Shown here: positions 1 through 64,000 of the stretch, in pieces | Numbering within the stretch: the first letter of the stretch is position 1 | How the letters are laid out: each line of letters starts with the position of its first letter | Origin: Prolixibacter denitrificans | GTDB taxonomy: Bacteria > Bacteroidota > Bacteroidia > Bacteroidales > Prolixibacteraceae | DNA length: 64,000 bases | Reading direction: 5' to 3' | NCBI RefSeq assembly: GCF_003014495.1 | Contig: NZ_PYGC01000004.1 | Coordinates: 124,001 to 188,000 of the forward strand | Notes under the pieces: generated by a model | Database searches by the model: none | Seen by the model: only the letters and a program-made list of their open reading frames with translations | Told to the model about the DNA's origin: nothing | Position numbers and translations under genes: made by a program

Positions 1-369
1 GGAGGTGTACGCCTGAAGAATGTGCACGGAGATGTGGATGCCAGTAGTAGCGGAGGCGGTGTAACTGTCACTGGTGAAACCGGAGCTATAAGAGCTACAT
101 CCAGCGGAGGTTCTGTACATGTTAACATCAGTAATTTAAGTAAGAAACTGTACCTGGCATCCAGTGGCGGTGGAGTTGACGCAACGATTCAAAATGGCGA
201 TAAGTTGGGTATGGACCTGGATTTGAAATCAGACAGAGTATACATCGACCTGCAGAACTTTTCCGGCACATCAGAAAAAGACCGGGTCAAAGGAACAATG
301 AACGGTGGCGGAATCCCCGTTTACATGCATGCATCCGGTGGAAACGTCAACGTGAAGTTTCAGGATTAG
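1..369 (+). CDS. DUF4097-type beta-repeat protein, C-terminal part (5' end outside window)
   Basis: The reading frame is open from the first base, so the true start lies upstream; a GTG at 22 is in frame but is not a convincing start. The visible 122 residues carry repeated SSGGG/SGGG(V/N) units spaced by about 20-25 residues (VDASSSGGGV, RATSSGGSV, LASSGGGVD, MHASGGNVN), the pattern of the DUF4097/adhesin-like parallel beta-helix proteins common in Bacteroidota. Such proteins are usually exported and often sit beside regulatory or ABC-permease genes; their biochemical role is unknown. It lies 87 bp ahead of the first permease and may be in the same transcription unit. Confidence 0.7.
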   Translation, partial: GGVRLKNVHGDVDASSSGGGVTVTGETGAIRATSSGGSVHVNISNLSKKLYLASSGGGVDATIQNGDKLGMDLDLKSDRVYIDLQNFSGTSEKDRVKGTMNGGGIPVYMHASGGNVNVKFQD

Positions 370-456
370 AATAGAGACAAGACTGAAAGGCGGCGACAAA
401 ATCACACTGAATCAACACGATACAAATAGCTGAATGAAATCATAATAAGAAACCAA

Positions 457-2856
457 ATGCTCAATCTGTCAAACATCAAAATGGTATTCCGCAATGCACG
501 AAAGAACAGTGCATTGACATTTGCCAAGCTTTTCGGTATCAGCATCTCCTTTGCAGTGATTTTGTTCGCTGCCGGATACGTTTATTACGAAACCAGCTTC
601 GACAAATTTGTTCCCGACAAGGACAAGATTTTCCGCATTTACATGAAAGGAAACCTTAACGGAGATGAGGCTGATTATGCAGTAACCAGCGCTGCCATGG
701 CTGAAACCATCGTTCATGATATTCCTGAAATTACCGAAGCAACAAGGCTCCGACCTGACAGAGACGCCGATATCCACTACCACGACGAAATAATAAAAGG
801 CGGTCCGTTGCTCTTTGCCGACTCCAATTTCTTTTCATTTTTTCATCTACCTATAAAAAAAACATCTTCTAATCTGTTTGGCTCAAAAAATGATATTGCG
901 ATATCAGAAAGCTTGGCCATTAAACTATTTGGCAATGCCGATGCCGCATTGGATAAAGTGGTCAAGTTGATGGACGAAGACTGTGTAATTACAGGTGTAT
1001 TCAAGGATTTTCCCAAAAACTTTCACTTGCAATATCAGGTTGTACAGTCCATTGAAAAATCCCAACCGGAAAAACAGGATTGGGGTTCTCAATCATACTA
1101 TACCTACATCAAAACAAATACAGCAAACCCCGATGTTGATAAGTTGAGCTTTCAACTAACCAAAACCGTCTACACGCACAGCATGCCTGAAATTGATGGA
1201 GCCAAAGCGAAAACATGGGATGATATGAAGGCGAATGATTCGCTTTATCTCTTTTATTTGGTGGAACCGCTAACAGCCATCCATTTCAGCAATCACAAAT
1301 TCGATCCGGCTGTTACAGCCAGTAAAACATATGTATACGGGGCCATCATTCTGGCCTTACTGGTCTTGCTAATTTCATCTATTAATTTCACGAATCTCAC
1401 CATTGCCAATTTATCCACTCGCCTGAAAGAGATTGGCATTCGGAAAACGACCGGAGCTTTCAGCGGCCAAATTGCCACACAGTTCCTCTATGAATCACTC
1501 ATCTTCTGGACCATTGGATTTTTTCTGGCTATCGTACTCTATGAAGTAGGTGGAAAACCACTCGCCCACTACCTGAATCTGAGTGTTGAAATTTCGCCGA
1601 TTTTATTGATAAAGATATTCCTGCTTACTTTCCTCGCGTTGTTGCTATTTAACATGCTAACAAATATTCTGCCCATCTACTATGTATCCAAAAGGAAGGT
1701 GCTCAATCTCTTAAAGGATGAAAAAAATAGTCACCACCGCTTTACCGTCAAGAACAGCTTTGTTTTCCTGCAATTCGCTCTGTCCGCGCTGATCATTCTC
1801 AGCTCCATCATCGTTCAAAAGCAGATTAGTTATATGGTGAATAAAAACCGGGGATATGACGGCAATAATGTTCTCATGTTCAATCTATATGGCATGAGCG
1901 ACACCAACCGCAAAAGCTTTATCAACGACCTGAAAGCCTATGCCGCCATAAAGGATCTTACCAGCAGCGATGTCAATTTTGGGAAAGATGACCCCGGCAT
2001 GACTAGTGCATACTTCGAGACGCAGAATGAAGATAATTTTGTACACACCAGCGCCATGCAGGTAGACGATGAGTTCCTGAAAACATTTGGTTTGAAGATG
2101 AATCAAGGACGTTTTTTCGATATGAATCACCCGACTGACGATAAGGCCGTCATCTTAAACCAAACCGCTGCTAACGAATACAGAAAAAAAGGTTCTCTAA
2201 TCGGGAAAGAACTGTTAATGAATAATTCCCGGTTTCGTATCATCGGAATTATTAGCGACTTCAACTATCGTTCGCTCTATCACAAGATTCAGCCCTTGAT
2301 AATGCTGAGAGCAGAAAATAACGGAAATATTTTTGTCAAATACCGAACGAATGAAATATCCGATGTGATTGCTATCCTGCAGAAGCAATGGAAAAAGTAC
2401 AACATTAGTCAACCTCTTCAATATGAATTTCACAACGCTGTCCTGGCTAGTCAGTATGGCAGAGATCAGCAGGCAAAAAAGCTATTACTCATTCTGTCCA
2501 TCCTTTCGATAGCAATTGCAGCAGTCGGCTTGTATGCAATCAGTCTCTTCACTATCATTAGCAAAACCAAAGAGATCGGTATCCGGAAGGTGAACGGCGC
2601 CAATATCTCTGAGGTCATGACTCTACTGAACAAGGATTTCATCAAATGGGTAGCCATTGCCTTTGTTGTGGCTACGCCCGTTGCCTGGTATGTCATGAAT
2701 TTATGGCTGGAAAATTTTGCTTACAGAACCGGACTCAGTTGGTGGGTATTTGCCCTTGCCGGGATATTATCCTTCGCTATTGCCCTATTCACTGTCAGCT
2801 GGCAATCATACAAGGCAGCGACCCGTAATCCGATAGATGCGTTGCGGTATGAATAA
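457..2856 (+). CDS. FtsX/MacB-type ABC transporter permease 1
   Basis: This 799-residue inner-membrane protein has the duplicated MacB layout: an N-terminal membrane segment (about residues 20-45), a large extracytoplasmic MacB-PCD domain, three membrane segments near 285-430, another TM plus second periplasmic domain, and a last FtsX module with three TMs ending in ATRNPIDALRYE. Permeases of this family do mechanotransmission for lipoprotein, peptide or drug export together with a LolD/MacB-type ATPase, but no such ATPase is visible next to it; it may lie upstream. It is the first of three paralogues (457-8406) that run head to tail with short gaps and probably share a transcript. Substrate cannot be inferred. 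Confidence 0.88.
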   Translation: MLNLSNIKMVFRNARKNSALTFAKLFGISISFAVILFAAGYVYYETSFDKFVPDKDKIFRIYMKGNLNGDEADYAVTSAAMAETIVHDIPEITEATRLRPDRDADIHYHDEIIKGGPLLFADSNFFSFFHLPIKKTSSNLFGSKNDIAISESLAIKLFGNADAALDKVVKLMDEDCVITGVFKDFPKNFHLQYQVVQSIEKSQPEKQDWGSQSYYTYIKTNTANPDVDKLSFQLTKTVYTHSMPEIDGAKAKTWDDMKANDSLYLFYLVEPLTAIHFSNHKFDPAVTASKTYVYGAIILALLVLLISSINFTNLTIANLSTRLKEIGIRKTTGAFSGQIATQFLYESLIFWTIGFFLAIVLYEVGGKPLAHYLNLSVEISPILLIKIFLLTFLALLLFNMLTNILPIYYVSKRKVLNLLKDEKNSHHRFTVKNSFVFLQFALSALIILSSIIVQKQISYMVNKNRGYDGNNVLMFNLYGMSDTNRKSFINDLKAYAAIKDLTSSDVNFGKDDPGMTSAYFETQNEDNFVHTSAMQVDDEFLKTFGLKMNQGRFFDMNHPTDDKAVILNQTAANEYRKKGSLIGKELLMNNSRFRIIGIISDFNYRSLYHKIQPLIMLRAENNGNIFVKYRTNEISDVIAILQKQWKKYNISQPLQYEFHNAVLASQYGRDQQAKKLLLILSILSIAIAAVGLYAISLFTIISKTKEIGIRKVNGANISEVMTLLNKDFIKWVAIAFVVATPVAWYVMNLWLENFAYRTGLSWWVFALAGILSFAIALFTVSWQSYKAATRNPIDALRYE

Positions 2857-2903
2857 ACGACGAAAGTGACACGAGTTATTGTAACCTCATAAACAGACAA
2901 TAC

Positions 2904-5240
2904 ATGATTTGGTACTACATAAAAACGGCTCTGCGGAACATGCGAACCAATCCAAAATTCACATTGATCAATGTGGCCGGATTTGCATTTGCTATTTCTG
3001 TTAGTCTGGCCATTACCCTTTTTCTATTAAAAGAATATTCATACGACCGTTACAACAAAAACTACCGCCAAATCATCCGGCTCACCGATGCAAAAAAGAA
3101 TTCCAGCGAAATCGACTACCGGGTAAAAGACATTCTTCTTCAGCATTTCCCCGAAGTTAAAAATGCGTGCTACGTCGATTGTTATAACCATCCGGTTGAA
3201 TTAAAATACGGCAAGGAAGGAACTTATTTGCATACGGGTGCCATGTCTGTCGACCCACAGTTTTTTAATATGTTCTCTGTACCGGTTTTGGCACAGCAAA
3301 CCGCTACTCCTTTTCAGGACAAAAATTCTGTGGTAATCACGGAAAGTACGGCTAAAAGACTATTTCCAAATGAAAATCCGTTGGGAAAAGAACTGGATGT
3401 TTATGACATCTATCCGGTAACCGTCAGTGCTGTTATCAAGGATTTTCCGGCCAATTCAAGTTTCACAGCCAACTTTATCGTGAATGCGCAGAACGATAAT
3501 TTTAAATTCAAGCAAGCCATAGGAAACTCAGACGATTTGAGTACGTACCGATGGCCTTTTGAAATCTATGTGCAACTGAAGAAGAATGAAAAGCCGGAGC
3601 AACTCATCGCGAAAATCAATGCGCACAAAGAATTGCTAAAACCGTATGTTGAAAAAGCCGGATTCCTGCCACTGAAGGATATTTATCTGCATGATCCAAC
3701 CACCGGTGTGTCGAACCGGAAAGGGAATGCCAAATTGTTGCAACTGTTTGCCGCCATTGGTCTTATCATCCTTATCCTGGCCGTTATCAACTACATCAAC
3801 CTCACGGTTGCACAGCAGGCCAAACGAAACAAAGAAAGCGGAATCCGCAAAACCATCGGAGCCAGCAGGAAACAGATCATCGGTCAATTGGTAGCAGAAT
3901 CGACGCTGATTGGCTTTAGCGCGTTTCTTATTGGGACTCTCCTGTTGCGGCTCATGCTTCCGGCTTATGAAGTGGCCTTCAACACGCCGCTCAATTTCAA
4001 CATTCTGTATCACTTCCCGACTTCAATTGTTCTTCTGCTTTCTATTCTGATTTTAGGCTTAGTAAGCGGCATCGGTCCCGGATTCGTTTTATCGGGCATC
4101 AACCCGGTAAAAATTTTAAGTGGCACAACGTTCATTTCCGGAAAGAAAAACTACCTGCGTCAATCGCTGACCGTGTTTCAATTTGCCGTTTCGGTTATAC
4201 TGATCGTTTCGGTGCTAATCGTTCGGCGCCAAATTCAATACGTCAAACATCAGGATTTGGGATTCAATCAGGAACAACTGTTACGCCTTGACATTCCCTG
4301 GCTGAAAGACCAGGACATGAATAAAACGTCGGTCCTGGCAAGCGAATTAAAAAAATCGCCCTACATCAGAGATGCAAGTGTGAGCCAGGGAGTCCCGGGA
4401 GATATCCGGTTCGACCTGGGATATAAAAACGAAACCGTTCCCAGTATCGTTGCCGACAGCTCATTCATCAAAACCATGGGACTGCACATCATCAAAGGAA
4501 GGGCTCCCCAGCCGAGCGATTTTGGTAAAGTCTGCCTCATCAATGAAACAGGGTATAAACATTTCGGATTCACAAACCTGGATAACAAGCGTTTTAACAA
4601 CTACGGAGGCTATGACATCATCGGTGTTGTCAATGATTTCCACTACAGTTCCATGCGAAAACCTATCGGGCCAGCATTTATCATTCTAGCTTCCAAAGGA
4701 TTCCCAAATGCAATCAGTATTCGGCTGTCTGCTAACCATATTGGGGAAACCATGAAGTTTATTCATAAAACCTGGCAAAATGTTATGCCAGGCTATCCTT
4801 ACAAATATGAGTTCTACGACGACTGGTTCAATTCCATGTACAAATCGGAGGAACGGTTGGCGCAAACCATGAGCATCTTCGCACTATTAGCCATTGTTAT
4901 TTCGTGCATGGGTATGCTGGGGCTGGCGATTTTTGCCGCCGAACGTCGCACTAAAGAGATCGGTATCCGCAAAGTGAACGGTGCCAAAGTCTCGGAAGTA
5001 ATGGCCATGCTGAACAAGGATTTCATCAAGTGGGTAGGTATTGCTTTTGTCATTGCTACGCCTGTAGCCTGGTATACTATGAATTTATGGCTGGAAGACT
5101 TTGCCTACCGAACTGGCTTAAGTTGGTGGATTTTCATCTTAGCCGGATTCCTCGCTCTGGTTATCGCGTTGCTGACAGTGAGCTGGCATTCGTACCGGGC
5201 TGCCACCCGCAATCCAATTGAGGCTTTGCGATATGAATAG
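2904..5240 (+). CDS. FtsX/MacB-type ABC transporter permease 2
   Basis: A 778-residue paralogue of the preceding permease with the same order of parts: N-terminal TM (about 20-42), MacB-PCD-like periplasmic domain, FtsX module around residues 280-420, a second TM and periplasmic domain, and a terminal FtsX module from about 660. It starts 47 bp after permease 1. The final 97 codons (from 4950) are far closer to those of permeases 1 and 3 than the rest of the protein is, including shared blocks such as KEIGIRKVNGAK and LNKDFIKWV. An ATPase partner is not encoded here. Function is inferred from family only. Confidence 0.88.
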   Translation: MIWYYIKTALRNMRTNPKFTLINVAGFAFAISVSLAITLFLLKEYSYDRYNKNYRQIIRLTDAKKNSSEIDYRVKDILLQHFPEVKNACYVDCYNHPVELKYGKEGTYLHTGAMSVDPQFFNMFSVPVLAQQTATPFQDKNSVVITESTAKRLFPNENPLGKELDVYDIYPVTVSAVIKDFPANSSFTANFIVNAQNDNFKFKQAIGNSDDLSTYRWPFEIYVQLKKNEKPEQLIAKINAHKELLKPYVEKAGFLPLKDIYLHDPTTGVSNRKGNAKLLQLFAAIGLIILILAVINYINLTVAQQAKRNKESGIRKTIGASRKQIIGQLVAESTLIGFSAFLIGTLLLRLMLPAYEVAFNTPLNFNILYHFPTSIVLLLSILILGLVSGIGPGFVLSGINPVKILSGTTFISGKKNYLRQSLTVFQFAVSVILIVSVLIVRRQIQYVKHQDLGFNQEQLLRLDIPWLKDQDMNKTSVLASELKKSPYIRDASVSQGVPGDIRFDLGYKNETVPSIVADSSFIKTMGLHIIKGRAPQPSDFGKVCLINETGYKHFGFTNLDNKRFNNYGGYDIIGVVNDFHYSSMRKPIGPAFIILASKGFPNAISIRLSANHIGETMKFIHKTWQNVMPGYPYKYEFYDDWFNSMYKSEERLAQTMSIFALLAIVISCMGMLGLAIFAAERRTKEIGIRKVNGAKVSEVMAMLNKDFIKWVGIAFVIATPVAWYTMNLWLEDFAYRTGLSWWIFILAGFLALVIALLTVSWHSYRAATRNPIEALRYE

Positions 5241-5310
5241 TCTAACAATTAATCCGTAATATGCATATAACCAAATAATCAAATCCATAGCCTGACAAAA
5301 CGTGAACACC

Positions 5311-5964
5311 ATGAAGACTAACAGATTAATTTTACTGATTGCCCTACTGTTCAGCATCCAATTTCCGGCAGAAGCGCAGCAATCAAAAGTTATCGTTCCC
5401 GACTTATCGACGGTTCAGGATAACCAGAAGTGGTCTGCGTTCAACCGCGAAATTTCCTGTAACAGGAATGTGCACATGGATGCAAAACCCGGAGATGGTT
5501 TACTCATTCTGAAAGACGTTGAATTTCAAAACGGAACCATAGAACTCGACATCAAGGGGAAAAATGCCCCGGGACGCAGTTTTGTAGGAGTGGCTTTTCA
5601 TGGCATGAACGACAGTACCTTCGACGCTGTTTACTTCCGGCCCTTTAATTTCAAAAATCCGGAAAGAAACACACATTCGGTCCAGTACATTTCCGCTCCC
5701 CAATATGGTTGGTACAAACTCCGCAACGAATATCCGGGTAAATATGAAAACAAAGTCGCACCCGTACCCGAACCGGATGAATGGTTTCAGGCAACGATTC
5801 AGGTTGCCTATCCGGAAGTGAAAGTTTATGTCAATCATTCCTCTGAACCTTCATTGGTTGTCAATCAAATCAGTACCCGGAAGAAAGGATGGATTGCCTT
5901 GTGGGTTGGCAACAATTCGGAAGGTTGGTTCAAAAATCTCAAGATTAGCCCGGTAGCAAATTAA
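5311..5964 (+). CDS. Secreted laminin-G/DUF1080-like protein
   Basis: The frame opens with GTG at 5302, but the ATG at 5311 gives a clean signal peptide (MKTNRLILLIALLFSIQFPAEAQ, cleavage after about residue 20), so I place the start there. The mature ~195 residues look like a concanavalin/laminin-G type beta sandwich related to DUF1080 (family 16-like / 3-keto-glycoside hydrolase) proteins: an early LKDVEFQNGTIELDI strand, GRSFVGVAFHG, and the VQYISAPQYGWYKLR region are typical. It is probably periplasmic and may bind or act on carbohydrate, but no catalytic residue can be named. It sits between permeases 2 and 3 (70 bp and 15 bp gaps), so it is likely cotranscribed with them. Confidence 0.7.
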   Translation: MKTNRLILLIALLFSIQFPAEAQQSKVIVPDLSTVQDNQKWSAFNREISCNRNVHMDAKPGDGLLILKDVEFQNGTIELDIKGKNAPGRSFVGVAFHGMNDSTFDAVYFRPFNFKNPERNTHSVQYISAPQYGWYKLRNEYPGKYENKVAPVPEPDEWFQATIQVAYPEVKVYVNHSSEPSLVVNQISTRKKGWIALWVGNNSEGWFKNLKISPVAN

Positions 5965-5979
5965 CCTAACGTTTAACTA

Positions 5980-8406
5980 ATGAATATCCTGTATCATTTC
6001 CATATGACCATCCGGACGCTCAGGCATAATTTGAGGCCCACTCTCCTGCTCCTCATTTCCATGTCCGTTGGGTTAGTGACCTTTATCCTGGTTTCCGGAT
6101 ACGTGTCATACGAGCAGCAATACGATCGGATATTCCCCGATGCCAAAAACATCTACCGCATTACGACCGATTTGTATTCTGATGGCAAACTTCAGATTTC
6201 CATCCCTGAATGTGAACGGGATATGGGAAGTTCATTGAAAAAAACGTATCCGGAAGTAACCGAAGCCGGGTTTCTGGCCCAAACCAGTAATCCGCAATAC
6301 AAAATCGGTGAAAATATTTTCAAGGATACCAAGGTCTATTTTGCTTCGCCGGGACTGCTGAATATCTTCTCTTTTCAGCTGCTTCAGGGTGACCGAGCCA
6401 AAGTTTTGACAGCTCCTTACACGGCTGTTCTGTCGGAATCAACTGCCAGGAAGTACTTTGGTGACGAGAATCCGGTCGGCAAAACCATCACCAAATATCC
6501 GGCTTTTGAATACCAGGTAGTCGGTGTTTACAAGGATATTCCCCGGCAGGCGCACTTTCATCCCGATATGCTGCTGTCGTTTCACGACCAGATGCATCTT
6601 CCTCCTCCCATGAAAGCACCGTGGGGAGAAACCGATTTTTACACCTATCTGAAAGTGCATCCCGGAACGGATATACAAGCGTTGGAGCAGAAGATGAACC
6701 AACTGGCGATGGCACATAAAAAGGATTATTTCGAGAAAAATAACCAGTTGCATGTATACCATTTGCAGCCGTTGAAAGATATTCATCTGCATTCACATTT
6801 GAAACATGAGCTGCAAACCAACGCCCGTGCCGATTACCTGTACATTCTACTCATCATCAGCTTGCTGATTGTGCTGGCGGTCGGGCTCAATTACATACAC
6901 TTTTCCTTTACCCGGGCGCTCAATCATGCTTCGGCTACCGGATTGAAAAAAGTGTTCGGTGCCAACCGGAAAACACTCATTGGGCAATCGCTGACCGATT
7001 CGCTCGTCATTCATGCGATAGGGACAGCAGTTGCTTTCCTGATCTGCATGTTGCTTCTACCGTTTATACAAAACCAGTTTGGTATCACGCTCGATTTCTC
7101 ACTGCACAATCGGTTATTCTGGTTTGGTCTGGGAAGCATCCTCTTACTAAGCATTGTTGTTAACGGCATTATTCCCGGTTTCCTGATAGGACGTCTCCGG
7201 AGCCTTGATTTGTTCAAGCTTAAATATAAACCGCTGATGCCCGGCATTTCCTTCCGGCAATTGTTTGTCGTTGGTCAATTTGCCATTGTCATGGTCATTA
7301 TCATTGGGATTATCGGTATCAACAAACAGGTGAACTTCCTGAAAGAAAAAACCAAGGGATTCAACCTCGAAAACACCATCGCCGTTAAAGTTCCTCAAAA
7401 CTTCCGTCGAACCTCACAACGCATCAACAATCTGGATGCTTTCGAACAAGACCTTCTACGGAATCCCAGCATATCAGGTATTACGCAAAGTAACCGGATG
7501 CCGGGAGAAACGGCTGCCTTTAACTTCAGCTTTTCAGAAAAAGGAACCGAACGGGCAGGAAAAGCAGCTGTTCTGGTAGCTGGGGTCAATTATCTGAAAC
7601 TTTTCGACATCAAACTTTTAGCCGGAAACGATTTTGAACCACACGCCGAAAATGTCGATGAAGGTTGTATCATCAATCAATCGTGTCTCAACTTTTTAGG
7701 CTATAAGAATCCGCAGGAAGCAGTGGGCAGAGTTCTGAAACTAACGGACGAAAGTGCCCTGCAAAATATCGAATTGAAAATAAGAGGTGTTTGTTCAGAT
7801 TTCAATTTCCAGAACATGCGCGAGAAACCCGGCCCAATGATCCTCTTCGACTGGACGAAAAACATGATTTGGGGCAACTATTTTGTGAAGCTTAAGCAGG
7901 CCAATATTGCTTCTGTCATCCCATTTATCCGGAAGAAATTTCAGGCTACATTCCCCAATTATCCGTTCGAATACCTGGTAATGAATGATTTTTACAATCA
8001 ACAGTTTTTCAAGGAATATCAACTCATCCGAATGCTGCAGGCTTTTGTCCTGGTAGCGATTCTCATCAGCGCCATCAATCTGTTTGCCATGGCGTGGTTT
8101 ATTGCCATTGCACGAACGAAGGAAATCGGCATCCGTAAAGTGAATGGGGCCAAAATATCGGAAGTGATGACCATGCTCAACAAAGATTTCATCAAATGGG
8201 TAGTCATTGCTTTTATCATTGCGGCTCCTATTGCCTGGTTTGCCATGAATAAATGGCTCGAGAACTTTGCTTATAAAACCAGCCTGAATTGGTGGATATT
8301 CGCGTTAGCCGGAATCTTAGTCATTGGAATTGCCCTGCTCACCGTTAGCTGGCAAAGCTGGAAAGCAGCAACACGAAATCCGGTGGATGCGTTGCGGTAT
8401 GAATAA
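5980..8406 (+). CDS. FtsX/MacB-type ABC transporter permease 3
   Basis: An 808-residue third copy of the permease family with N-terminal TM (about 19-42), two extracytoplasmic domains and two FtsX modules (around residues 285-420 and from 680). The N-terminal two thirds are clearly diverged from permeases 1 and 2, while the last 97 codons (from 8116) match them closely. It begins 15 bp after the secreted DUF1080-like protein. No ATPase is adjacent. Three permeases of differing sensor domains and one common membrane end suggest either alternative partners of a single ATPase or independent homomeric transporters; the sequence does not decide this. Confidence 0.88.
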   Translation: MNILYHFHMTIRTLRHNLRPTLLLLISMSVGLVTFILVSGYVSYEQQYDRIFPDAKNIYRITTDLYSDGKLQISIPECERDMGSSLKKTYPEVTEAGFLAQTSNPQYKIGENIFKDTKVYFASPGLLNIFSFQLLQGDRAKVLTAPYTAVLSESTARKYFGDENPVGKTITKYPAFEYQVVGVYKDIPRQAHFHPDMLLSFHDQMHLPPPMKAPWGETDFYTYLKVHPGTDIQALEQKMNQLAMAHKKDYFEKNNQLHVYHLQPLKDIHLHSHLKHELQTNARADYLYILLIISLLIVLAVGLNYIHFSFTRALNHASATGLKKVFGANRKTLIGQSLTDSLVIHAIGTAVAFLICMLLLPFIQNQFGITLDFSLHNRLFWFGLGSILLLSIVVNGIIPGFLIGRLRSLDLFKLKYKPLMPGISFRQLFVVGQFAIVMVIIIGIIGINKQVNFLKEKTKGFNLENTIAVKVPQNFRRTSQRINNLDAFEQDLLRNPSISGITQSNRMPGETAAFNFSFSEKGTERAGKAAVLVAGVNYLKLFDIKLLAGNDFEPHAENVDEGCIINQSCLNFLGYKNPQEAVGRVLKLTDESALQNIELKIRGVCSDFNFQNMREKPGPMILFDWTKNMIWGNYFVKLKQANIASVIPFIRKKFQATFPNYPFEYLVMNDFYNQQFFKEYQLIRMLQAFVLVAILISAINLFAMAWFIAIARTKEIGIRKVNGAKISEVMTMLNKDFIKWVVIAFIIAAPIAWFAMNKWLENFAYKTSLNWWIFALAGILVIGIALLTVSWQSWKAATRNPVDALRYE

Positions 8407-8665
8407 ACAATGAAGAATAGTTCCTCATTATTCCGCCGAATCCATCCCCTTCAGAGTTAAATTTAGCTGTATTCTCAATCCAGAATTATTGAATTTTAAC
8501 ATTCAGCAATTCACTAAGGTTATTCAGCTCTTTGTTGTTAGAAGAAAAAACGGTAGCTTTATTTTCAATTCGACCAAAGCACAGCTATCTAACACTCCAG
8601 CCTGCACTTATACGTAAATCTTATCTTTCATAAGGTTTGAATATTTTACATAAAACATATATAAA

Positions 8666-10024
8666 ATGAAGAAAAAAGCATTATTAATTTTGAGCTTCTT
8701 CCTGGTGTTATCAGTTGCAAAGGCTCAAAAACCATCTAATTTTTACACGACTAAACTTTCCAATGGATTGGAAGTGCTGGTTATTGAAGACCACAGCGTG
8801 CCATTAGCTACCGTTGAAATCACAACCAAAAACGGCTCCTACACCGAACCGCCCGAGTTCAATGGGTTAAGCCACCTGTACGAGCACATGTTTTTCAAAG
8901 CTAATAAAGACTATCCCAGTCAGGAAGCCTTTATGGCCAAAGTGCATGAGCTCGGTATTGTTTTCAACGGCTCAACCGGAAACGAGCGGGTTAATTACTT
9001 TTTTACCCTTCCCAAAAGCAAATGGACGCAAGGTTTGCACTTCATGAATTCGGCCATTCGTTATCCACTGTTTCTTCCGAAAGAAATTAAGAAAGAAAAT
9101 ATAGTTGTCGACGGCGAGTTCCAGCGGCTCGAATCGAATCCCTTCTTTTTGCTATCCGATTCCATGAAGCATGTACTGTGGGGAAATTTATACTCTCGCA
9201 AGAATCCCATCGGTATCCATCACATCATCAGGACCGCTACACCTGAAAAAATGCACACCATTCAGCATAAATATTATTGGCCCAATAATTCCATGCTAAT
9301 CGTTAGCGGAGACGTCAACCACAAAGAGGTGTTCGCTAAGGTTAAAGATATTTTCTCCAGTTGGAAACCCTCAGGTTTTGACCCGTTTAAGAAATGGCCC
9401 ATCCCTGAATTCCAACCGCTTGATTCCACCAACTATTTTGTAGTGACATCACCCTATGCACGTGTTCCTATCATGATGTTGAAATGGCAGGGACCCGATA
9501 CCCGTCGCGATGTACACGACACATATGTGGCCGATGTTTTCTCTACTATCCTGAGCCAAAATTCGAGTAAATTTCAAAAAATGCTAGTCGATAGCGGATT
9601 GGCCCTGCAGGCAAATGTTGGTTATCAAACACTAAAATATACCGGACCGATTAGTGCTATCGTCGTTCCTAATCCAACGAAAGTAGCGGCCTGCGCCGAA
9701 GCAGTGAAAAAACAAATTTCGATGTGGGACTCGCCCGATTACATCACCGATCAACAATTGGAAAATGCCAAACGTCAGCTCGAAATTAACCATCTGCAGG
9801 AATCGGATGTAACTTCCGATCTGTCGCATACGATGGCTTATTTCTGGTGTTCGGCCTCATTGGACTATTACTATAATTACATCCCGAACATCAAGAAAGT
9901 GACCAAACAGGATCTGATTAATTATGTCGATAAATACATTAAAGACAAGCCCTACGCTGCCGGATTGTTGATTAATACCAAGTCGGAAGCCTTGTTGCAT
10001 CCTGCGACTTTTTGGAAGAAATAA
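8666..10024 (+). CDS. M16 family zinc peptidase, catalytic subunit
   Basis: The 452-residue product begins with a signal peptide (MKKKALLILSFFLVLSVAKAQ). The inverted zinc motif HLYEH is at residues 70-74 and the third ligand, Glu151 in VVDGEFQR, lies 76 residues after it, which fits the HxxEH-X76-E pattern of pitrilysin-like M16 peptidases. A second M16-C domain follows from about residue 190. It should therefore be an active periplasmic metallopeptidase. The next gene encodes a homologue lacking the motif and begins 31 bp downstream, so the two probably form a heterodimer in the manner of mitochondrial processing peptidase or the bacterial two-subunit M16B enzymes. Substrate unknown. Confidence 0.9.
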   Translation: MKKKALLILSFFLVLSVAKAQKPSNFYTTKLSNGLEVLVIEDHSVPLATVEITTKNGSYTEPPEFNGLSHLYEHMFFKANKDYPSQEAFMAKVHELGIVFNGSTGNERVNYFFTLPKSKWTQGLHFMNSAIRYPLFLPKEIKKENIVVDGEFQRLESNPFFLLSDSMKHVLWGNLYSRKNPIGIHHIIRTATPEKMHTIQHKYYWPNNSMLIVSGDVNHKEVFAKVKDIFSSWKPSGFDPFKKWPIPEFQPLDSTNYFVVTSPYARVPIMMLKWQGPDTRRDVHDTYVADVFSTILSQNSSKFQKMLVDSGLALQANVGYQTLKYTGPISAIVVPNPTKVAACAEAVKKQISMWDSPDYITDQQLENAKRQLEINHLQESDVTSDLSHTMAYFWCSASLDYYYNYIPNIKKVTKQDLINYVDKYIKDKPYAAGLLINTKSEALLHPATFWKK

Positions 10025-10055
10025 TCACAATTGCCATTATCAAAATTAAAACACT

Positions 10056-11360
10056 ATGAAAATTCAAAGATATATATTCGTTATGTTGCTTGTATCCTTA
10101 TCACTGGGGGTACAGGCCAGAAATTCGGTAAAAGAAATGACGGTAAATGGCTTAAAGGTTGTTTTTATGCCATCGTCGAAACAAACCGTTGCAGCTATTA
10201 TGTTCTTCAAAGGAGGAACTGCAAACTACGATGAAAAACAGCAAGGAATCGGGGCGTTAACCCTGGCTGCTACTTCGGATTGTGGCACGCAGAAATACGC
10301 AAAAGATGCCTTTAAGAATATGGCCGACAAATATGGAGTCAGTGTTAGCGGCTCCGCAGGTTATGACTATAGCAGCATTAGCCTCGAATGCGTCAAACCC
10401 TATTTCTCAGAAGGCTGGAAGTTATTTTCGGAAGCTGTTAATCATCCGGTATTTGAGAAAAAGGAACTGGGGTTATTGAAGCAAAAACTGATTGCCGGTA
10501 TTCAAAACAGAAAAAGCAATCCGGACAATACACTGTCTGATATGTGTATGAAAAATACATTTCAGGGTACACGCTACGCCTACCAGGTTCCCGGAACGGT
10601 TGAAACAATGAAGGCTTTCACACAGGATGATGTCAAAAACTACTACAACAAACTACTAAATGCCAACAAAATGGTACTGGTTATTGTGGGGAATTTGAAG
10701 GAACAGGACATTAGGAAAATGGTCGAGAAGGATTTCGGCAACTTGCCGTCAACTCCGGTTGAGCCAATGCCTGCAGCCATTGCAACCACCATCGATACCA
10801 ACTCCCTGAATACCGAAAGTCGAAAATTGTCGACCAATTATATTCAGGGAATGCTGGGCGCGCCGGCTTTTACATCGCCTGACAGCTATGCTTTCCGGCT
10901 AGCTTTCAATATCCTGAGGAATAAATTATTCGAAGAAGTAAGGACCAAACGCAATCTGTCGTATGCTCCGCAAGCTTTCTCTTCGACTGGTTTTATCCCC
11001 TATTCTGCAGTATATGTAACCACCACAAAACCCAACGAAGCAGTAACCGTGATGGTGAACGAAATGGATACGCTAAAAAACGACGGCTTTACCGACGTCG
11101 ATTTGAGAAATTCGAAAAGTGAGTATACCACTTACTATTTCATGGGAAAACAATCGACCTACAACACAGCCTACTCGCTGGGAGTTGCCAAAATAAAAGG
11201 TTCGATAGATATGACAACTCACTTTATCGACCATATCGATGCAGTGACATTGGCGCAAATGCAAAAAATATTTAGCCAATATGTCGATGGAATTAACTGG
11301 AACTATCTTGGCGATGAATCCGTGATTGACAAAGACGTTTTCAACAGAAAGGTCAAATAG
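10056..11360 (+). CDS. M16 family peptidase-like protein, non-catalytic subunit
   Basis: This 434-residue exported protein (signal peptide to about VQARNS) has the M16 fold: an N-terminal domain and an M16-C domain with the usual FEEVRTKRNLSYAP segment at about residue 290. The place of the zinc motif reads GALTLAA, with no HxxEH, so it cannot bind catalytic zinc in the usual way. In M16B pairs the inactive partner contributes the substrate-contacting R/Y pair in its C-terminal half, and the RTKRNLSYA stretch here fits that role. It lies directly after the active subunit and is followed by a strong intrinsic terminator. Confidence 0.88.
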   Translation: MKIQRYIFVMLLVSLSLGVQARNSVKEMTVNGLKVVFMPSSKQTVAAIMFFKGGTANYDEKQQGIGALTLAATSDCGTQKYAKDAFKNMADKYGVSVSGSAGYDYSSISLECVKPYFSEGWKLFSEAVNHPVFEKKELGLLKQKLIAGIQNRKSNPDNTLSDMCMKNTFQGTRYAYQVPGTVETMKAFTQDDVKNYYNKLLNANKMVLVIVGNLKEQDIRKMVEKDFGNLPSTPVEPMPAAIATTIDTNSLNTESRKLSTNYIQGMLGAPAFTSPDSYAFRLAFNILRNKLFEEVRTKRNLSYAPQAFSSTGFIPYSAVYVTTTKPNEAVTVMVNEMDTLKNDGFTDVDLRNSKSEYTTYYFMGKQSTYNTAYSLGVAKIKGSIDMTTHFIDHIDAVTLAQMQKIFSQYVDGINWNYLGDESVIDKDVFNRKVK

Positions 11361-11385
11361 AAGAGTATCGTTTATTCAAATAAAG

Positions 11386-11425
11386 TCAGCCGATAGATAT
11401 CATTTCTGTCGGCTGATCCTTTTTT
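11386..11425 (+). terminator. Intrinsic terminator after the M16 pair
   Basis: Arms TCAGCCGATAGA and TCTGTCGGCTGA pair over 12 positions with one G.U, enclosing a 7-base loop, and are followed by TCCTTTTTTA. It ends the plus-strand M16 operon; its T-run touches the 3' end of the convergent phosphatase gene. Confidence 0.85.
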
Positions 11426-12047
11426 ATAACTGCCAGTCGTTTTTATTTTTGGCTTTGCTGCTCACCGGTACGGTTTCCAAATGTTCGGCAAGGTTGCGAA
11501 CCAGTTCATTAACCGAACCGTCCTCGTTTAACCCGAAACGACTAATGCTGGTGTTCTCCGGCGCATCCCAACGGGAGTAAGAACCATTGTCAAGATTGTG
11601 CAGTACTGTCCAGAAAGCGCGGATTAAACCGCCATGGCTCATGGCAAAAACCTTCTTTCCTTCATGCTTTTCCTTAAGCAGGGAGAGAAAAGCTTTGGCC
11701 CGCACAATCAAATCTTCAGAGGTCTCTGCTTCTTCCGGCAAATCCATCTCTTTCCAGTTTTTAGGAAACGGCTTTCCCTGCCAATCCGCCAGGTAACGTT
11801 CCCGCAAAAGCGGCTCGGGAATAATCTCTTCCCCCGGATGAAATTGAAGAACTGCTTCCGTCGTCTTCATCGTCCGTCGCAGGTCGCTGGAATATATCAC
11901 ATCGAACTCTTCATTCTTTAAATATTCAGCTAACGCTCTGGCCTGCATCATCCCGTCCTCACTGAGCGTTCCGGGAGTTTGTCCCTGGCAAATTCCTTGC
12001 GCATTCTCTACCGTCTCACCGTGTCTAATCAGCCAAAAATCAATCAT
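11424..12047 (-). CDS. Histidine phosphatase family protein (phosphoglycerate mutase-like)
   Basis: A 207-residue cytoplasmic protein with the phosphohistidine motif IRHGET near residues 7-12, the second arginine in SSDLRRTMKT, the acid-region glutamate in LRERYLADWQGK, and the second catalytic histidine in AMSHGGLI. This is the branch-1 histidine phosphatase (PGM/CobC/alpha-ribazole phosphatase) superfamily. Length and motifs do not separate a broad-specificity phosphatase from CobC; no cobalamin genes are nearby. It is alone on the minus strand, converging with the M16 pair. Confidence 0.85.
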   Translation of the reverse strand: MIDFWLIRHGETVENAQGICQGQTPGTLSEDGMMQARALAEYLKNEEFDVIYSSDLRRTMKTTEAVLQFHPGEEIIPEPLLRERYLADWQGKPFPKNWKEMDLPEEAETSEDLIVRAKAFLSLLKEKHEGKKVFAMSHGGLIRAFWTVLHNLDNGSYSRWDAPENTSISRFGLNEDGSVNELVRNLAEHLETVPVSSKAKNKNDWQL

Positions 12048-12153
12048 TATTTTTCTTTTGCTTGTTCGCCAGCTAAGGAAATCAACATTCGTGTGTTAAG
12101 TGCAAAATTATCATCAACACTACCTTAAATCACGAAAAGTCCGCCACACGAAA

Positions 12154-13383
12154 TCATTTCCACTCTAAACCTTTAAGCACTTCGGTGTAGTGCTGCATAT
12201 CTCTGTTATCCGGTTCCGCCAGACGGTAAATCGTCAGTATTTTCTCCAGGTGAGGAATATCTTTCTGCCCGGCCAACTGTTTGGCATACGAGTAACAAAC
12301 AATGCCCAGGAAGCCGCCCAGACGCTTGTAGGCCATGCGCTGCACCAGATTCGGTTCCGTAACCATTTTCTCGTGCAAAGCCGAAATCTCGTTCTTCCAC
12401 CAGTTTTCGTCTTTCGAAAACAAAGATTGAAGGAACAGCTGCCGCCGGTTGAATTCAAACTGCAGGCTGGCTGTTAACTGCGAAATTTGTTCCTGATAGG
12501 CAGACCGGCGGGCAAGTTCGTTTGTCAGGGTATCGAACGAACCAGCATTGTCAAAAGCTTTCACCGATGCCATGTTGCGGGAGATACAGGCAGCCTGCAA
12601 CAGGGCTCCTGCTCCGGCCAGCGAATCGATTCGTGCATGCTGTACTTTAGTAAACCGTCGAATCTGCTGCTTATTGTCTTTTTTTCCTGATTGAGCCGAC
12701 AACCGGAACCATCCGAACACGTTCGTTAATCTGCTTTTATCCGGCCAGGCATGCGACGCTTCTGTCAGTTCGATGTGGACGTTGGAAGGTGTTAACTCCG
12801 GCTTGAGAATATACTGAACCATCTCCGGAAAATTGAAATCATCCATCCCAATGAGTCCCATAACAGGACAGCTTATTGCCGTCAGTTGGTCCGGGCTGGC
12901 AAAAGCACCACAGGCTATTACCCCGTCGACCTGATGTTTTGCTGCATAGCCCAGCGCCATCCGCGCTCCGCCCGAAAACCCTGCCAGGTAGATTTGCTTT
13001 CCTACCGGGAAACGCTTTTTGATATCGGTAATCAATTGCTGCAGCTCATCCATATAGTGCGGGTCGTCATTCTGAATGAGATTGGAAGCCACCAACACAG
13101 CCGGATAAGTTGTGGCCGCTTCCCTCAAATGCTCAACAGCCGTTTTTCCCGAACCATGCGGGTCGATGGCGACCAACAAGGGCAAACGGGTATCCGCTGA
13201 CTGACGGGCCGGAACAAACACCTCGTAGGTATGCTCCGGGTTCGACAGACAGGAATCGGTTCGTTCCACCGCCGGAACCTGTTTACTACTTTTATGTCTT
13301 GACTGGCAGGCAAAAGTGACGCCCGAAAGGGATAACACCAGGAATAATTGGACAACAGAAACAGGAAGCATAATTCTCATCAT
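12154..13383 (-). CDS. Lipoprotein-like alpha/beta hydrolase (esterase/PHB depolymerase-like)
   Basis: The 409-residue product starts with a hydrophobic export signal ending in a possible lipobox (GVTFACQSRHKSS). Residues ~45-240 form an alpha/beta-hydrolase: nucleophile elbow GFSGGARM, an Asp in IGMDDFNFP, and a histidine in EASHAWP, in the usual Ser-Asp-His order, resembling the polyhydroxybutyrate-depolymerase/feruloyl-esterase-like group. The C-terminal ~165 residues are helical, without a recognised domain, and include RLGGFLGIVCYSYA. A surface or periplasmic esterase is likely; the substrate is not evident. No obvious partner gene. Confidence 0.72.
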   Translation of the reverse strand: MMRIMLPVSVVQLFLVLSLSGVTFACQSRHKSSKQVPAVERTDSCLSNPEHTYEVFVPARQSADTRLPLLVAIDPHGSGKTAVEHLREAATTYPAVLVASNLIQNDDPHYMDELQQLITDIKKRFPVGKQIYLAGFSGGARMALGYAAKHQVDGVIACGAFASPDQLTAISCPVMGLIGMDDFNFPEMVQYILKPELTPSNVHIELTEASHAWPDKSRLTNVFGWFRLSAQSGKKDNKQQIRRFTKVQHARIDSLAGAGALLQAACISRNMASVKAFDNAGSFDTLTNELARRSAYQEQISQLTASLQFEFNRRQLFLQSLFSKDENWWKNEISALHEKMVTEPNLVQRMAYKRLGGFLGIVCYSYAKQLAGQKDIPHLEKILTIYRLAEPDNRDMQHYTEVLKGLEWK

Positions 13384-13465
13384 GATTTTTTCGATGCCTA
13401 AAGGTAATTATACAGGCAGGAATCGCGCTTGGAAAGAGCTATTTTCGAGAAGAAAGAGTAATAAA

Positions 13466-14038
13466 TCACCTCTTCCGGGCACGCGACAAAATTCGTACGC
13501 CCATCAGGATAAAAATAACACCGGCCAGCCATGCCACTACCACGTTGTCGTTAATGAGCTGTCCTCCGGAAAAGAAAATATAAGATCCGAGCACAGCCAA
13601 CAGGCCGCCAATAGTGAAATTGACATAAGCATACTTCTTCGAACTCCGCGGAACATAAATCCAGTGCGGATAGGTTCCGCCTGTAAAATAGCCGTCTACA
13701 TACATCTTACTAATCCATTCGAGGTGCTGGTCGATGTAACTTCCGGTTTCGGTCTGCCGGTCAATCTTGCTCACCTGCCACATTTCAGTTGGGGTATTCC
13801 GGAAAGCGGCATAGTTGGGTGATAACTTTTTCAACTCGCTCAGACTTTCATCGACCGCGAGCAAATCTTCCCATTTCACATTCCGTACAAAATCGTTTTC
13901 ACTCCGAATCGCATCGCGGCTCAGCAAAAACAGCTCGCCCCGAGGTGTCCGGTACGCAAACGTAACCGGCTTCTTCTCACGAACAACATGATACGTAGTA
14001 ATAAAGGGAGATATGGAACGCATAATTTTCATAACCAA
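13466..14038 (-). CDS. Uncharacterised membrane protein with two C-terminal TMs
   Basis: A 190-residue protein I do not recognise. The first ~130 residues are soluble and polar, with a region FAYRTPRGELFLLSRDAIRS and a segment WIYVPRSSKKYAYV just ahead of the membrane part. Two hydrophobic helices follow (about 142-158 and 166-183) and the protein ends in a basic RILSRARKR tail, which favours the C terminus in the cytoplasm. There are ATGs at codons 1, 3 and 6, and the exact start is uncertain. It is probably transcribed alone, because a terminator stands between it and the upstream PNGase F-like gene. Confidence 0.6.
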   Translation of the reverse strand: MVMKIMRSISPFITTYHVVREKKPVTFAYRTPRGELFLLSRDAIRSENDFVRNVKWEDLLAVDESLSELKKLSPNYAAFRNTPTEMWQVSKIDRQTETGSYIDQHLEWISKMYVDGYFTGGTYPHWIYVPRSSKKYAYVNFTIGGLLAVLGSYIFFSGGQLINDNVVVAWLAGVIFILMGVRILSRARKR

Positions 14039-14140
14039 TTGCTTTTAAGCTTCTACTAATTGCTACGAGTAGAGGCCCCGGTTAGGTTTCGACATATCCC
14101 ATCAAAAAGGAGTAAAACATGGTGAATTGGAAGTCGGCAC

Positions 14141-14174
14141 AAAAAAGCCCCGGATATCGACTTTGTATCCGGGG
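14141..14174 (-). terminator. Intrinsic terminator of the sfsA-PNGase F-like unit
   Basis: On the minus strand the arms CCCCGGATA and TATCCGGGG (9 bp, 9-base loop) are followed by GCTTTTTTG. It lies 27 bp after the stop of the PNGase F-like gene. Confidence 0.9.
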
Positions 14175-14200
14175 TCAGTATTCTATTTTCAGATAGAAAC

Positions 14201-15430
14201 TTATTCGTCCCAATCGAGCCATGCCGAAACCAGCCAGAAATTCATTTTGTCTCCCTCGCGGGGTTGAGCTTTGGGAATGCTGAAGGTGATCTGATGCGTG
14301 CCGGCTGCAATGGAATCCAGCGGAATAGTAACCGGCGGCACATCTGTTCCCGGGCACCAATTGGAGCGAGAGTAATCAGACGAGGCAATCGGTTCTTCCA
14401 TCTCCTTCACTTTGTATTTGCCCGCTTTCCAATCGAGGTACTGCACCTTCCGTTTCTCCAGCCAAACACCTGAGCTTGGATTGAACCGCCGGAACGAAGC
14501 GCAATCGGTACGCCAGGGAATGAAATCGTATACTTTTTTCCCGTCAAGCGAAATGATGTTTTCCTTTTGCACAAACTCGTCACCGCCATCATCGCCTCCA
14601 TGTCCGGTAACGATGTACTGCAAACGGACATTCTTTGCCCCTTCCGGGATGTCGACATTGACGTTGATGTTCTTTCGGGCGAAGATATCCGGGTACCCTT
14701 GCGGACCGATGTAATAAACGGTATTCAGCACCGGTTCGGCATGGGTTGGCTTTTGTGCATCGCAGGGAATATCACTTTCATCGAAGTCGAGCGTGGCACT
14801 CAGTTCGTAACCTTCCTTTGTCCAGGTATCCACCCACACGCCAATCCACACGTCGCCTTCCAGCTGCGAGATACGGTCGGTGACATCTTCTTTCCACTGA
14901 ACTTCCTTCGCCCATTTATCGATATAAACCGGCTTCCGCGCCGATGTCGAATCGCTGTAAAAGCCAACACCGAACGGCGTCATAAAACGCATGAGTTCAA
15001 GAACCGGCTGGTAATCGTCGCCAGCAACGATGCCTTGCAAACCTTCCAGTTCTTTCGCCGGCTCAGGAAAACTCTTCTTCCCCGTCCAGATATTCAGAAA
15101 ATTCGTCGATGAATTCTGCGGTATCACAAACAGTGAACCGGACTTGTCCCACCGGTCGCCATGTGATTTCAGGGTAACCGTTGCTGTCACTTTCACCGAC
15201 CGTTGAAAATCGGGAACATGAATTTTCTCCAGCAACAAACGCCCGTCGCCCAGATGGATGATACCATTGGCATCCGGTTGAATGCTGTCTTTCGGATATT
15301 TACCGGGCACAAAATTCACCACCTGGTTATCGAAAACCAGATAGGTCTGGTCGCCCACTGCCGGTATTTTTTTCGGCCCGCACGACGATAGCAGCAATAA
15401 GGCCAGCAGATAAAAAAAGCTCTTTTTCAT
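14201..15430 (-). CDS. PNGase F-like lipoprotein (putative peptide-N-glycanase)
   Basis: Start taken at the ATG at 15430, giving a lipoprotein signal MKKSFFYLLALLLLSSC with the lipobox cysteine; a longer form from 15442 is possible. The C-terminal half carries the hallmark segments of the PNGase F C-terminal domain: YIVTGHGGDDGGDEF, the FIPWRTDCASFRR block, SRSNWCPGT and a closing WLVSAWLDW. The N-terminal half matches the PNGase F N-terminal jelly roll, with HGDRWDKSG (candidate catalytic Asp) and VDTWTKEGYEL. The known enzyme cleaves N-linked glycans from asparagine on glycoproteins; here it would act on the cell surface or in the periplasm. It is 30 bp downstream of sfsA and ends at a strong terminator. 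Catalytic competence is inferred from motifs only. Confidence 0.78.
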   Translation of the reverse strand: MKKSFFYLLALLLLSSCGPKKIPAVGDQTYLVFDNQVVNFVPGKYPKDSIQPDANGIIHLGDGRLLLEKIHVPDFQRSVKVTATVTLKSHGDRWDKSGSLFVIPQNSSTNFLNIWTGKKSFPEPAKELEGLQGIVAGDDYQPVLELMRFMTPFGVGFYSDSTSARKPVYIDKWAKEVQWKEDVTDRISQLEGDVWIGVWVDTWTKEGYELSATLDFDESDIPCDAQKPTHAEPVLNTVYYIGPQGYPDIFARKNINVNVDIPEGAKNVRLQYIVTGHGGDDGGDEFVQKENIISLDGKKVYDFIPWRTDCASFRRFNPSSGVWLEKRKVQYLDWKAGKYKVKEMEEPIASSDYSRSNWCPGTDVPPVTIPLDSIAAGTHQITFSIPKAQPREGDKMNFWLVSAWLDWDE

Positions 15431-15460
15431 AGGATTCAACAATTGTTTGGTAAAAGGATA

Positions 15461-16153
15461 TTACAACTCAAAATCAAGTTTTCGAACCAGTTCAATGCCC
15501 TCCGGCGTCACTTCGGCCTGCATCGGAATGATTTCTACGCCTTCCCGGTAGGCTTCCCGGAGTGCTTTGCCATATTCCGGGTCAATGGCATCTGCCGGCT
15601 CAAATCGTTCTACATCCGTACGCTGGATAATGTAAAGCATCACCGCCCGCATCCCCTGTTTCTTCACTTCCATTAGTGTATTCAGGTGTTTACGTCCGCG
15701 GGTGGTTACAGCATCCGGGAAAAGTGCATCGGTTCCTTCTTTCATGGTTACATTCTTCACCTCGATGAAACAGGTCTCCTTCTCATTTTGAGCCATCACA
15801 TCGAAACGACTGTCGCCGAATTTCACCTCCCGTCTCACTGTCTCATAACCGCTCAATTCGGGAATTCGGTTATTACGGACCGCCTCAAAAGCAATTTTAT
15901 TGGGATTGTTGGTATTGATTCCGACCCAACGTCCATCGATTTTAATCATCTCCCAGGTGAATTTTGTCCTTCTTTTCGGATCGTTCACCGGTGTAAGGTA
16001 CACCTCCGCCCCATCTTCCAGGCAACTTTTCATTGTTCCGGAATTGGTACAATGGGCCGTTACTTCAGTCCCGTCATCTAATTTTACATCAGCCAAAAAC
16101 CGTTTGTAACGCTTAATTAAACGACCATGCACCAGTTCTTTTTCAAATCTCAT
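15461..16153 (-). CDS. sfsA: SfsA family protein (sugar fermentation stimulation protein)
   Basis: The frame opens at 16162, but the internal ATG at 16153 (MRFEKELVHGRLIKRYKRF) matches the normal SfsA start and gives 230 residues, the usual length. The N-terminal OB-like half has HCTNSGTM and the C-terminal nuclease-like half has the FIEVKNVT and FPDAVTTRG(R)KHL motifs, with conserved E/K pairs of the PD-(D/E)XK fold. SfsA was named for an effect on maltose gene expression in E. coli; its real biochemical activity is still unsettled. It precedes the PNGase F-like gene by 30 bp. Confidence 0.93.
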   Translation of the reverse strand: MRFEKELVHGRLIKRYKRFLADVKLDDGTEVTAHCTNSGTMKSCLEDGAEVYLTPVNDPKRRTKFTWEMIKIDGRWVGINTNNPNKIAFEAVRNNRIPELSGYETVRREVKFGDSRFDVMAQNEKETCFIEVKNVTMKEGTDALFPDAVTTRGRKHLNTLMEVKKQGMRAVMLYIIQRTDVERFEPADAIDPEYGKALREAYREGVEIIPMQAEVTPEGIELVRKLDFEL

Positions 16154-16417
16154 ACAAAACAATTTTCAAGCGTTCGGTTATCATTGCCTGTTTTTTGAAG
16201 AGCAATGATATGTTCAAAACTAAACAATACCTTGTTTTCCACGGAAAACTTTATAAAGTTTGTGCCTCTACGTAATGAGAGTTTAACTGTCAAATAACCT
16301 CATTTATGAGATTTTTATTAATCAAAATGTTAATTTTTGAGCGAATACTGTTTTTAATCAGGAGAATGCCGTAACTTGAAGATGTACATAAATAAAATCT
16401 AACCCTTTTTCAATAGC

Positions 16418-17914
16418 ATGCTTTACCCCCAGACAACTGAAAGACGAATGAGGCTTCATCCGGTTACATTGCTGTTTTCAGGTCAGAAAGAGACAGAATC
16501 CAAATTTAAGAAACAGTATTTCAGCGAATCGTTACCACAATTTCGGTTTGCGTTTCTGCTGTTAACGATTCTGTATGCCGGATTCAGCATTGTTGACTAC
16601 CTCTATATTCCCAATCGCTTAACAACGTTCCTGTTCATCCGGTTTGGTATTGTACTGCCCCTAATGGCCGGTACTTTGTTTCTTTCCTATTCCCAATATT
16701 TTGAAAGAGTATGGCAGGGCTTACTGACCCTTTGCTACATTGTTGCCGGTGCCGGGATTAGTTATATGCTCATTCTCGAACCGGAAAACTTTAGTTACTA
16801 TGGTGGCCTGATGCTGGTATTTGCCGCTGGATACTTCTTCATAAAACTGCGCTTTTTATATGCTTCCATAGCCGGATGGATTGTACTGATTGCATTTATT
16901 GTTGGAAAAGTCATTGCACAACAGACTTTCTCGGAACTATTGGTCATCTCTATTTTCTTCTTCACCGCCATGAACCTGATTGGCATGTTCGGCTCCTACT
17001 ATCTTGAGTATTATTCGAGAAGGAACTTCTTTCAGCATCAGCAAAATCTGGAGCAGCAAAACTTGCTCAACGAGGCTCACCAAAACCGCGAAAAGGAAAT
17101 TCAACAGCGCACACTCGAGCTCAAACAAAGAAATAACCGGTTGGAACACGAACTGGAACGCAGTCGGATTATCGAAAACGAATTGATTCGTGTAAAAGAA
17201 AAAGCGGAAGAATCCGATCGATTGAAAACAGCTTTTATCACCAACCTAAGTCACGAACTGCGGACACCGCTGAACTCCATTATCGGATTTGCTTATTTGT
17301 TGTCCGACGACGATATTGAACAGAAAGAACGCTTCGAATACCAACGAATTATACATCAGCAAACCGATCAGATGCTCAGCCAAATCAATGATATCGTCGA
17401 GATTTCGAAGATTGAAAGCGGAAGATACGAGATCGACTTTGTTCAGTGCAATCTCAAAAATATATGCCAGAATGTTACTCAAACGATGAGAAAGCAACTG
17501 CTGCCTGAGGTCGAGCTGATTATTGATGAAAAATCGGAGAATCAAATCATTCCGGATGTTAAAACGGATTGCGACCGATTGACTCAAATCCTGAAGCAAT
17601 TGATTTCGAATGCGATTAAGTATACGCAAAAAGGAGAAATCAAGGTGGGATATAGCATCAACCAACGGGAGCGCCTGCTACAATTCTATGTAAGCGATAC
17701 GGGCATTGGCATATCCGAAGAGAACCGGCAGAAAATATTCCAACGTTTCACCAAACTCGATCCGTTTGCCCAGGGAACCGGCCTGGGGCTCTCGATATGT
17801 AAAGCATTGATCGAGCAAATGGGCGGTAATATCGATTTGGAATCGAGTCCCGGAAACGGAACAACTTTCCGGTTCAGCATTCCTTACGCTCCGGTCGAAA
17901 CAACCGTCAGCTAA
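16418..17914 (+). CDS. Membrane-bound sensor histidine kinase
   Basis: A 498-residue kinase with about six hydrophobic helices in residues 40-205, a coiled-coil linker (about 210-265, rich in Q/E/N/K), a HisKA domain with the phospho-acceptor H279 in LSHELRTPLNS, and a HATPase_c domain with N box QLISNAIKYTQ, G1 box DTGIGIS and G2 box GTGLGLSI. It lacks a periplasmic sensor and a receiver domain, and no response regulator is nearby, so it is an orphan whose signal may be sensed in the membrane. A second ATG at 16448 could be the start. Its stop overlaps that of the convergent ATP-grasp gene by 4 bp. Confidence 0.9.
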   Translation: MLYPQTTERRMRLHPVTLLFSGQKETESKFKKQYFSESLPQFRFAFLLLTILYAGFSIVDYLYIPNRLTTFLFIRFGIVLPLMAGTLFLSYSQYFERVWQGLLTLCYIVAGAGISYMLILEPENFSYYGGLMLVFAAGYFFIKLRFLYASIAGWIVLIAFIVGKVIAQQTFSELLVISIFFFTAMNLIGMFGSYYLEYYSRRNFFQHQQNLEQQNLLNEAHQNREKEIQQRTLELKQRNNRLEHELERSRIIENELIRVKEKAEESDRLKTAFITNLSHELRTPLNSIIGFAYLLSDDDIEQKERFEYQRIIHQQTDQMLSQINDIVEISKIESGRYEIDFVQCNLKNICQNVTQTMRKQLLPEVELIIDEKSENQIIPDVKTDCDRLTQILKQLISNAIKYTQKGEIKVGYSINQRERLLQFYVSDTGIGISEENRQKIFQRFTKLDPFAQGTGLGLSICKALIEQMGGNIDLESSPGNGTTFRFSIPYAPVETTVS

Positions 17915-19146
17915 ATCCGCTCAACTTTTAACCAGGCGCTGAATTGTGCACTATCGGCCGGTGGGACCATCGGCAAAATCCCTTCGACCATTTTTCCGTC
18001 AACTATTCTGGCCGGAAACCGGTTCATTTGAACTGTCATATCACGGTTAAACTTACCCGATTTGTCAAAATTAATTTCCCAACGCCCGCCACTTTCGGGC
18101 GAAATCAATTCGCGCAATTTTAGCGTCAGCGCACCCATGTTGTAACGAGAATTGATTTCAAGGCAAGGATGCAACCGGAGAGCATTCTCTGCATCACGAT
18201 AAAGCAACAAATCGACTCCGAGCCAACCATAATATTGGCTCGAAAAATCACTTTCGGAAAGCGCCTCCTGCAATACCTGCCTGACAACCGGTAAATAAGT
18301 CGATAAAAAGTTTTCTTCTTCTGTGGAAAGTCCCGGTGGAATTTCGCGGATATAGTTTCCCTGGTAACGTCCGGCTGCATCGGTCAAGAATGCAGCCTGT
18401 CCGCGATAAGCAACTTCACCCTTCCCTTCCGAATAGAATTGCAGCGACAAATCAGCCATTTTCTTCAGCCAGGGTTCTACCATTACAAATCCCTGCTGCT
18501 TCAAAAATCCGGAAATAACCTGTTGATTCGATTGATTGAACTCATTTTCTCTCAACATCTGAATTCCCCTTCCTGAGGCACTCCAGGGAGATTTTACTAC
18601 CAACCGTCCCCACCGACTTTGCAACGCGATGATTTCATCTAATTCGGTGCAAGAAACCGGACATCTTTCTTCCGGTAACAACCAGTCGTTCTTCCCGACA
18701 GCGTTTAAAACTTTCGTTAATACTCCGGCTGCTGCTTTCCGGCTGTATATATCACGAGAATCCACTTTCCAGTTGGCCACTGGCGAGTTTTTGAATGCAT
18801 CGGAACAATTATCTTTCAAAGGCTCCAGTCTGTGATGAACAGCCGGACTCCATCCCCACGGATACAAAAATCCTTTCGGTTGCTGACAAAACAGTTGATC
18901 ATTGAGTGCCTCATCTTCTTTCACGAATACCGGAAGCTCCTTCCCTGTTCTTGCCCATAAGCCTAAAAAGTCGTCAGAAGGAACTTCGTGAACCAAGACA
19001 ACATCCTTAAAGGAGGCAAAGAACATTGGCAAAGTGCTCAAATCCTTTTCAAACTGAATCAATCGTTTTGGGGGCATATAGTTGGGGTCGCCATTCACAA
19101 TCGCCAACTCATTTGTCGGATTATAGAGGTATATATCAGGAAGCAT
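17911..19146 (-). CDS. Uncharacterised ATP-grasp family protein
   Basis: I place the start at the ATG at 19146 (MLPDIYLYNPTNELAI) rather than the upstream 19164. The 411-residue protein has no signal peptide. From about residue 185 it shows ATP-grasp features: a lysine-containing RLVVKSPWSASGRGIQ loop, a hinge-like VMVEPWLKK, and a metal-binding end segment GVDLLLY followed by HPCLEINSRYNMG, where the Glu and Asn would hold Mg2+. The N-terminal ~180 residues have no motif I know. ATP-grasp enzymes ligate a carboxylate to an amine or thiol; the substrates here are unknown. It stands alone, divergent from the next gene. Confidence 0.65.
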   Translation of the reverse strand: MLPDIYLYNPTNELAIVNGDPNYMPPKRLIQFEKDLSTLPMFFASFKDVVLVHEVPSDDFLGLWARTGKELPVFVKEDEALNDQLFCQQPKGFLYPWGWSPAVHHRLEPLKDNCSDAFKNSPVANWKVDSRDIYSRKAAAGVLTKVLNAVGKNDWLLPEERCPVSCTELDEIIALQSRWGRLVVKSPWSASGRGIQMLRENEFNQSNQQVISGFLKQQGFVMVEPWLKKMADLSLQFYSEGKGEVAYRGQAAFLTDAAGRYQGNYIREIPPGLSTEEENFLSTYLPVVRQVLQEALSESDFSSQYYGWLGVDLLLYRDAENALRLHPCLEINSRYNMGALTLKLRELISPESGGRWEINFDKSGKFNRDMTVQMNRFPARIVDGKMVEGILPMVPPADSAQFSAWLKVERI

Positions 19147-19318
19147 GGCACAAAAGTACCGCAAAGAAGCAAACGATTAGCGCTAAAGGATCAAAAATCC
19201 CTAACTTGGCAGCATAAAAAAAGAACATGAATTCAGCAACATGTCACAATGATAGTCTTACAAACATTTTGCTGACATATTTCAACAAATACTTGAAAGG
19301 TCTAAAAAATATAATCAG

Positions 19319-19840
19319 ATGAAAACACCTCGCTTTTTAATATGCCATCATCCATTTGCCTCGGAAGATGAACCGGCTGAATTTATTTTGCACAACGCCC
19401 AGCCTCGTTTTCTCGCGAAAGCGGAAGCACTCGATTTCGAAGAACTGGAGACCCGACCCGATAAGCCTTTCGGCGACGTGCTTTATGTAAATGGCGAAGG
19501 AACAATGGAAATTTATCGTCTGACTGTCACTGAATTTTACGACCGCGCCGATGATGACGATATTCTCCAGGTATTGCTCCAGGGAGGACACGATTTTTAT
19601 GTCAGTTACCTGGACCAGGTCGCTGAAGATGAAGGCGAAAAGCCGGGACATCCTGTTAAAGACTTCAATAAAGAACTTCCCGGGTTGAAAATCCTTCAGG
19701 CTCCCGATAGAATCACATTGGTATATAATGGCCTGGTTTCCGACTTTAACAGTGAAGAAGAGCTGGATGAATTTCTCGAACAGGATTTAGGAATCACACA
19801 ATCCATGCTCGATCAGGGAATCATCAACAAATTTGAATAA
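19319..19840 (+). CDS. Acidic hypothetical protein
   Basis: A 173-residue soluble protein without signal peptide or membrane segment, strikingly acidic (runs such as RADDDDIL and SEEELDEFLEQDLG). I do not recognise the family. The high acidity and lack of lysine-rich patches suggest a cytoplasmic protein-binding role at most. It has its own terminator just downstream and is divergent from the ATP-grasp gene across a 172-bp gap. Confidence 0.6.
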   Translation: MKTPRFLICHHPFASEDEPAEFILHNAQPRFLAKAEALDFEELETRPDKPFGDVLYVNGEGTMEIYRLTVTEFYDRADDDDILQVLLQGGHDFYVSYLDQVAEDEGEKPGHPVKDFNKELPGLKILQAPDRITLVYNGLVSDFNSEEELDEFLEQDLGITQSMLDQGIINKFE

Positions 19841-20151
19841 ATTCTTCAAAAAAAATTAGCCCCCGGCATTTCATTCAAATGCCGGGTTTATTTTACCCTA
19901 ATCAACGCGATTACCCCCTCCTATCTGATTTTTCTGATATAAAAAAGATTGATTTCCTAATCCAAGTCCCTTTTTTTCACTTTTCACAATCCTTACATTA
20001 ATATTAAATATTCCATTTTTACATTACATTTTGTCATGTGTTTAGTGGTTTTTTAAAGAAATATGTATATTTACAACAACAAAAGCTTTCAAAAAGAGTT
20101 ATTATAGATATCAGATAAACGAATTATTAAATACCAAACAATCGATTTATT
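19841..20151. other. Gene-free stretch before asnB
   Basis: Apart from the terminator at 19862-19894 I see only an AT-rich leader with T- and A-runs. No convincing promoter of the TTTG/TAnnTTTG Bacteroidota type, riboswitch or small ORF could be picked out by eye. Confidence 0.5.
19862..19894 (+). terminator. Intrinsic terminator of the acidic protein gene
   Basis: Perfect 10-bp arms CCCGGCATTT and AAATGCCGGG with a 5-base loop are followed by TTTATTTTA, 21 bp after the stop codon. Confidence 0.9.
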
Positions 20152-21819
20152 ATGTGTGGAATTGTCGGTGTATTTGACCTGAAAGTAGATTCGCAGCAGC
20201 TGCGACCACAGGTATTGGAAATGTCCAAGAAAATTCGCCATCGCGGTCCGGATTGGTCCGGTATTTTTTGCGAGGACAAAGCCATTTTGGCTCACGAAAG
20301 ATTATCCATTGTCGATCCTTCATCGGGAGGACAACCATTGTACAGCAAGGATGGTAATTTGGTTCTGGCTGTGAATGGTGAAATTTATAATCACCAGGGA
20401 ATTCGCGACCGCTACAAAGACTCATACGAGTTCCTCACCAAATCGGATTGTGAAGTAATTCTTCCCCTTTACCGGGAGAAAGGAAAAGACTTTCTGGAAG
20501 AATTAAACGGAATTTTTGCCTTTGCTCTTTACGATAAAGAAAAGGATGAATACCTGATTGCCCGCGACCACATCGGCATTATTCCATTGTACATGGGCTG
20601 GGATCAACACGGAAACTTTTATGTTGCTTCTGAGCTGAAATCGCTGGAAGGCGTTTGCAACAAGATTGAAGAGTTTCTGCCGGGCCATTACTGGTCAAGC
20701 ACCGAGGGTGAAATGAAACCCTGGTACCAACGCGAATGGATGGAGTATGACAATGTGAAAGACAATCCTGCCTCCATTGATGAGTTACGTGATGCGCTTG
20801 AAGCAGCTGTTCACCGTCAGCTCATGTCCGACGTACCTTACGGTGTGTTGTTATCAGGTGGTCTCGATTCGTCGGTTATTTCCGCTATCGCGAAAAAATA
20901 TGCAGCGCACAGGGTGGAGACGCAGGATGAGAAAGATGCATGGTGGCCACAGCTGCACTCGTTTGCCATTGGACTGGAAGGTTCACCCGATTTGGCAGCC
21001 GCACAGAAAGTAGCTGATCACATCGGTACCGTTCATCACGAAATACATTTTACCATTCAGGAAGGATTAGATGCGGTGAAAGATGTGATTTATCACCTGG
21101 AAACCTATGACGTAACCACGGTACGGGCTTCCACTCCAATGTATCTCATGTCACGGGTCATCAAATCGATGGGTGTAAAAATGGTACTTTCAGGAGAAGG
21201 CGCTGACGAAATTTTCGGTGGTTACCTTTATTTCCATAAAGCACCCGATGCCAAATCTTTCCACGAAGAAACCATTCGAAAGCTGAGCAAACTGCACTTG
21301 TACGACTGTTTGAGAGCAAACAAATCATTAGCCGCCTGGGGAGTTGAAGGACGCGTTCCTTTCCTTGATAAAGAATTTCTGGATGTGGCTATGCGTTTGA
21401 ATCCGGAAGCCAAGATGGCAAAAGAAGGCCGCATGGAGAAATGGGTGGTTCGCAAAGCATTTGAGGATTACCTACCGGATAGTGTTGTGTGGCGTCAAAA
21501 AGAGCAATTCTCCGACGGTGTAGGCTACAGCTGGATCGACACACTAAAATCAATTGCAGCTGAAGAGGTGACCGACGAACAATTGGCCAATGCCAAATTC
21601 CGTTTTCCGGTTAACCCACCAATGTCGAAAGAAGAATATTTTTACCGGGCCATTTTCAGTGAGCATTTTCCGTCGGACCAGGCAGCTGCCTGTGTTCCGT
21701 CGGTACCATCAATCGCCTGCAGTACAGCGGAAGCACTTGCATGGGATGAGTCATTCCGGAGCAGTGCTGACCCAAGTGGGCGCGCGGTGAAAACTGTTCA
21801 CCAACAGGCTTACGAGTAA
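20152..21819 (+). CDS. asnB: Asparagine synthase B (glutamine-hydrolysing)
   Basis: The 555-residue protein is the same length as E. coli AsnB. It opens with MCGIVGVFD, so after removal of Met the N-terminal Cys acts as the glutaminase nucleophile; RHRGPDWSG and the AVNGEIYNH segment complete the class-II amidotransferase domain (to about residue 190). The synthetase domain has the PP-loop LLSGGLDSSV near residue 235 and the LSGEGADEIFGGY block. It makes asparagine from aspartate, ATP and glutamine in the cytoplasm. It is a single-gene unit closed by its own terminator. Confidence 0.97.
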   Translation: MCGIVGVFDLKVDSQQLRPQVLEMSKKIRHRGPDWSGIFCEDKAILAHERLSIVDPSSGGQPLYSKDGNLVLAVNGEIYNHQGIRDRYKDSYEFLTKSDCEVILPLYREKGKDFLEELNGIFAFALYDKEKDEYLIARDHIGIIPLYMGWDQHGNFYVASELKSLEGVCNKIEEFLPGHYWSSTEGEMKPWYQREWMEYDNVKDNPASIDELRDALEAAVHRQLMSDVPYGVLLSGGLDSSVISAIAKKYAAHRVETQDEKDAWWPQLHSFAIGLEGSPDLAAAQKVADHIGTVHHEIHFTIQEGLDAVKDVIYHLETYDVTTVRASTPMYLMSRVIKSMGVKMVLSGEGADEIFGGYLYFHKAPDAKSFHEETIRKLSKLHLYDCLRANKSLAAWGVEGRVPFLDKEFLDVAMRLNPEAKMAKEGRMEKWVVRKAFEDYLPDSVVWRQKEQFSDGVGYSWIDTLKSIAAEEVTDEQLANAKFRFPVNPPMSKEEYFYRAIFSEHFPSDQAAACVPSVPSIACSTAEALAWDESFRSSADPSGRAVKTVHQQAYE

Positions 21820-21851
21820 TAAAAAATCTGACCCCAAAATTAGTTTATCAA

Positions 21852-21890
21852 CAGCTGCCCGTTCCTGCTTCGGGTGGCTGTTTTATTTTT
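21852..21890 (+). terminator. Intrinsic terminator of asnB
   Basis: Arms CAGCTGCCCG and CGGGTGGCTG pair over 10 positions with two G.U pairs, followed by TTTTATTTTT. The T-run overlaps the 3' end of the convergent acetyltransferase gene. Confidence 0.85.
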
Positions 21891-22350
21891 GAGGCAAATC
21901 CTTTTCCATTAAAACGCTTAGTGTCCCGTCGATAATGGCTGTTCCGGTTTCCCGGAAACCAACCTTTTGGTAGAATTTCCGGGCCGCCATCTGTGGTTCC
22001 GATGTCTCCAGGTGGAATTTCTCATAGCCACGCGATACCGCCTCATTTTCCAATTCCGTGTATAATTCCAGCGCCAATCCCGTTCCCTGGTAATCCGGAT
22101 CGACACGCATTCGCTTAATCTCCGCCAGATGCCCGGTTGTTTTCCGAAAAGCTCCCATCGCCACAATTCGACCTTCATCCTCTCCCACCAGGAAATAGCC
22201 GTTATCGCCACCATATATCATATCCAGATAGGGTAAATCATCGTCCCACGGACCTTCTCCCCGGTACATTCCAATAGCTTCAAGCGCTTTTTGATGCAAT
22301 GCTATTACCTTATCGAAATCCTCGTTGCGGTACTTCCTGAGTTTTACCAT
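21883..22350 (-). CDS. GNAT family N-acetyltransferase
   Basis: A 155-residue single-domain GNAT protein. The acetyl-CoA binding motif A is visible as MRVDPDYQGTGLALELY, with the preceding beta strand VAMGAFRKT and the later FYQKVGFRETG typical of motif B. The acceptor is not predictable. It converges with asnB and has no cotranscribed neighbour. Confidence 0.88.
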   Translation of the reverse strand: MVKLRKYRNEDFDKVIALHQKALEAIGMYRGEGPWDDDLPYLDMIYGGDNGYFLVGEDEGRIVAMGAFRKTTGHLAEIKRMRVDPDYQGTGLALELYTELENEAVSRGYEKFHLETSEPQMAARKFYQKVGFRETGTAIIDGTLSVLMEKDLPQK

Positions 22351-22779
22351 CGTCCTTTCTTCAGTTAACTCGATTCACCCTTATTAAAGTTTATTGCATC
22401 CAGATTGTTTAGCCGAACACAAAGAATGTTTCGATTGCGAACGTTATGAAAGTAGTATCCGCATAAAACCAGAAACCCCTCCGATTAGTCATCAGAGGGG
22501 AGCACGGTTGAATACTAACAAAAACACCCAAACTTGTTAATATTCGAACTCTTGTCATTCGCATGCAGCAAGAGCTGCCGGTTTTTCTCCTGTCAAAAAG
22601 AAGGTACCAGCGAACCCAATTCTTATAAATATCATCATGCCAACAATTCGCTACCGCGAAATACCCAATACCTGAGGTACACAAAATCACCTAGCCGGGA
22701 ATTCGGTTATCAGAGTGGATAAAAGAAATACGATTGATGAATCGACAAAAAAGGAAAAGGTTTGAACCGAATAAATCAA
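22351..22779. other. Gene-free stretch with structured RNA candidate
   Basis: No credible gene. The notable content is two adjacent inverted repeats at 22481-22549, described separately. The remainder up to 22779 is the presumed 3' region of the small membrane protein gene and shows nothing else. Confidence 0.5.
22481..22549 (-). ncRNA. Candidate structured RNA or long 3' UTR end: two adjacent hairpins
   Basis: Read on the minus strand, a long hairpin (22507-22549; arms about 14 bp, GAATATTAACAA against TTGTTAGTATTC with one mismatch, loop ~12) is followed by CCCCTC/GAGGGG arms with a 13-base loop and GGGTTTCTGGTTTT. The second element looks like a weak intrinsic terminator. It could end the transcript of the small membrane protein gene 230 bp upstream or be an independent small RNA. 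Confidence 0.35.
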
Positions 22780-22971
22780 TTAGCGTTGTCTCCACGGCAT
22801 TACCAGCATTTTAATAAAATTGCCAAAAAGAAAACCGATAATTGCCCCGATGATCATACCTGTCCCGAATCGCATTTCGGATGATGCAAACAACTCCAGA
22901 ACAAATCCGCTCGCGGCACAAAATGCAACCGTGATACCAACAATGCTGCTTTTTCTATCACTGACTGACAT
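22780..22971 (-). CDS. Small two-TM membrane protein
   Basis: A 63-residue protein with two hydrophobic helices (about 10-28 and 36-54), a glycine-rich second helix (GTGMIIGAIIGFLFGN) and a basic tail WRQR. The layout is that of many small uncharacterised inner-membrane proteins. There is no known family signature, but the composition and isolated position with gene-free flanks support a real gene. Confidence 0.55.
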   Translation of the reverse strand: MSVSDRKSSIVGITVAFCAASGFVLELFASSEMRFGTGMIIGAIIGFLFGNFIKMLVMPWRQR

Positions 22972-23265
22972 GATTAATTCAATAGCAAGTAAAAAATAAT
23001 ATGTTAGTTAGTTTTCGATAAATAAAAATAACATACTCTTGAATATTTAGCAAATCTAATATAAGTTAGAGCGTTGTTTTTTGTCAATTTTCAATCACTT
23101 ATTTTTCATAATATTATACGTTTAACGAAAGGATCTGCACATTCACGTAACAGATCGGTACATTCATCAAAAAGTTGGCTGTTTTCTAATATTTTTTTGA
23201 ACACACCGTTTGCATTCTTTTTAAGAAAAACAACGACATCAACAACTTGCCAATTCAACTGAAAT

Positions 23266-23300
23266 AAAAAACCCCTCCGAACCAGAGTAGTTGGGAGGGG
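23266..23300 (-). terminator. Orphan intrinsic terminator
   Basis: On the minus strand, CCCCTCC and GGAGGGG enclose a 15-base loop and are followed directly by TTTTTTATTTC. No coding gene precedes it between here and the terminator at 23645. Confidence 0.75.
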
Positions 23301-23644
23301 TGGTCAAACTAAAAATGGAAACATTTGAGCCTGCTACGCTTCCATTGGACCGATACTAAAAACGTTATTATGTCATTCATCAATTATATAACCTCTTATG
23401 CAAACGAAAAGATCCATCAAAAAGGATAATAATTCTTTGCCATTACTATCAGTGTTTATGAAATCATTCGAGAAAAACTTTAGTTATTTCTGCCAGACAT
23501 GATCTTAATCGTTTGTTATACTGAAGATAAGACAAGATATTCATTTTTCAAAATATTGTTTATAGAATATCTAAGATTGTTATAATACAGTAAAGAAAGT
23601 GAACCAACCTCGTACACTAAATAACCGTTGCAGCTAGCACTTGT

Positions 23645-23682
23645 AAAAAAACGAAAGCGGAATCCCAAACAGGGACTCCGCT
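23645..23682 (-). terminator. Intrinsic terminator of the SusC/SusD operon
   Basis: On the minus strand the arms AGCGGAGTCCC and GGGATTCCGCT (one mismatch, 5-base loop) are followed by TTCGTTTTTTT, 118 bp after the SusD stop. Confidence 0.85.
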
Positions 23683-23799
23683 AATAAAAACCTAAAAACT
23701 TTGCGAAAAGAGAGATTGGCTACTTACTATTAAACGTACAACAACCTGAATTATTGGAATGAATCAAAAAAACAGATCAAATTGATGCACACTGCAGCC

Positions 23800-25296
23800 T
23801 TATTTCAATAACCAAATTGTTCCATTAATATTATCATCGCCATTGAATTGTCTCGCAACGGCATCCTGCACATTGACAGCATTGGTGTTATATTCATCTT
23901 CGGGATACATCCAACGCACAGGAACCTGGCCATTATTTCCAACCGCACCGCCGGTCAGAAATTTTGGATATCCTGTTCGGCGATGGTTATAAAACTGTTC
24001 CCAGCCAGTCTGGAAATAAAACTGGATATATTTCTGCGTGATAATGTACCGAATACGCTCATCGAAAGTCGTAGCATTATCAAAATTAACCATTGGTTGA
24101 TTCAGGTATTCAGCGATAGCGCCATCTCCCAAATATGCAGCATACTTTTCTGCATACTTTCGGTAGAAAAGAAACGATGCTTTGATTCCTTCGTTATAAA
24201 AGGCCTTTGCCTTTGCCAAATCGCCACCTTCAATCCAGCCACGAACCGTCGCTTCCGCCAGAATAAACTGCAACTCTTCATACCCCATCAATTTGTGAGG
24301 TTCGTTCACCGGGTCGTCAAAATAACGCGGATTCACCATTGATACATATCCTTTGTTTCTCTCATCAGAAATAGCACCGAACGTCAACGTAGGATCGGCA
24401 CTACCATATGCGTCGAAATCGTTTACAGGAAGACCTGCCGAAACAGCATTCGGATTCGGTTGACAGAAGACAAACAACCGGGGATCCTGGCGGTCCTTCA
24501 GCAATTGGACAAAAGTAGAATCCATCCCGACCGAGCCGAATTTACCCAGGAACTCGAAATAGCGGCTTCCCTTTTGGTCGAGATATACCAGCTGGCCCGC
24601 ATCATCGATACTCTCCATCAGCGGCTCGTTTTGATAAATATTCCGAAAACGCGCCGGAATATCCAACGTAGCATCATTCGCTTTATTCGAGAGGTTCATC
24701 AGAATACGCAACCGGAAAGAGTTAATTAACTTACGCCACTTCATCGGATCGCCTCCGTAGATGATATCTCCGTCGATATAGGTTACACTTTTTAGACCTT
24801 CATTCGCAGCTTTCAGTTCATCCAGCAAAGCCGGAATAATCTTCGATTGCTCATCATATTTTGGTGCATACACCCCATCTGTTTCCCCTTTTAAAGCATC
24901 GGAATATGGTATATCCCCAAACCGGCGGGTTAACTGGTAAAACTGATAAGCACGGAAAAAATGGGCCAGATAAGTGTATTCTGGTGTACCCTGTTTGTCT
25001 GCCTCTTCCATCATCTTTGTAATATTCCGAAGCTGATTGTAACGGTCAAAATTATCGCGATCCCAGGTATAATATTGTTCGTTGCTGGCCCCATCGGAGC
25101 TAACCATTACCCGCGACGCAAACATCGAACCGGTTCCCTGCCCGTCAAATGCATTCCATGCTATGTCTTTCAACAGAAGTTTGGGATGCGTAACCGGAGC
25201 ATTGTTAGGGTTATCATTAATATCCTGCAGTTTCTCACACGAAAACAGTGCGCCGGCCAACAGGAAGAGTAATATCGATTTTTGTAAGAATTTCAT
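23800..25296 (-). CDS. SusD/RagB-like outer-membrane lipoprotein
   Basis: Start at 25296 gives MKFLQKSILLFLLAGALFSCEKLQDIN, a lipoprotein signal with the lipobox cysteine; an ATG three codons earlier (25305) is possible. The ~498-residue protein has the helical TPR-like region with FFRAYQFYQLTRRFGDIPY and the late ELQFILAEATVRG segment, both typical of the SusD-like family often paired with peptide- or glycan-importing TonB receptors. It would cap the SusC barrel on the cell surface and hand over ligand. It lies a few bases after the SusC-like gene, and no glycan-degrading enzyme belongs to the operon, so the ligand is unknown. Confidence 0.92.
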   Translation of the reverse strand: MKFLQKSILLFLLAGALFSCEKLQDINDNPNNAPVTHPKLLLKDIAWNAFDGQGTGSMFASRVMVSSDGASNEQYYTWDRDNFDRYNQLRNITKMMEEADKQGTPEYTYLAHFFRAYQFYQLTRRFGDIPYSDALKGETDGVYAPKYDEQSKIIPALLDELKAANEGLKSVTYIDGDIIYGGDPMKWRKLINSFRLRILMNLSNKANDATLDIPARFRNIYQNEPLMESIDDAGQLVYLDQKGSRYFEFLGKFGSVGMDSTFVQLLKDRQDPRLFVFCQPNPNAVSAGLPVNDFDAYGSADPTLTFGAISDERNKGYVSMVNPRYFDDPVNEPHKLMGYEELQFILAEATVRGWIEGGDLAKAKAFYNEGIKASFLFYRKYAEKYAAYLGDGAIAEYLNQPMVNFDNATTFDERIRYIITQKYIQFYFQTGWEQFYNHRRTGYPKFLTGGAVGNNGQVPVRWMYPEDEYNTNAVNVQDAVARQFNGDDNINGTIWLLK

Positions 25297-25308
25297 GATT
25301 TGCATTGA

Positions 25309-28300
25309 TTAGAATTTAACACCCAGTCCAAAACCAACATATCGTGCCGAAGGATCCTGTAAGTGATCGTCATTACCGAAGTCAGGATCAATCAACTTTG
25401 CTTTTTTCCACATAGCGAGGTTCCGGCCAATCAGCTGCACATAAGCTTCTTTTACAACTGTCCCGCCAAAAAGTGAGGAGCAATCGTACTTAATTGAAGC
25501 CTCACGGAGTTTGATAAAAGAAGCATCGAAAGTATTCACTCCTAACCCTTTCGCACGATAACCATACGTCATCGCCCAGTTAGAATACTTCAGTCCTTTC
25601 TCGTTCTTGGCAAACACACGCGTGTCTGATACAATATTACCGTCGGTGTCATACTGAACATCACCGCTAACCACGGCAACACCGTCCGGAACATAGAGTT
25701 TACCTGCGTACTCTGCATCGCGGTTGGCTACCGACTCCGGATGCTTCCCACCCCACCAAAGTTTAGCTACGGTAAGTGAAGGCATAATTCCGCCTACGCG
25801 ACCATCAACCTGTGCGTTAAATTGCCAGTGCCCAACGGTAAGCGTATTGTTGAAACCGAACTGCCAATTCGCATCGAGATGGCCCAATTTCCGTGCAAAC
25901 GGGTCACGAATAGGCAAACCACTCGCTTGGTCGATAATAGTCTGTCCATCAGGCGATTTTTGCCAAACAGTGGCATAATAGCTGTCTACACGTTCGTCTT
26001 TGTGCAGGTAACCAAACTTATCGGCTCCTCCGTAGATTTCGCTGAGCACCTTCTTGTTTGTAGACCAGTTAATCGCCATATTCCAGCGCATTTTGCGGGT
26101 CAGTACAGGAACTACGTTCACCATCAACTCCACACCGGTCGTATTATATACGTTGCCGTTTACCTTGCGGGAATCGAACCCGGACGTAATAGAAATCGGT
26201 AGATCGATGATTTGGTTTTCGTCTTTTACCTGGTAATAGGTCGCATCAATACTCAGCCGATTTTTGAAGAGTCCAATATTTCCACCTAGTTCCCATGACG
26301 TAGATTTAGCCGGCTTAATTTCACTGTTGGCCAAACCGGACGGATATGACATACCGGGAGTCGAACCATACATCGCAGTATTGGAGTAAGTATTGTACAG
26401 ACTGTACACGCTAAAATCGGTCGATACCTGTGCCCAGGTTGAACGCACCTGTGCATGACTCATCCAGGAAGGTAATTTTGCAATGTTGTCGAAAACAAAA
26501 CTTCCCGACACCGAAGGATAGAAATACGAGTTGTTATCGACCGGAAGCGTCGATGACCAGTCGTTACGACCTGATACCGTTCCGTAAAATGCTTTAAACA
26601 GCTCGATGTTCACACTACCGTATACACTCCGGGTTGCCTTCTTTTCAATTCGGTTTTCAGCTTTCACCGGCCCCAGGCTGTTACCCAGGTTGAAAAGCCC
26701 ACCCGTAATCAAACCATCCGTAGAAGCATATTGGTAGTCGTAATCGTAGCTGAAAGAAGAAGCTCCGGCAAACGCATCAAGGCTGAATTTATCGGAAAAA
26801 CTCTTCGTATAAGTTGCCAGAACATCGAAATCGTAATAGTTCCACTTGGTTTTCCAGTCCTCAAAATTTCCCAGCACACTGTTTCCGTAATAGAGGTAAC
26901 TTTTCGGTGTTTTCCGGTTTTCGTATTGAAAACGGTTTCGTACAGCACCTCGTGCCTGGATAGACAAATTAGGCAAAAGCTGGTAGTTTAGCGACACATT
27001 GCTGTTGACAACGTTCCTGTCATAGCCCTGAGTACACTCGTACGCCATGAAATACGGGTTGTTGTACCACAGATAATTCCAGTTGGCCTGTTTGTAGTTT
27101 TCGCGACCTTTCATCCAGTAATCACGCATATCACGAACGTCAACATCGTAACCCATCCACACCACAATCGTGTACATGTGGTTCAGCGGGCCATAACCGT
27201 GACGAGGATAATTATCGGTGTACACTTTGTTATACGAAAGCTTGGCATCCAACGTCAGGTTATTCGAAATCTTATAGTGCGAGCTCATGTTGATGCCGGT
27301 GCTTTTCAACGAAGAGTTCGGCACCATACCTTTTTGATACATATGGCTTCCGGACAGGCGGACAGAACCTTTGTCGTTAGAAGAGCTGATGCTGAAATTG
27401 GAGTTGGATACGATTCCTGTTTCCAGGAAATTCTTCAGGTTATCGGGATGCGAAACCCAGGGCGTTGCGACACGTTCGTACCGGTTCGAGTCATCGTATT
27501 TTGTTCCTTTCACCGGCCCTTTCCATTGAATCAGCTCGCCCGTTTGCAAATCTTTAATCGGGCTGTTCCACTGAACGATTTTGGTGCCCTGATCCAGCTT
27601 CGGTCCCCAAATCAAGTCGTCATCGTGAATACCGCCGCCGGCTCCATCGACAAATTTGTACTGTCCATTGGAACCGTTACCATATTCGCTTTGCACTTTC
27701 GGAAAAGCGACAAATCCGGCAGAGAACATTTCGCTGTTGCTGACGGAAATATTCAGTTTCCCTTTAGCCGCTGTTTTTGTGGTAATCATGATAGCACCAT
27801 CTTTACCACGCGAACCGTATAAAGCGGAAGCCGCTGTCCCTTTCAGCACATTAATGCTGGCAATATCGTCACTCGAAATGTCATAAAAGTCAGTCGAGAT
27901 AGGAATACCGTCCAGTACTATCAATGGCTTTTTCCCGCGAAGGAGAAAATCAGGTGCCTGAAATAAACCGGTTTTGGTGTGAACAGTCAACCCGGATACT
28001 TTTCCCGCGAGGGTATTCATCACGTTCACATCCTCCACCTGGGTAAGTTGTTTACCGGTTATCTCCTGCGTAGCATACCCAAGGCGCTTCTTCTCGGTTT
28101 TAATCCCCAATGCGGTGACAACTACTTCGTCAATTGCTTCAGTATTTTTCTTCAGAACTACATTAATGGTTTTCTGTCCATCGATGGGAATTTCCTGGGG
28201 TTTGTATCCGATAAAGGAAAATACCAGCACGCCTCCACCCGGCGCCTGAATGGTATAGTTTCCGTCGATATCGGTTATTGTTCCGTTGGTGGTGCCTTTT

Positions 28301-28434
28301 ATCACCACATTCACTCCCGGAATCGATTCTCCTTCTGGACTTTTAACAGACCCTTTTATTTCTGTTTGCGCAAAGGCCTGTTGTCCCGTAAGGAATCCCA
28401 GAAAGGCCAGAAACAGAAAAAGCTTTTTTTTCAT
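25309..28434 (-). CDS. SusC/RagA-like TonB-dependent transporter
   Basis: A 1041-residue outer-membrane protein: signal peptide ending QQAFAQ, carboxypeptidase-D-like domain (EIKGSVKSPEGESIPGVNV, about 24-100), TonB-box/plug region with EAIDEVVVTALG and the SusC signature LYGSRGKDGAIMITTK near residue 210, then a beta barrel ending in GFGLGVKF with terminal Phe. It imports ligand across the outer membrane using TonB energy, together with the SusD-like partner. It is at the head of the two-gene unit; a hairpin with T-run lies in its leader (28484-28513). Confidence 0.95.
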   Translation of the reverse strand: MKKKLFLFLAFLGFLTGQQAFAQTEIKGSVKSPEGESIPGVNVVIKGTTNGTITDIDGNYTIQAPGGGVLVFSFIGYKPQEIPIDGQKTINVVLKKNTEAIDEVVVTALGIKTEKKRLGYATQEITGKQLTQVEDVNVMNTLAGKVSGLTVHTKTGLFQAPDFLLRGKKPLIVLDGIPISTDFYDISSDDIASINVLKGTAASALYGSRGKDGAIMITTKTAAKGKLNISVSNSEMFSAGFVAFPKVQSEYGNGSNGQYKFVDGAGGGIHDDDLIWGPKLDQGTKIVQWNSPIKDLQTGELIQWKGPVKGTKYDDSNRYERVATPWVSHPDNLKNFLETGIVSNSNFSISSSNDKGSVRLSGSHMYQKGMVPNSSLKSTGINMSSHYKISNNLTLDAKLSYNKVYTDNYPRHGYGPLNHMYTIVVWMGYDVDVRDMRDYWMKGRENYKQANWNYLWYNNPYFMAYECTQGYDRNVVNSNVSLNYQLLPNLSIQARGAVRNRFQYENRKTPKSYLYYGNSVLGNFEDWKTKWNYYDFDVLATYTKSFSDKFSLDAFAGASSFSYDYDYQYASTDGLITGGLFNLGNSLGPVKAENRIEKKATRSVYGSVNIELFKAFYGTVSGRNDWSSTLPVDNNSYFYPSVSGSFVFDNIAKLPSWMSHAQVRSTWAQVSTDFSVYSLYNTYSNTAMYGSTPGMSYPSGLANSEIKPAKSTSWELGGNIGLFKNRLSIDATYYQVKDENQIIDLPISITSGFDSRKVNGNVYNTTGVELMVNVVPVLTRKMRWNMAINWSTNKKVLSEIYGGADKFGYLHKDERVDSYYATVWQKSPDGQTIIDQASGLPIRDPFARKLGHLDANWQFGFNNTLTVGHWQFNAQVDGRVGGIMPSLTVAKLWWGGKHPESVANRDAEYAGKLYVPDGVAVVSGDVQYDTDGNIVSDTRVFAKNEKGLKYSNWAMTYGYRAKGLGVNTFDASFIKLREASIKYDCSSLFGGTVVKEAYVQLIGRNLAMWKKAKLIDPDFGNDDHLQDPSARYVGFGLGVKF

Positions 28435-28483
28435 ATCTTTAAAACAGTTAATAAATAGGTTATTTGAAATAGCTTATTTGCAT

Positions 28484-28513
28484 AAAAAAGGGGTTGTTGC
28501 AGCAACCCCTTTT
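28484..28513 (-). terminator. Terminator / possible attenuator ahead of the SusC-like gene
   Basis: AAAAGGGGTTG and CAACCCCTTTT pair over 11 bp with a 6-base loop; the minus strand continues with Ts. It is 12 bp after the stop of the exported unknown and 49 bp before the SusC start, so it can both end the first gene and limit read-through into susCD. Confidence 0.85.
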
Positions 28514-28525
28514 GTTCATTTCATA

Positions 28526-29071
28526 TTACATATCCTTCAGTTTTACCTGGTTAAATTGAGCTAGCAGTGCCTCCGGATTTCTCCTGTTTTGCTGAAGAGC
28601 ATCCTCGAAACTTTGGCTTCTCTCGCTGAGTGCCGCAATGGCAATGGTCAGGACTCTTTCGAGACTTTTGCGAGCATTCGCCGAATTCATTTCACCACGC
28701 GCTACCTGTTTTGAATAGTATTTGTCAATCTTCCGGACGGCGTTGTATATCGAAGGTTTGCGAATCACAATGCGCGTTGCCGGATTTCCTGGAGCAATCG
28801 GTTCCTTATCGGTATAACTTTCGTTGAACATATCCTTCAACGGCTCGAGTGGTGCATCGAAACGCTCTCCATTTTCAACCGGAGACTTTCTCTTTTGATA
28901 ACTATTCAGATCCGGAGAATAAAACTCCCACTTATAAGCTCTCGCAACCGCTTCCTTTTCTGCCGGATGTTTGGTTTTGAATTTCGTTCCGTTCGCATTT
29001 GCTGCAAAATCCTGTCCTAACAGCATATGCAACGGCAAGACGAACAGTAAAATCAACAATACCCCTTTCAT
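28526..29071 (-). CDS. Exported protein of unknown function
   Basis: The 181-residue product has a signal peptide (MKGVLLILLFVLPLHMLLGQ). The mature part is basic and mostly helical: a linker with YSPDLNSYQKRKSPV, a central PSIYNAVRKIDKYYSK, and a C-terminal helix pair ending FNQVKLKDM. I do not recognise a family. Orientation and the 91-bp gap to the SusC-like gene suggest it may affect or accompany that transporter, although a terminator lies between. It is divergent from the GH20 gene. Confidence 0.6.
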   Translation of the reverse strand: MKGVLLILLFVLPLHMLLGQDFAANANGTKFKTKHPAEKEAVARAYKWEFYSPDLNSYQKRKSPVENGERFDAPLEPLKDMFNESYTDKEPIAPGNPATRIVIRKPSIYNAVRKIDKYYSKQVARGEMNSANARKSLERVLTIAIAALSERSQSFEDALQQNRRNPEALLAQFNQVKLKDM

Positions 29072-29403
29072 TTCGATCAGTTTTAGTCAAAAATCTTTAA
29101 ATCAGGCGGTAAAAACAGCGTCATATACTTCAGCCAGCATTATTTTTACCGGTTCAAAATTACGGCGGGAAAAACTGGAACGTATTAATTGCACCTTATT
29201 TAGTTATGACGAAAGCATTGAAAAGTTATGAGGAATCTATTTCAGAATTAAGTCAAAACTGTTAACAATCGATAGTCTCCATCCAAAACAGGTTGAAATA
29301 CTCCCGAAGTAATTTTCTCATTTGCGCCAATCTTATTAAAACTTTACCCGGCTTTCCTCCGAATGGTTATTTTAGCCGCCAATAACAACAAACCAACTGT
29401 AGT
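29072..29403. other. Divergent intergenic region, exported unknown / GH20
   Basis: This 332-bp stretch must carry the promoters of the two divergent genes. I see no clear TAnnTTTG element, inverted repeat or small ORF with support. Confidence 0.45.
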
Positions 29404-31716
29404 ATGAAGTCTTTCGCCACCTTGCTCACCCTTTCTATCGCGCTTCTGTGTATGGCCTGTCAGCCCGTTCCAAAAGCCGTCCGACCCATCGAAGTGATTC
29501 CTCAGCCCTGGCAGCTGACCACCAAAGAAGCGCCTGACTTCATTCTAAAGACCTCAACACCGGTTATTATTTCCGATTCCACCATGCTTCCGGCTGTGGA
29601 ACAATTGCATCGTACGGTAAAAATGAATCTGCCTGTCAGCTTTTCGGAGAATTTACCTACCGGGAAGAAGGCGATTCTATTTCAATACAATCCGGCACTC
29701 GACTCGCTAACCAATGAAGGATATATCCTTACAATAAATCAAAACCAGGTTCTGATTCAATCGTCCGGAGCAGCCGGACTTTTCTATGCTGTCGAAACCA
29801 TTCGGCAACTTCTTCCGGCAAAACTGGAAACTGAATCTTTCCCCATACTGGCCTTGCCAGCTGTTGAGATAATCGATAAACCACGTTTCTCCTGGCGGGG
29901 AATGCACCTCGATGTTTCGCGCCACTTCATGCCTGTCGATTTCATCAAAAAATACATCGATTACCTGGCCATGCACAAACTCAATGTTTTTCACTGGCAC
30001 CTGGTCGACGGCATTGGCTGGCGAATCGAAATCAAATCACATCCCAGGCTGACCGAATGGGGCGCCTGGCGGGTGGTTAAACCGGGGAAAATGCCCTGGC
30101 AGGATTTCGAGGTATGGAAACCGGGCGATAACCGTCCGAAATACGGCGGCTTTTATACGCAGAAACAGATCAAAGAGATTGTTGCTTACGCGAAAAAGCG
30201 CTTTGTTACCGTGGTACCTGAAATTGAGTTACCCGGCCATTCCGAGGTAGTTTTTCAGTGTTATCCGCAACTGCTCGGCAAAGATAAAAACGGGAAACGA
30301 CTGCCGAACACCGGTGTTTACTGCGCCAGCAACCCGGCGAGTTATAAGCTGCTGGAAGATGTCATCGACGAAGTGGTTCAGCTCTTTCCGTCGAAATACA
30401 TCCACATTGGCGGCGACGAAGTGAATAAGAGTAACTGGAAGAAATGCGCCTCGTGCCAAAAGCTGATGCGCGAAAAGCATCTGACGCCCAACGGTCTTCA
30501 GAGTTACTTCATCAACCACTTCGACAAATACCTGAAATCGAAGGGACGGAAGCTCATCGGTTGGCACGAAATCCTGCAAGGCAAGCTCTCTCCCACGGCC
30601 AGCATTATGTATTGGGGCGGCGAAGACGGCGTGAAACGGGTACTCGACAAAGGCCACCCCACGGTGCTGACAACCGGTTCGGTGCTCTACTTCGACCATT
30701 ACCAAAGCCTCAGCGATAACGAGCCCAGGGCATTTGGCGGTTATTCTCCGTTAAAGAAGGTATACGATTACGAGCCGCTGCCGAAAAATGCCACACCGGC
30801 TGATGCTTCGCGCTTGCTGGGCGTGCAAGCCAACGTTTGGACCGAGTACATGCCCAATGCCAAACATGTGGAATATATGGTGTTTCCGCGCATGGCCGCG
30901 CTGTCGGAAATTGCGTGGCAACAAAAAGGAACCAAAAACTGGCACCGTTTCCAGTCTAAAATGGAACGAATGCTGAGCCGCTACAGGAAACTCAACATCA
31001 ACTATGCACCGAGCGCTTACCGGCCAGCCATTAACTTCTCGGTTAACCCGGAAAATAAGAAACTGAAAGTGGACATCACCACCGAACTTCCGGCCGGCAT
31101 TATTTATACAACCGATGGCTCAGTGCCGACGCTCAACAACGGCGTACATTATACCCAACCGTTTTTGCTCGACCACTCCACTACCGTGAAGGCGATTTCG
31201 GTAAAAGACAGTGTTGCTTTGGTGAAGCCGGAAATCAAAAAGGCCATTGTTCACAAAGCGCGGGGAGCGAAAGTGATATTGAAAAGCAAGCCAACGGCCC
31301 AATACAGCGCACACGGCGGACAAACACTGACCGATCTGGATTTTGGCGGCAACAAATGGGGCAACGGCAAATGGATTGGCGTCATTGGGAAAGATTTCGA
31401 CGCCGTTGTTCAGCTCGACTCGGTGATGAACGTTCACGAGGTGGGCCTGAATTGCCTGGAAGATTCGGGCGCCGGCATCCGCTTCCCGGTAGGCATGGAT
31501 GTATGGTTATCGGAAGACGGGCGACACTACCGGCATGTGAAAAGCTGGAAACAAGCCGAACCGGTGAACCCGAGAACATCGCCGGAAATAAAGGTAAAAA
31601 CCATCAGGGTTGATTTCCCCGGCCAGGCGTGCCGTTACATCCGTGTAAAAGCGAAATATGCGCGTGTTCCGCACCAGGGCGTATTCATTTTTACCGATGA
31701 GATTGAGGTATACTAA
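29404..31716 (+). CDS. Beta-N-acetylhexosaminidase, GH20
   Basis: A 770-residue lipoprotein (MKSFATLLTLSIALLCMAC). Order of domains: GH20 N-terminal alpha/beta domain (about 30-155), GH20 TIM barrel (about 160-510) with the catalytic Asp338-Glu339 pair in HIGGDEVNKSNW and the HWHLVDGIGW strand, a chitobiase/HEX C-terminal beta domain (about 540-620, IIYTTDGSVP), and a last F5/8-type discoidin-like domain with DSGAGIRFPVGMDVWLSEDG. In the retaining, substrate-assisted mechanism Asp positions the N-acetyl group and Glu is the acid/base. It would remove terminal GlcNAc/GalNAc from glycans or peptidoglycan in the periplasm or at the surface. It is a single gene. Confidence 0.94.
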   Translation: MKSFATLLTLSIALLCMACQPVPKAVRPIEVIPQPWQLTTKEAPDFILKTSTPVIISDSTMLPAVEQLHRTVKMNLPVSFSENLPTGKKAILFQYNPALDSLTNEGYILTINQNQVLIQSSGAAGLFYAVETIRQLLPAKLETESFPILALPAVEIIDKPRFSWRGMHLDVSRHFMPVDFIKKYIDYLAMHKLNVFHWHLVDGIGWRIEIKSHPRLTEWGAWRVVKPGKMPWQDFEVWKPGDNRPKYGGFYTQKQIKEIVAYAKKRFVTVVPEIELPGHSEVVFQCYPQLLGKDKNGKRLPNTGVYCASNPASYKLLEDVIDEVVQLFPSKYIHIGGDEVNKSNWKKCASCQKLMREKHLTPNGLQSYFINHFDKYLKSKGRKLIGWHEILQGKLSPTASIMYWGGEDGVKRVLDKGHPTVLTTGSVLYFDHYQSLSDNEPRAFGGYSPLKKVYDYEPLPKNATPADASRLLGVQANVWTEYMPNAKHVEYMVFPRMAALSEIAWQQKGTKNWHRFQSKMERMLSRYRKLNINYAPSAYRPAINFSVNPENKKLKVDITTELPAGIIYTTDGSVPTLNNGVHYTQPFLLDHSTTVKAISVKDSVALVKPEIKKAIVHKARGAKVILKSKPTAQYSAHGGQTLTDLDFGGNKWGNGKWIGVIGKDFDAVVQLDSVMNVHEVGLNCLEDSGAGIRFPVGMDVWLSEDGRHYRHVKSWKQAEPVNPRTSPEIKVKTIRVDFPGQACRYIRVKAKYARVPHQGVFIFTDEIEVY

Positions 31717-31884
31717 CCGCAGCCGGTGAGCGCCAGCAAACCTTCGCTGCAGCGACTTCCCGGGTAACCCGAAATGGTTCCTGCCAAACAGTAACGGCCA
31801 CCCGGGCAACAAAAGAAAGCGAATACACCCGGCAGGAGATTTTTCAGGGTACTGAAGAAGGCAGAGCGACCTAGCGGGCGCTTC

Positions 31885-33861
31885 TCAATAATAAAACCAG
31901 ATGGTCCGGTAGTCGTGGATATTCTCGCCGCGCGAAGCCAGCTCTTCCAGGTAGTCGTAAATGGGCACATCGACGTAGTTATAGGGCGGAATGGGCTTGA
32001 TATTCTTTTCCCACGGATGGAACTCGTACACCCGCGAGCCGTCCGGCAGAATCATCACCAGGCGCCTGTCCTGCCCGGCACGCAGATGGTTTTTTCCCAA
32101 ACGGGGAACATTAAACACCGGCTCGTCGGTGCGGTCGAGGCCGGGCAACAGACGAGCCTCCTCCTTTCGCTCCTGCAGAATGCGGGCAATGGGCACCATG
32201 TACTGCTTCGTCTCCTCTTTTCCTTTCATGTTGAAGGTATAATACGGGTCGACCCCAATCGATTTCAAATCCTTGCGCAGTTTAGCCGTTTCGAATCGCC
32301 GCGAATTCTCGACCGTAAACACCTGCTGGTTATAAACGCTGATGCCCGCTTTCCGGAGCTTCTGAACCGCTTCCATTGCTTCGGGCGTAATTTCGTACGA
32401 ATGCTCGAAATGGGTGACGATGGACAGGTGTAACCGGGGCGGCTGGTGATATTTGGCCAACATGGCCACCAGCTCGTCGGTGAAACGCATGGGCAGGACC
32501 ACCGGCGTGCGCGAGCCAATCCGGATACGGTAGATATGCTTCTTCTGGGAAAGGGTTGCCAGGATATTTTCCAGCTGCGCATCGCGCATCACGAGCGGGT
32601 CGCCCCCGGTAATCAGCACATCACCGATGCTCTTATGCCGGTCGAACCATGATAAGGCGTTCTGCAGCTTCTCTTTCGATGCCATGGCCCTTGGTTCGAG
32701 CACCCGCTCAATTTCCCAGTTTCGCTGGCAGTACACACAAATCTGCGCACAGGTGTTGTACGGTTTCATGATGGCAATCATGGGATACCGACGGGTCACC
32801 AGATCGACCGGAGAGCAGTCGTGCTCACCCATAAAATCGAACGAGAGCTTACGGCCCGGCCGCAATTCGCTCATTTTGTCCACGTACTCTTTGGGCGGAA
32901 TCACCTGGGCGCGAATAGCGTGATCGTATCCAACCGAGATTTGCGAATCCATGAGGCTGAGATAATAGGGCGTGATTCCGAAAGCAATATGATGCTGCAC
33001 GGCACGGTCGATCGTTTCCTGTTGTTCGGCCGAGAGCTCAATCAAATCAGCCAGCGGTTTCGACGACCGAATCACGTTCCGTATTTGCCACGTGTAGCTG
33101 CTCCAGTCTTTTTCCGTGCCCTTGAAGTGCCGAAGGATGCGCGAGCGGTTTTCGGTTCGCCAGCCTATCACTTCCTCTTCCAATCCGGAAGGATATTTCT
33201 TGAAATATTTCAGCATGCCGGAGCCCATTTCGTCGAGGATTTCTGTCCGCAAGTGAGCCGCCTCCCGCCCTTCCATTCGGAGGAAGTCGGGGATTCCTTT
33301 CTCCACCTCTTTATCTTCCAGGTAAATATGTGACTTGCCGGTTACCCCACGAAAAAGGTTGATAAACTCCAGGATAAACCCGACCGATATCTTCTCTTTC
33401 AGCTCGGTCCGTTGATTCCGGGCTAATTTCCATAAACTATCCAGCGCCGAAAACTCGGTCCGAAACTCGTTGATTGGCCCTATGATACTGCGCAATACCC
33501 GTATGCACTCGCGCACAGTCGATTTTTCGAGAATGTGCAGCTTATTGTCCAAATCGAAAACCTTCCGCTCGGTCCGGTCCAAATAGGCATAAAACCTATC
33601 GCGGGCCTGTTCCAAATCGTCTGCTTCCGCTAAAATCCGGTAAATATCATTATTGGCATCCCACAACCGTTGTAAATAGCTCTCATAATCGACATCGAAA
33701 TGCGATTTAAACAGGCTTACATCATCCGAAAAGATATCATCCTGCACCTTGCTTCCTGCCCATTTCAATTTCGGTAAAACCTGTTTTTCCTCTTTCCTGC
33801 CGACAGAACTTTTCCTCTTATTCACTGCATGCACCATGACGTAATCTTTAAAGGTTAGCAA
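31885..33861 (-). CDS. KamA-family radical SAM aminomutase-like protein with long N-terminal extension
   Basis: A 658-residue protein whose C-terminal ~400 residues match lysine 2,3-aminomutase-like enzymes: the [4Fe-4S] motif C371-x3-C375-x2-C378 in NTCAQICVYCQRN, the GGDPLVM block, and a possible PLP lysine in FNVPRLGKNHL. In classical lysine 2,3-aminomutase the cluster cysteines lie near residue 125, so this protein has about 245 extra N-terminal residues, helical and charged, without a known motif. Which amino acid it rearranges cannot be told; the glycine-rich PGGGGK loop of true lysine enzymes is replaced. An acetyltransferase partner (AblB) is not adjacent. It converges with GH20. Confidence 0.85.
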   Translation of the reverse strand: MLTFKDYVMVHAVNKRKSSVGRKEEKQVLPKLKWAGSKVQDDIFSDDVSLFKSHFDVDYESYLQRLWDANNDIYRILAEADDLEQARDRFYAYLDRTERKVFDLDNKLHILEKSTVRECIRVLRSIIGPINEFRTEFSALDSLWKLARNQRTELKEKISVGFILEFINLFRGVTGKSHIYLEDKEVEKGIPDFLRMEGREAAHLRTEILDEMGSGMLKYFKKYPSGLEEEVIGWRTENRSRILRHFKGTEKDWSSYTWQIRNVIRSSKPLADLIELSAEQQETIDRAVQHHIAFGITPYYLSLMDSQISVGYDHAIRAQVIPPKEYVDKMSELRPGRKLSFDFMGEHDCSPVDLVTRRYPMIAIMKPYNTCAQICVYCQRNWEIERVLEPRAMASKEKLQNALSWFDRHKSIGDVLITGGDPLVMRDAQLENILATLSQKKHIYRIRIGSRTPVVLPMRFTDELVAMLAKYHQPPRLHLSIVTHFEHSYEITPEAMEAVQKLRKAGISVYNQQVFTVENSRRFETAKLRKDLKSIGVDPYYTFNMKGKEETKQYMVPIARILQERKEEARLLPGLDRTDEPVFNVPRLGKNHLRAGQDRRLVMILPDGSRVYEFHPWEKNIKPIPPYNYVDVPIYDYLEELASRGENIHDYRTIWFYY

Positions 33862-33985
33862 AAAGAAATTTCCACCTAAACACTGCTTTATACAATTTAC
33901 TATAAATCTGATGATAAAGCAATTGAAAGAGTACCCCTAAAATGAATCATTTCAGCGCTTCGCGGGAAAAAACAGAAGAGAAGAA

Positions 33986-34882
33986 TCAGGCTTTTTGAAG
34001 CGATCTTTTCCGTTTATAATGATGGTAAACAGGATAGCCGAAAACCGCCAGCAGGATAACCGCTGTACCGGCATAAAAACCGCCGGTCATCTGTTCCGAC
34101 TCGCCGAAGATAAAGAAGGCCAGCAAAATACCGTAGATAGGTTCCAGGTTAATGGTCAGCGCGACAATATAGGCAGATAACTCCCGCATCACGTCCACCT
34201 GAACGGCAAACGCAAAAGCGGTACAAACCACGGCCAACAACAACAGGTAAAACAGGTCCATACCTGTCATCTGAAGTGAAGATAAATTGAGTTGACCGGT
34301 TACAGCGAGGAAAACAGAAATACCGGCAAATCCGCCCAGCATCTCATAAAAACTAATCACCGACGCACTGTTGTGGGCAATCAGCTTTTTATTCAGAACG
34401 GTAAACAAACCGGCCAAAAATGCCGACGTCAGGGCCACCAGTATTCCGGCCGTATACTGTGTCTCGAAACGGAACACCATGTAAAGTCCAGCGATGATCA
34501 TCAACCCGATAAAGATATCGAGCAGGTTCAGCCGACGACGATAAAACAACGGCTCCAGGAAACTGGTAAACAATGTAGTGGAGGCAAGACAACCTAATGT
34601 TACCGAAACATTCGAGATTTTAATCGCCCCAAAGAAGGTAATCCAATGCGCCCCCACAATGAGCCCCACGCCCAAAATTTGCAGTAAATCCTTCCGGGAA
34701 ACGCGAAAACTCTTCTTCCGGATACGGAAATAGAGATAGAACGAAACAGCCGCAATAAGCATGCGGAACCAGACCAATTGTGTGGCCGGCAACGTAATCA
34801 ACTTGCCAAGTATGGCGGTGAATCCATAAATCAGGACCACAAAATGCAGCTTAAAATGGCTCTTCAGCGTTTCGCTTTTCAT
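33986..34882 (-). CDS. EamA/DMT family transporter
   Basis: The frame opens at 34924, but the ATG at 34882 (MKSETLKSHFKLHFVVLIYGF) is the better start, giving 298 residues, normal for two EamA repeats of five helices each. The second repeat begins around FLAGLFTVLNKKLIA, and the ending LEPIYGILLAFFIFGE is typical. It is an inner-membrane drug/metabolite exporter of unknown substrate. It follows the efflux operon by 83 bp in the same direction and could be read through from it, but need not be part of it. Confidence 0.88.
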   Translation of the reverse strand: MKSETLKSHFKLHFVVLIYGFTAILGKLITLPATQLVWFRMLIAAVSFYLYFRIRKKSFRVSRKDLLQILGVGLIVGAHWITFFGAIKISNVSVTLGCLASTTLFTSFLEPLFYRRRLNLLDIFIGLMIIAGLYMVFRFETQYTAGILVALTSAFLAGLFTVLNKKLIAHNSASVISFYEMLGGFAGISVFLAVTGQLNLSSLQMTGMDLFYLLLLAVVCTAFAFAVQVDVMRELSAYIVALTINLEPIYGILLAFFIFGESEQMTGGFYAGTAVILLAVFGYPVYHHYKRKRSLQKA

Positions 34883-34965
34883 TGTCAGGTTATCTGTTTC
34901 TGCAAAGGTAATGCTGAATGGCAACTGCCAAAATAAATTTACATCCGGCAGACAAAATTTTATTC

Positions 34966-35706
34966 CTACTTCAGAAATTTCTCACGGCGCTGCAGATTGG
35001 TCAATCCAACCAGGAGAAATATCACGCTTCCAACCGCCAGAAAAATCCGGTTCTTCTGGGTTATCTGACTCCAGATTAACTCATTCATATCATCGGGAAT
35101 CGAGAATGGATTTAGGAAAACATTCCACTGGGTGCGACTAAGCAGATCACTCAGGATTAACAGCGTAATTCCAACAATCACCATGATGACCGCTGTTCCG
35201 TTTCCGTTTTTCACTACGGTAGACAACATAAACGACATACAACCGAGAAAAACCACGGGGAACATCAGCTGCAGAGACATCGAATTAATTGGAAACGGCA
35301 CCAAGGCATAGTAGCCCAGTACGCAAAATACCAACAGGAAGAGCCAAACCAGAATAAATATCATTACCAAACGAACCAGCCACACTTTGTAACGGTAATC
35401 GGGTATCCCGAAAAGGATTTCCAGGATACGTGCGTCAGCGTCGTTCTGAATGCCAAAAGCAGTAGGATAAAAGATGAGCAGCACCGCCGGGAAATACAAA
35501 ATTCCGTAAACCGACGACATGGTGTAGCCCGGCTCGTTAAAGACCAGATTAATGGCCAGCAGAATGTAAAAAACCAGCGATGCCAGGAAAAACCACAGGA
35601 ACCGTCCGGCAAATATGATTTTCATGTTGTACCGCGCCATGCGAACAATCAAATCCAACCAGCGGTTTTTCACGATTCTATCGATATATCTTGTATTCAT
35701 CTTCAA
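34966..35706 (-). CDS. ABC-2 type transporter permease subunit
   Basis: A 246-residue inner-membrane protein with six hydrophobic helices (roughly 32-52, 68-88, 108-135, 145-162, 170-188, 220-236) and the ABC-2 permease feel of RILEILFGIPDYRYKVWLVR as a cytoplasmic coupling loop. It has no ATPase of its own. It is the last gene of the efflux operon, 22 bp after the RND-ABC fusion, whose C-terminal ATPase domain is its most likely motor. Substrate unknown. Confidence 0.8.
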   Translation of the reverse strand: MKMNTRYIDRIVKNRWLDLIVRMARYNMKIIFAGRFLWFFLASLVFYILLAINLVFNEPGYTMSSVYGILYFPAVLLIFYPTAFGIQNDADARILEILFGIPDYRYKVWLVRLVMIFILVWLFLLVFCVLGYYALVPFPINSMSLQLMFPVVFLGCMSFMLSTVVKNGNGTAVIMVIVGITLLILSDLLSRTQWNVFLNPFSIPDDMNELIWSQITQKNRIFLAVGSVIFLLVGLTNLQRREKFLK

Positions 35707-35728
35707 GCGTTCATTTAGTTGAACTGAA

Positions 35729-38700
35729 TCAACTGTTTTCTTTTTGAATTCCTTTCAACAGGCACAAATAAGCCTCTTCCAGCACCGGTTTCACCACTAC
35801 GGCATCCGGAGCCGGTTGAATTGCCGAGATGTACCGGACTTTAATCTGGTCACCATCGCGCATGTGGTGCACGACCCGATCTTTTCCTTCCATGGCATCA
35901 AATTCTTTTGCCGGAATCAGGAACTGCCAAACCAGGCCATCGGCCAGTTTCAGCATGTTGTTGGGATGACCCGTATAACGCAGTTCACCGCGGTTGATAA
36001 CAGCCACCTGGTTACACGAACTGGAAATATCCTCGATGACGTGTGTTGAGAAAATGACCACGCGCTCACGACTCAATTCCACCAACAGGTTCCGGAAACG
36101 GATACGTTCGCGTGGATCGAGGCCCGCAGTCGGCTCATCGACAACAAGAATGCGCGGCAGATGCAACAGGATTTGTGCAATTCCAATCCGCTGTTTCATT
36201 CCACCGGAGAACGAACCAATTTTTTCGTTTTTCCGATCCCACAGGTGAACCGCTTCCAGCACGTATTGCACACGGGCTTCGCGAGCCTCTTTTTCCGACA
36301 AACCTTTCAACATGGCCTGGTAATCGAGGAATTCCCACGCCGACATATTTTCGTACGTACCGAATTCCTGCGGAAGATAACCAATCAGTCCCTGCAGCTC
36401 TTCGCGTTTGTGTTGCGTATCGACACCGTTGATCCAAACCTTACCATAGCTCTGGTCGTAAATTCCGCAAATCACACGCATCATCGTCGATTTACCGGCG
36501 CCGTTCGGTCCGAGTAAACCAATCATACCCGTTCCAATTTCCAGCGAAACGCCACGCAATGCTTTGAATGGGTCGCGTTTACGACCGATAACCGGGATTT
36601 GTTCCACCAGTTTGAAGAACAATCGGCGCAAGCCGGCAAAACGACCTTTCAACCGTTCGATGTTCACCTTTTCGCGATACAGTTTATCAGCTGTCACTTT
36701 CACTGCCAACACGAAATACCACAACACCGCAATCATCACCACCGAACCGATGGTTTCCCATTTCAGATAAAACAACGCCAATGCCACTGCCGGAAGTCCC
36801 CAATACAGCAGGCGATGAATGATAATTCCCATTTTCACCGGCCGGTCTTTTCCGCTTTGCGCGGAAGAATAAGCCAGTAGCAGTTGTACTCTGCGCCAAA
36901 TCGACAAAACCATGAGGAAGACAAAATGTGCCATGACAAACATCCACCAACCGCTGTCGAGATAAGAGAACGTGAAGTACGTCAGGAAGCCCAATAGCGG
37001 CAGTTCCCAGACAAAATCATCAAAATCGCGCCACGAATGATACGTTTTCAGCTCGCCTTTGCGTTCGCGAATGTTCCGGTTGCCCTTCCATTCACGAATA
37101 AACCGATTGCCCCGATCGTAAATCTTCACGAGGTTCTGTATCCTGATTTGAATCGGTACATCCGAATCGATTACCGTTTCTGTGGCTTTTCGCAGACTAT
37201 TTTTCACGAACCAGGTCGTTCCGGGAATCAATACCGTCAATCCAACCAGATCGACCATCTGCCACATGAATGTATCCACTTTCGTGAAGATGAGAATACA
37301 GCCACCTACGTAAAGCAAAATCTGAAGGATTTGAATCCGAAGATCGAGCTTGCGCACCCAGTTAATCGCATTCTCCAGGCCAAAATAGAAGGTCGGTATA
37401 AAGATGAGAGTTAGCAATGTGCTCACACTTAGTCCGCCAATTACAGTAATAGCGAACGGTGCACCAATTGCTCCGACATATTCATTGTCGCCCATCGCCA
37501 GTGGCAGCATGGCCACGATGGTGGTAATAGCCGTAATCAGAATCGGACGAATACGCGACATTCCGGCCGTAATCAGGGCACGTTCTTTCCGGTAACCACG
37601 CTTCCGAAGAATACCGGTATAGTCGATGAGTATAATTCCGTTGTTCACAACAACCCCAAGCAATATCAGGAAGCCCGTTAACGTGTTCGCATTGAACAGG
37701 CTATTCCCGGTAAAGATGAGGGCCAGGAATGATCCGATGGCCGCCAGCGGGATGGAAAACATCAAAACAAACGGAGTGGACAATGATTCGAATACCGAAG
37801 CCAGAATCATAAGGATCAGGATAAAGGCCGCCAAAATCAGGAAATAAAACTCCTGCAGATCATCTTCTTCGTGAATAACCTGAACAGCAACACCCGAAGG
37901 CAGGTTGTAATTGGCTACGATCTGGTCCACTTCCATGCGGTAAGCATCGAGCAAGGTCTTCGAATCCTGCGCCTCGTCGATGAAACGATAGCGCACTTCA
38001 ATCTGCTTTTCCTGGTTCACCCGGTCGATTTGCGCGTACCCGGAAGAGAAAACCACGTCGGCTACTGACTGCAATTCGTGGGTACCACCATTCGCATCGG
38101 TAATGAGTAAATGCCTTAAATCATCAGCCGAACGCTCTTTCTTGTCCTTCGCATCTTCATCACGAATGATGATATCGTATTCGTCGTTTCCTTGTTTGAA
38201 CGGAACGTTGGTATTGATTTCCGGGTTGAAAGAATTCAATTCAGAAGCAATATTGGACAAAGGAATATCGTAAGCAGTCAGCAGCAGTGGATGAAACTCG
38301 AGATGAACTTCCGGCCGATTGTCGGAATAACTCACCTGCACGCGGCGCATCGACTCCAGATTTTCGAGATAATACTGAAAATCGGAAGCCACATTCTTCA
38401 TCGTTTCGAAGTCCTGTCCTTTGATGAGAATGCGTTCCCAGTTGGTTCCCACTCCCAGCAACCGCATGAAGCTGGTTCCACCTCCTCCAAACGAACCGCC
38501 ACCTCCGCCACCGCGGTTTCCGGAAGAAGCCGGTTCTTCGTCGACACTAATTTCAGCGCCGGAAATATTTTCAACACGATTTTCGACATCGCTTTTAATT
38601 TCGGCTATGCTTCGTTTGCTCGTCTTCTTATAGTCGTCTTTCAGCGTAACCGTAACGACCGCATTATCTTCTTCAATTTTACTAACGACATCCTGCTTTT

Positions 38701-40456
38701 CCTCTATTGGTTCGAGACGGCTTTCGATTTGGGAAACGACCTTGTCAGTCGATTCGAGCGTCGAACCGGAAGGCATGGTCACATAAATCTGAAAATCGTT
38801 GGTCTCAACTTCGCTGAGGTTATTCACGCTCACCGCCAACACGATAAAAATGGTCAGGAAAAAGAAAACCAGTGCACCGATAATCGTCCTGGCCGGACTT
38901 CGGAGCGTATTCTTCAACACCATCACATACCCCTGAATCAACGGGTTCCGCATGGAAACCTGGTTGAAATTAATCGAGGTACTTTTCTTCCTGGAAAGGA
39001 AATAGTGGGCCATCATGGGCACCAGCAACAGCGCCACAAACAAACTGATGGTGAGAGTCGAAATAATAGAAACACCCACATTTTTCCCGATAAGGCTAAT
39101 CAGGTAATTATCGGAAAAAAGGAAAGGCAAAAATACCGTGATAGTGGTCAATGTAGCCGCCACAATCGAACGCCACACTTCCGTAGTACCCTGAATGACT
39201 GCCTTCGCCGGAGGAAGGCCCTGTGATCGTAATCGGTATATATTTTCAAGCACGACGACGCTATTGTCGAGCAACATCCCGATAGCCAGCGCCATTCCCA
39301 CCAAAGTCAGACTATTGATAGTGATATCGGCCGCATAGAAGAAGTTGAACGCCGAATACACCGAAATGGGAATGGCCAGAGCAATGACCGAAACCAGCTG
39401 GAAGTTCTTCAGGAAAATCCAAAGCACAAGCACGGCCAGAAGTCCACCCACCAAAGCCAGTTCAATAATCTGGTTGATGTTGTCCTCCATGGTTTGCGCC
39501 GTGTTGTTCTGGACAACAATCTCAATATCTTTCGAAGCCAACTTCTCATTCAGCTTCTTAACCACATCGAGCGTTTTGTGCGAAACATCAATCAGGTTCG
39601 CCTGTGCGTCATTCACCAGCCGAACTGTCACCGCATCCTTTCCGTTGACACGGGAATAAGAGGTCTCTTCCTTCACACCGAAATAAACATTCGCCACATC
39701 CTTTAGCAGGATGGGACCATCGGCAATTACCAGGTTTTCCAGCGACTTGATATCGGTATACTCGGCATTGACGTGCACGATGTACTGCCGGTTCGATTGA
39801 TATACATTTCCGGCGAAAGCACGGGTGCGGTAACTTTGGGCAATTTTGCTCCGGATAGTTGCCGGCGTAATGCCATACGCCTCGCACATCGCCTTCTTCA
39901 GTCGCACCTCAACGGATTTCTCACGGCCACCATAGGCCGTTACTCCCGCAACTCCGTCGATGTTTTCCAGTTCAGGAACAATCTCCTGATCAGTTTCATT
40001 CCTTACCCTGTCGACACCACCGGAACCGCGCACCTGAAGCTCCATGAACTGGTTGTTCATCTGGTCCAGATCCACCTTCATCACGGTTACCCGGAATTCT
40101 TCAGGAAGCGACTGTTTCGCTTCATCAATCTTCTCCTGTAGCTTCAGATAAGTATATTTGAAATTGACGTTCTTCTTGAACTCAACGACAATGGTACCCC
40201 GTTGCGATTGTGCTGTCGATTGCAGATTTTCAATTCCCTGCATGGTTCCAATCGCTCCTTCCAACGGAATGATGGCCTCGTTCTCCATGTATTTGGGGTC
40301 CACCTCCGTTTGGGTATTCACCTGAACGAAAAGCACGGGCAGCTCAGCATTGGGAAACAGCTCCATCGGGAGATTCTGCCAGGAGATATATCCCAGCAAA
40401 CTCAGCCCGATGAATAACATGCTGATAAGGGTCTTTCTGTTTATAATAAATTTCAT
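35729..40456 (-). CDS. RND efflux pump fused to membrane-inserted ABC ATPase domain
   Basis: One uninterrupted 1575-codon frame. Residues 1 to ~1040 are an AcrB-like RND pump: TM1 at 11-28, two porter/docking loops, and the proton-relay segment GMLLDNSVVVLEN with Asp397 (the second Asp of AcrB is Asn398). A glycine-rich stretch sits in the second loop near 645-660. Two extra TMs follow (about 1045-1085). Then comes what looks like the first ABC strand, IQIRIQNLVKIYDRGN (1102-1117), about 175 residues with four membrane segments, and the rest of the ATPase from FKALRGVSLEI (1297): Walker A GPNGAGKST 1316-1324, Q-loop Gln1363, signature SGGMKQ 1417-1422, Walker B ILVVDE 1436-1441, H-loop His1472. 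All ATPase motifs are intact. It sits after a normal RND gene and before an ABC-2 permease in a seven-gene operon. I infer an exporter that couples ATP and proton energy, or a scaffold joining both pumps. Confidence 0.9.
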   Translation of the reverse strand: MKFIINRKTLISMLFIGLSLLGYISWQNLPMELFPNAELPVLFVQVNTQTEVDPKYMENEAIIPLEGAIGTMQGIENLQSTAQSQRGTIVVEFKKNVNFKYTYLKLQEKIDEAKQSLPEEFRVTVMKVDLDQMNNQFMELQVRGSGGVDRVRNETDQEIVPELENIDGVAGVTAYGGREKSVEVRLKKAMCEAYGITPATIRSKIAQSYRTRAFAGNVYQSNRQYIVHVNAEYTDIKSLENLVIADGPILLKDVANVYFGVKEETSYSRVNGKDAVTVRLVNDAQANLIDVSHKTLDVVKKLNEKLASKDIEIVVQNNTAQTMEDNINQIIELALVGGLLAVLVLWIFLKNFQLVSVIALAIPISVYSAFNFFYAADITINSLTLVGMALAIGMLLDNSVVVLENIYRLRSQGLPPAKAVIQGTTEVWRSIVAATLTTITVFLPFLFSDNYLISLIGKNVGVSIISTLTISLFVALLLVPMMAHYFLSRKKSTSINFNQVSMRNPLIQGYVMVLKNTLRSPARTIIGALVFFFLTIFIVLAVSVNNLSEVETNDFQIYVTMPSGSTLESTDKVVSQIESRLEPIEEKQDVVSKIEEDNAVVTVTLKDDYKKTSKRSIAEIKSDVENRVENISGAEISVDEEPASSGNRGGGGGGSFGGGGTSFMRLLGVGTNWERILIKGQDFETMKNVASDFQYYLENLESMRRVQVSYSDNRPEVHLEFHPLLLTAYDIPLSNIASELNSFNPEINTNVPFKQGNDEYDIIIRDEDAKDKKERSADDLRHLLITDANGGTHELQSVADVVFSSGYAQIDRVNQEKQIEVRYRFIDEAQDSKTLLDAYRMEVDQIVANYNLPSGVAVQVIHEEDDLQEFYFLILAAFILILMILASVFESLSTPFVLMFSIPLAAIGSFLALIFTGNSLFNANTLTGFLILLGVVVNNGIILIDYTGILRKRGYRKERALITAGMSRIRPILITAITTIVAMLPLAMGDNEYVGAIGAPFAITVIGGLSVSTLLTLIFIPTFYFGLENAINWVRKLDLRIQILQILLYVGGCILIFTKVDTFMWQMVDLVGLTVLIPGTTWFVKNSLRKATETVIDSDVPIQIRIQNLVKIYDRGNRFIREWKGNRNIRERKGELKTYHSWRDFDDFVWELPLLGFLTYFTFSYLDSGWWMFVMAHFVFLMVLSIWRRVQLLLAYSSAQSGKDRPVKMGIIIHRLLYWGLPAVALALFYLKWETIGSVVMIAVLWYFVLAVKVTADKLYREKVNIERLKGRFAGLRRLFFKLVEQIPVIGRKRDPFKALRGVSLEIGTGMIGLLGPNGAGKSTMMRVICGIYDQSYGKVWINGVDTQHKREELQGLIGYLPQEFGTYENMSAWEFLDYQAMLKGLSEKEAREARVQYVLEAVHLWDRKNEKIGSFSGGMKQRIGIAQILLHLPRILVVDEPTAGLDPRERIRFRNLLVELSRERVVIFSTHVIEDISSSCNQVAVINRGELRYTGHPNNMLKLADGLVWQFLIPAKEFDAMEGKDRVVHHMRDGDQIKVRYISAIQPAPDAVVVKPVLEEAYLCLLKGIQKENS

Positions 40457-40525
40457 TCGTTCGCAAGTTTAGCTTGTCCGAAGGCCTGTTCGGTGCCTTT
40501 CAGACCGTCCTTATCCCGGTATTCG

Positions 40526-43500
40526 TTACTCCTCTTCGTCTGTCACTGTATCCAGACTACGAATCGTTTTTCCGGTAAACAGATCGTACACACATGGAAT
40601 CACCACCAACGTTAGAATGGTGCTGGTTACCAAACCTCCGATAACCGCCAATGCCATCGACGAACGCAACGAAGCGCTCTCTCCGAAACCAAATGTCAGC
40701 GGAAGCAACGCTAATATCGTCGTCAAACTGGTCATGATGATTGGACGGATACGTTGTTGTCCCGCTACCGCGATAGCTTCCCGTTTTTCCATACCACCTC
40801 GCCATAGCTGGTTAATGCGGTCGACAAAAATGATAGAATCGTTGACCGCAATTCCCACCAGCATTATCACACCGATTAGCGCCATGATATTGAACGGCTG
40901 TCCCATGATGAAGAACAGCAACACAGTTCCAACCAGCGAGAACGGAATAGTCAGTAGAATGACGAATGGATGAATCAGCGACTCAAACTGTGAAGCCATT
41001 ACCATATACACCAGAATAATGGACAAAAGGAGTGCGAACTCGAGACTATGCATCGAGTCCTCGCGTTTCTGCTCTTCGCCGGCTATTTTGATTTTATAAT
41101 CGTTAGGCAACTGCATGCCGGCCAGTTTGCTGCGCATCTGACTTACGACTTTATCCAGCGGCACGTTTTTATCCAAATCAGCCATCACCTTCCCAATACG
41201 GTTTTGGTTAAGACGATAAATCTCTTTTGGCGAAACGGACTCTTTCAACCTGGCAATCTCATCCAACCGGATGACTTGTCCATTGCTGTTTAGCTCAATA
41301 TTATGAAACTGCCTCAAACTCATCTTTGGAGTATGAATGGTGATGTCGCGCATCTCACCTCCCTTCTCCATCTGGCCTGCATCCTGTCCTTCCAGCTGAG
41401 CAGTAATCTGGCTGACCACCTGCTCCACGCTTAGGTTATGCATTCCGGCCATCAAACGGTCGACTTCCACATCTACTTCCGGATAACCGTCTTCGATGTT
41501 TGTGCGCATATTGTACAATCCGGGAATATTCTGGACTCTTTTCATCACCTGCCGGGTAAGTGTATCGATTACGTTCAAATCTTCTCCCTGAACCTCCACC
41601 ACTACTGGTGCATCCTGCGTACCCAGAATGCTTTGCAGCGCTGTTTCGTCCTGCACAAAGTTGACTTCGAACTGTGGATTGTCTTTGTACCATTTCGAAA
41701 CCGCTTCCACCACATTGCGTGAACTGTATTTCGCGTTCGGCTTCAGCACGACTTTTACCTCAGCCGTATTTTCTCCTTCAAAAACACTTTGCGTTGTTTC
41801 GGACAAATCGGAACCCGGACCAATGCGGGAATAGATAGACTGCACATTGTCGCCCAACAGTTCTTTCAGCAGCGCTTCCATTGATGCAACTCCATCCGAT
41901 GTTCGTTCGAGCGGTGTGCCTTCGGGCATTTTTACCTCGATGGTGAATTCGCGACTATCGGCTTTGGGCATAAACTCACTTCCGATAAAAGGATAAAGCA
42001 AAGCTGAAATAACCAGCAGAGCAATTCCTCCGCCAATCACCCACCAACGACGTTCCAAAATCCGGGACAGAAAAGTTCCGTACCCTTTTACCTGAACTGA
42101 ACGAAATTTTAGTGTCGCCTCTTTCTTCCGGTAGATGCGGTGATACATCATCGGAATCAGGAAAATAGCGACGACCAAAGAAGATAGTAGTGAGAAAGCC
42201 ACGGTCCAGGCCTGGTCGCGGAATAACTCGCCTGAAGCGCCGTGCAGATAAACGATGGGCAGGAAAACTACGATGGTCGTCAACGTCGAAGCCGTGATGG
42301 CTCCTCCAACCTGGGCCGTACCAACAATAGCCGATTCACGCACTGACAAACCGCTCTCGTGATTCCGGAAAATATTCTCCATCACCACAATAGCATTATC
42401 CACCAGCATACCAGCTCCCAACGCCAGTCCTCCCAACGTCATAATATTCAGGGTTAACCCATTAAAGTACATCAGGTTGAAAGTGGCAATAATGGATATG
42501 GGAATCGCCAAACTGACGATAAGGGTAGTTCCAAATCTTCTGAGGAACAGGAACAGCACAAACACAGCCAGTACAATACCAATGAGCAGTGTGTTCTTCA
42601 CCTCATTAATAGCACTCTTGATAAATGTTCCCTGGTTGCTCACTACCGTGAAATGGTAACCCGGAAGCGCTTTGGTAATCTTGGCCAGTTCCTCGTTTAT
42701 ATCCTGAACTGCTTTTACGGTATTGAACCGCGTTTCCTTGTAAATCGCCAGTCCGATACAACGCTTTCCGTTGACACGGACGATGTTTTCCGGCTCTTTA
42801 TTCTGATAAGAAACATGAGCAACTTCCCGCAGGAAAATTGGTGTTTTCTGAGCCGTTTCATCACCTGCGACAGGCGCTTTGTAACCCACAACCAGGTTGT
42901 TGAAGTCGTCGATATCGCGCAGCATGCTCACGCCTTTTACGATGTACTGCATACCGGTTTCGGTAATGGAACCACCGGAAATACTCCGGTTGAAAGCCTC
43001 GATCTTCTGACTCAGTTCGTCCATCGTCAGGTTGAAAGCTTCCAGTTTATACGGATCCGTGTCAATGCGTACTTCCCGCTCTTCCTGTCCCGCCAACTCT
43101 ACCTCGGCGATACCTTCCAGCCGGATCAGTTCGTTCCGGATATAGTTTTCAGCCACTTTCCGCAAGTCATTCATATCGGAAATCGACTCGTTGGAAAGAC
43201 CAACGATCATGACCGGCGCTGTATTTGGATCGTGCTGGGTTATGTTCAGCTCATCTATTTCGCTGTTCTGCGAGTAGTTCGACAAAGCTTTCTGCAAATC
43301 GAGAAAAGCTTCGTCCATATCTTTTCCCCACGCATATTCGACCGTTACCTGCGCCGAACCCGTCCGGATAATCGAAGAAACCTGTGTGACTTTGCTTTGG
43401 CGGATGGCCAGCGCTTCGATGTTTTTCACAAAGAGCGTTTCCATCTCTTCAGGCGGACGTTCACCCGATTTTATCTCCACGTACAGGCGCGGCGAGTTCA

Positions 43501-43621
43501 AATCGGGAAACAGGTCAATTCCCAGTCGTTGGTACGAGATGATACCGAGCAACAGGATTGCCAGTACCGCCATCAGCACCGTAACCGGATAATTCACCGA
43601 AAAATTCGTTAGTTTTCTCAT
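40526..43621 (-). CDS. RND efflux transporter permease (AcrB/HAE-type)
   Basis: A 1031-residue RND pump of normal length with 12 TMs: TM1 near 12-30, a large periplasmic loop, TMs 2-6 around 335-540, a second loop, and TMs 8-12 from about 855. The relay motif GMLVDNAIVVMEN has Asp408 aligned with AcrB Asp407/408, the second Asp being Asn409, as in many HAE-type pumps outside Proteobacteria. With the adaptor upstream and the TolC-type channel it forms the standard tripartite set. A second, fused RND subunit follows 69 bp later, so the working trimer may be mixed, like the heteromeric MdtBC pump. Confidence 0.94.
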   Translation of the reverse strand: MRKLTNFSVNYPVTVLMAVLAILLLGIISYQRLGIDLFPDLNSPRLYVEIKSGERPPEEMETLFVKNIEALAIRQSKVTQVSSIIRTGSAQVTVEYAWGKDMDEAFLDLQKALSNYSQNSEIDELNITQHDPNTAPVMIVGLSNESISDMNDLRKVAENYIRNELIRLEGIAEVELAGQEEREVRIDTDPYKLEAFNLTMDELSQKIEAFNRSISGGSITETGMQYIVKGVSMLRDIDDFNNLVVGYKAPVAGDETAQKTPIFLREVAHVSYQNKEPENIVRVNGKRCIGLAIYKETRFNTVKAVQDINEELAKITKALPGYHFTVVSNQGTFIKSAINEVKNTLLIGIVLAVFVLFLFLRRFGTTLIVSLAIPISIIATFNLMYFNGLTLNIMTLGGLALGAGMLVDNAIVVMENIFRNHESGLSVRESAIVGTAQVGGAITASTLTTIVVFLPIVYLHGASGELFRDQAWTVAFSLLSSLVVAIFLIPMMYHRIYRKKEATLKFRSVQVKGYGTFLSRILERRWWVIGGGIALLVISALLYPFIGSEFMPKADSREFTIEVKMPEGTPLERTSDGVASMEALLKELLGDNVQSIYSRIGPGSDLSETTQSVFEGENTAEVKVVLKPNAKYSSRNVVEAVSKWYKDNPQFEVNFVQDETALQSILGTQDAPVVVEVQGEDLNVIDTLTRQVMKRVQNIPGLYNMRTNIEDGYPEVDVEVDRLMAGMHNLSVEQVVSQITAQLEGQDAGQMEKGGEMRDITIHTPKMSLRQFHNIELNSNGQVIRLDEIARLKESVSPKEIYRLNQNRIGKVMADLDKNVPLDKVVSQMRSKLAGMQLPNDYKIKIAGEEQKREDSMHSLEFALLLSIILVYMVMASQFESLIHPFVILLTIPFSLVGTVLLFFIMGQPFNIMALIGVIMLVGIAVNDSIIFVDRINQLWRGGMEKREAIAVAGQQRIRPIIMTSLTTILALLPLTFGFGESASLRSSMALAVIGGLVTSTILTLVVIPCVYDLFTGKTIRSLDTVTDEEE

Positions 43622-43662
43622 AGAAATATGATTTTCCTGATCAGCGGACGCTGCCGGAATAA

Positions 43663-44718
43663 CTACTTAACTACCTTTACTTTCGACCGGTTACGCAATG
43701 TTTCGAAACCTTTGGTAACCACCCGGTCGTTTGCTTTCAGGCCGGAAGTAACCTGTACTTCGTTAGCATTTTCCAGTCCGGTTTCGATAACCCGCTGCTG
43801 TGCCGCACCTTTCACGACGATATAAACCGTTTTTCCGCGGTTACCCGAAACGATAATGTCTTTGGGAATAACAATAGCACTATCTCTCCGCGCTACCTGT
43901 ATATCAGCTTTCACAAACATTCCGGGACGCAATTTCAAATCGGGATTATCAATGCGGATTTTCCCGATAAAAGTCCGGGTTTCGCTGCTCACAACCGGCG
44001 ATAGTTCACTGATTTTTCCCGAAAGGGTATCTTCCGGAAGGGTATAATTGGTAATATCAACGTCTTGTCCAACCTTCACGACAGAGAGGTTTTTCTCGGG
44101 CAGATTCACCTCCATATTGAGTGTGTTGTAATCCATTAGGGTAGCCACCGCTGTTCCCGAAGCGACACGTGTACCATTGGTGAAATCGGGCAAATCAACC
44201 AGGATTCCGGTAAACGGAGCCCGGATATCCATCTTCGCCAACTGCAATTGCGCGTTTTCGTAATCCTGCTTTGCCTGGCTCAACGATACTTCCGAATTTT
44301 TCACTTCACGAAGGGTGACGCCGCCTTTTTCGTATAGCGACTGTTGTTTCTCGTACTCCAGTTTAGCAATCTCGTAGTTCAGTTTTTTGGTTTCGAGCGA
44401 AACTCCGTTTTTGTATTCCTCATCTTCCAGCTTAACAATCGTCTGCCCCTTCTGCACCTTATCGCCTAAGCTAAATGGGTGCCCGGTTTTCGGATTGCGT
44501 TGCAGATAATAGTTACCAGCCATCTCTGTACTCAACGTGGCTTCGCTTGCTGCCTTCGTCGTTCCTGTTGTGCTAACGTATTGAACAATCGAGCTTTTTT
44601 TCACATCCTGAACTGAAACCGGAATGGCCAGTTCGTTATCTGTTTGGTTATTCTGATTGCCACATGCTGCTAATAGAGGTAAAAGAGCAGCGAGCAACCA
44701 TTTATTCGAGATCTTCAT
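43663..44718 (-). CDS. RND periplasmic adaptor (membrane fusion protein), lipoprotein
   Basis: A 351-residue adaptor with lipoprotein signal MKISNKWLLAALLPLLAAC. A split biotin/lipoyl domain (about 60-105 and 170-200, with KVQKGQTIVKLEDEEY and IRAPFTGILVDLP) encloses a short helical hairpin rich in Q/E/K, followed by the beta-barrel domain (SVVKVGQDVDITNY) and the membrane-proximal domain. It bridges the inner-membrane pumps to the TolC-type channel. It lies between the channel gene and the first RND gene. The short hairpin, about 25-30 residues per helix, fits RND rather than MacA-type ABC adaptors. Confidence 0.93.
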   Translation of the reverse strand: MKISNKWLLAALLPLLAACGNQNNQTDNELAIPVSVQDVKKSSIVQYVSTTGTTKAASEATLSTEMAGNYYLQRNPKTGHPFSLGDKVQKGQTIVKLEDEEYKNGVSLETKKLNYEIAKLEYEKQQSLYEKGGVTLREVKNSEVSLSQAKQDYENAQLQLAKMDIRAPFTGILVDLPDFTNGTRVASGTAVATLMDYNTLNMEVNLPEKNLSVVKVGQDVDITNYTLPEDTLSGKISELSPVVSSETRTFIGKIRIDNPDLKLRPGMFVKADIQVARRDSAIVIPKDIIVSGNRGKTVYIVVKGAAQQRVIETGLENANEVQVTSGLKANDRVVTKGFETLRNRSKVKVVK

Positions 44719-44742
44719 TTGACAAGATTTTTTCAGGAATGG

Positions 44743-46230
44743 TTATTTCGTTTGGCTATCGCGATATTCTTTCAGAAATTCTTCCGGTACAACCGATTTT
44801 TTCGCTTCAAAGTCGTATAGCGTTTGCACCTTCAGGTTCAACAGCTCGATTCGGTAATCGATAAGCGATTGCGCATAAGCCATTTTCTTCTCCGAAAGCT
44901 GTGTCTGATACAGGTTTAAATCCATACTGGTCAGATCACCGTTCTGGTAACGTTCCAGGTTAATATCATAAGTCAACTGTGCGTTCTTCTCGTTGATTTT
45001 AGCAATGTCAATCTGGTTTTTCATATTCTGAAGACTTCTCACCACTTGACGAATGTCCAGTGTAATCTGAACTTTTTCATTGCTCAGATTCAGTTCCTGC
45101 GTTTTAATGACAGCTTCCTGCGCTTTAATTTGAGCCTTCTTTTCGCCCCAGTCCCACAGCGGAATATTGAACGCCACATTTACCCGCGGGTTCCGGGTCG
45201 GATTTTTATACACATCCTTCAACTCCTGGTTGTCACCCAACAAACCATAGGTAATACTGACATCCCCGCGAAATTCATTGGCTGCCTTCACCTGAATCAG
45301 ATCGAACTGCGAATTCTGTACGTTAATCTCGCGTTGACGAATCTCCATGCGGGAAGCCAAACCGTGCTGAATCGCTTTTTGCTGATCCACAGTTACAGGT
45401 TTTACTTCTACATCAGCCATCACGGTGATATCTTCATAAATATCCATGCCGATGTACTGCTTGAACTGGTCTTTGTAATTCTCCAGGGTCACCCGCTGGT
45501 TATCCCTATCCGAACGTGCTGTCTCCAGGTTCACCTCAGCCTGGTACAGCTCTTCCTGAGCTGCCAACCCGGCATCCACCTTATTTTTGATGATATCGTA
45601 ACTCTTCTGAGTATTTTTGTATTCATCTTCCTTAATGTTCAGGCTCATTTGTGCCAGGTAAACATTGTAGAAGAATTGTGATACATTCTTCTCGAGGTTC
45701 AACCGTTGCATGGCATAGCTCAGCATGGCATTTTCGTTATCCAGCTCCAGCTGTTTCAACTCCATCTTTTGCCGGTTATAAGTAAACAACGGTTGTGTAA
45801 GACTCAAATACAAGTTGTTGTAAAATGATTTGTCCCGAACACCTGTGTACTCACTGTAACTGTTCCTCCAGCCAAATTGGTTGTTGAGCGAAATAGTTCC
45901 ATCGGTGAGCAAAATCGGCTGCTGAACGGTAAATGTTCCAAACGTCAGGAAATTTTCCGTGGTGTTCCATTGCGAGATCAAATCGTTGAATTCCCGGCTT
46001 TGGCTGTATTGAAGTGGATTTAGATTCAGTGAAAACTGCGATTTCATCGAAGCCCGCTTCGCATTCAGCGACTCGCTCGTCCGTTCCAGGTTCAGCCTCG
46101 AAGCAATCAAATCAGGGCTATGCTTCACTGCGATTGCCATGGCATCATCGAGGGTCAGAATTTTTTGTGCATGCAACGGCAATGTCACTCCCAGTAACAA
46201 CAATAAATAGAGATACTTTCGTTTATTCAT
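44743..46230 (-). CDS. TolC family outer-membrane efflux protein
   Basis: A 495-residue exported protein (signal MNKRKYLYLLLLLGVTLPLHAQ) with the duplicated OEP pattern: long coiled-coil helices (for example LDNENAMLSYAMQRLNLEKN and LRSLQ-type heptads near 385-420), each repeat bracketed by short beta strands, and SLTQPLFTYNRQKMELKQL as the typical repeat-one strand. It forms the trimeric exit duct shared by the RND pumps and perhaps by the ABC part of this operon. Gaps of 11 bp upstream and 24 bp downstream show tight operon packing. Confidence 0.93.
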   Translation of the reverse strand: MNKRKYLYLLLLLGVTLPLHAQKILTLDDAMAIAVKHSPDLIASRLNLERTSESLNAKRASMKSQFSLNLNPLQYSQSREFNDLISQWNTTENFLTFGTFTVQQPILLTDGTISLNNQFGWRNSYSEYTGVRDKSFYNNLYLSLTQPLFTYNRQKMELKQLELDNENAMLSYAMQRLNLEKNVSQFFYNVYLAQMSLNIKEDEYKNTQKSYDIIKNKVDAGLAAQEELYQAEVNLETARSDRDNQRVTLENYKDQFKQYIGMDIYEDITVMADVEVKPVTVDQQKAIQHGLASRMEIRQREINVQNSQFDLIQVKAANEFRGDVSITYGLLGDNQELKDVYKNPTRNPRVNVAFNIPLWDWGEKKAQIKAQEAVIKTQELNLSNEKVQITLDIRQVVRSLQNMKNQIDIAKINEKNAQLTYDINLERYQNGDLTSMDLNLYQTQLSEKKMAYAQSLIDYRIELLNLKVQTLYDFEAKKSVVPEEFLKEYRDSQTK

Positions 46231-46241
46231 GGATTTTCAGG

Positions 46242-49200
46242 TTATTTTTCTTTAACCAGTTTCACTGCATCGGCATAAACGATACTGGCGTCGGTTTTAT
46301 TCGTTAATTCAATTTTCGCGGTATCAGGTGAGAAATAGTAAGCTCCCAGTTCAACCCAACCGCCATCGGTGCTTTTAATATCAACTGCCGGATGATCTTC
46401 TCCGTCATCGTGATGAATGGTGTAAGTGTATTCACCCTTATCCTCACCCCGCCAACGCATGTTGATTTTCGGGACGTAAGCATATACGGTGTAATAACCG
46501 GACTCCTTAACCGGAACATTCCAGATGGCTTCGCGATCGCCAGTGCCTCCTTTGGTGTAATACGCCGACCGAACCGTTTTCCCATAGAAATTAGTATTCG
46601 TTGTTAAAGTCCATTCCACCGGCGGACGCCAGAAATTCAGACCTTTGTACTTCTGGTCTTCGTTGTCCATCAGTTGAGCTTCGAAAATCTTTTTCAGGAA
46701 ACTGCTCGACTCGGGTTGTATCAGTTTGAATTCAGGGTCTTCGTTATCAACAATCGTCTCATTCGGAGCTGTTCCATCCTCATAATCAATCACCTCTTCC
46801 CCGTTAAATGGAATTCGTTTTTCGTCCAGCTCAATCTTCTCGAAACGCTGAGTCAATACAGCCGGAATATTGGCTGACGCGAACGTATTAGTCATCATCA
46901 TGCGGGGCTCTTCGTTGAGCAAGATGCCAACCCTTTTGGTTTGATGAGGTGCAATAGCAACAATCCGATCCACTGTCTCCTCATCTCCGCCTCCGCCGAA
47001 ACGTCTGCCTCGTCCCCCCTGTCCACCAAGGCGGAAAGTAAATTTCACTACGCCCGGTTCTTTTCCGGTATTCGACAAATGGAAAGTCACCATGGTCGGG
47101 GTACGATCGCCATCTTTCACTTTCACAGCCTCCACATCAGTAACGAGGTAACCCGGCAGCTCTTTCGAATTGTACCATGAAGAAAGATAATCGTCGAGTT
47201 GCAGATTGAATGAAGAAGCCAAATCGGTTTTTAGATCATTGATACCGGTTTCCCGGAAACGGTTTTTCTCCAGGAAGGAATTCAGCACGTTATCGAACTT
47301 ATCTTCGCCGGCAGCAGCTTTCATCAGCGCAAACAGGAATTCACCTTTCGTTTGAATGATATTATCAACAATATCCGGATCGTCCTGATCCTGCAATACC
47401 TGAGCAAACGATTTATCCTGAAGCTCCATGTTTCCGCGCTCATCGCTCGACATTCCCATAAAATTTCGCATGAAACCCGGACGATCATCCGACGTCCGTT
47501 CGACCAGATACGATTCGAGCACGCGGTTCATGATGGGATACTTCGGCGAATTGATTTCATTCACGTAAGTGTAATAATCGGGAAAGAGAAAATACGGATT
47601 CGGATTGTCATCGAAATTACGTCCGGGACCACCAAATCTCATGCGGAATCCGCGGCCTTCATCGGTTGACAAGAGCGCTCGGTTCACAAAATCACGGAAC
47701 AGATTTTCCTCCGACTCCCGTTCTGTAACACTTTCGTTGGTATGCCGGCTCCGGCGCTCGGCCCAACGCTTCAATAAAGCGAAGTTAGCTCCGGAAACCA
47801 TGTAACCGCCTTCCGGCAGAAAGACCATCTCGGGTTGTACCTGCTCGCGGGTAACCGTCCACAGGTGCGAATAAGAGTAAAACTGCACCGGTACTTCCAC
47901 CAGTTCGAGCCGATGATACGGATACCGAAGTTGCAATTTCGCCTCGAACGTATTCTTCAAATCACGAATAACCGGCGCCAGTGAATCCTTTACTTCCGTG
48001 AAGAACTCGTCGAAGCGGTTATGTTTTTTCAGGTAAGTCAGGCTATACTGAATACTGTCGACGGTGATGGAACGGGTTTGGTAATTTCCCATCACCAAAG
48101 AAATCTGTTGCAAAGGCTCTTTATCCCGGAAGGTTAGTTTACCGTCAGCCCCAATTGTTTTTTCACCTTGCGACAATACTTTCAAACTATCATTCGCTGG
48201 TTCTACGGTAAGTGAAAAACGGGTAAATCCCTTGTGTAACCATCCCAGGCCTTTTGAGGAATAGGTAATTCCGGGTGTTGGGTACCAGCGGGTTTCGGGA
48301 GTCAATAATACATAATTGCTCTGCACAAATGCGTGCCGCTTATCGATGGTCGCATTGTCATCAAGAGTAATCTTATCGAGTCTTTCCCTGTCGTAATCCA
48401 GGTAACACAGCGACTCGTCAATGGTGCCGGCATATTGCACTTTTACCTGCAATGAATCACCCGGTGCGACAGCATTTTGCGGTTTAATTTTCAGCAGCTG
48501 CTGGTCACGTTCGAATCCGGCACCTTCCACATTTGTAACCTTCAAGCCGGGATTCAACGTCAGAATGATTTCTTTCACCGGTTCACTGGCCGTATTTTTC
48601 AGTTGCATATCAGCAGTAGCGGCAATCGAATTTCCGTTATGCTTCACGTCCAAATCGCAACGGGTCATTTGCATCACCGGAGCCTTGGCGTACTGGTCAT
48701 TCAGTGCAATCATTTCCTTCCGGTGATTGTCGAACTGACTCACCCGGTTTACATAGAAAAAGCCAAGCACCAATGCGAAAATCAGCGAACCGGATCCGAT
48801 TACGGTCACAACTCCGTTTACAGTTTTCGACTGATTCAACCGCTTCAGCAATAAAATGGTCAGGCAAATAAATCCAACGCCAAGGAAGAAATAGATTCCA
48901 CGTTGCATCAGCAAGCTATTCAGGTTACCAAAGCCCACAAAATCGGACCAGGTTAGCGGCAACCGATAGGCCATGTAATCGAACAGAAAATGGAATTTTC
49001 CCTGCAGATAGAAAAGCGTTGCCGCGATGTAGCCCAACAGCAGAATAAAGGTCAACGCCTGGTTCCGGATAACCGACATCAGCAAAAAGGCCAATCCCAG
49101 AATGAACAGCAGTGTAGGTACACTTACCAGGAAGAAATAGTAAAAATAGGGCATCAACCGGAACGCACTGTAAGGCGAAATCAGGTTGAAAACGGCCACC

Positions 49201-49583
49201 ATCACCAACGCAACGACATTCAGCAACAGGAAAACATACAGGTTCCCCAGTGTTTTCCCGATAACATAATCAGCGTTCGACATGGAACGCATGTAAATAA
49301 CCTCCGTGGTGTCGAGCTTTTTATCCCTTTTTAGGAAGTCGGATGCCAGGAAAATGGCGATAATGGCCTGCGCCATATTAATAATGTACAGGTTCATGAA
49401 CGGAACCTTGGCAGGAAGCGCAACCATATCGTCGAACGGAAATCCGACTTTAGTTTGATAAAAGAGATTGAAAAAGAAGACAAATACCAGCGCCAGGATG
49501 GCAAAAATCCGGAAAAACCAACTGCGGAACAGCGTTTTGGATTCGTATGTGGCTACGGTACGAATATGGTGAAGTGATGCCAT
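46242..49583 (-). CDS. ABC permease fused to non-catalytic M1-peptidase-like and golvesin-like domains
   Basis: The 1113-residue protein starts with an ABC-2 type membrane part of about seven TMs (residues ~20-285). From ~300 to ~860 it resembles M1 aminopeptidases: N-terminal beta saddle (LNPGLKVTNVEGAGFE), then LELVEVPVQFYSYS and a C-terminal helical region. However, no HExxH zinc motif and no GxMEN motif occur; the expected place reads EENLFRDFVNRALL. The last ~125 residues (from about 985; YYTVYAYVP, TYTIHHDDGE, GGWVELGAYYF, VYADAVKLV) fit the golvesin/Xly CBD-like fold. ABC permeases with an active M1 domain are known; this one appears to keep the fold as a periplasmic binding module. 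It follows its ATPase by 50 bp. Confidence 0.82.
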   Translation of the reverse strand: MASLHHIRTVATYESKTLFRSWFFRIFAILALVFVFFFNLFYQTKVGFPFDDMVALPAKVPFMNLYIINMAQAIIAIFLASDFLKRDKKLDTTEVIYMRSMSNADYVIGKTLGNLYVFLLLNVVALVMVAVFNLISPYSAFRLMPYFYYFFLVSVPTLLFILGLAFLLMSVIRNQALTFILLLGYIAATLFYLQGKFHFLFDYMAYRLPLTWSDFVGFGNLNSLLMQRGIYFFLGVGFICLTILLLKRLNQSKTVNGVVTVIGSGSLIFALVLGFFYVNRVSQFDNHRKEMIALNDQYAKAPVMQMTRCDLDVKHNGNSIAATADMQLKNTASEPVKEIILTLNPGLKVTNVEGAGFERDQQLLKIKPQNAVAPGDSLQVKVQYAGTIDESLCYLDYDRERLDKITLDDNATIDKRHAFVQSNYVLLTPETRWYPTPGITYSSKGLGWLHKGFTRFSLTVEPANDSLKVLSQGEKTIGADGKLTFRDKEPLQQISLVMGNYQTRSITVDSIQYSLTYLKKHNRFDEFFTEVKDSLAPVIRDLKNTFEAKLQLRYPYHRLELVEVPVQFYSYSHLWTVTREQVQPEMVFLPEGGYMVSGANFALLKRWAERRSRHTNESVTERESEENLFRDFVNRALLSTDEGRGFRMRFGGPGRNFDDNPNPYFLFPDYYTYVNEINSPKYPIMNRVLESYLVERTSDDRPGFMRNFMGMSSDERGNMELQDKSFAQVLQDQDDPDIVDNIIQTKGEFLFALMKAAAGEDKFDNVLNSFLEKNRFRETGINDLKTDLASSFNLQLDDYLSSWYNSKELPGYLVTDVEAVKVKDGDRTPTMVTFHLSNTGKEPGVVKFTFRLGGQGGRGRRFGGGGDEETVDRIVAIAPHQTKRVGILLNEEPRMMMTNTFASANIPAVLTQRFEKIELDEKRIPFNGEEVIDYEDGTAPNETIVDNEDPEFKLIQPESSSFLKKIFEAQLMDNEDQKYKGLNFWRPPVEWTLTTNTNFYGKTVRSAYYTKGGTGDREAIWNVPVKESGYYTVYAYVPKINMRWRGEDKGEYTYTIHHDDGEDHPAVDIKSTDGGWVELGAYYFSPDTAKIELTNKTDASIVYADAVKLVKEK

Positions 49584-49633
49584 GATCGTTGTTTCTTTAG
49601 CGTTAGGATTTTAAGATAATAACCGGCAGACCT

Positions 49634-50530
49634 TTATTCTTCGTGCCAGCGTTGATTTAGTTCATGCTCCATGAAATTCACGTAAGCATGTTCCAGGTTC
49701 GGTTCAATTTGTTCTCCGGCGTAACCGTTCACATCACGGGCAACCACCTGTACTTCCCAGCCAGACTCAGCCGGAATAGAAGATATAATGGGATACTTCT
49801 CCTGTATCTCCTGGTACTCGGTTTCGGTAGCTGAAATCTGCCACACATTTCCGCGGGCCATTTCAATCAGCTTGTCCGGAGCACCGTGATAGGCAAGAGA
49901 GCCTTGGTTCAGCAGAGCCATATCGGTACAGGTACTGGAGATATCGCCCACAATGTGCGTGGAAAGAATGATAATAACTTCCCGCTCGCTGATAGACGAG
50001 AGCAAATTCCGGAAACGGATGCGCTCCTCCGGGTCGAGTCCGGTGGTCGGCTCGTCCACAATGATGATTTTCGGTTCGCCAATCAGTGCCTGCGCAATAC
50101 CGAGACGGCGTTTCATACCGCCCGACAGCTTGTTGGCCATGCGGTTGCGGGCTTCGTATAGCCCAACCTCTTCCAGCATCTGTTCCACTGCACTCATCCG
50201 GGCTTTCCGTTGTTTGATACCCGCCAGACGGGCACTATAATCCAGGAATTCCCAAGTGGTTAGTTTGGCGAAGAAGCGGAAGTCCTGGGGTAGGTATCCC
50301 AACATATTCCGGATTTCGCGACGATGCTTCTGTAAATCGAGGCCATTTACCAGCACCTGCCCTTTCGAAGGTTTCATGAGGGTAACCAAAATGCGCATCA
50401 GGCTCGATTTACCGGCACCGTTAGGGCCTAGCAAACCAAACATACCATTTCCGATCTCCAGCGATACCTCTTTCAGAGCATGATTTCCATTCGGATAAAT
50501 CTTATTCAGATCTTTAATCTCAATGTTCAC
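49634..50530 (-). CDS. ABC transporter ATP-binding protein
   Basis: A 298-residue ATPase with Walker A GPNGAGKSS (35-43), Q-loop in GYLPQDFRF, signature LSGGMKRR, Walker B IIIVDE and switch histidine in STHIVGD; all are intact. The NGMFGLLGPNG segment closely resembles the GMIGLLGPNG of the ATPase domain in the RND fusion, so the two belong to the same subfamily, related to the ABC-2 exporter ATPases. A C-terminal ~80-residue extension follows. It is the first gene of the operon and most likely drives the permease/M1-like protein encoded next. Confidence 0.95.
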   Translation of the reverse strand: MNIEIKDLNKIYPNGNHALKEVSLEIGNGMFGLLGPNGAGKSSLMRILVTLMKPSKGQVLVNGLDLQKHRREIRNMLGYLPQDFRFFAKLTTWEFLDYSARLAGIKQRKARMSAVEQMLEEVGLYEARNRMANKLSGGMKRRLGIAQALIGEPKIIIVDEPTTGLDPEERIRFRNLLSSISEREVIIILSTHIVGDISSTCTDMALLNQGSLAYHGAPDKLIEMARGNVWQISATETEYQEIQEKYPIISSIPAESGWEVQVVARDVNGYAGEQIEPNLEHAYVNFMEHELNQRWHEE

Positions 50531-50604
50531 ACGTGTAGTTTTTGAAGTGTTAACAATCGATTTCGTATTAGCTAATTCTCGAAAAACGATTCCTGCGATG
50601 TGAA

Positions 50605-50620
50605 ATACATTCAGATGTAT
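50605..50620. promoter_or_regulatory. Inverted repeat, candidate operator of the efflux operon
   Basis: ATACAT-TCAG-ATGTAT is a perfect 6-bp palindrome with a 4-base spacer, 75 bp before the ABC ATPase start. Dimeric repressors of TetR or MarR type bind such sites; no regulator gene is adjacent, so the role is a guess. Confidence 0.3.
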
Positions 50621-50852
50621 AGCGCTGAATAAGCGGTTAGTCAGGAGCTTGCATTTTCACAGGAAAGGAACGTCTTAGAAAGATTAGTTACTTTGATACT
50701 ATTGGTAGTAAAAGGTTTAAAAACGTTACATAATAATTTTAACGGATTTTAAAGGTAATCATAATTCCATTTTTAACCACCTGAAATTCAACGAATCGAT
50801 AAAAAGAGAAAAGAAAAATCAGCTAAACAACATGATTACAGCTGGTAAGCCG

Positions 50853-50860
50853 TATTTTTG
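50853..50860 (+). promoter_or_regulatory. Possible Bacteroidota -7 element for the GT39 gene
   Basis: TATTTTTG matches the TAnnTTTG consensus of the Bacteroidota housekeeping sigma factor. No clear -33 TTG is found 19-21 bp upstream, so support is weak. Confidence 0.25.
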
Positions 50861-51004
50861 CCCCTGAATTAAGATTAGACAAAATGAAACGAACATTAAT
50901 TTTTATCATCCTATAATACACAAATGAGGATGGTTAAAATTGATGAGAGTTCCTGAATGTGTAGAAATTTTTTGAACATTCAGGAATCAAAAAATTTTAA
51001 ACAG

Positions 51005-52561
51005 ATGAGAACAGGTAAATATCTTCCTATATTTCTATTTTTTGCGGCCTTTTTCCTTTATACGGCTGGTATCCGCTACAATCCGATATACATTCTCGAT
51101 GAATCGAAAAATGTGGAATGTGCCCGGGAAATGTTTACCCGTAACGACTTAGTAGTTCCTACGTTTAATGATCGGCTTCGTACCGACAAGCCGCCGTTGC
51201 ATTATTACTTTATGATGGCCTCTTTCAAGGTTTTCGGAGTGAATGAATTCGCCGCCCGGTTCTTTTCGGCTATCATGGGAGCACTGACATTGCTTATCAC
51301 ATTTCTGTTTACCCGAAAATATACAGGAGAAAAAACAGCCCTGCTTACCTGGCTTATCCTTATCACATCGCTGAATTTCTCCATCGAATTCCACCTGGGC
51401 GTGCCCGACCCCTATCTTATATTCTTCATGACTCTAACACACTGGGCTTTTTTCGAATTCTACCAGAAACGAAAATGGCCCTGGCTCATTACAATGTATG
51501 CATCGCTGGGATTGGCCATCCTTGCCAAGGGACCGGTTGCTCTCGGTTTCGCCGGACTTAACGGCTTGCTGTTTTTAATCCTGAAACGCGATTTCCGCTG
51601 GAAAACCATCAAACAGTTCCGCCTGCTTATGGGAGTTGTCGTAACCGGAATAATAGCCATTCCGTGGTACGTAAAAGTCGGACTGGCAACCAATGGCGAA
51701 TGGACGCGTCAGTTCTTTTTCAAGCATAATCTCGACCGTTTTTCCAACGAAATGGAAGGACACGGTGGTTTCTTCTTACTGACTGCCATTTTCGTTTTGT
51801 TGGCCTTTCTACCGTACACTGTTTTTCTTTTTCAGTCCTTCCGGGAAGCATTTCGCCAACGCAAAAGCAACGACTTGATTTTGTTTGCAATGATTGTTTC
51901 GGTGGTCATCATCGTTTTTTTCTCGATATCTTCCACACAGCTGCCCAACTACCCTATGCCGGCTTATCCGTTTGTAGCCGTGCTCATTGGTTATTACCTC
52001 AGCAACTTTAAATTAAAAATGAAAGGCCCGCTCTGGATTAATTTGGGCGTTGGTTTACTCATCCCGATTGGCGCTTTCGTTGCCATGAAACTGGATAAAA
52101 GTCTTGTTCCGGTAGCCAATATGGCCTGGCTATTTTTGGTGATTCCTGCCGGAGCCGCCTGGGCAATATATGATTTCTACCGGAACCGCAGTCAACAGCG
52201 AATTTTCACGGCACTTTCCGCTGGTTGGATCATGGCCGGACTACTCTTTTTTCTGGTAGCTTTCCCGGCAGTAAACCGGCAAAATCCGGTACAAAAAGCA
52301 CTTACGGTAATGGATACCAGTCGTCCGGTCGCTTTCTACGGACGATTCAATCCGGCTTTTGCCTTTGCGCTGAAAAAACATATCCCTGAAATGAAGACGC
52401 CGGAAGAGGTTAGCGCTTTCTTCCAGGAACACCCGAACGGATATCTTATCTCTGTCACCAAAGTGCAGAAGGATTTGAAGTCTCTTCCGCTAAAAGAGAT
52501 TGTTCACCAGAAGGATCTATTCGAGAACAAAACTACGCAGGTTTATCAATGGGAAAATTAG
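51005..52561 (+). CDS. GT39/ArnT-like membrane glycosyltransferase
   Basis: The longest frame starts at 50957, but the ATG at 51005 (MRTGKYLPIFLFFAAFF) places the first TM at the N terminus as in the family and gives 518 residues. The first periplasmic loop contains the catalytic-type acidic residue in IYILDESKN and the family motif RTDKPPLHYYF; about eleven further TMs follow, then a soluble C-terminal part. ArnT/PMT-like enzymes transfer a sugar from a polyprenyl-phosphate donor to lipid A or protein on the periplasmic side. Donor and acceptor are not known here. It is divergent from the efflux operon. Confidence 0.87.
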   Translation: MRTGKYLPIFLFFAAFFLYTAGIRYNPIYILDESKNVECAREMFTRNDLVVPTFNDRLRTDKPPLHYYFMMASFKVFGVNEFAARFFSAIMGALTLLITFLFTRKYTGEKTALLTWLILITSLNFSIEFHLGVPDPYLIFFMTLTHWAFFEFYQKRKWPWLITMYASLGLAILAKGPVALGFAGLNGLLFLILKRDFRWKTIKQFRLLMGVVVTGIIAIPWYVKVGLATNGEWTRQFFFKHNLDRFSNEMEGHGGFFLLTAIFVLLAFLPYTVFLFQSFREAFRQRKSNDLILFAMIVSVVIIVFFSISSTQLPNYPMPAYPFVAVLIGYYLSNFKLKMKGPLWINLGVGLLIPIGAFVAMKLDKSLVPVANMAWLFLVIPAGAAWAIYDFYRNRSQQRIFTALSAGWIMAGLLFFLVAFPAVNRQNPVQKALTVMDTSRPVAFYGRFNPAFAFALKKHIPEMKTPEEVSAFFQEHPNGYLISVTKVQKDLKSLPLKEIVHQKDLFENKTTQVYQWEN

Positions 52562-52566
52562 CAAGC

Positions 52567-52836
52567 TCAAGCCTGTAGGTTCATACTCTCGCCTTTGATG
52601 ACAAGGTACCAGCGATCCGGTTTCATTTCGTGTTTTAGCAAGAAATACTGTCCTTTCAGTGTCTCTACTTTAAAATAATTAGCAGCGGGCCATTCGGCAT
52701 AACTGTCAGTCTGGTACCAGCGATCGAGTATTTCTTTGATGTCGAAACAGATATTGCCCCAGTAAAAACAGATGGGGTATTCGTCTGCTTTGTAGCCGGA
52801 ATAACACTCAACCCGAACCGGTATCAAATCGTTCAT
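52567..52836 (-). CDS. Small hypothetical protein linked to DUF72 gene
   Basis: An 89-residue cytoplasmic protein with a PVRVECYSGYKADEYP start, a central DIKEILDRWYQ and an aromatic LKHEMKPDRWYLVI end. The pattern of a short beta protein with ILDRW recalls small proteins of the DUF6504 kind, but I am not sure of the family. It starts 9 bp after the DUF72 gene stop and is surely cotranscribed with it. Confidence 0.6.
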   Translation of the reverse strand: MNDLIPVRVECYSGYKADEYPICFYWGNICFDIKEILDRWYQTDSYAEWPAANYFKVETLKGQYFLLKHEMKPDRWYLVIKGESMNLQA

Positions 52837-52845
52837 CGTGCCAAA

Positions 52846-53598
52846 CTAATTTTGGTCGTTCATCATTAAACCTCTTAGTTCCATTGCATTTTTTACAGCA
52901 TATCCTTCAAAATCGTTATTGAAGAATGCCCACACCTCTTTTCCTTGCTTAACCCAGTTCCTTATTTTCGCCGCATTTACCTGCAACTCTTCCATGCGAT
53001 AATCTGTAGCATACAGCTTTACATTACCATGAAGACGGAGATAAACAAAGTCGGCAGTAACCACCTCGGCCGACGGATAGCGTTTCCCTGAATCGGCCAT
53101 CACAAAAGCCATATTATTTTTCCTCAACAAATCGAAAAACTCGTCGCGCAACCAGGAATCATGCCTTACCTCGATGGCAAACTGATACTCACTAAACTGT
53201 TCAGTCAGATAATTCAGAAAATCGGTTAGCCTGGGCAAATCATAATGCAAACCTGGTGGAAGTTGAATCAACACCGGCCCCAAACGCGTTGCCATGATAT
53301 CAAATACATCGAAAAAATTCTGCACGGCCTCTTCAGCATATAACAAACGTCGCTGGTGCGTAATAAAACGACTCATCTTCGGACAAAAGCGGAAGTTTTC
53401 CGGCGTGCGATTCATCCAGCCGGAAGCCGTTATCTTTTTGGGCAAGTGGTAAAAGCTGGAGTTCAGTTCCACGCAATCGAACTGTGTCAGATAATGTTCA
53501 AGGTATTGGGCCGGTTTTACGTCCGGAGGATAAAACACACCATTCCAGTGCTTGTAGCTCCATCCCGAAGTGCCGATATGCAACTTACTGAAATCCAT
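52846..53598 (-). CDS. DUF72 (YecE-like) TIM-barrel protein
   Basis: The frame opens at 53667; ATGs at 53610 and 53598 are better, and from 53598 the protein begins MDFSKLHIGTSGWSYKHW, the hallmark DUF72 start. Further family segments are ELNSSFYHLP, FCPKMSRFITHQRRL, PVLIQLPPGLHYD and FAIEVRHDSW. The 251-residue length is normal. DUF72 proteins have a TIM-barrel fold; the activity is not established. The 89-residue gene follows directly. Confidence 0.92.
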   Translation of the reverse strand: MDFSKLHIGTSGWSYKHWNGVFYPPDVKPAQYLEHYLTQFDCVELNSSFYHLPKKITASGWMNRTPENFRFCPKMSRFITHQRRLLYAEEAVQNFFDVFDIMATRLGPVLIQLPPGLHYDLPRLTDFLNYLTEQFSEYQFAIEVRHDSWLRDEFFDLLRKNNMAFVMADSGKRYPSAEVVTADFVYLRLHGNVKLYATDYRMEELQVNAAKIRNWVKQGKEVWAFFNNDFEGYAVKNAMELRGLMMNDQN

Positions 53599-53734
53599 CT
53601 CACATATCATTTTTTTACCACTATCGGTAAAGTTATGAAATCGGAAGGGGAATCTGTAATTCACCACCGATGCATTTTGTAATCACGCTCAACAGACACT
53701 AACTTTATAATTGAACCAGCTAAAAATCATCGTC

Positions 53735-54760
53735 ATGAAAGCATGGGTTATTGAAAAAATCAGCGATTTGAACAAAGAACAGGAACCGCTCAAACAGGTT
53801 GAACTACCCAAACCGGTTCCAAAAGAAGGCGAACTGCTGATAAAGGTAAAAACCTGCGGCATCTGCCACACCGAGTTGGACGAGATTGAAGGCAGAACAC
53901 CGCCACCGAGATTTCCGGTCGTTCCAGGCCACCAGGTAGTCGGAATCGTAGAAGAAAACCGGGGAGGCAATTCCGTCATTAAGGTAGGAGACCGCGTAGG
54001 TGTTGCCTGGATTTTTTCGGCTTGCGGAGAATGTGAATACTGCCTTTCAGGAAGAGAAAACCTTTGCCCCGATTTTCGGGCAACAGGAAGAGATGTCAAC
54101 GGCGGATATGCTGAATACATGACCGTACCAGAAGGTTTTGCTTACAAAATCCCCGACTTGTTCAGCGATGCCGAGGCCGCTCCCTTGCTCTGTGCCGGAG
54201 CCATTGGTTACCGTTCGGCTGCACTCTGTAACCCAATAGACGGTCAGCGGTTCGGACTTACCGGCTTTGGAGCTTCCGCCCATTTGGTCATTAAACTGCT
54301 GCGGTTTCGCTTCCCAAAATCAGAAGTGTACGTCTTTGCGCGAAATCCCAACGAACGAAAATTTGCATTGGAATTAGGTGCTACCTGGGCCGGCAACACA
54401 ACCGATAAACCGCCCCACCAATTGGACAGTATCATTGACACTACGCCGGTATGGAAACCGGTGATAAAGGCATTGGAATGCCTGAAACCGGGCGGGCGAC
54501 TTGTCATCAACGCTATCCGGAAAGAAAATATCGATCAGGATGAACTGTACCGGATGGATTACGACCGGCACCTGTGGATGGAGAAGGAGATAAAAAGTGT
54601 GGCCAATGTCACCAGCCACGATGTGAAAGCGTTGATTTCCGCTGCAGCGGAGATGCCGTTCAAGCCGGATGTTACGATATATCCGTTTGAAAAGGCAAAT
54701 CAGGCATTGATCGACATCAAACAACGAAAAATCAGGGGAGCAAAGGTTTTGGAAATCTAA
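53735..54760 (+). CDS. Zinc-dependent alcohol dehydrogenase
   Basis: The frame extends to a TTG at 53711, but the ATG at 53735 (MKAWVIEKISDLN) is the natural start, giving 341 residues. Catalytic zinc ligands are seen in TCGICHTELD and PGHQVVG, the structural zinc in SACGECEYCLSGRENLC (four cysteines), and the Rossmann dinucleotide loop as GLTGFGASAHL. It belongs to the medium-chain dehydrogenase group of AdhA type, oxidising or reducing alcohols/aldehydes with NAD(P). It converges with the glycerate kinase gene (5 bp apart), with no clear terminator between. Confidence 0.92.
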   Translation: MKAWVIEKISDLNKEQEPLKQVELPKPVPKEGELLIKVKTCGICHTELDEIEGRTPPPRFPVVPGHQVVGIVEENRGGNSVIKVGDRVGVAWIFSACGECEYCLSGRENLCPDFRATGRDVNGGYAEYMTVPEGFAYKIPDLFSDAEAAPLLCAGAIGYRSAALCNPIDGQRFGLTGFGASAHLVIKLLRFRFPKSEVYVFARNPNERKFALELGATWAGNTTDKPPHQLDSIIDTTPVWKPVIKALECLKPGGRLVINAIRKENIDQDELYRMDYDRHLWMEKEIKSVANVTSHDVKALISAAAEMPFKPDVTIYPFEKANQALIDIKQRKIRGAKVLEI

Positions 54761-54765
54761 TACTG

Positions 54766-55887
54766 TCAGGACTTCAGCATCTTTCCAACAAGTTGTTCTG
54801 TTCGGGTAACCAAAAGCGCATAAGCATGTTGCATCGCATCTTCAAAGGAGGTCTCCTCGTTTTTAATCGCCTCAACAGCAACGACGGGCAGTTCGTTGAT
54901 TTCGTCAGATTTTAATTCGCAAATACCGCACACAACGCCGAAAGGTTTTTTGAATTGCAGAGCCCGTTCCATCGTGCCTTTGACCACTTTCCCTTCCAGT
55001 GTTTGCTGGTCAAATTTTCCTTCGCCCGAGATGAGCATATCAGCTTCTTGCAGCAACTTGTCGAAATGCAGAATTTCCATGATGGTTGTTATCCCTTTCC
55101 GTGGTTTCGCTTTCAGGAAAATCATGGCACCGGCTCCCAATCCACCAGCAGCTCCAGCTCCGGGAATGTTAGCCACATCAAACTTCCATTCTTGTTTTAT
55201 CAGTTCGCTAAAATGCCTCAGCCCCCTATCCAGCATTTCAATCTCTTCCGGATTAGCCCCTTTCTGCCGCGCAAAAACATGGGCAGCACCATTCGTTCCG
55301 TACAAAGGATTTTCTACATCGGTAACCAGGACAAACTCCGTGTTAGCCACATCCGGATTGGCCTTTCCACCAATAGAAACTATTTTCTCCAAAGAAGCAC
55401 CAACCGGTGATAGTTCGTTGCTATTCTTGTCAAAGAAACGATAGCCCAATGCCTGCGCGACGCCCAGACCGCAATCATTGGTTGCACTACCTCCGACAAA
55501 CAGATAAATCTTTCGGGCACCTCGGTGCAAAGCATCGACAATCATTTCGCCGGTACCCAGCGTCGTAGCAGAAGGCGCATGTTGCTCTTCTTCTCTCAAC
55601 AATAACAAACCGGAAGCAGAGGCCATTTCAATGTATGCTGTATCATCCTGCAGGCCGTACCATGCTCCGACTTTCCGAAATAAAGGTCCGGTTACGTCGA
55701 GATAAATCCGCTTGAAATGAAGTTTCGATTCGATGGTTTCCAGTGTGCCATCGCCACCATCGGCCAAAGGCAACATATCGACCTGTGCCGAAGGTATCAC
55801 CTTCAGAATTCCCTCCTTAACAGCATTACATGCCTCCAAAGCGGTCAGGGAACCTTTGAATTTATCGGTGGCGATCAGAATTTTCAT
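54766..55887 (-). CDS. Glycerate kinase (GarK/GlxK family)
   Basis: Start at 55887 gives MKILIATDKFKGSLTALEAC, the family opening; the frame continues to 55959 without support. The 373-residue enzyme has the glycine-rich LADGGDGTLE, the GGSATNDCGLGVAQALG block and PGAGAAGGLGAG, all typical. It phosphorylates D-glycerate with ATP, probably at the 2-position as in GarK. As last gene of the locus it would channel the glycerate released from glucosylglycerate into lower glycolysis. The gap from the phosphorylase gene is 50 bp. Confidence 0.95.
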   Translation of the reverse strand: MKILIATDKFKGSLTALEACNAVKEGILKVIPSAQVDMLPLADGGDGTLETIESKLHFKRIYLDVTGPLFRKVGAWYGLQDDTAYIEMASASGLLLLREEEQHAPSATTLGTGEMIVDALHRGARKIYLFVGGSATNDCGLGVAQALGYRFFDKNSNELSPVGASLEKIVSIGGKANPDVANTEFVLVTDVENPLYGTNGAAHVFARQKGANPEEIEMLDRGLRHFSELIKQEWKFDVANIPGAGAAGGLGAGAMIFLKAKPRKGITTIMEILHFDKLLQEADMLISGEGKFDQQTLEGKVVKGTMERALQFKKPFGVVCGICELKSDEINELPVVAVEAIKNEETSFEDAMQHAYALLVTRTEQLVGKMLKS

Positions 55888-55937
55888 CAGCTTACTTTTA
55901 TGAGATGAAGTAATAAAAAAGTTAGAATATCTGCTAT

Positions 55938-57617
55938 TTATCCTCTTTTCTTCAGCCAAACAAATTCGAGTCCCTGAAGAGACAACTCCTTATTAAAGGT
56001 ACGATTAGAGATGATATCCGTCCATTCAGCATTTCCGGCCAGCAGGATGTTTTGCGTTCGCTGCGTCAGGTTAAAATGGGCATATACCGAGTCTTCATCC
56101 GAATTTCCTTTTCTGCACAAAGAGAATACTCCATTAACCGAATTAATCACCTCAAATTCTCCATACGGATCGAAAGCCGTCTCATTTTTTCGAATATCAA
56201 TCAACCTTTTCAATCCGTTCAAAATGACCGACTGGCGGGTATCCGGATTATCGAGCAGCTCCTCCAGGTATTTGTAGTCGAACTTCTGCCGGTTTATTCG
56301 ACGGTTCTGTCCGCTCTCCTCCATTCCCTTCACATCGTTCTCTGAGCCCACCATCGAATGAAAATAGATGGCCGGCAATCCAGGCATCGTCAGCAATACA
56401 GCATGAGCCAGCAAACTACGTTTCACGCCCAACTCCTCATCCTGGTCCGGCCCATGTAACAGACTAAGAAAATTGCAGTTGATCTCATAGGGGACTTGCT
56501 CACCGTTCCCTTTTGATTTGTACGAAACTTTTCCTCCGTTAGCCTGCGCCGCGTCGATGAGCACATTGAGTTCATCCCGATTCAGAATGTCATCTACCGG
56601 CATCACGCCGATACCATCGTGACTGGAGAGAAAATTAAAATAACACACGTTTTTTTGCGGAACTACCAGATTCGAAACCCAATCACTAAAGCGCTCCGTC
56701 GTTTCATTCAGCAGGCTGAAAGCCAACAACGGAGGCAGCGTAAAATTATACACCATATGCGCTTCGTCGCCATCGCCGAAATAGGCAATATTATCCGGGT
56801 GCGGCACATTGGTTTCCGTCAGCAACATCACTGATGGATTCAAATGCTCAATAACGCTTCGCATCAGCTTAACCAGTTTATGCGCCTGCGGAAGATGCAT
56901 GCAGGTTGTATTTTTCTCCTTCCAGATAAATCCAACTGCATCGAGGCGAATAATCGAAGCTCCTTTCGACACGTAAAACAGCAACAGATTAAGCACCTCC
57001 AACAATAACTGTGGATTGGCAAAATTCAGGTCAACCTGGTCACGGCTGAACGTTGTCCAAACCTGGTAATCGCGATTCTTTCCTGAAAAAGTATGGACCA
57101 GCGGAGATGTTCGCGGACGGGTCACATTTTCGCAGCCGTCCAGGTTATCCACTTCGATATAAAAATCACGGTATTGCTCCTCGCCATTCAAAAACCCCAC
57201 AAACCAATCAGATTGACTCGAGTTATGATTGATAACTGCATCGAACAGCAACCGGAAATCGTCCGACATCTTTTCAACTTCCTGCCAGTTTCCCAGTTCA
57301 GGATTAACCGAATAGTAATCAGTTACCGAAAAGCCATCGTCAGATGTATATGGATAAAACGGAAGAATATGTACGATGGAAACCTGCCGGCTTAAATACT
57401 TATTCAAAAACCGGTTAAGCGTCACCAATTTATCCTCTCCTTCCTGATAAACCTGATCGCCATACGTTATTAAAACGACATCCTTCTGAGTAAGCATTTT
57501 ATTTTCCGCGTCAGCGAGAAACTGGTACTTATTCCAGAGTTTATCAATTCCATCCAAAAGCAAAGTAACCTCTTCGGGCTTGTAAATACCCGACAGGAGT
57601 TCCTTAATGTATTCCAT
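55938..57617 (-). CDS. GH13_18 phosphorylase, probably glucosylglycerate phosphorylase
   Basis: A 559-residue GH13 enzyme with nucleophile Asp226 in IIRLDAVGFIW, acid/base Glu268 in LLTETNVPH and the transition-state Asp334 in FLSSHDGIGV. Opening segments HILPFYPYTSDDGFSV and VINHNSSQS are typical of the sucrose-phosphorylase subfamily 18. Length and segments such as AVGFIWKEKNTTCMHL, DEAHMVYNF and MVGSENDVKGMEESGQNRR are much closer to E. coli YcjM-type glucosylglycerate phosphorylase than to sucrose phosphorylase (about 500 residues). It would convert 2-O-alpha-glucosylglycerate and phosphate to glucose 1-phosphate and glycerate in the cytoplasm. The adjacent glycerate kinase supports this. 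Confidence 0.85.
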   Translation of the reverse strand: MEYIKELLSGIYKPEEVTLLLDGIDKLWNKYQFLADAENKMLTQKDVVLITYGDQVYQEGEDKLVTLNRFLNKYLSRQVSIVHILPFYPYTSDDGFSVTDYYSVNPELGNWQEVEKMSDDFRLLFDAVINHNSSQSDWFVGFLNGEEQYRDFYIEVDNLDGCENVTRPRTSPLVHTFSGKNRDYQVWTTFSRDQVDLNFANPQLLLEVLNLLLFYVSKGASIIRLDAVGFIWKEKNTTCMHLPQAHKLVKLMRSVIEHLNPSVMLLTETNVPHPDNIAYFGDGDEAHMVYNFTLPPLLAFSLLNETTERFSDWVSNLVVPQKNVCYFNFLSSHDGIGVMPVDDILNRDELNVLIDAAQANGGKVSYKSKGNGEQVPYEINCNFLSLLHGPDQDEELGVKRSLLAHAVLLTMPGLPAIYFHSMVGSENDVKGMEESGQNRRINRQKFDYKYLEELLDNPDTRQSVILNGLKRLIDIRKNETAFDPYGEFEVINSVNGVFSLCRKGNSDEDSVYAHFNLTQRTQNILLAGNAEWTDIISNRTFNKELSLQGLEFVWLKKRG

Positions 57618-57620
57618 AAA

Positions 57621-59201
57621 TTACAAGAGATATTTCAGTGACAGACTTATTAATACAATCACGATAAACTGTACAATTAAAATAATGGTGTTCCTCGACC
57701 AGAAATGATAGGGTTCGTCATCAATAGCTTGCTTCTCAGCTACTGTTTTCTCCTTCTGAGTCAGTTTCTGAATGATTAAAGCTACCGCGAAGGTGACCAC
57801 TGCGCCAATGAGGTTCCACCAGAACCAGAAAAGATGATCACCTACAACCAGCCAAAGAAACACATTGACCAAAACACCGGTGACCAATCCAACATTCATT
57901 GCCCGCGAATGTACCCAGCGAACCATGCTGGCAACCATAAACGTAGCGAGAATTGGACCATAGAAAACCGACCCTACTTTATTGATCGCTTCGATAACGG
58001 TATCGGCAATATTCCCGGTAAAAAAAGCAAGCACAATGGTAACAACTCCCCAGAATACTGAGGTAAGTTTGGAGTATTTTAAGTATGTTTTATCACTAAC
58101 TTTCTTTCCTGCTACTAATAAATCTTCTGTGGTAACGGCACTCAACGAGTTAATAGTTGAACTAAGCGATGACATAGCTGCCGACAAAATAGCCACAATC
58201 AATAACCCCACCAGCCCGTGCGGCAAATAATCACGAATAAAAACCGGAATTAACAGGTCAGGTTTGTCAGCTGGAATCAGACTGGAAAAAGCCGGGGTCA
58301 CCAACGCAAAGGTACCAACCACCAGTCCCATGATACTATACAACAACGTAATCGGGAACCTCAATAGACCATTTACCAGCAGTGTATTTCGGGCTGTTTT
58401 GATGTTCTTTGCCGACAACAAGCGCTGAACCTGCGACTGGTCAGTTCCGTAATAAGATGCATACAGAAAGAAACCGCCGATGACCATCGGGAAAAAACCA
58501 AAAGCACTGCCGCTTCCCTCTCCGATTCCAAAATCTTTAAAATTGACTGCATTTAAACGCGAAGGATCCAGATGAGCCAGAAAATTGTGAAAGCCCCCAA
58601 GGTAATCAAGGCCAACAAATAACGAAACCACAATTCCACCGACCAGAATAATCATCTGAATCATATCGCCATAAACAACTGCACTCATGCCTCCCTGGTA
58701 AGAATAAATGAGTGTGATGACACCAATCACCAGAATGGTCTGATAAAAGGGAATCCCCAACACGCTCATCAGAATAAGGGCTACAGCATAAACCATCACT
58801 CCTGTTCCAAAAGAGCGGCTTATCTGGAAAACAATACTAATCAAAATGCGTGTTGAGCGGCTGAACCGATTCTCGAGATATTCGTAAATACTGACAATTC
58901 CGGCTTTATATAATTTGGGAACCAAAAATACTCCAAGAAATATCATGGCCAGTGGTAGCCCAAACTCATAACTGAGCCATTGCAATCCACCTCCCTGGCG
59001 AATTCCAACAAAAGCAGGTGCTGAGATGAAGCTAATAGCTGAAAGCTGCGTAGCCATCACCGACAGACTCAACGGGAACCAACCAAATGATTTTCCTCCG
59101 AGGTAATAGTCCTGCCGTCCACTTTTCTTGCTGAATAGTTTTCCCAGCAATAAAAATCCACCGGCATAAACCACCACGATAATATAGTCTATCCAATTCA
59201 T
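57621..59201 (-). CDS. Sodium:solute symporter (SSS family)
   Basis: A 526-residue inner-membrane protein with about 13-14 TMs in the SSS/LeuT-like layout. Family marks are the YYLGGKSFGWFPLSLS segment after TM1, the sodium-site region ATQLSAISFISAP, and the LSAAMSSLSSTINSLS helix. A final cytoplasmic linker and last TM close it. By context it carries glucosylglycerate, or glucose/glycerate products, across the inner membrane with Na+. Its ATG overlaps the hydrolase stop (ATGA) and it ends 3 bp before the phosphorylase start. Confidence 0.93.
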   Translation of the reverse strand: MNWIDYIIVVVYAGGFLLLGKLFSKKSGRQDYYLGGKSFGWFPLSLSVMATQLSAISFISAPAFVGIRQGGGLQWLSYEFGLPLAMIFLGVFLVPKLYKAGIVSIYEYLENRFSRSTRILISIVFQISRSFGTGVMVYAVALILMSVLGIPFYQTILVIGVITLIYSYQGGMSAVVYGDMIQMIILVGGIVVSLFVGLDYLGGFHNFLAHLDPSRLNAVNFKDFGIGEGSGSAFGFFPMVIGGFFLYASYYGTDQSQVQRLLSAKNIKTARNTLLVNGLLRFPITLLYSIMGLVVGTFALVTPAFSSLIPADKPDLLIPVFIRDYLPHGLVGLLIVAILSAAMSSLSSTINSLSAVTTEDLLVAGKKVSDKTYLKYSKLTSVFWGVVTIVLAFFTGNIADTVIEAINKVGSVFYGPILATFMVASMVRWVHSRAMNVGLVTGVLVNVFLWLVVGDHLFWFWWNLIGAVVTFAVALIIQKLTQKEKTVAEKQAIDDEPYHFWSRNTIILIVQFIVIVLISLSLKYLL

Positions 59202-60487
59202 GAAGTCGTTTTATTAATCATGTCCAACACCAGCGCAGCGGTCCACGAAAAATCTGCTCCTCCGTAGCCCGTTCCCGACTGGTTATCGGTAAAGGGATTA
59301 AAGTATTCAAAAATCCCGTATTCCTTCACCATTCCAATGGTTTGATTCTTAACCAGCTCAGCTTCACCGGAAAGATGGTAATTTAACAAACCTTTCCAAA
59401 TCAGCCAGTTCATATTCACCCAAACCGGTCCGCGCCAATAGTTTTTCTGCTCAAAACCCACTCCTTCCGGATGGCATGACGGGAAAGGACGAATCTGTGT
59501 TTGCTCCCGGTTTGGCTTCAGCATCCGCTGAACACGGGCTAATGAAGGAATTCCGGCAAATATGGGAATATAAGAACCTGAACAGGGTTGCTTTAGCTGT
59601 TCTCTTCCAACCAGATCGTAAGGAAAATAAAGGTCCTGCTCATCATCCAGAAAATAGACGTCGAAACTTTCCGTTCCCTGATTTAATTTCTGCGAAAGCC
59701 AGTCAGTATCTTTATTCAATACTTTTCCAAGGCGAATAAGACTCTCCGTTGATGCGAGCAAAATACTGTTGAAAACCGGATCGAGTATCTGGAATGGAAA
59801 ATCATCAGGAATTCCTGAATATTTGTGTTCCCTGAGCGTATCAACCAGATACAGATATCGCTTGTAATCCAAATCTTTGGGACGGGTCGATTCACTTTCT
59901 TTCACCTCATGAACATCTTTTCTTTCGAGCTGAATATATTCAAGCTCATCCAACGTAATCCGCTCCAGCGGAATATCCCACCACGGTGAGTTATCCATCC
60001 CCGATTCCCAGTTGTGCCAAATGGCCACCAATCCGGTGGATTCGTACTCACGATATTGATAGAGCCATTGGTGATAAGAACTGACTTTATTGAACAGCTC
60101 GCTGATGCGTTGAATATCCAATCCGGCTTTAAATAACTCTTCCAGAATAAATCCATGAACCGGCGGCTGAGTAATTCCGGATGTCTTCAAATCAGCGGGT
60201 GCTTCTTCCGACACACCGGAATTCCAATAATCAGCAGAAGGAAAATAGGAACTATATTTTTCCGCGTTATGAAAGATAATATGCGGTAGAAATCCATTCT
60301 TCCATTGGCCGGAAAATAATGCTTCCATCTCGGTAAGCGCCCTTTCAGGCTTGTGATGCAAGTTTCCCAGCGCAATGAATCCCGAATCCCAATTCCATTG
60401 AAACGGATACAAACGGGGTGACGGAATGGTAAATCGACCTTTCCAGTTTTTATCCAATACCTGTATACACTGATGTGCAAGTTCCAT
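59198..60487 (-). CDS. GH63 mannosylglycerate/glucosylglycerate hydrolase
   Basis: The open frame runs to a TTG at 60517, but that lies inside a hairpin, so the ATG at 60487 (MELAHQCIQVLDKN) is chosen, giving 429 residues without signal peptide. The (alpha/alpha)6 signatures are YPFQWNWDSGF, SGMDNSPWWD with Asp165 as likely general acid, YWRGPVWVNMNWLI, and GIFEYFNP with Glu394 as likely base, in the positions known for bacterial mannosylglycerate and glucosylglycerate hydrolases. It would hydrolyse the alpha-glycosyl bond to free glycerate. The neighbouring phosphorylase and glycerate kinase favour glucosylglycerate as substrate. Confidence 0.87.
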   Translation of the reverse strand: MELAHQCIQVLDKNWKGRFTIPSPRLYPFQWNWDSGFIALGNLHHKPERALTEMEALFSGQWKNGFLPHIIFHNAEKYSSYFPSADYWNSGVSEEAPADLKTSGITQPPVHGFILEELFKAGLDIQRISELFNKVSSYHQWLYQYREYESTGLVAIWHNWESGMDNSPWWDIPLERITLDELEYIQLERKDVHEVKESESTRPKDLDYKRYLYLVDTLREHKYSGIPDDFPFQILDPVFNSILLASTESLIRLGKVLNKDTDWLSQKLNQGTESFDVYFLDDEQDLYFPYDLVGREQLKQPCSGSYIPIFAGIPSLARVQRMLKPNREQTQIRPFPSCHPEGVGFEQKNYWRGPVWVNMNWLIWKGLLNYHLSGEAELVKNQTIGMVKEYGIFEYFNPFTDNQSGTGYGGADFSWTAALVLDMINKTTS

Positions 60488-60490
60488 ATA

Positions 60491-60529
60491 GAGAAGAAAA
60501 AGCCGGTTATTCTCCAATAAGAATAACCG
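60491..60529 (-). terminator. Intercistronic terminator/attenuator between receptor and GH63 genes
   Basis: On the minus strand a perfect 10-bp stem (CGGTTATTCT / AGAATAACCG, 6-base loop) is followed by GCTTTTTCTT. It sits between the receptor stop and the GH63 ATG and could lower expression of the downstream enzymes relative to the receptor, or protect the receptor mRNA 3' end. Confidence 0.7.
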
Positions 60530-60546
60530 ACTTAGTGAAAATTTGA

Positions 60547-63150
60547 TTAGAAATTAAAGGTCGCTCTCACATATACTCTTCGTGGCAGAATTGGACGGCC
60601 GACGAAAAAGTCGCCACCGCTAATCTGCGAATTTCCCTGACGGGGCGATCCCTCGGTAATACCTACTGAATTGGCGAGGTTAAATACCGACACACCTAAA
60701 CGAAATGACTGAGTTTTGCCCAACATTGTTGTGTAGCCAGCATCCAGGCGCATGATAGAATAGGGATCCAGCTTAACAGTATTTGCATCGTTGGCAAAAC
60801 GCTTGCCAATGAAATTATCTGATAAGCCGGCATCAAACACACCATCATTGTAGGCAATACCCAACATTCCCATGGCACGGGGCTGTCTTCTCAACCAGTT
60901 ACCAACCTGACCCGGATTTCCTTCTACCTTGGTATACTCGTGATTCTGAACAGTTAAGTTACCGTAGAAATTCAGCTTTTTGGTCAGGTAATAACTTGCA
61001 TACGCCTCCAGACCAATGGTCCGTGTACTTTGCACACTTACCTGTTCGATGACACCACCAGCACCATCATTCACAAAATCAACTGAACGACGGTCGCCTA
61101 ATGTTACGTAGTAAGTGCCCAGATTGGCTGCAAAATTCTTAAATCCGAATTTAGCACCGGCTTCCGCCTGATAAATTTTTTCAGGTTTATATGACTGTGT
61201 CACACCGGGACTGATAAATTTCACCGAACGAATTTCGGGGAAGAAATACCCTTTCGAGAAGTTTGCATACAAATTGGCTTGATGCGACAATTTATACAGA
61301 CCCGCCATCGCTAGTGCAAAACCATTGGTTTGTACAGTTCCTTTATCGAAAGTATTGGAGCCGATTCCGGTTTCACTGGTAATAAATCCTTTCGCATGCT
61401 CGTAGCGGAGACCGACGTCCAGATTGAATCGATTCCACTTAATTTCGTCAGCCAAATAGCCGGCCGATTTCTGCATCGCATTCACTTTATTGGACGTCTG
61501 CGAACCAGAACCGACAATGTAACCGCCTTCTGTATAATGCTGAGTCGCTCCGTTTTCCTGGTAAGTTACATTAACCATTTTCGGCTCATTCCGGAAATCG
61601 CCCAAATAGCTGTAAATGTAGTCATCGTCTCGGGCAGAGGTGTACGAATTGAAGGTTCCAATTGTAAGATTGTGATTCGCGCTTCCCCAAGCGAAATTTT
61701 TCGAGAGGTTGAACTCACCAACCAATTCCTGCATCGGGCGATTACGATCCAAAATACGGTTTTGGAAAAGCAAATCGGTCGGTTTCAAGGGCTGTCCGGT
61801 AGAAACATACGTGAACGTAGCGTTGGCAGGTAAACCTCTTGCCGCCAGGTAATCAGACTGCAGTTCCGGAACGTTATGTACTCCGTCGCCATCTAAAAAC
61901 AGGTTGAACTGGTGTTGGTAGCTGGCATATTTTGTTTTAACCTTCAACACCCAGTCATTATCAAAATTGTAGTTGAAATCAGCCATCAGGTAACCACCTT
62001 TAGTCATTACACCATTGCTGATTTGCGATTTGTGAACACCATAAGGAGTATCGAAAGAGAAATCAGTCGCTTCACCTGTCAGCGTCGTATATACCGTTTT
62101 TCCGTCATTTCCTTTCGGACGGGAATAGTTTCCGTTGTTGTTTTTCAACGGATAAGGCAAATAGAATACTACTTTATCATCGATGTACTGTCCGTAAAGG
62201 GTAAAAGCACCTTTACCATCATTCAACATCTTTTTGATATTTCCACGGAACTGTCCACCAACTGTTTTTAAGCCTGTTTTCAAAGGCCCTTCGTCATACC
62301 GGAGGAAACCTGAAAAGGCATAAAAAGTTGTTTTATTAATCTGTCCTGAAGAGAGTACATCAGCCCGCGCACGGCCACCATCAGCCCATTCCAGCTGAAT
62401 TTTGTTTTCGGGGATAGCTGAGCCGGTAATACTGGAATAGTTGATAATACCCGCAACCGAACCAGCACCGAACAAGGTAGAAACACCACCTTTTACAAAT
62501 TCCATATTCCGGAAGCCTAAATCATTCCGAAAATAAACGTCGTGTGCCGAAGAGTTCAGACCGAAAGCACTCAAAATCGGAATTCCGTCAATCTGAATCG
62601 GTGTAAACTGATACTGTCCGCCGGAAGGCAAACCACGTACAAACACGTTGGAAGCAACCTCGCCACCGCCACCTTCGGCAGTGATACCGGGAACCGTTCT
62701 CAGAATATCAGCCTGACTGTTGGACGTCAGTTTCTCCAGCTTCTTGCTGTCCATTTCGGTCATCGACAACGGAGAATCGAATTGCGTCCGTTTACTAAAC
62801 GTTGCCGTTACAACCACATCGTTCAGGTTAAACAGGTCAGCAGAGAGGCCAAAATTCTTGGTAAGTGTTTTGCCTTCCTGGATGGTAACTTTTGTGGTTT
62901 GCTTTGTATAACCAACAAACGAAACACTGACCGTAGACGTTCCGGCCGGAAGGCTCAGTGAATAATGGCCATTTCCATCGGTAATGGTACCGTTTGTTGT
63001 GCCATCGACATATACCTGCGCCCCAGGCAATGGATTGCCGTTATCACTTTCGGTCACCTTTCCTGATAAGGTACCTGTTCCTTGCGCCATTGATGTCAGA
63101 GATAACATCATTAAGGCAAGAAAATGAACTAAAAAAATGTTAGTCTTCAT
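60547..63150 (-). CDS. TonB-dependent receptor with carboxypeptidase-like plug extension
   Basis: An 867-residue outer-membrane protein: signal peptide ending SMAQ, a carboxypeptidase-D-like domain (about 25-105, GTLSGKVTESDNGNPLPGAQV), a plug with LFNLNDVVVTATF as TonB box region and VRGLPSGGQYQF, then a beta barrel closing with RRVYVRATFNF. It lacks the SusC length and has no SusD partner. As first gene of the locus it probably brings glucosylglycerate or a related small solute through the outer membrane. It is divergent from the AraC-type regulator. Confidence 0.92.
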   Translation of the reverse strand: MKTNIFLVHFLALMMLSLTSMAQGTGTLSGKVTESDNGNPLPGAQVYVDGTTNGTITDGNGHYSLSLPAGTSTVSVSFVGYTKQTTKVTIQEGKTLTKNFGLSADLFNLNDVVVTATFSKRTQFDSPLSMTEMDSKKLEKLTSNSQADILRTVPGITAEGGGGEVASNVFVRGLPSGGQYQFTPIQIDGIPILSAFGLNSSAHDVYFRNDLGFRNMEFVKGGVSTLFGAGSVAGIINYSSITGSAIPENKIQLEWADGGRARADVLSSGQINKTTFYAFSGFLRYDEGPLKTGLKTVGGQFRGNIKKMLNDGKGAFTLYGQYIDDKVVFYLPYPLKNNNGNYSRPKGNDGKTVYTTLTGEATDFSFDTPYGVHKSQISNGVMTKGGYLMADFNYNFDNDWVLKVKTKYASYQHQFNLFLDGDGVHNVPELQSDYLAARGLPANATFTYVSTGQPLKPTDLLFQNRILDRNRPMQELVGEFNLSKNFAWGSANHNLTIGTFNSYTSARDDDYIYSYLGDFRNEPKMVNVTYQENGATQHYTEGGYIVGSGSQTSNKVNAMQKSAGYLADEIKWNRFNLDVGLRYEHAKGFITSETGIGSNTFDKGTVQTNGFALAMAGLYKLSHQANLYANFSKGYFFPEIRSVKFISPGVTQSYKPEKIYQAEAGAKFGFKNFAANLGTYYVTLGDRRSVDFVNDGAGGVIEQVSVQSTRTIGLEAYASYYLTKKLNFYGNLTVQNHEYTKVEGNPGQVGNWLRRQPRAMGMLGIAYNDGVFDAGLSDNFIGKRFANDANTVKLDPYSIMRLDAGYTTMLGKTQSFRLGVSVFNLANSVGITEGSPRQGNSQISGGDFFVGRPILPRRVYVRATFNF

Positions 63151-63337
63151 AGGTTTACTATTTTTTAATAGGACTTGGATTGAATTTTCTGATGGTAAAA
63201 CTATGAACTATAAATCCCGGACTCCTGACTCTTATTTTCCATTTATGATACTTTATTTGCCTTTTTTCATTTATTGATTACTTTTACTGTCAATACACTG
63301 TCACTTTATAACATAAAGTAAGAATCGTTCTAAACAA
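63151..63337. promoter_or_regulatory. Divergent control region of the glucosylglycerate-type locus
   Basis: The 187 bp between the receptor and regulator starts contain a 17-bp inverted repeat ACTTTAT-AAC-ATAAAGT at 63303-63319 and one further ACTTTAT half-site at 63250-63256. These could be binding sites of the adjacent AraC-type protein. No standard -7 element could be assigned. Confidence 0.4.
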
Positions 63338-64000
63338 ATGACCGGAAGACCAACCATTGAAATGCTGACCGAGGACCCGGGACAATCCATTCTCTGTCGA
63401 AGAATCGTAAGAGCCAAACGTCCAGATATCCATAACGAGGGTGTATGGCATTACCATCCTGATTTCGAGATTACGTACACGTTGAAAAGTTCCGGGAAGC
63501 GATTTGTAGGCTACAATATTTCCGATTATACCGAAAGTGACTTTGTTCTGATTGGTGAGAACCTTCCCCATTCCTGGATTACCAATCAGTACACTGAGCA
63601 GATTGTAGTCAATTTTAAAAGGGACATGTTTGGCGATGCATTTTGGAATGCCCCTGAGATGAAAAAAATAGAAGAGTTGTTGGACAAGAGTCAGCAAGGC
63701 ATCTTTTTCAATTCGGAAACGTCGTCGAAAGCATTGCCATTAATGTTTATGATTGAACGCGAAAATGGGTTCAACCGGCTTCTGCATTTTTTCCGTCTCC
63801 TCGATTTGCTGGCGAATGCCGAAACACAGGAAGTCATTACCCACTTTCATCACGAGGTGAAAGACAGCCTGAAAGCGTCGAATCGCATTGAGCGAATCTA
63901 TTCCTACATCTTGCAGAATTATCAATCGAACAACATTTCGTTCACGGAGCTAAGCGAGGAATTGAATATGAATAAGAGTTCGGTGTGCAAGTTTGTCAAG
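63338..64000 (+). CDS. AraC family transcriptional regulator, N-terminal part (3' end outside window)
   Basis: An open frame of 221 codons from the ATG at 63338 runs off the window end with no stop. The N-terminal ~100 residues look like a sugar-sensing cupin: WHYHPDFEITYTLKSSGKRFVG and LIGENLPHSW are typical. A helical linker follows, and the first helix-turn-helix of the AraC DNA-binding domain begins around residue 190 (IYSYILQNYQSNNISFTELS, then LNMNKSSVCKFVK). The remaining ~70 residues lie beyond the window. Its divergent position from the receptor, 187 bp away, suggests it controls the locus in response to its substrate. Confidence 0.92.
   Translation, partial: MTGRPTIEMLTEDPGQSILCRRIVRAKRPDIHNEGVWHYHPDFEITYTLKSSGKRFVGYNISDYTESDFVLIGENLPHSWITNQYTEQIVVNFKRDMFGDAFWNAPEMKKIEELLDKSQQGIFFNSETSSKALPLMFMIERENGFNRLLHFFRLLDLLANAETQEVITHFHHEVKDSLKASNRIERIYSYILQNYQSNNISFTELSEELNMNKSSVCKFVK

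Follow-up and report, generated by a model that had tools for sequence, protein, structure and literature searches.

A covalent RND–ABC fusion with a membrane-interrupted ATPase, encoded in a conserved seven-gene operon of the Prolixibacteraceae

We describe here a gene of Prolixibacter denitrificans in which an RND permease and an ABC ATPase are read in one frame, and the comparison with its relatives supports regarding the product as a true covalent RND–ABC fusion whose ATPase is interrupted by membrane helices. The gene comes from assembly GCF_003014495.1 (contig NZ_PYGC01000004.1, 124,001-188,000), and all coordinates given below are within this 64,000-nt stretch, the whole of which we call the window. 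As to what the fusion protein (FUS) is for, we consider it moderately probable that it acts as the connecting subunit in a composite exporter that spans the envelope, with an ABC transporter tethered to an RND pump.

The fusion gene and its divided ATPase

FUS is a single stop-free frame, kept in relatives, and its coding strand is the minus strand, the plus strand of the same region containing stops. The initial annotation had proposed a single frame of 1575 codons that holds both an RND pump and an ABC ATPase, and Pfam bears this out: ACR_tran covers residues 2-1025 (E 1.7e-164; 549.6 bits against a cut-off of 28), a full-length match that places the protein in the RND permease superfamily, and ABC_tran covers residues 1301-1444 of the same frame (E 9.6e-29; 101.2 bits against a cut-off of 25), which places it among the ABC ATPases as well. 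Six extra transmembrane (TM) helices come with the fusion, two between the RND part and the first strand of the ATPase and four in an insert inside the ATPase itself (Table 1). That annotation gave neither the strand nor the two TM helices at about 1039-1092, nor the seven-gene operon to which the gene belongs. The nearest named record is from Prolixibacter bellariivorans, with 97% identity across the final 548 residues.

Table 1. Genes of the operon and parts of the fusion protein, with positions in the 64,000-nt window
Feature	Position	Strand	Length or residues	Remarks
upABC, stand-alone ABC ATPase	49634..50530	minus	298 aa	
TMD_M1	46242..49583	minus	1113 aa	ABC-2-like permease domain, M1-peptidase-like part without HExxH, golvesin C-terminal domain
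TolC-like outer membrane channel	44743..46230	minus	495 aa	Pfam OEP, E 6e-43
MFP, periplasmic adaptor	43663..44718	minus	351 aa	Pfam HlyD_D23, E 4.1e-24
RND1, unfused RND permease	40526..43621	minus	1031 aa	Pfam ACR_tran, E 2.5e-223
FUS, RND–ABC fusion	35729..40456	minus	1575 aa	single stop-free frame; kept in relatives
FUS: RND permease domain	37382..40453	minus	residues 2-1025	Pfam ACR_tran, AcrB alignment
FUS: two extra TM helices after the RND domain	37181..37342	minus	residues about 1039-1092	model helices, hydropathy over 31 rows
FUS: first strand of the ABC ATPase with A-loop tyrosine (predicted)	37106..37153	minus	residues 1102-1117	matrix site, model strand, Y1113
FUS: insert inside the ATPase	36575..37105	minus	residues 1118-1294	helix with conserved R1121, four TM helices, basic tail
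FUS: ABC ATPase core and C-terminal domain	35732..36574	minus	residues 1295-1575	Pfam ABC_tran, motifs kept, Foldseek best 4yer
TMD2, ABC-2-like permease (predicted)	34966..35706	minus	246 aa from TTG, or 244 aa from ATG at 35700	

The segment IQIRIQNLVKIYDRGN at residues 1102-1117, which lies ahead of the four-TM insert, had been taken for the first strand of the ATPase, cut off from its core by four helices. Nineteen stand-alone ATPases from copies of the operon supplied a matrix for the first strand and A-loop, 12 positions long, with which we scanned every fusion N-terminal to its Walker A motif; in 31/31 rows the best site was the IQIRIQNLVKIYD segment, at 10.9-25.1 bits as against at most 6.3 at any other site. 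In addition, residues 1028-1575 were modelled from the 31 rows (mean pLDDT 81.8, with a modest pTM of 0.60), and in the model a strand at 1104-1113 is followed by long helices through the insert and then by the ATPase core, for which Foldseek returns ABC ATPases, 4yer being the best and NosDFY chains also being among the matches. Matrix and model are both consistent with a detached first strand as proposed; a strand unrelated to the ATPase was looked for as well, and the matrix, which prefers the 1102-1117 segment in every row, gave no sign of one.

The motif positions given for the ATPase were also correct: Y1113 (A-loop), K1322 (Walker A), Q1363, SGG at 1417-1419, D1440/E1441 and H1472 are each identical in all 31 rows, the window's included, and the tallied catalytic positions are identical in 31/31 fused and 19/19 stand-alone ATPases. 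What departs from an ordinary ABC domain is the layout, common to all 31 aligned rows, in which some 177 residues and four TM helices stand between first strand and core; contiguity of the two is usual for an ABC ATPase, and is a feature outside the Pfam definition. Over the 31 rows, mean net charge is +5.1 and +8.7 in the two long loops (the one with the first strand and the one leading to the core), +2.7 in the loop that joins helices 2 and 3 of the insert, near neutral (+0.3) in the short loop after the RND part, and -0.8, -0.5 and -0.5 in the outside loops. With basic loops around the first strand and ahead of the core, and slightly acidic ones outside, strand and core are placed on one and the same side of the membrane.

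As for the insert, R1121 is conserved in 31/31 and 25/25 rows and W1123 in 31/31 and 22/25. Pfam finds no match to the insert in the window's row and chance-level matches in the others, and a search against the sequences of solved structures (PDB) finds no relative. The idea that the insert is a degenerate ABC-2 permease is unsupported, chance-level matches being all that our searches gave. At four loci (L084-L087, of genomes G105, G223, G078 and G272, with frames of 1633, 1623, 1532 and 1509 aa) the linker matches in two pieces, these proteins having a membrane insert of a different length.

The operon and a possible composite exporter

FUS is the sixth gene of a seven-gene, same-strand cluster with gaps of 11-69 bases, in the order upABC, TMD_M1, TolC, adaptor (MFP), RND1, FUS and TMD2. 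At 19/20 distant loci all seven genes stand in this order, and the remaining locus is truncated by the end of its contig; TMD2 directly follows FUS at all 33 named and all 20 distant loci. The run from TMD_M1 through TolC, MFP, RND1 and FUS to TMD2 is complete in 29/33 named loci, and the other four are on short contigs. In our sample of the order (295 genomes), TMD_M1 matches strongly in 42 (E 7.8e-168 or better) and the fusion in 40, with both in 37; in the five genomes that have TMD_M1 alone a contig end interrupts the operon, once inside the fusion itself, and three (G011, G262 and G282) have the fusion and no strong TMD_M1 match. A further 19 genomes of the order have partial TMD_M1 matches alone, at E 2.1e-8 or worse. 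Pairwise distances of the seven proteins across 19 loci correlate at 0.67-0.93, as vertical descent of any operon would have them do.

Several smaller observations belong here. At one locus (L093, in G238) the gene order is kept with gaps of 927 and 878 bases around the fusion gene, and at another (L096, in G283) it is kept with a 510-base gap before that gene. A scan for promoters gave 25 sites where 23.8 were expected, and one for terminators gave 22 where 18.3 were expected, so that neither was informative. Elsewhere in the window, at 23800-28434, we note a TonB-dependent receptor and SusD-like pair of a kind that is ordinary in this phylum.

The operon holds the gene set of a tripartite efflux pump, with RND1 and FUS, an HlyD_D23 adaptor and an OEP channel, and at 19/20 loci it also holds two different ATPases and two different permeases, provided that TMD2 is an ABC-2 permease. 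Of the genome's other ATPases, it is upABC, the second one of the operon, that scores best against the fused one, and the two align at 42% identity over 278 columns. In a tree of 40 ATPase sequences (15 of the 31 fused, 14 of the 19 stand-alone, nine other ATPases of the genome and both YbhF domains) the fused and stand-alone proteins form two groups joined at 100/99 against the rest, a result to be read with the tree's long outgroup branches, outgroups from two genomes, two loci dropped for an unmatched motif pattern, and open forks. This limited tree suggests that fused ATPase and upABC are sister groups, a relation that wider outgroups could alter; if they are sisters, the ATPase was apparently duplicated, and one of the copies seems to have been taken up into an RND gene and to have acquired the insert, in whichever order.

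The case that the operon codes for two ABC-2-like permeases is supported as well, if more weakly, by profiles and a structural model. TMD2 itself has no match in Pfam, and among its relatives ABC2_membrane_3 appears in 2/23 and ABC2_membrane_2 in 1/23. Its model (pLDDT 87.6) recovers, in the best 46 rows of a Foldseek search, ABC transporter chains throughout, at E 0.009 and worse with none at 0.001; TM-scores in the best 25 rows are 0.46-0.63, and the chains include those of NosDFY, PmtCD, ABCG2 and CcmABCD. For TMD_M1, the window's row falls below both Pfam cut-offs (ABC-2 at 21.9 bits against 27.2, M1 at 25.4 against 27.7), while over 18 rows ABC2_membrane_2 is found at E 0.01 or better in ten, an M1-like match in eight, and the golvesin C-terminal domain in all, the window's own golvesin match being above its cut-off. 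A functional M1 peptidase is ruled out by the absence of HExxH from every one of the 18 rows, so the M1-like part is probably a binding or structural domain. TMD2 and TMD_M1 show no detectable relation to one another (probability 1.2). Further TMD_M1-like frames were seen, one just ahead of the operon (L127 267-3656) and three in stretches where no other operon gene was matched (L128 12370-15819, L129 1832-5167, where the sequence is in two frames, and L130 10634-12499).

With an ABC-2-like TMD2 directly downstream, and a second ATPase and second permease in the same operon, the simplest reading is that of an ABC transporter tethered to an RND pump, and, judging from the gene content, the fused ATPase most likely powers a heterodimeric ABC transporter of this sort rather than turning the RND part. 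In such a machine the fused ATPase and upABC would form a heterodimer beneath TMD2 and TMD_M1, and the six extra helices would fix the resulting ABC transporter to the flank of the RND pump. ATP would drive the first step, taking the substrate out of the cytoplasm or inner membrane and handing it over on the periplasmic side, and the RND pair, adaptor and TolC would then carry it across the outer membrane, powered by the ion gradient. The initial annotation had offered a dual-energy or cross-regulated exporter, and dual energy does remain plausible for the complex as a whole; a covalent ATP motor of the RND part becomes a minority reading, given the ABC-2-like permeases and the second ATPase of the operon.

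We can also guess at stoichiometry. A mixed trimer of two RND1 to one FUS, on the pattern of MdtB2C, would give one fused ATPase and thus one ABC heterodimer per pump, and might in this way solve the mismatch between three-fold and two-fold symmetry. RND1 is no closer to FUS (342.9 bits) than is another RND of this genome (342 bits), so that the mixed trimer has gene order as its sole argument. The fully specified machine of two energies, with a 2:1 RND trimer, a fused and split ATPase as one half of a docked ABC-2 heterodimer, loading by ATP and expulsion by the ion gradient through TolC, is offered as a tentative picture that may well be wrong in its particulars.

A different role for the same heterodimer would be that of sensor or gate, where ATP binding reports a substrate in the membrane and switches the RND pump on while the ABC part itself moves little. 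The covalent tether between ATPase and pump would suit such a role, as would the large domains of TMD_M1, which look made for binding rather than catalysis (HExxH in none, and golvesin in all, of the 18 rows). We nevertheless think it unlikely, as both ATPases retain their catalytic residues and Pfam scans of the operon proteins find no regulator domain.

The RND part and its proton relay

The initial annotation remarked that RND pumps are proton-driven, and this needs some care here. Across 25 aligned rows of the fusion, the AcrB relay residues D407 (D397 in FUS), R971 and T978 are kept in every row, D408 has become N (22 rows) or T (three rows), and K940 is N in all 25, so two of the five residues of the AcrB-type HAE-1 relay are changed. 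Unfused RND1 has the same changes, and another RND of this genome (L008) is changed at D408 and K940 too. The changes are thus no mark of fusion, and, as far as alignment can tell, the relay residues argue neither for nor against an ATP-driven RND.

Subfamily profiles leave the RND part without a narrower label, since none of the best 25 of 196 NCBIfam families reaches its cut-off, the best being RND_permease_2 at 465.7 against 1250. When a profile of the whole fusion is compared with solved structures, each of the 60 matches listed of 93 aligns in one stretch within residues 2-1042 or less, covering RND sequence and at most the beginning of the linker, and the best-scoring chain among the matches listed is MdtB. 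A glycine-rich loop is also found in the RND part (window 38468-38518, residues 647-663), with glycine at 650 in 24/25 rows and at 659 in 20/25, and it is otherwise more variable.

The relay residues also enter into the reading in which the ATPase acts directly on the RND part as its motor or energiser, its ATP turnover shifting the conformations of the RND TM helices and perhaps replacing the proton relay. One might cite for it a covalent link retained at the loci examined, ATPase motifs identical in 31/31 rows and the replacement of D408 and K940 in 25/25; the same replacements in unfused RND1, and at D408 and K940 in the further RND of the genome, take much of the force from the last of these, and a direct motor would have no need of the ABC-2-like permeases and second ATPase. 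We give it little credence, and continue to prefer an ABC transporter tethered to the RND pump.

A more sceptical view is that two independent transporters were joined by an accidental in-frame fusion which later became fixed, the parts being mechanistically uncoupled. Other RND fusions do exist. For example, the same genome has, outside the window, an RND gene with a frame of 1446 aa (L006 280-4620) that matches the RND query over 2-1038 and whose tail reads as TolC-like, which would make it another RND fusion. It resembles FUS in having a C-terminal partner in the same frame, and differs in that the partner reads as an outer membrane channel and not an ATPase. An accidental, uncoupled fusion sits poorly with the conservation of R1121 and W1123 in the insert, and with the fact that no version split between RND and ATPase was found among the loci examined, and we hold it to be improbable; the tethered transporter again seems the better account.

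Spread, known relatives and meaning

Spread was gauged with a single sequence, that of the linker region, as the query, over genome samples that overlap and with counts that include the window's genome or the centre of the sample; such a query may miss distant members, so the counts are lower bounds. The architecture is widely present in its own family, being matched in at least 110 of 120 genomes of the Prolixibacteraceae (88/92 of those of good quality), and it is matched in at least 40/295 of the order and in a few genomes elsewhere in the phylum: at least 6/395 of the phylum, with at least 1/197 in the class of G410 and at least 2/198 in the order of G358. At class level we count three true matches in 295 genomes, again a lower bound, after taking two weak ones as chance, namely those of G924, whose frame reads as another ABC exporter, and of G769, a 72-aa frame beside unrelated genes. 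No match was found among 72,556 plasmid records.

A frameshift or assembly error between the RND and ATPase parts was looked for and not found. Fusion frames of 1509-1633 aa are present at 20/20 distant loci, and no split of RND and ATPase into separate frames at the junction was seen among the loci examined. Short frames in the order sample (8/40) are at or near contig ends, judged by coordinates and locus length. In the family sample 11 genomes have frames below 1500 aa, and seven of these were examined, leaving out G937, G990, G995 and G1019. Three (G951, G945 and G1039) run into a contig end; G979 has a break near residue 354, within 160 bases of a contig end; G934 changes frame near residue 122; and G1037 and G1002 break in stretches that contain runs of N, at about 325-340 (10 N) and at about 1439-1501 (148 N) respectively. 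In none of the seven does the break lie between RND and ATPase. That the fusion is an artefact of assembly or sequencing can be practically dismissed, since the architecture recurs in many independent assemblies, including a complete chromosome (Draconibacterium orientale, NZ_CP007451.1), and distant genomes match at 26-47% identity in the linker region.

Where does this leave the fusion among known exporters? MdtABC of E. coli, which is not known to have an ABC part, combines two RND permeases with one adaptor, as is the case here. Its active form is the MdtB2C heterotrimer (PMC12802153, in excerpt). The TMD2 model resembles, at E 0.009 and worse, the ABC-2-type permease chains of NosDFY, PmtCD and CcmABCD. 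The ATPases of these three systems are separate, uninterrupted proteins, not known to be fused to any RND. MacAB-TolC and other ABC tripartite pumps are not known to include an RND. They do combine an ABC transporter with an adaptor and TolC (PMC8277102 and PMC5595328, in excerpt). The YbhG-YbhF-YbhS-YbhR cluster of E. coli, an ABC exporter, likewise encodes an HlyD_D23 adaptor together with a pair of membrane subunits and a pair of ABC ATPase domains (PMC8277102, in excerpt). However, YbhF carries both ATPase domains in a single chain, no RND protein appears in the annotated stretch, and in our limited tree the YbhF domains are not sisters of the fused ATPase. In the titles and abstract openings of open PMC papers we found no description of an RND–ABC fusion or of this operon, and domain databases may well list the architecture. 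Every part of FUS belongs to a known superfamily; what did not turn up in the open papers searched is the covalent union of RND and ABC, with a membrane-split ATPase, in a fixed seven-gene operon, and this architecture would be a new class if coupling were shown.

The classes of tripartite exporter follow from the transporter in the inner membrane, which is of the ABC, RND or MFS type (PMC8277102, in excerpt), and the FUS family breaks this sorting within one chain, a break kept in at least 110 of the 120 genomes of a single bacterial family. Such wide presence in the family, together with the lack of any match in the plasmid records, suggests a core envelope function rather than an acquired resistance. 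If the coupling is real, one can ask directly whether a single complex is able to join an ATP-driven to an ion-driven step, how an RND pump with three-fold symmetry accommodates an ABC transporter with two-fold symmetry, and how an ATPase functions when membrane helices part its first strand from its core.
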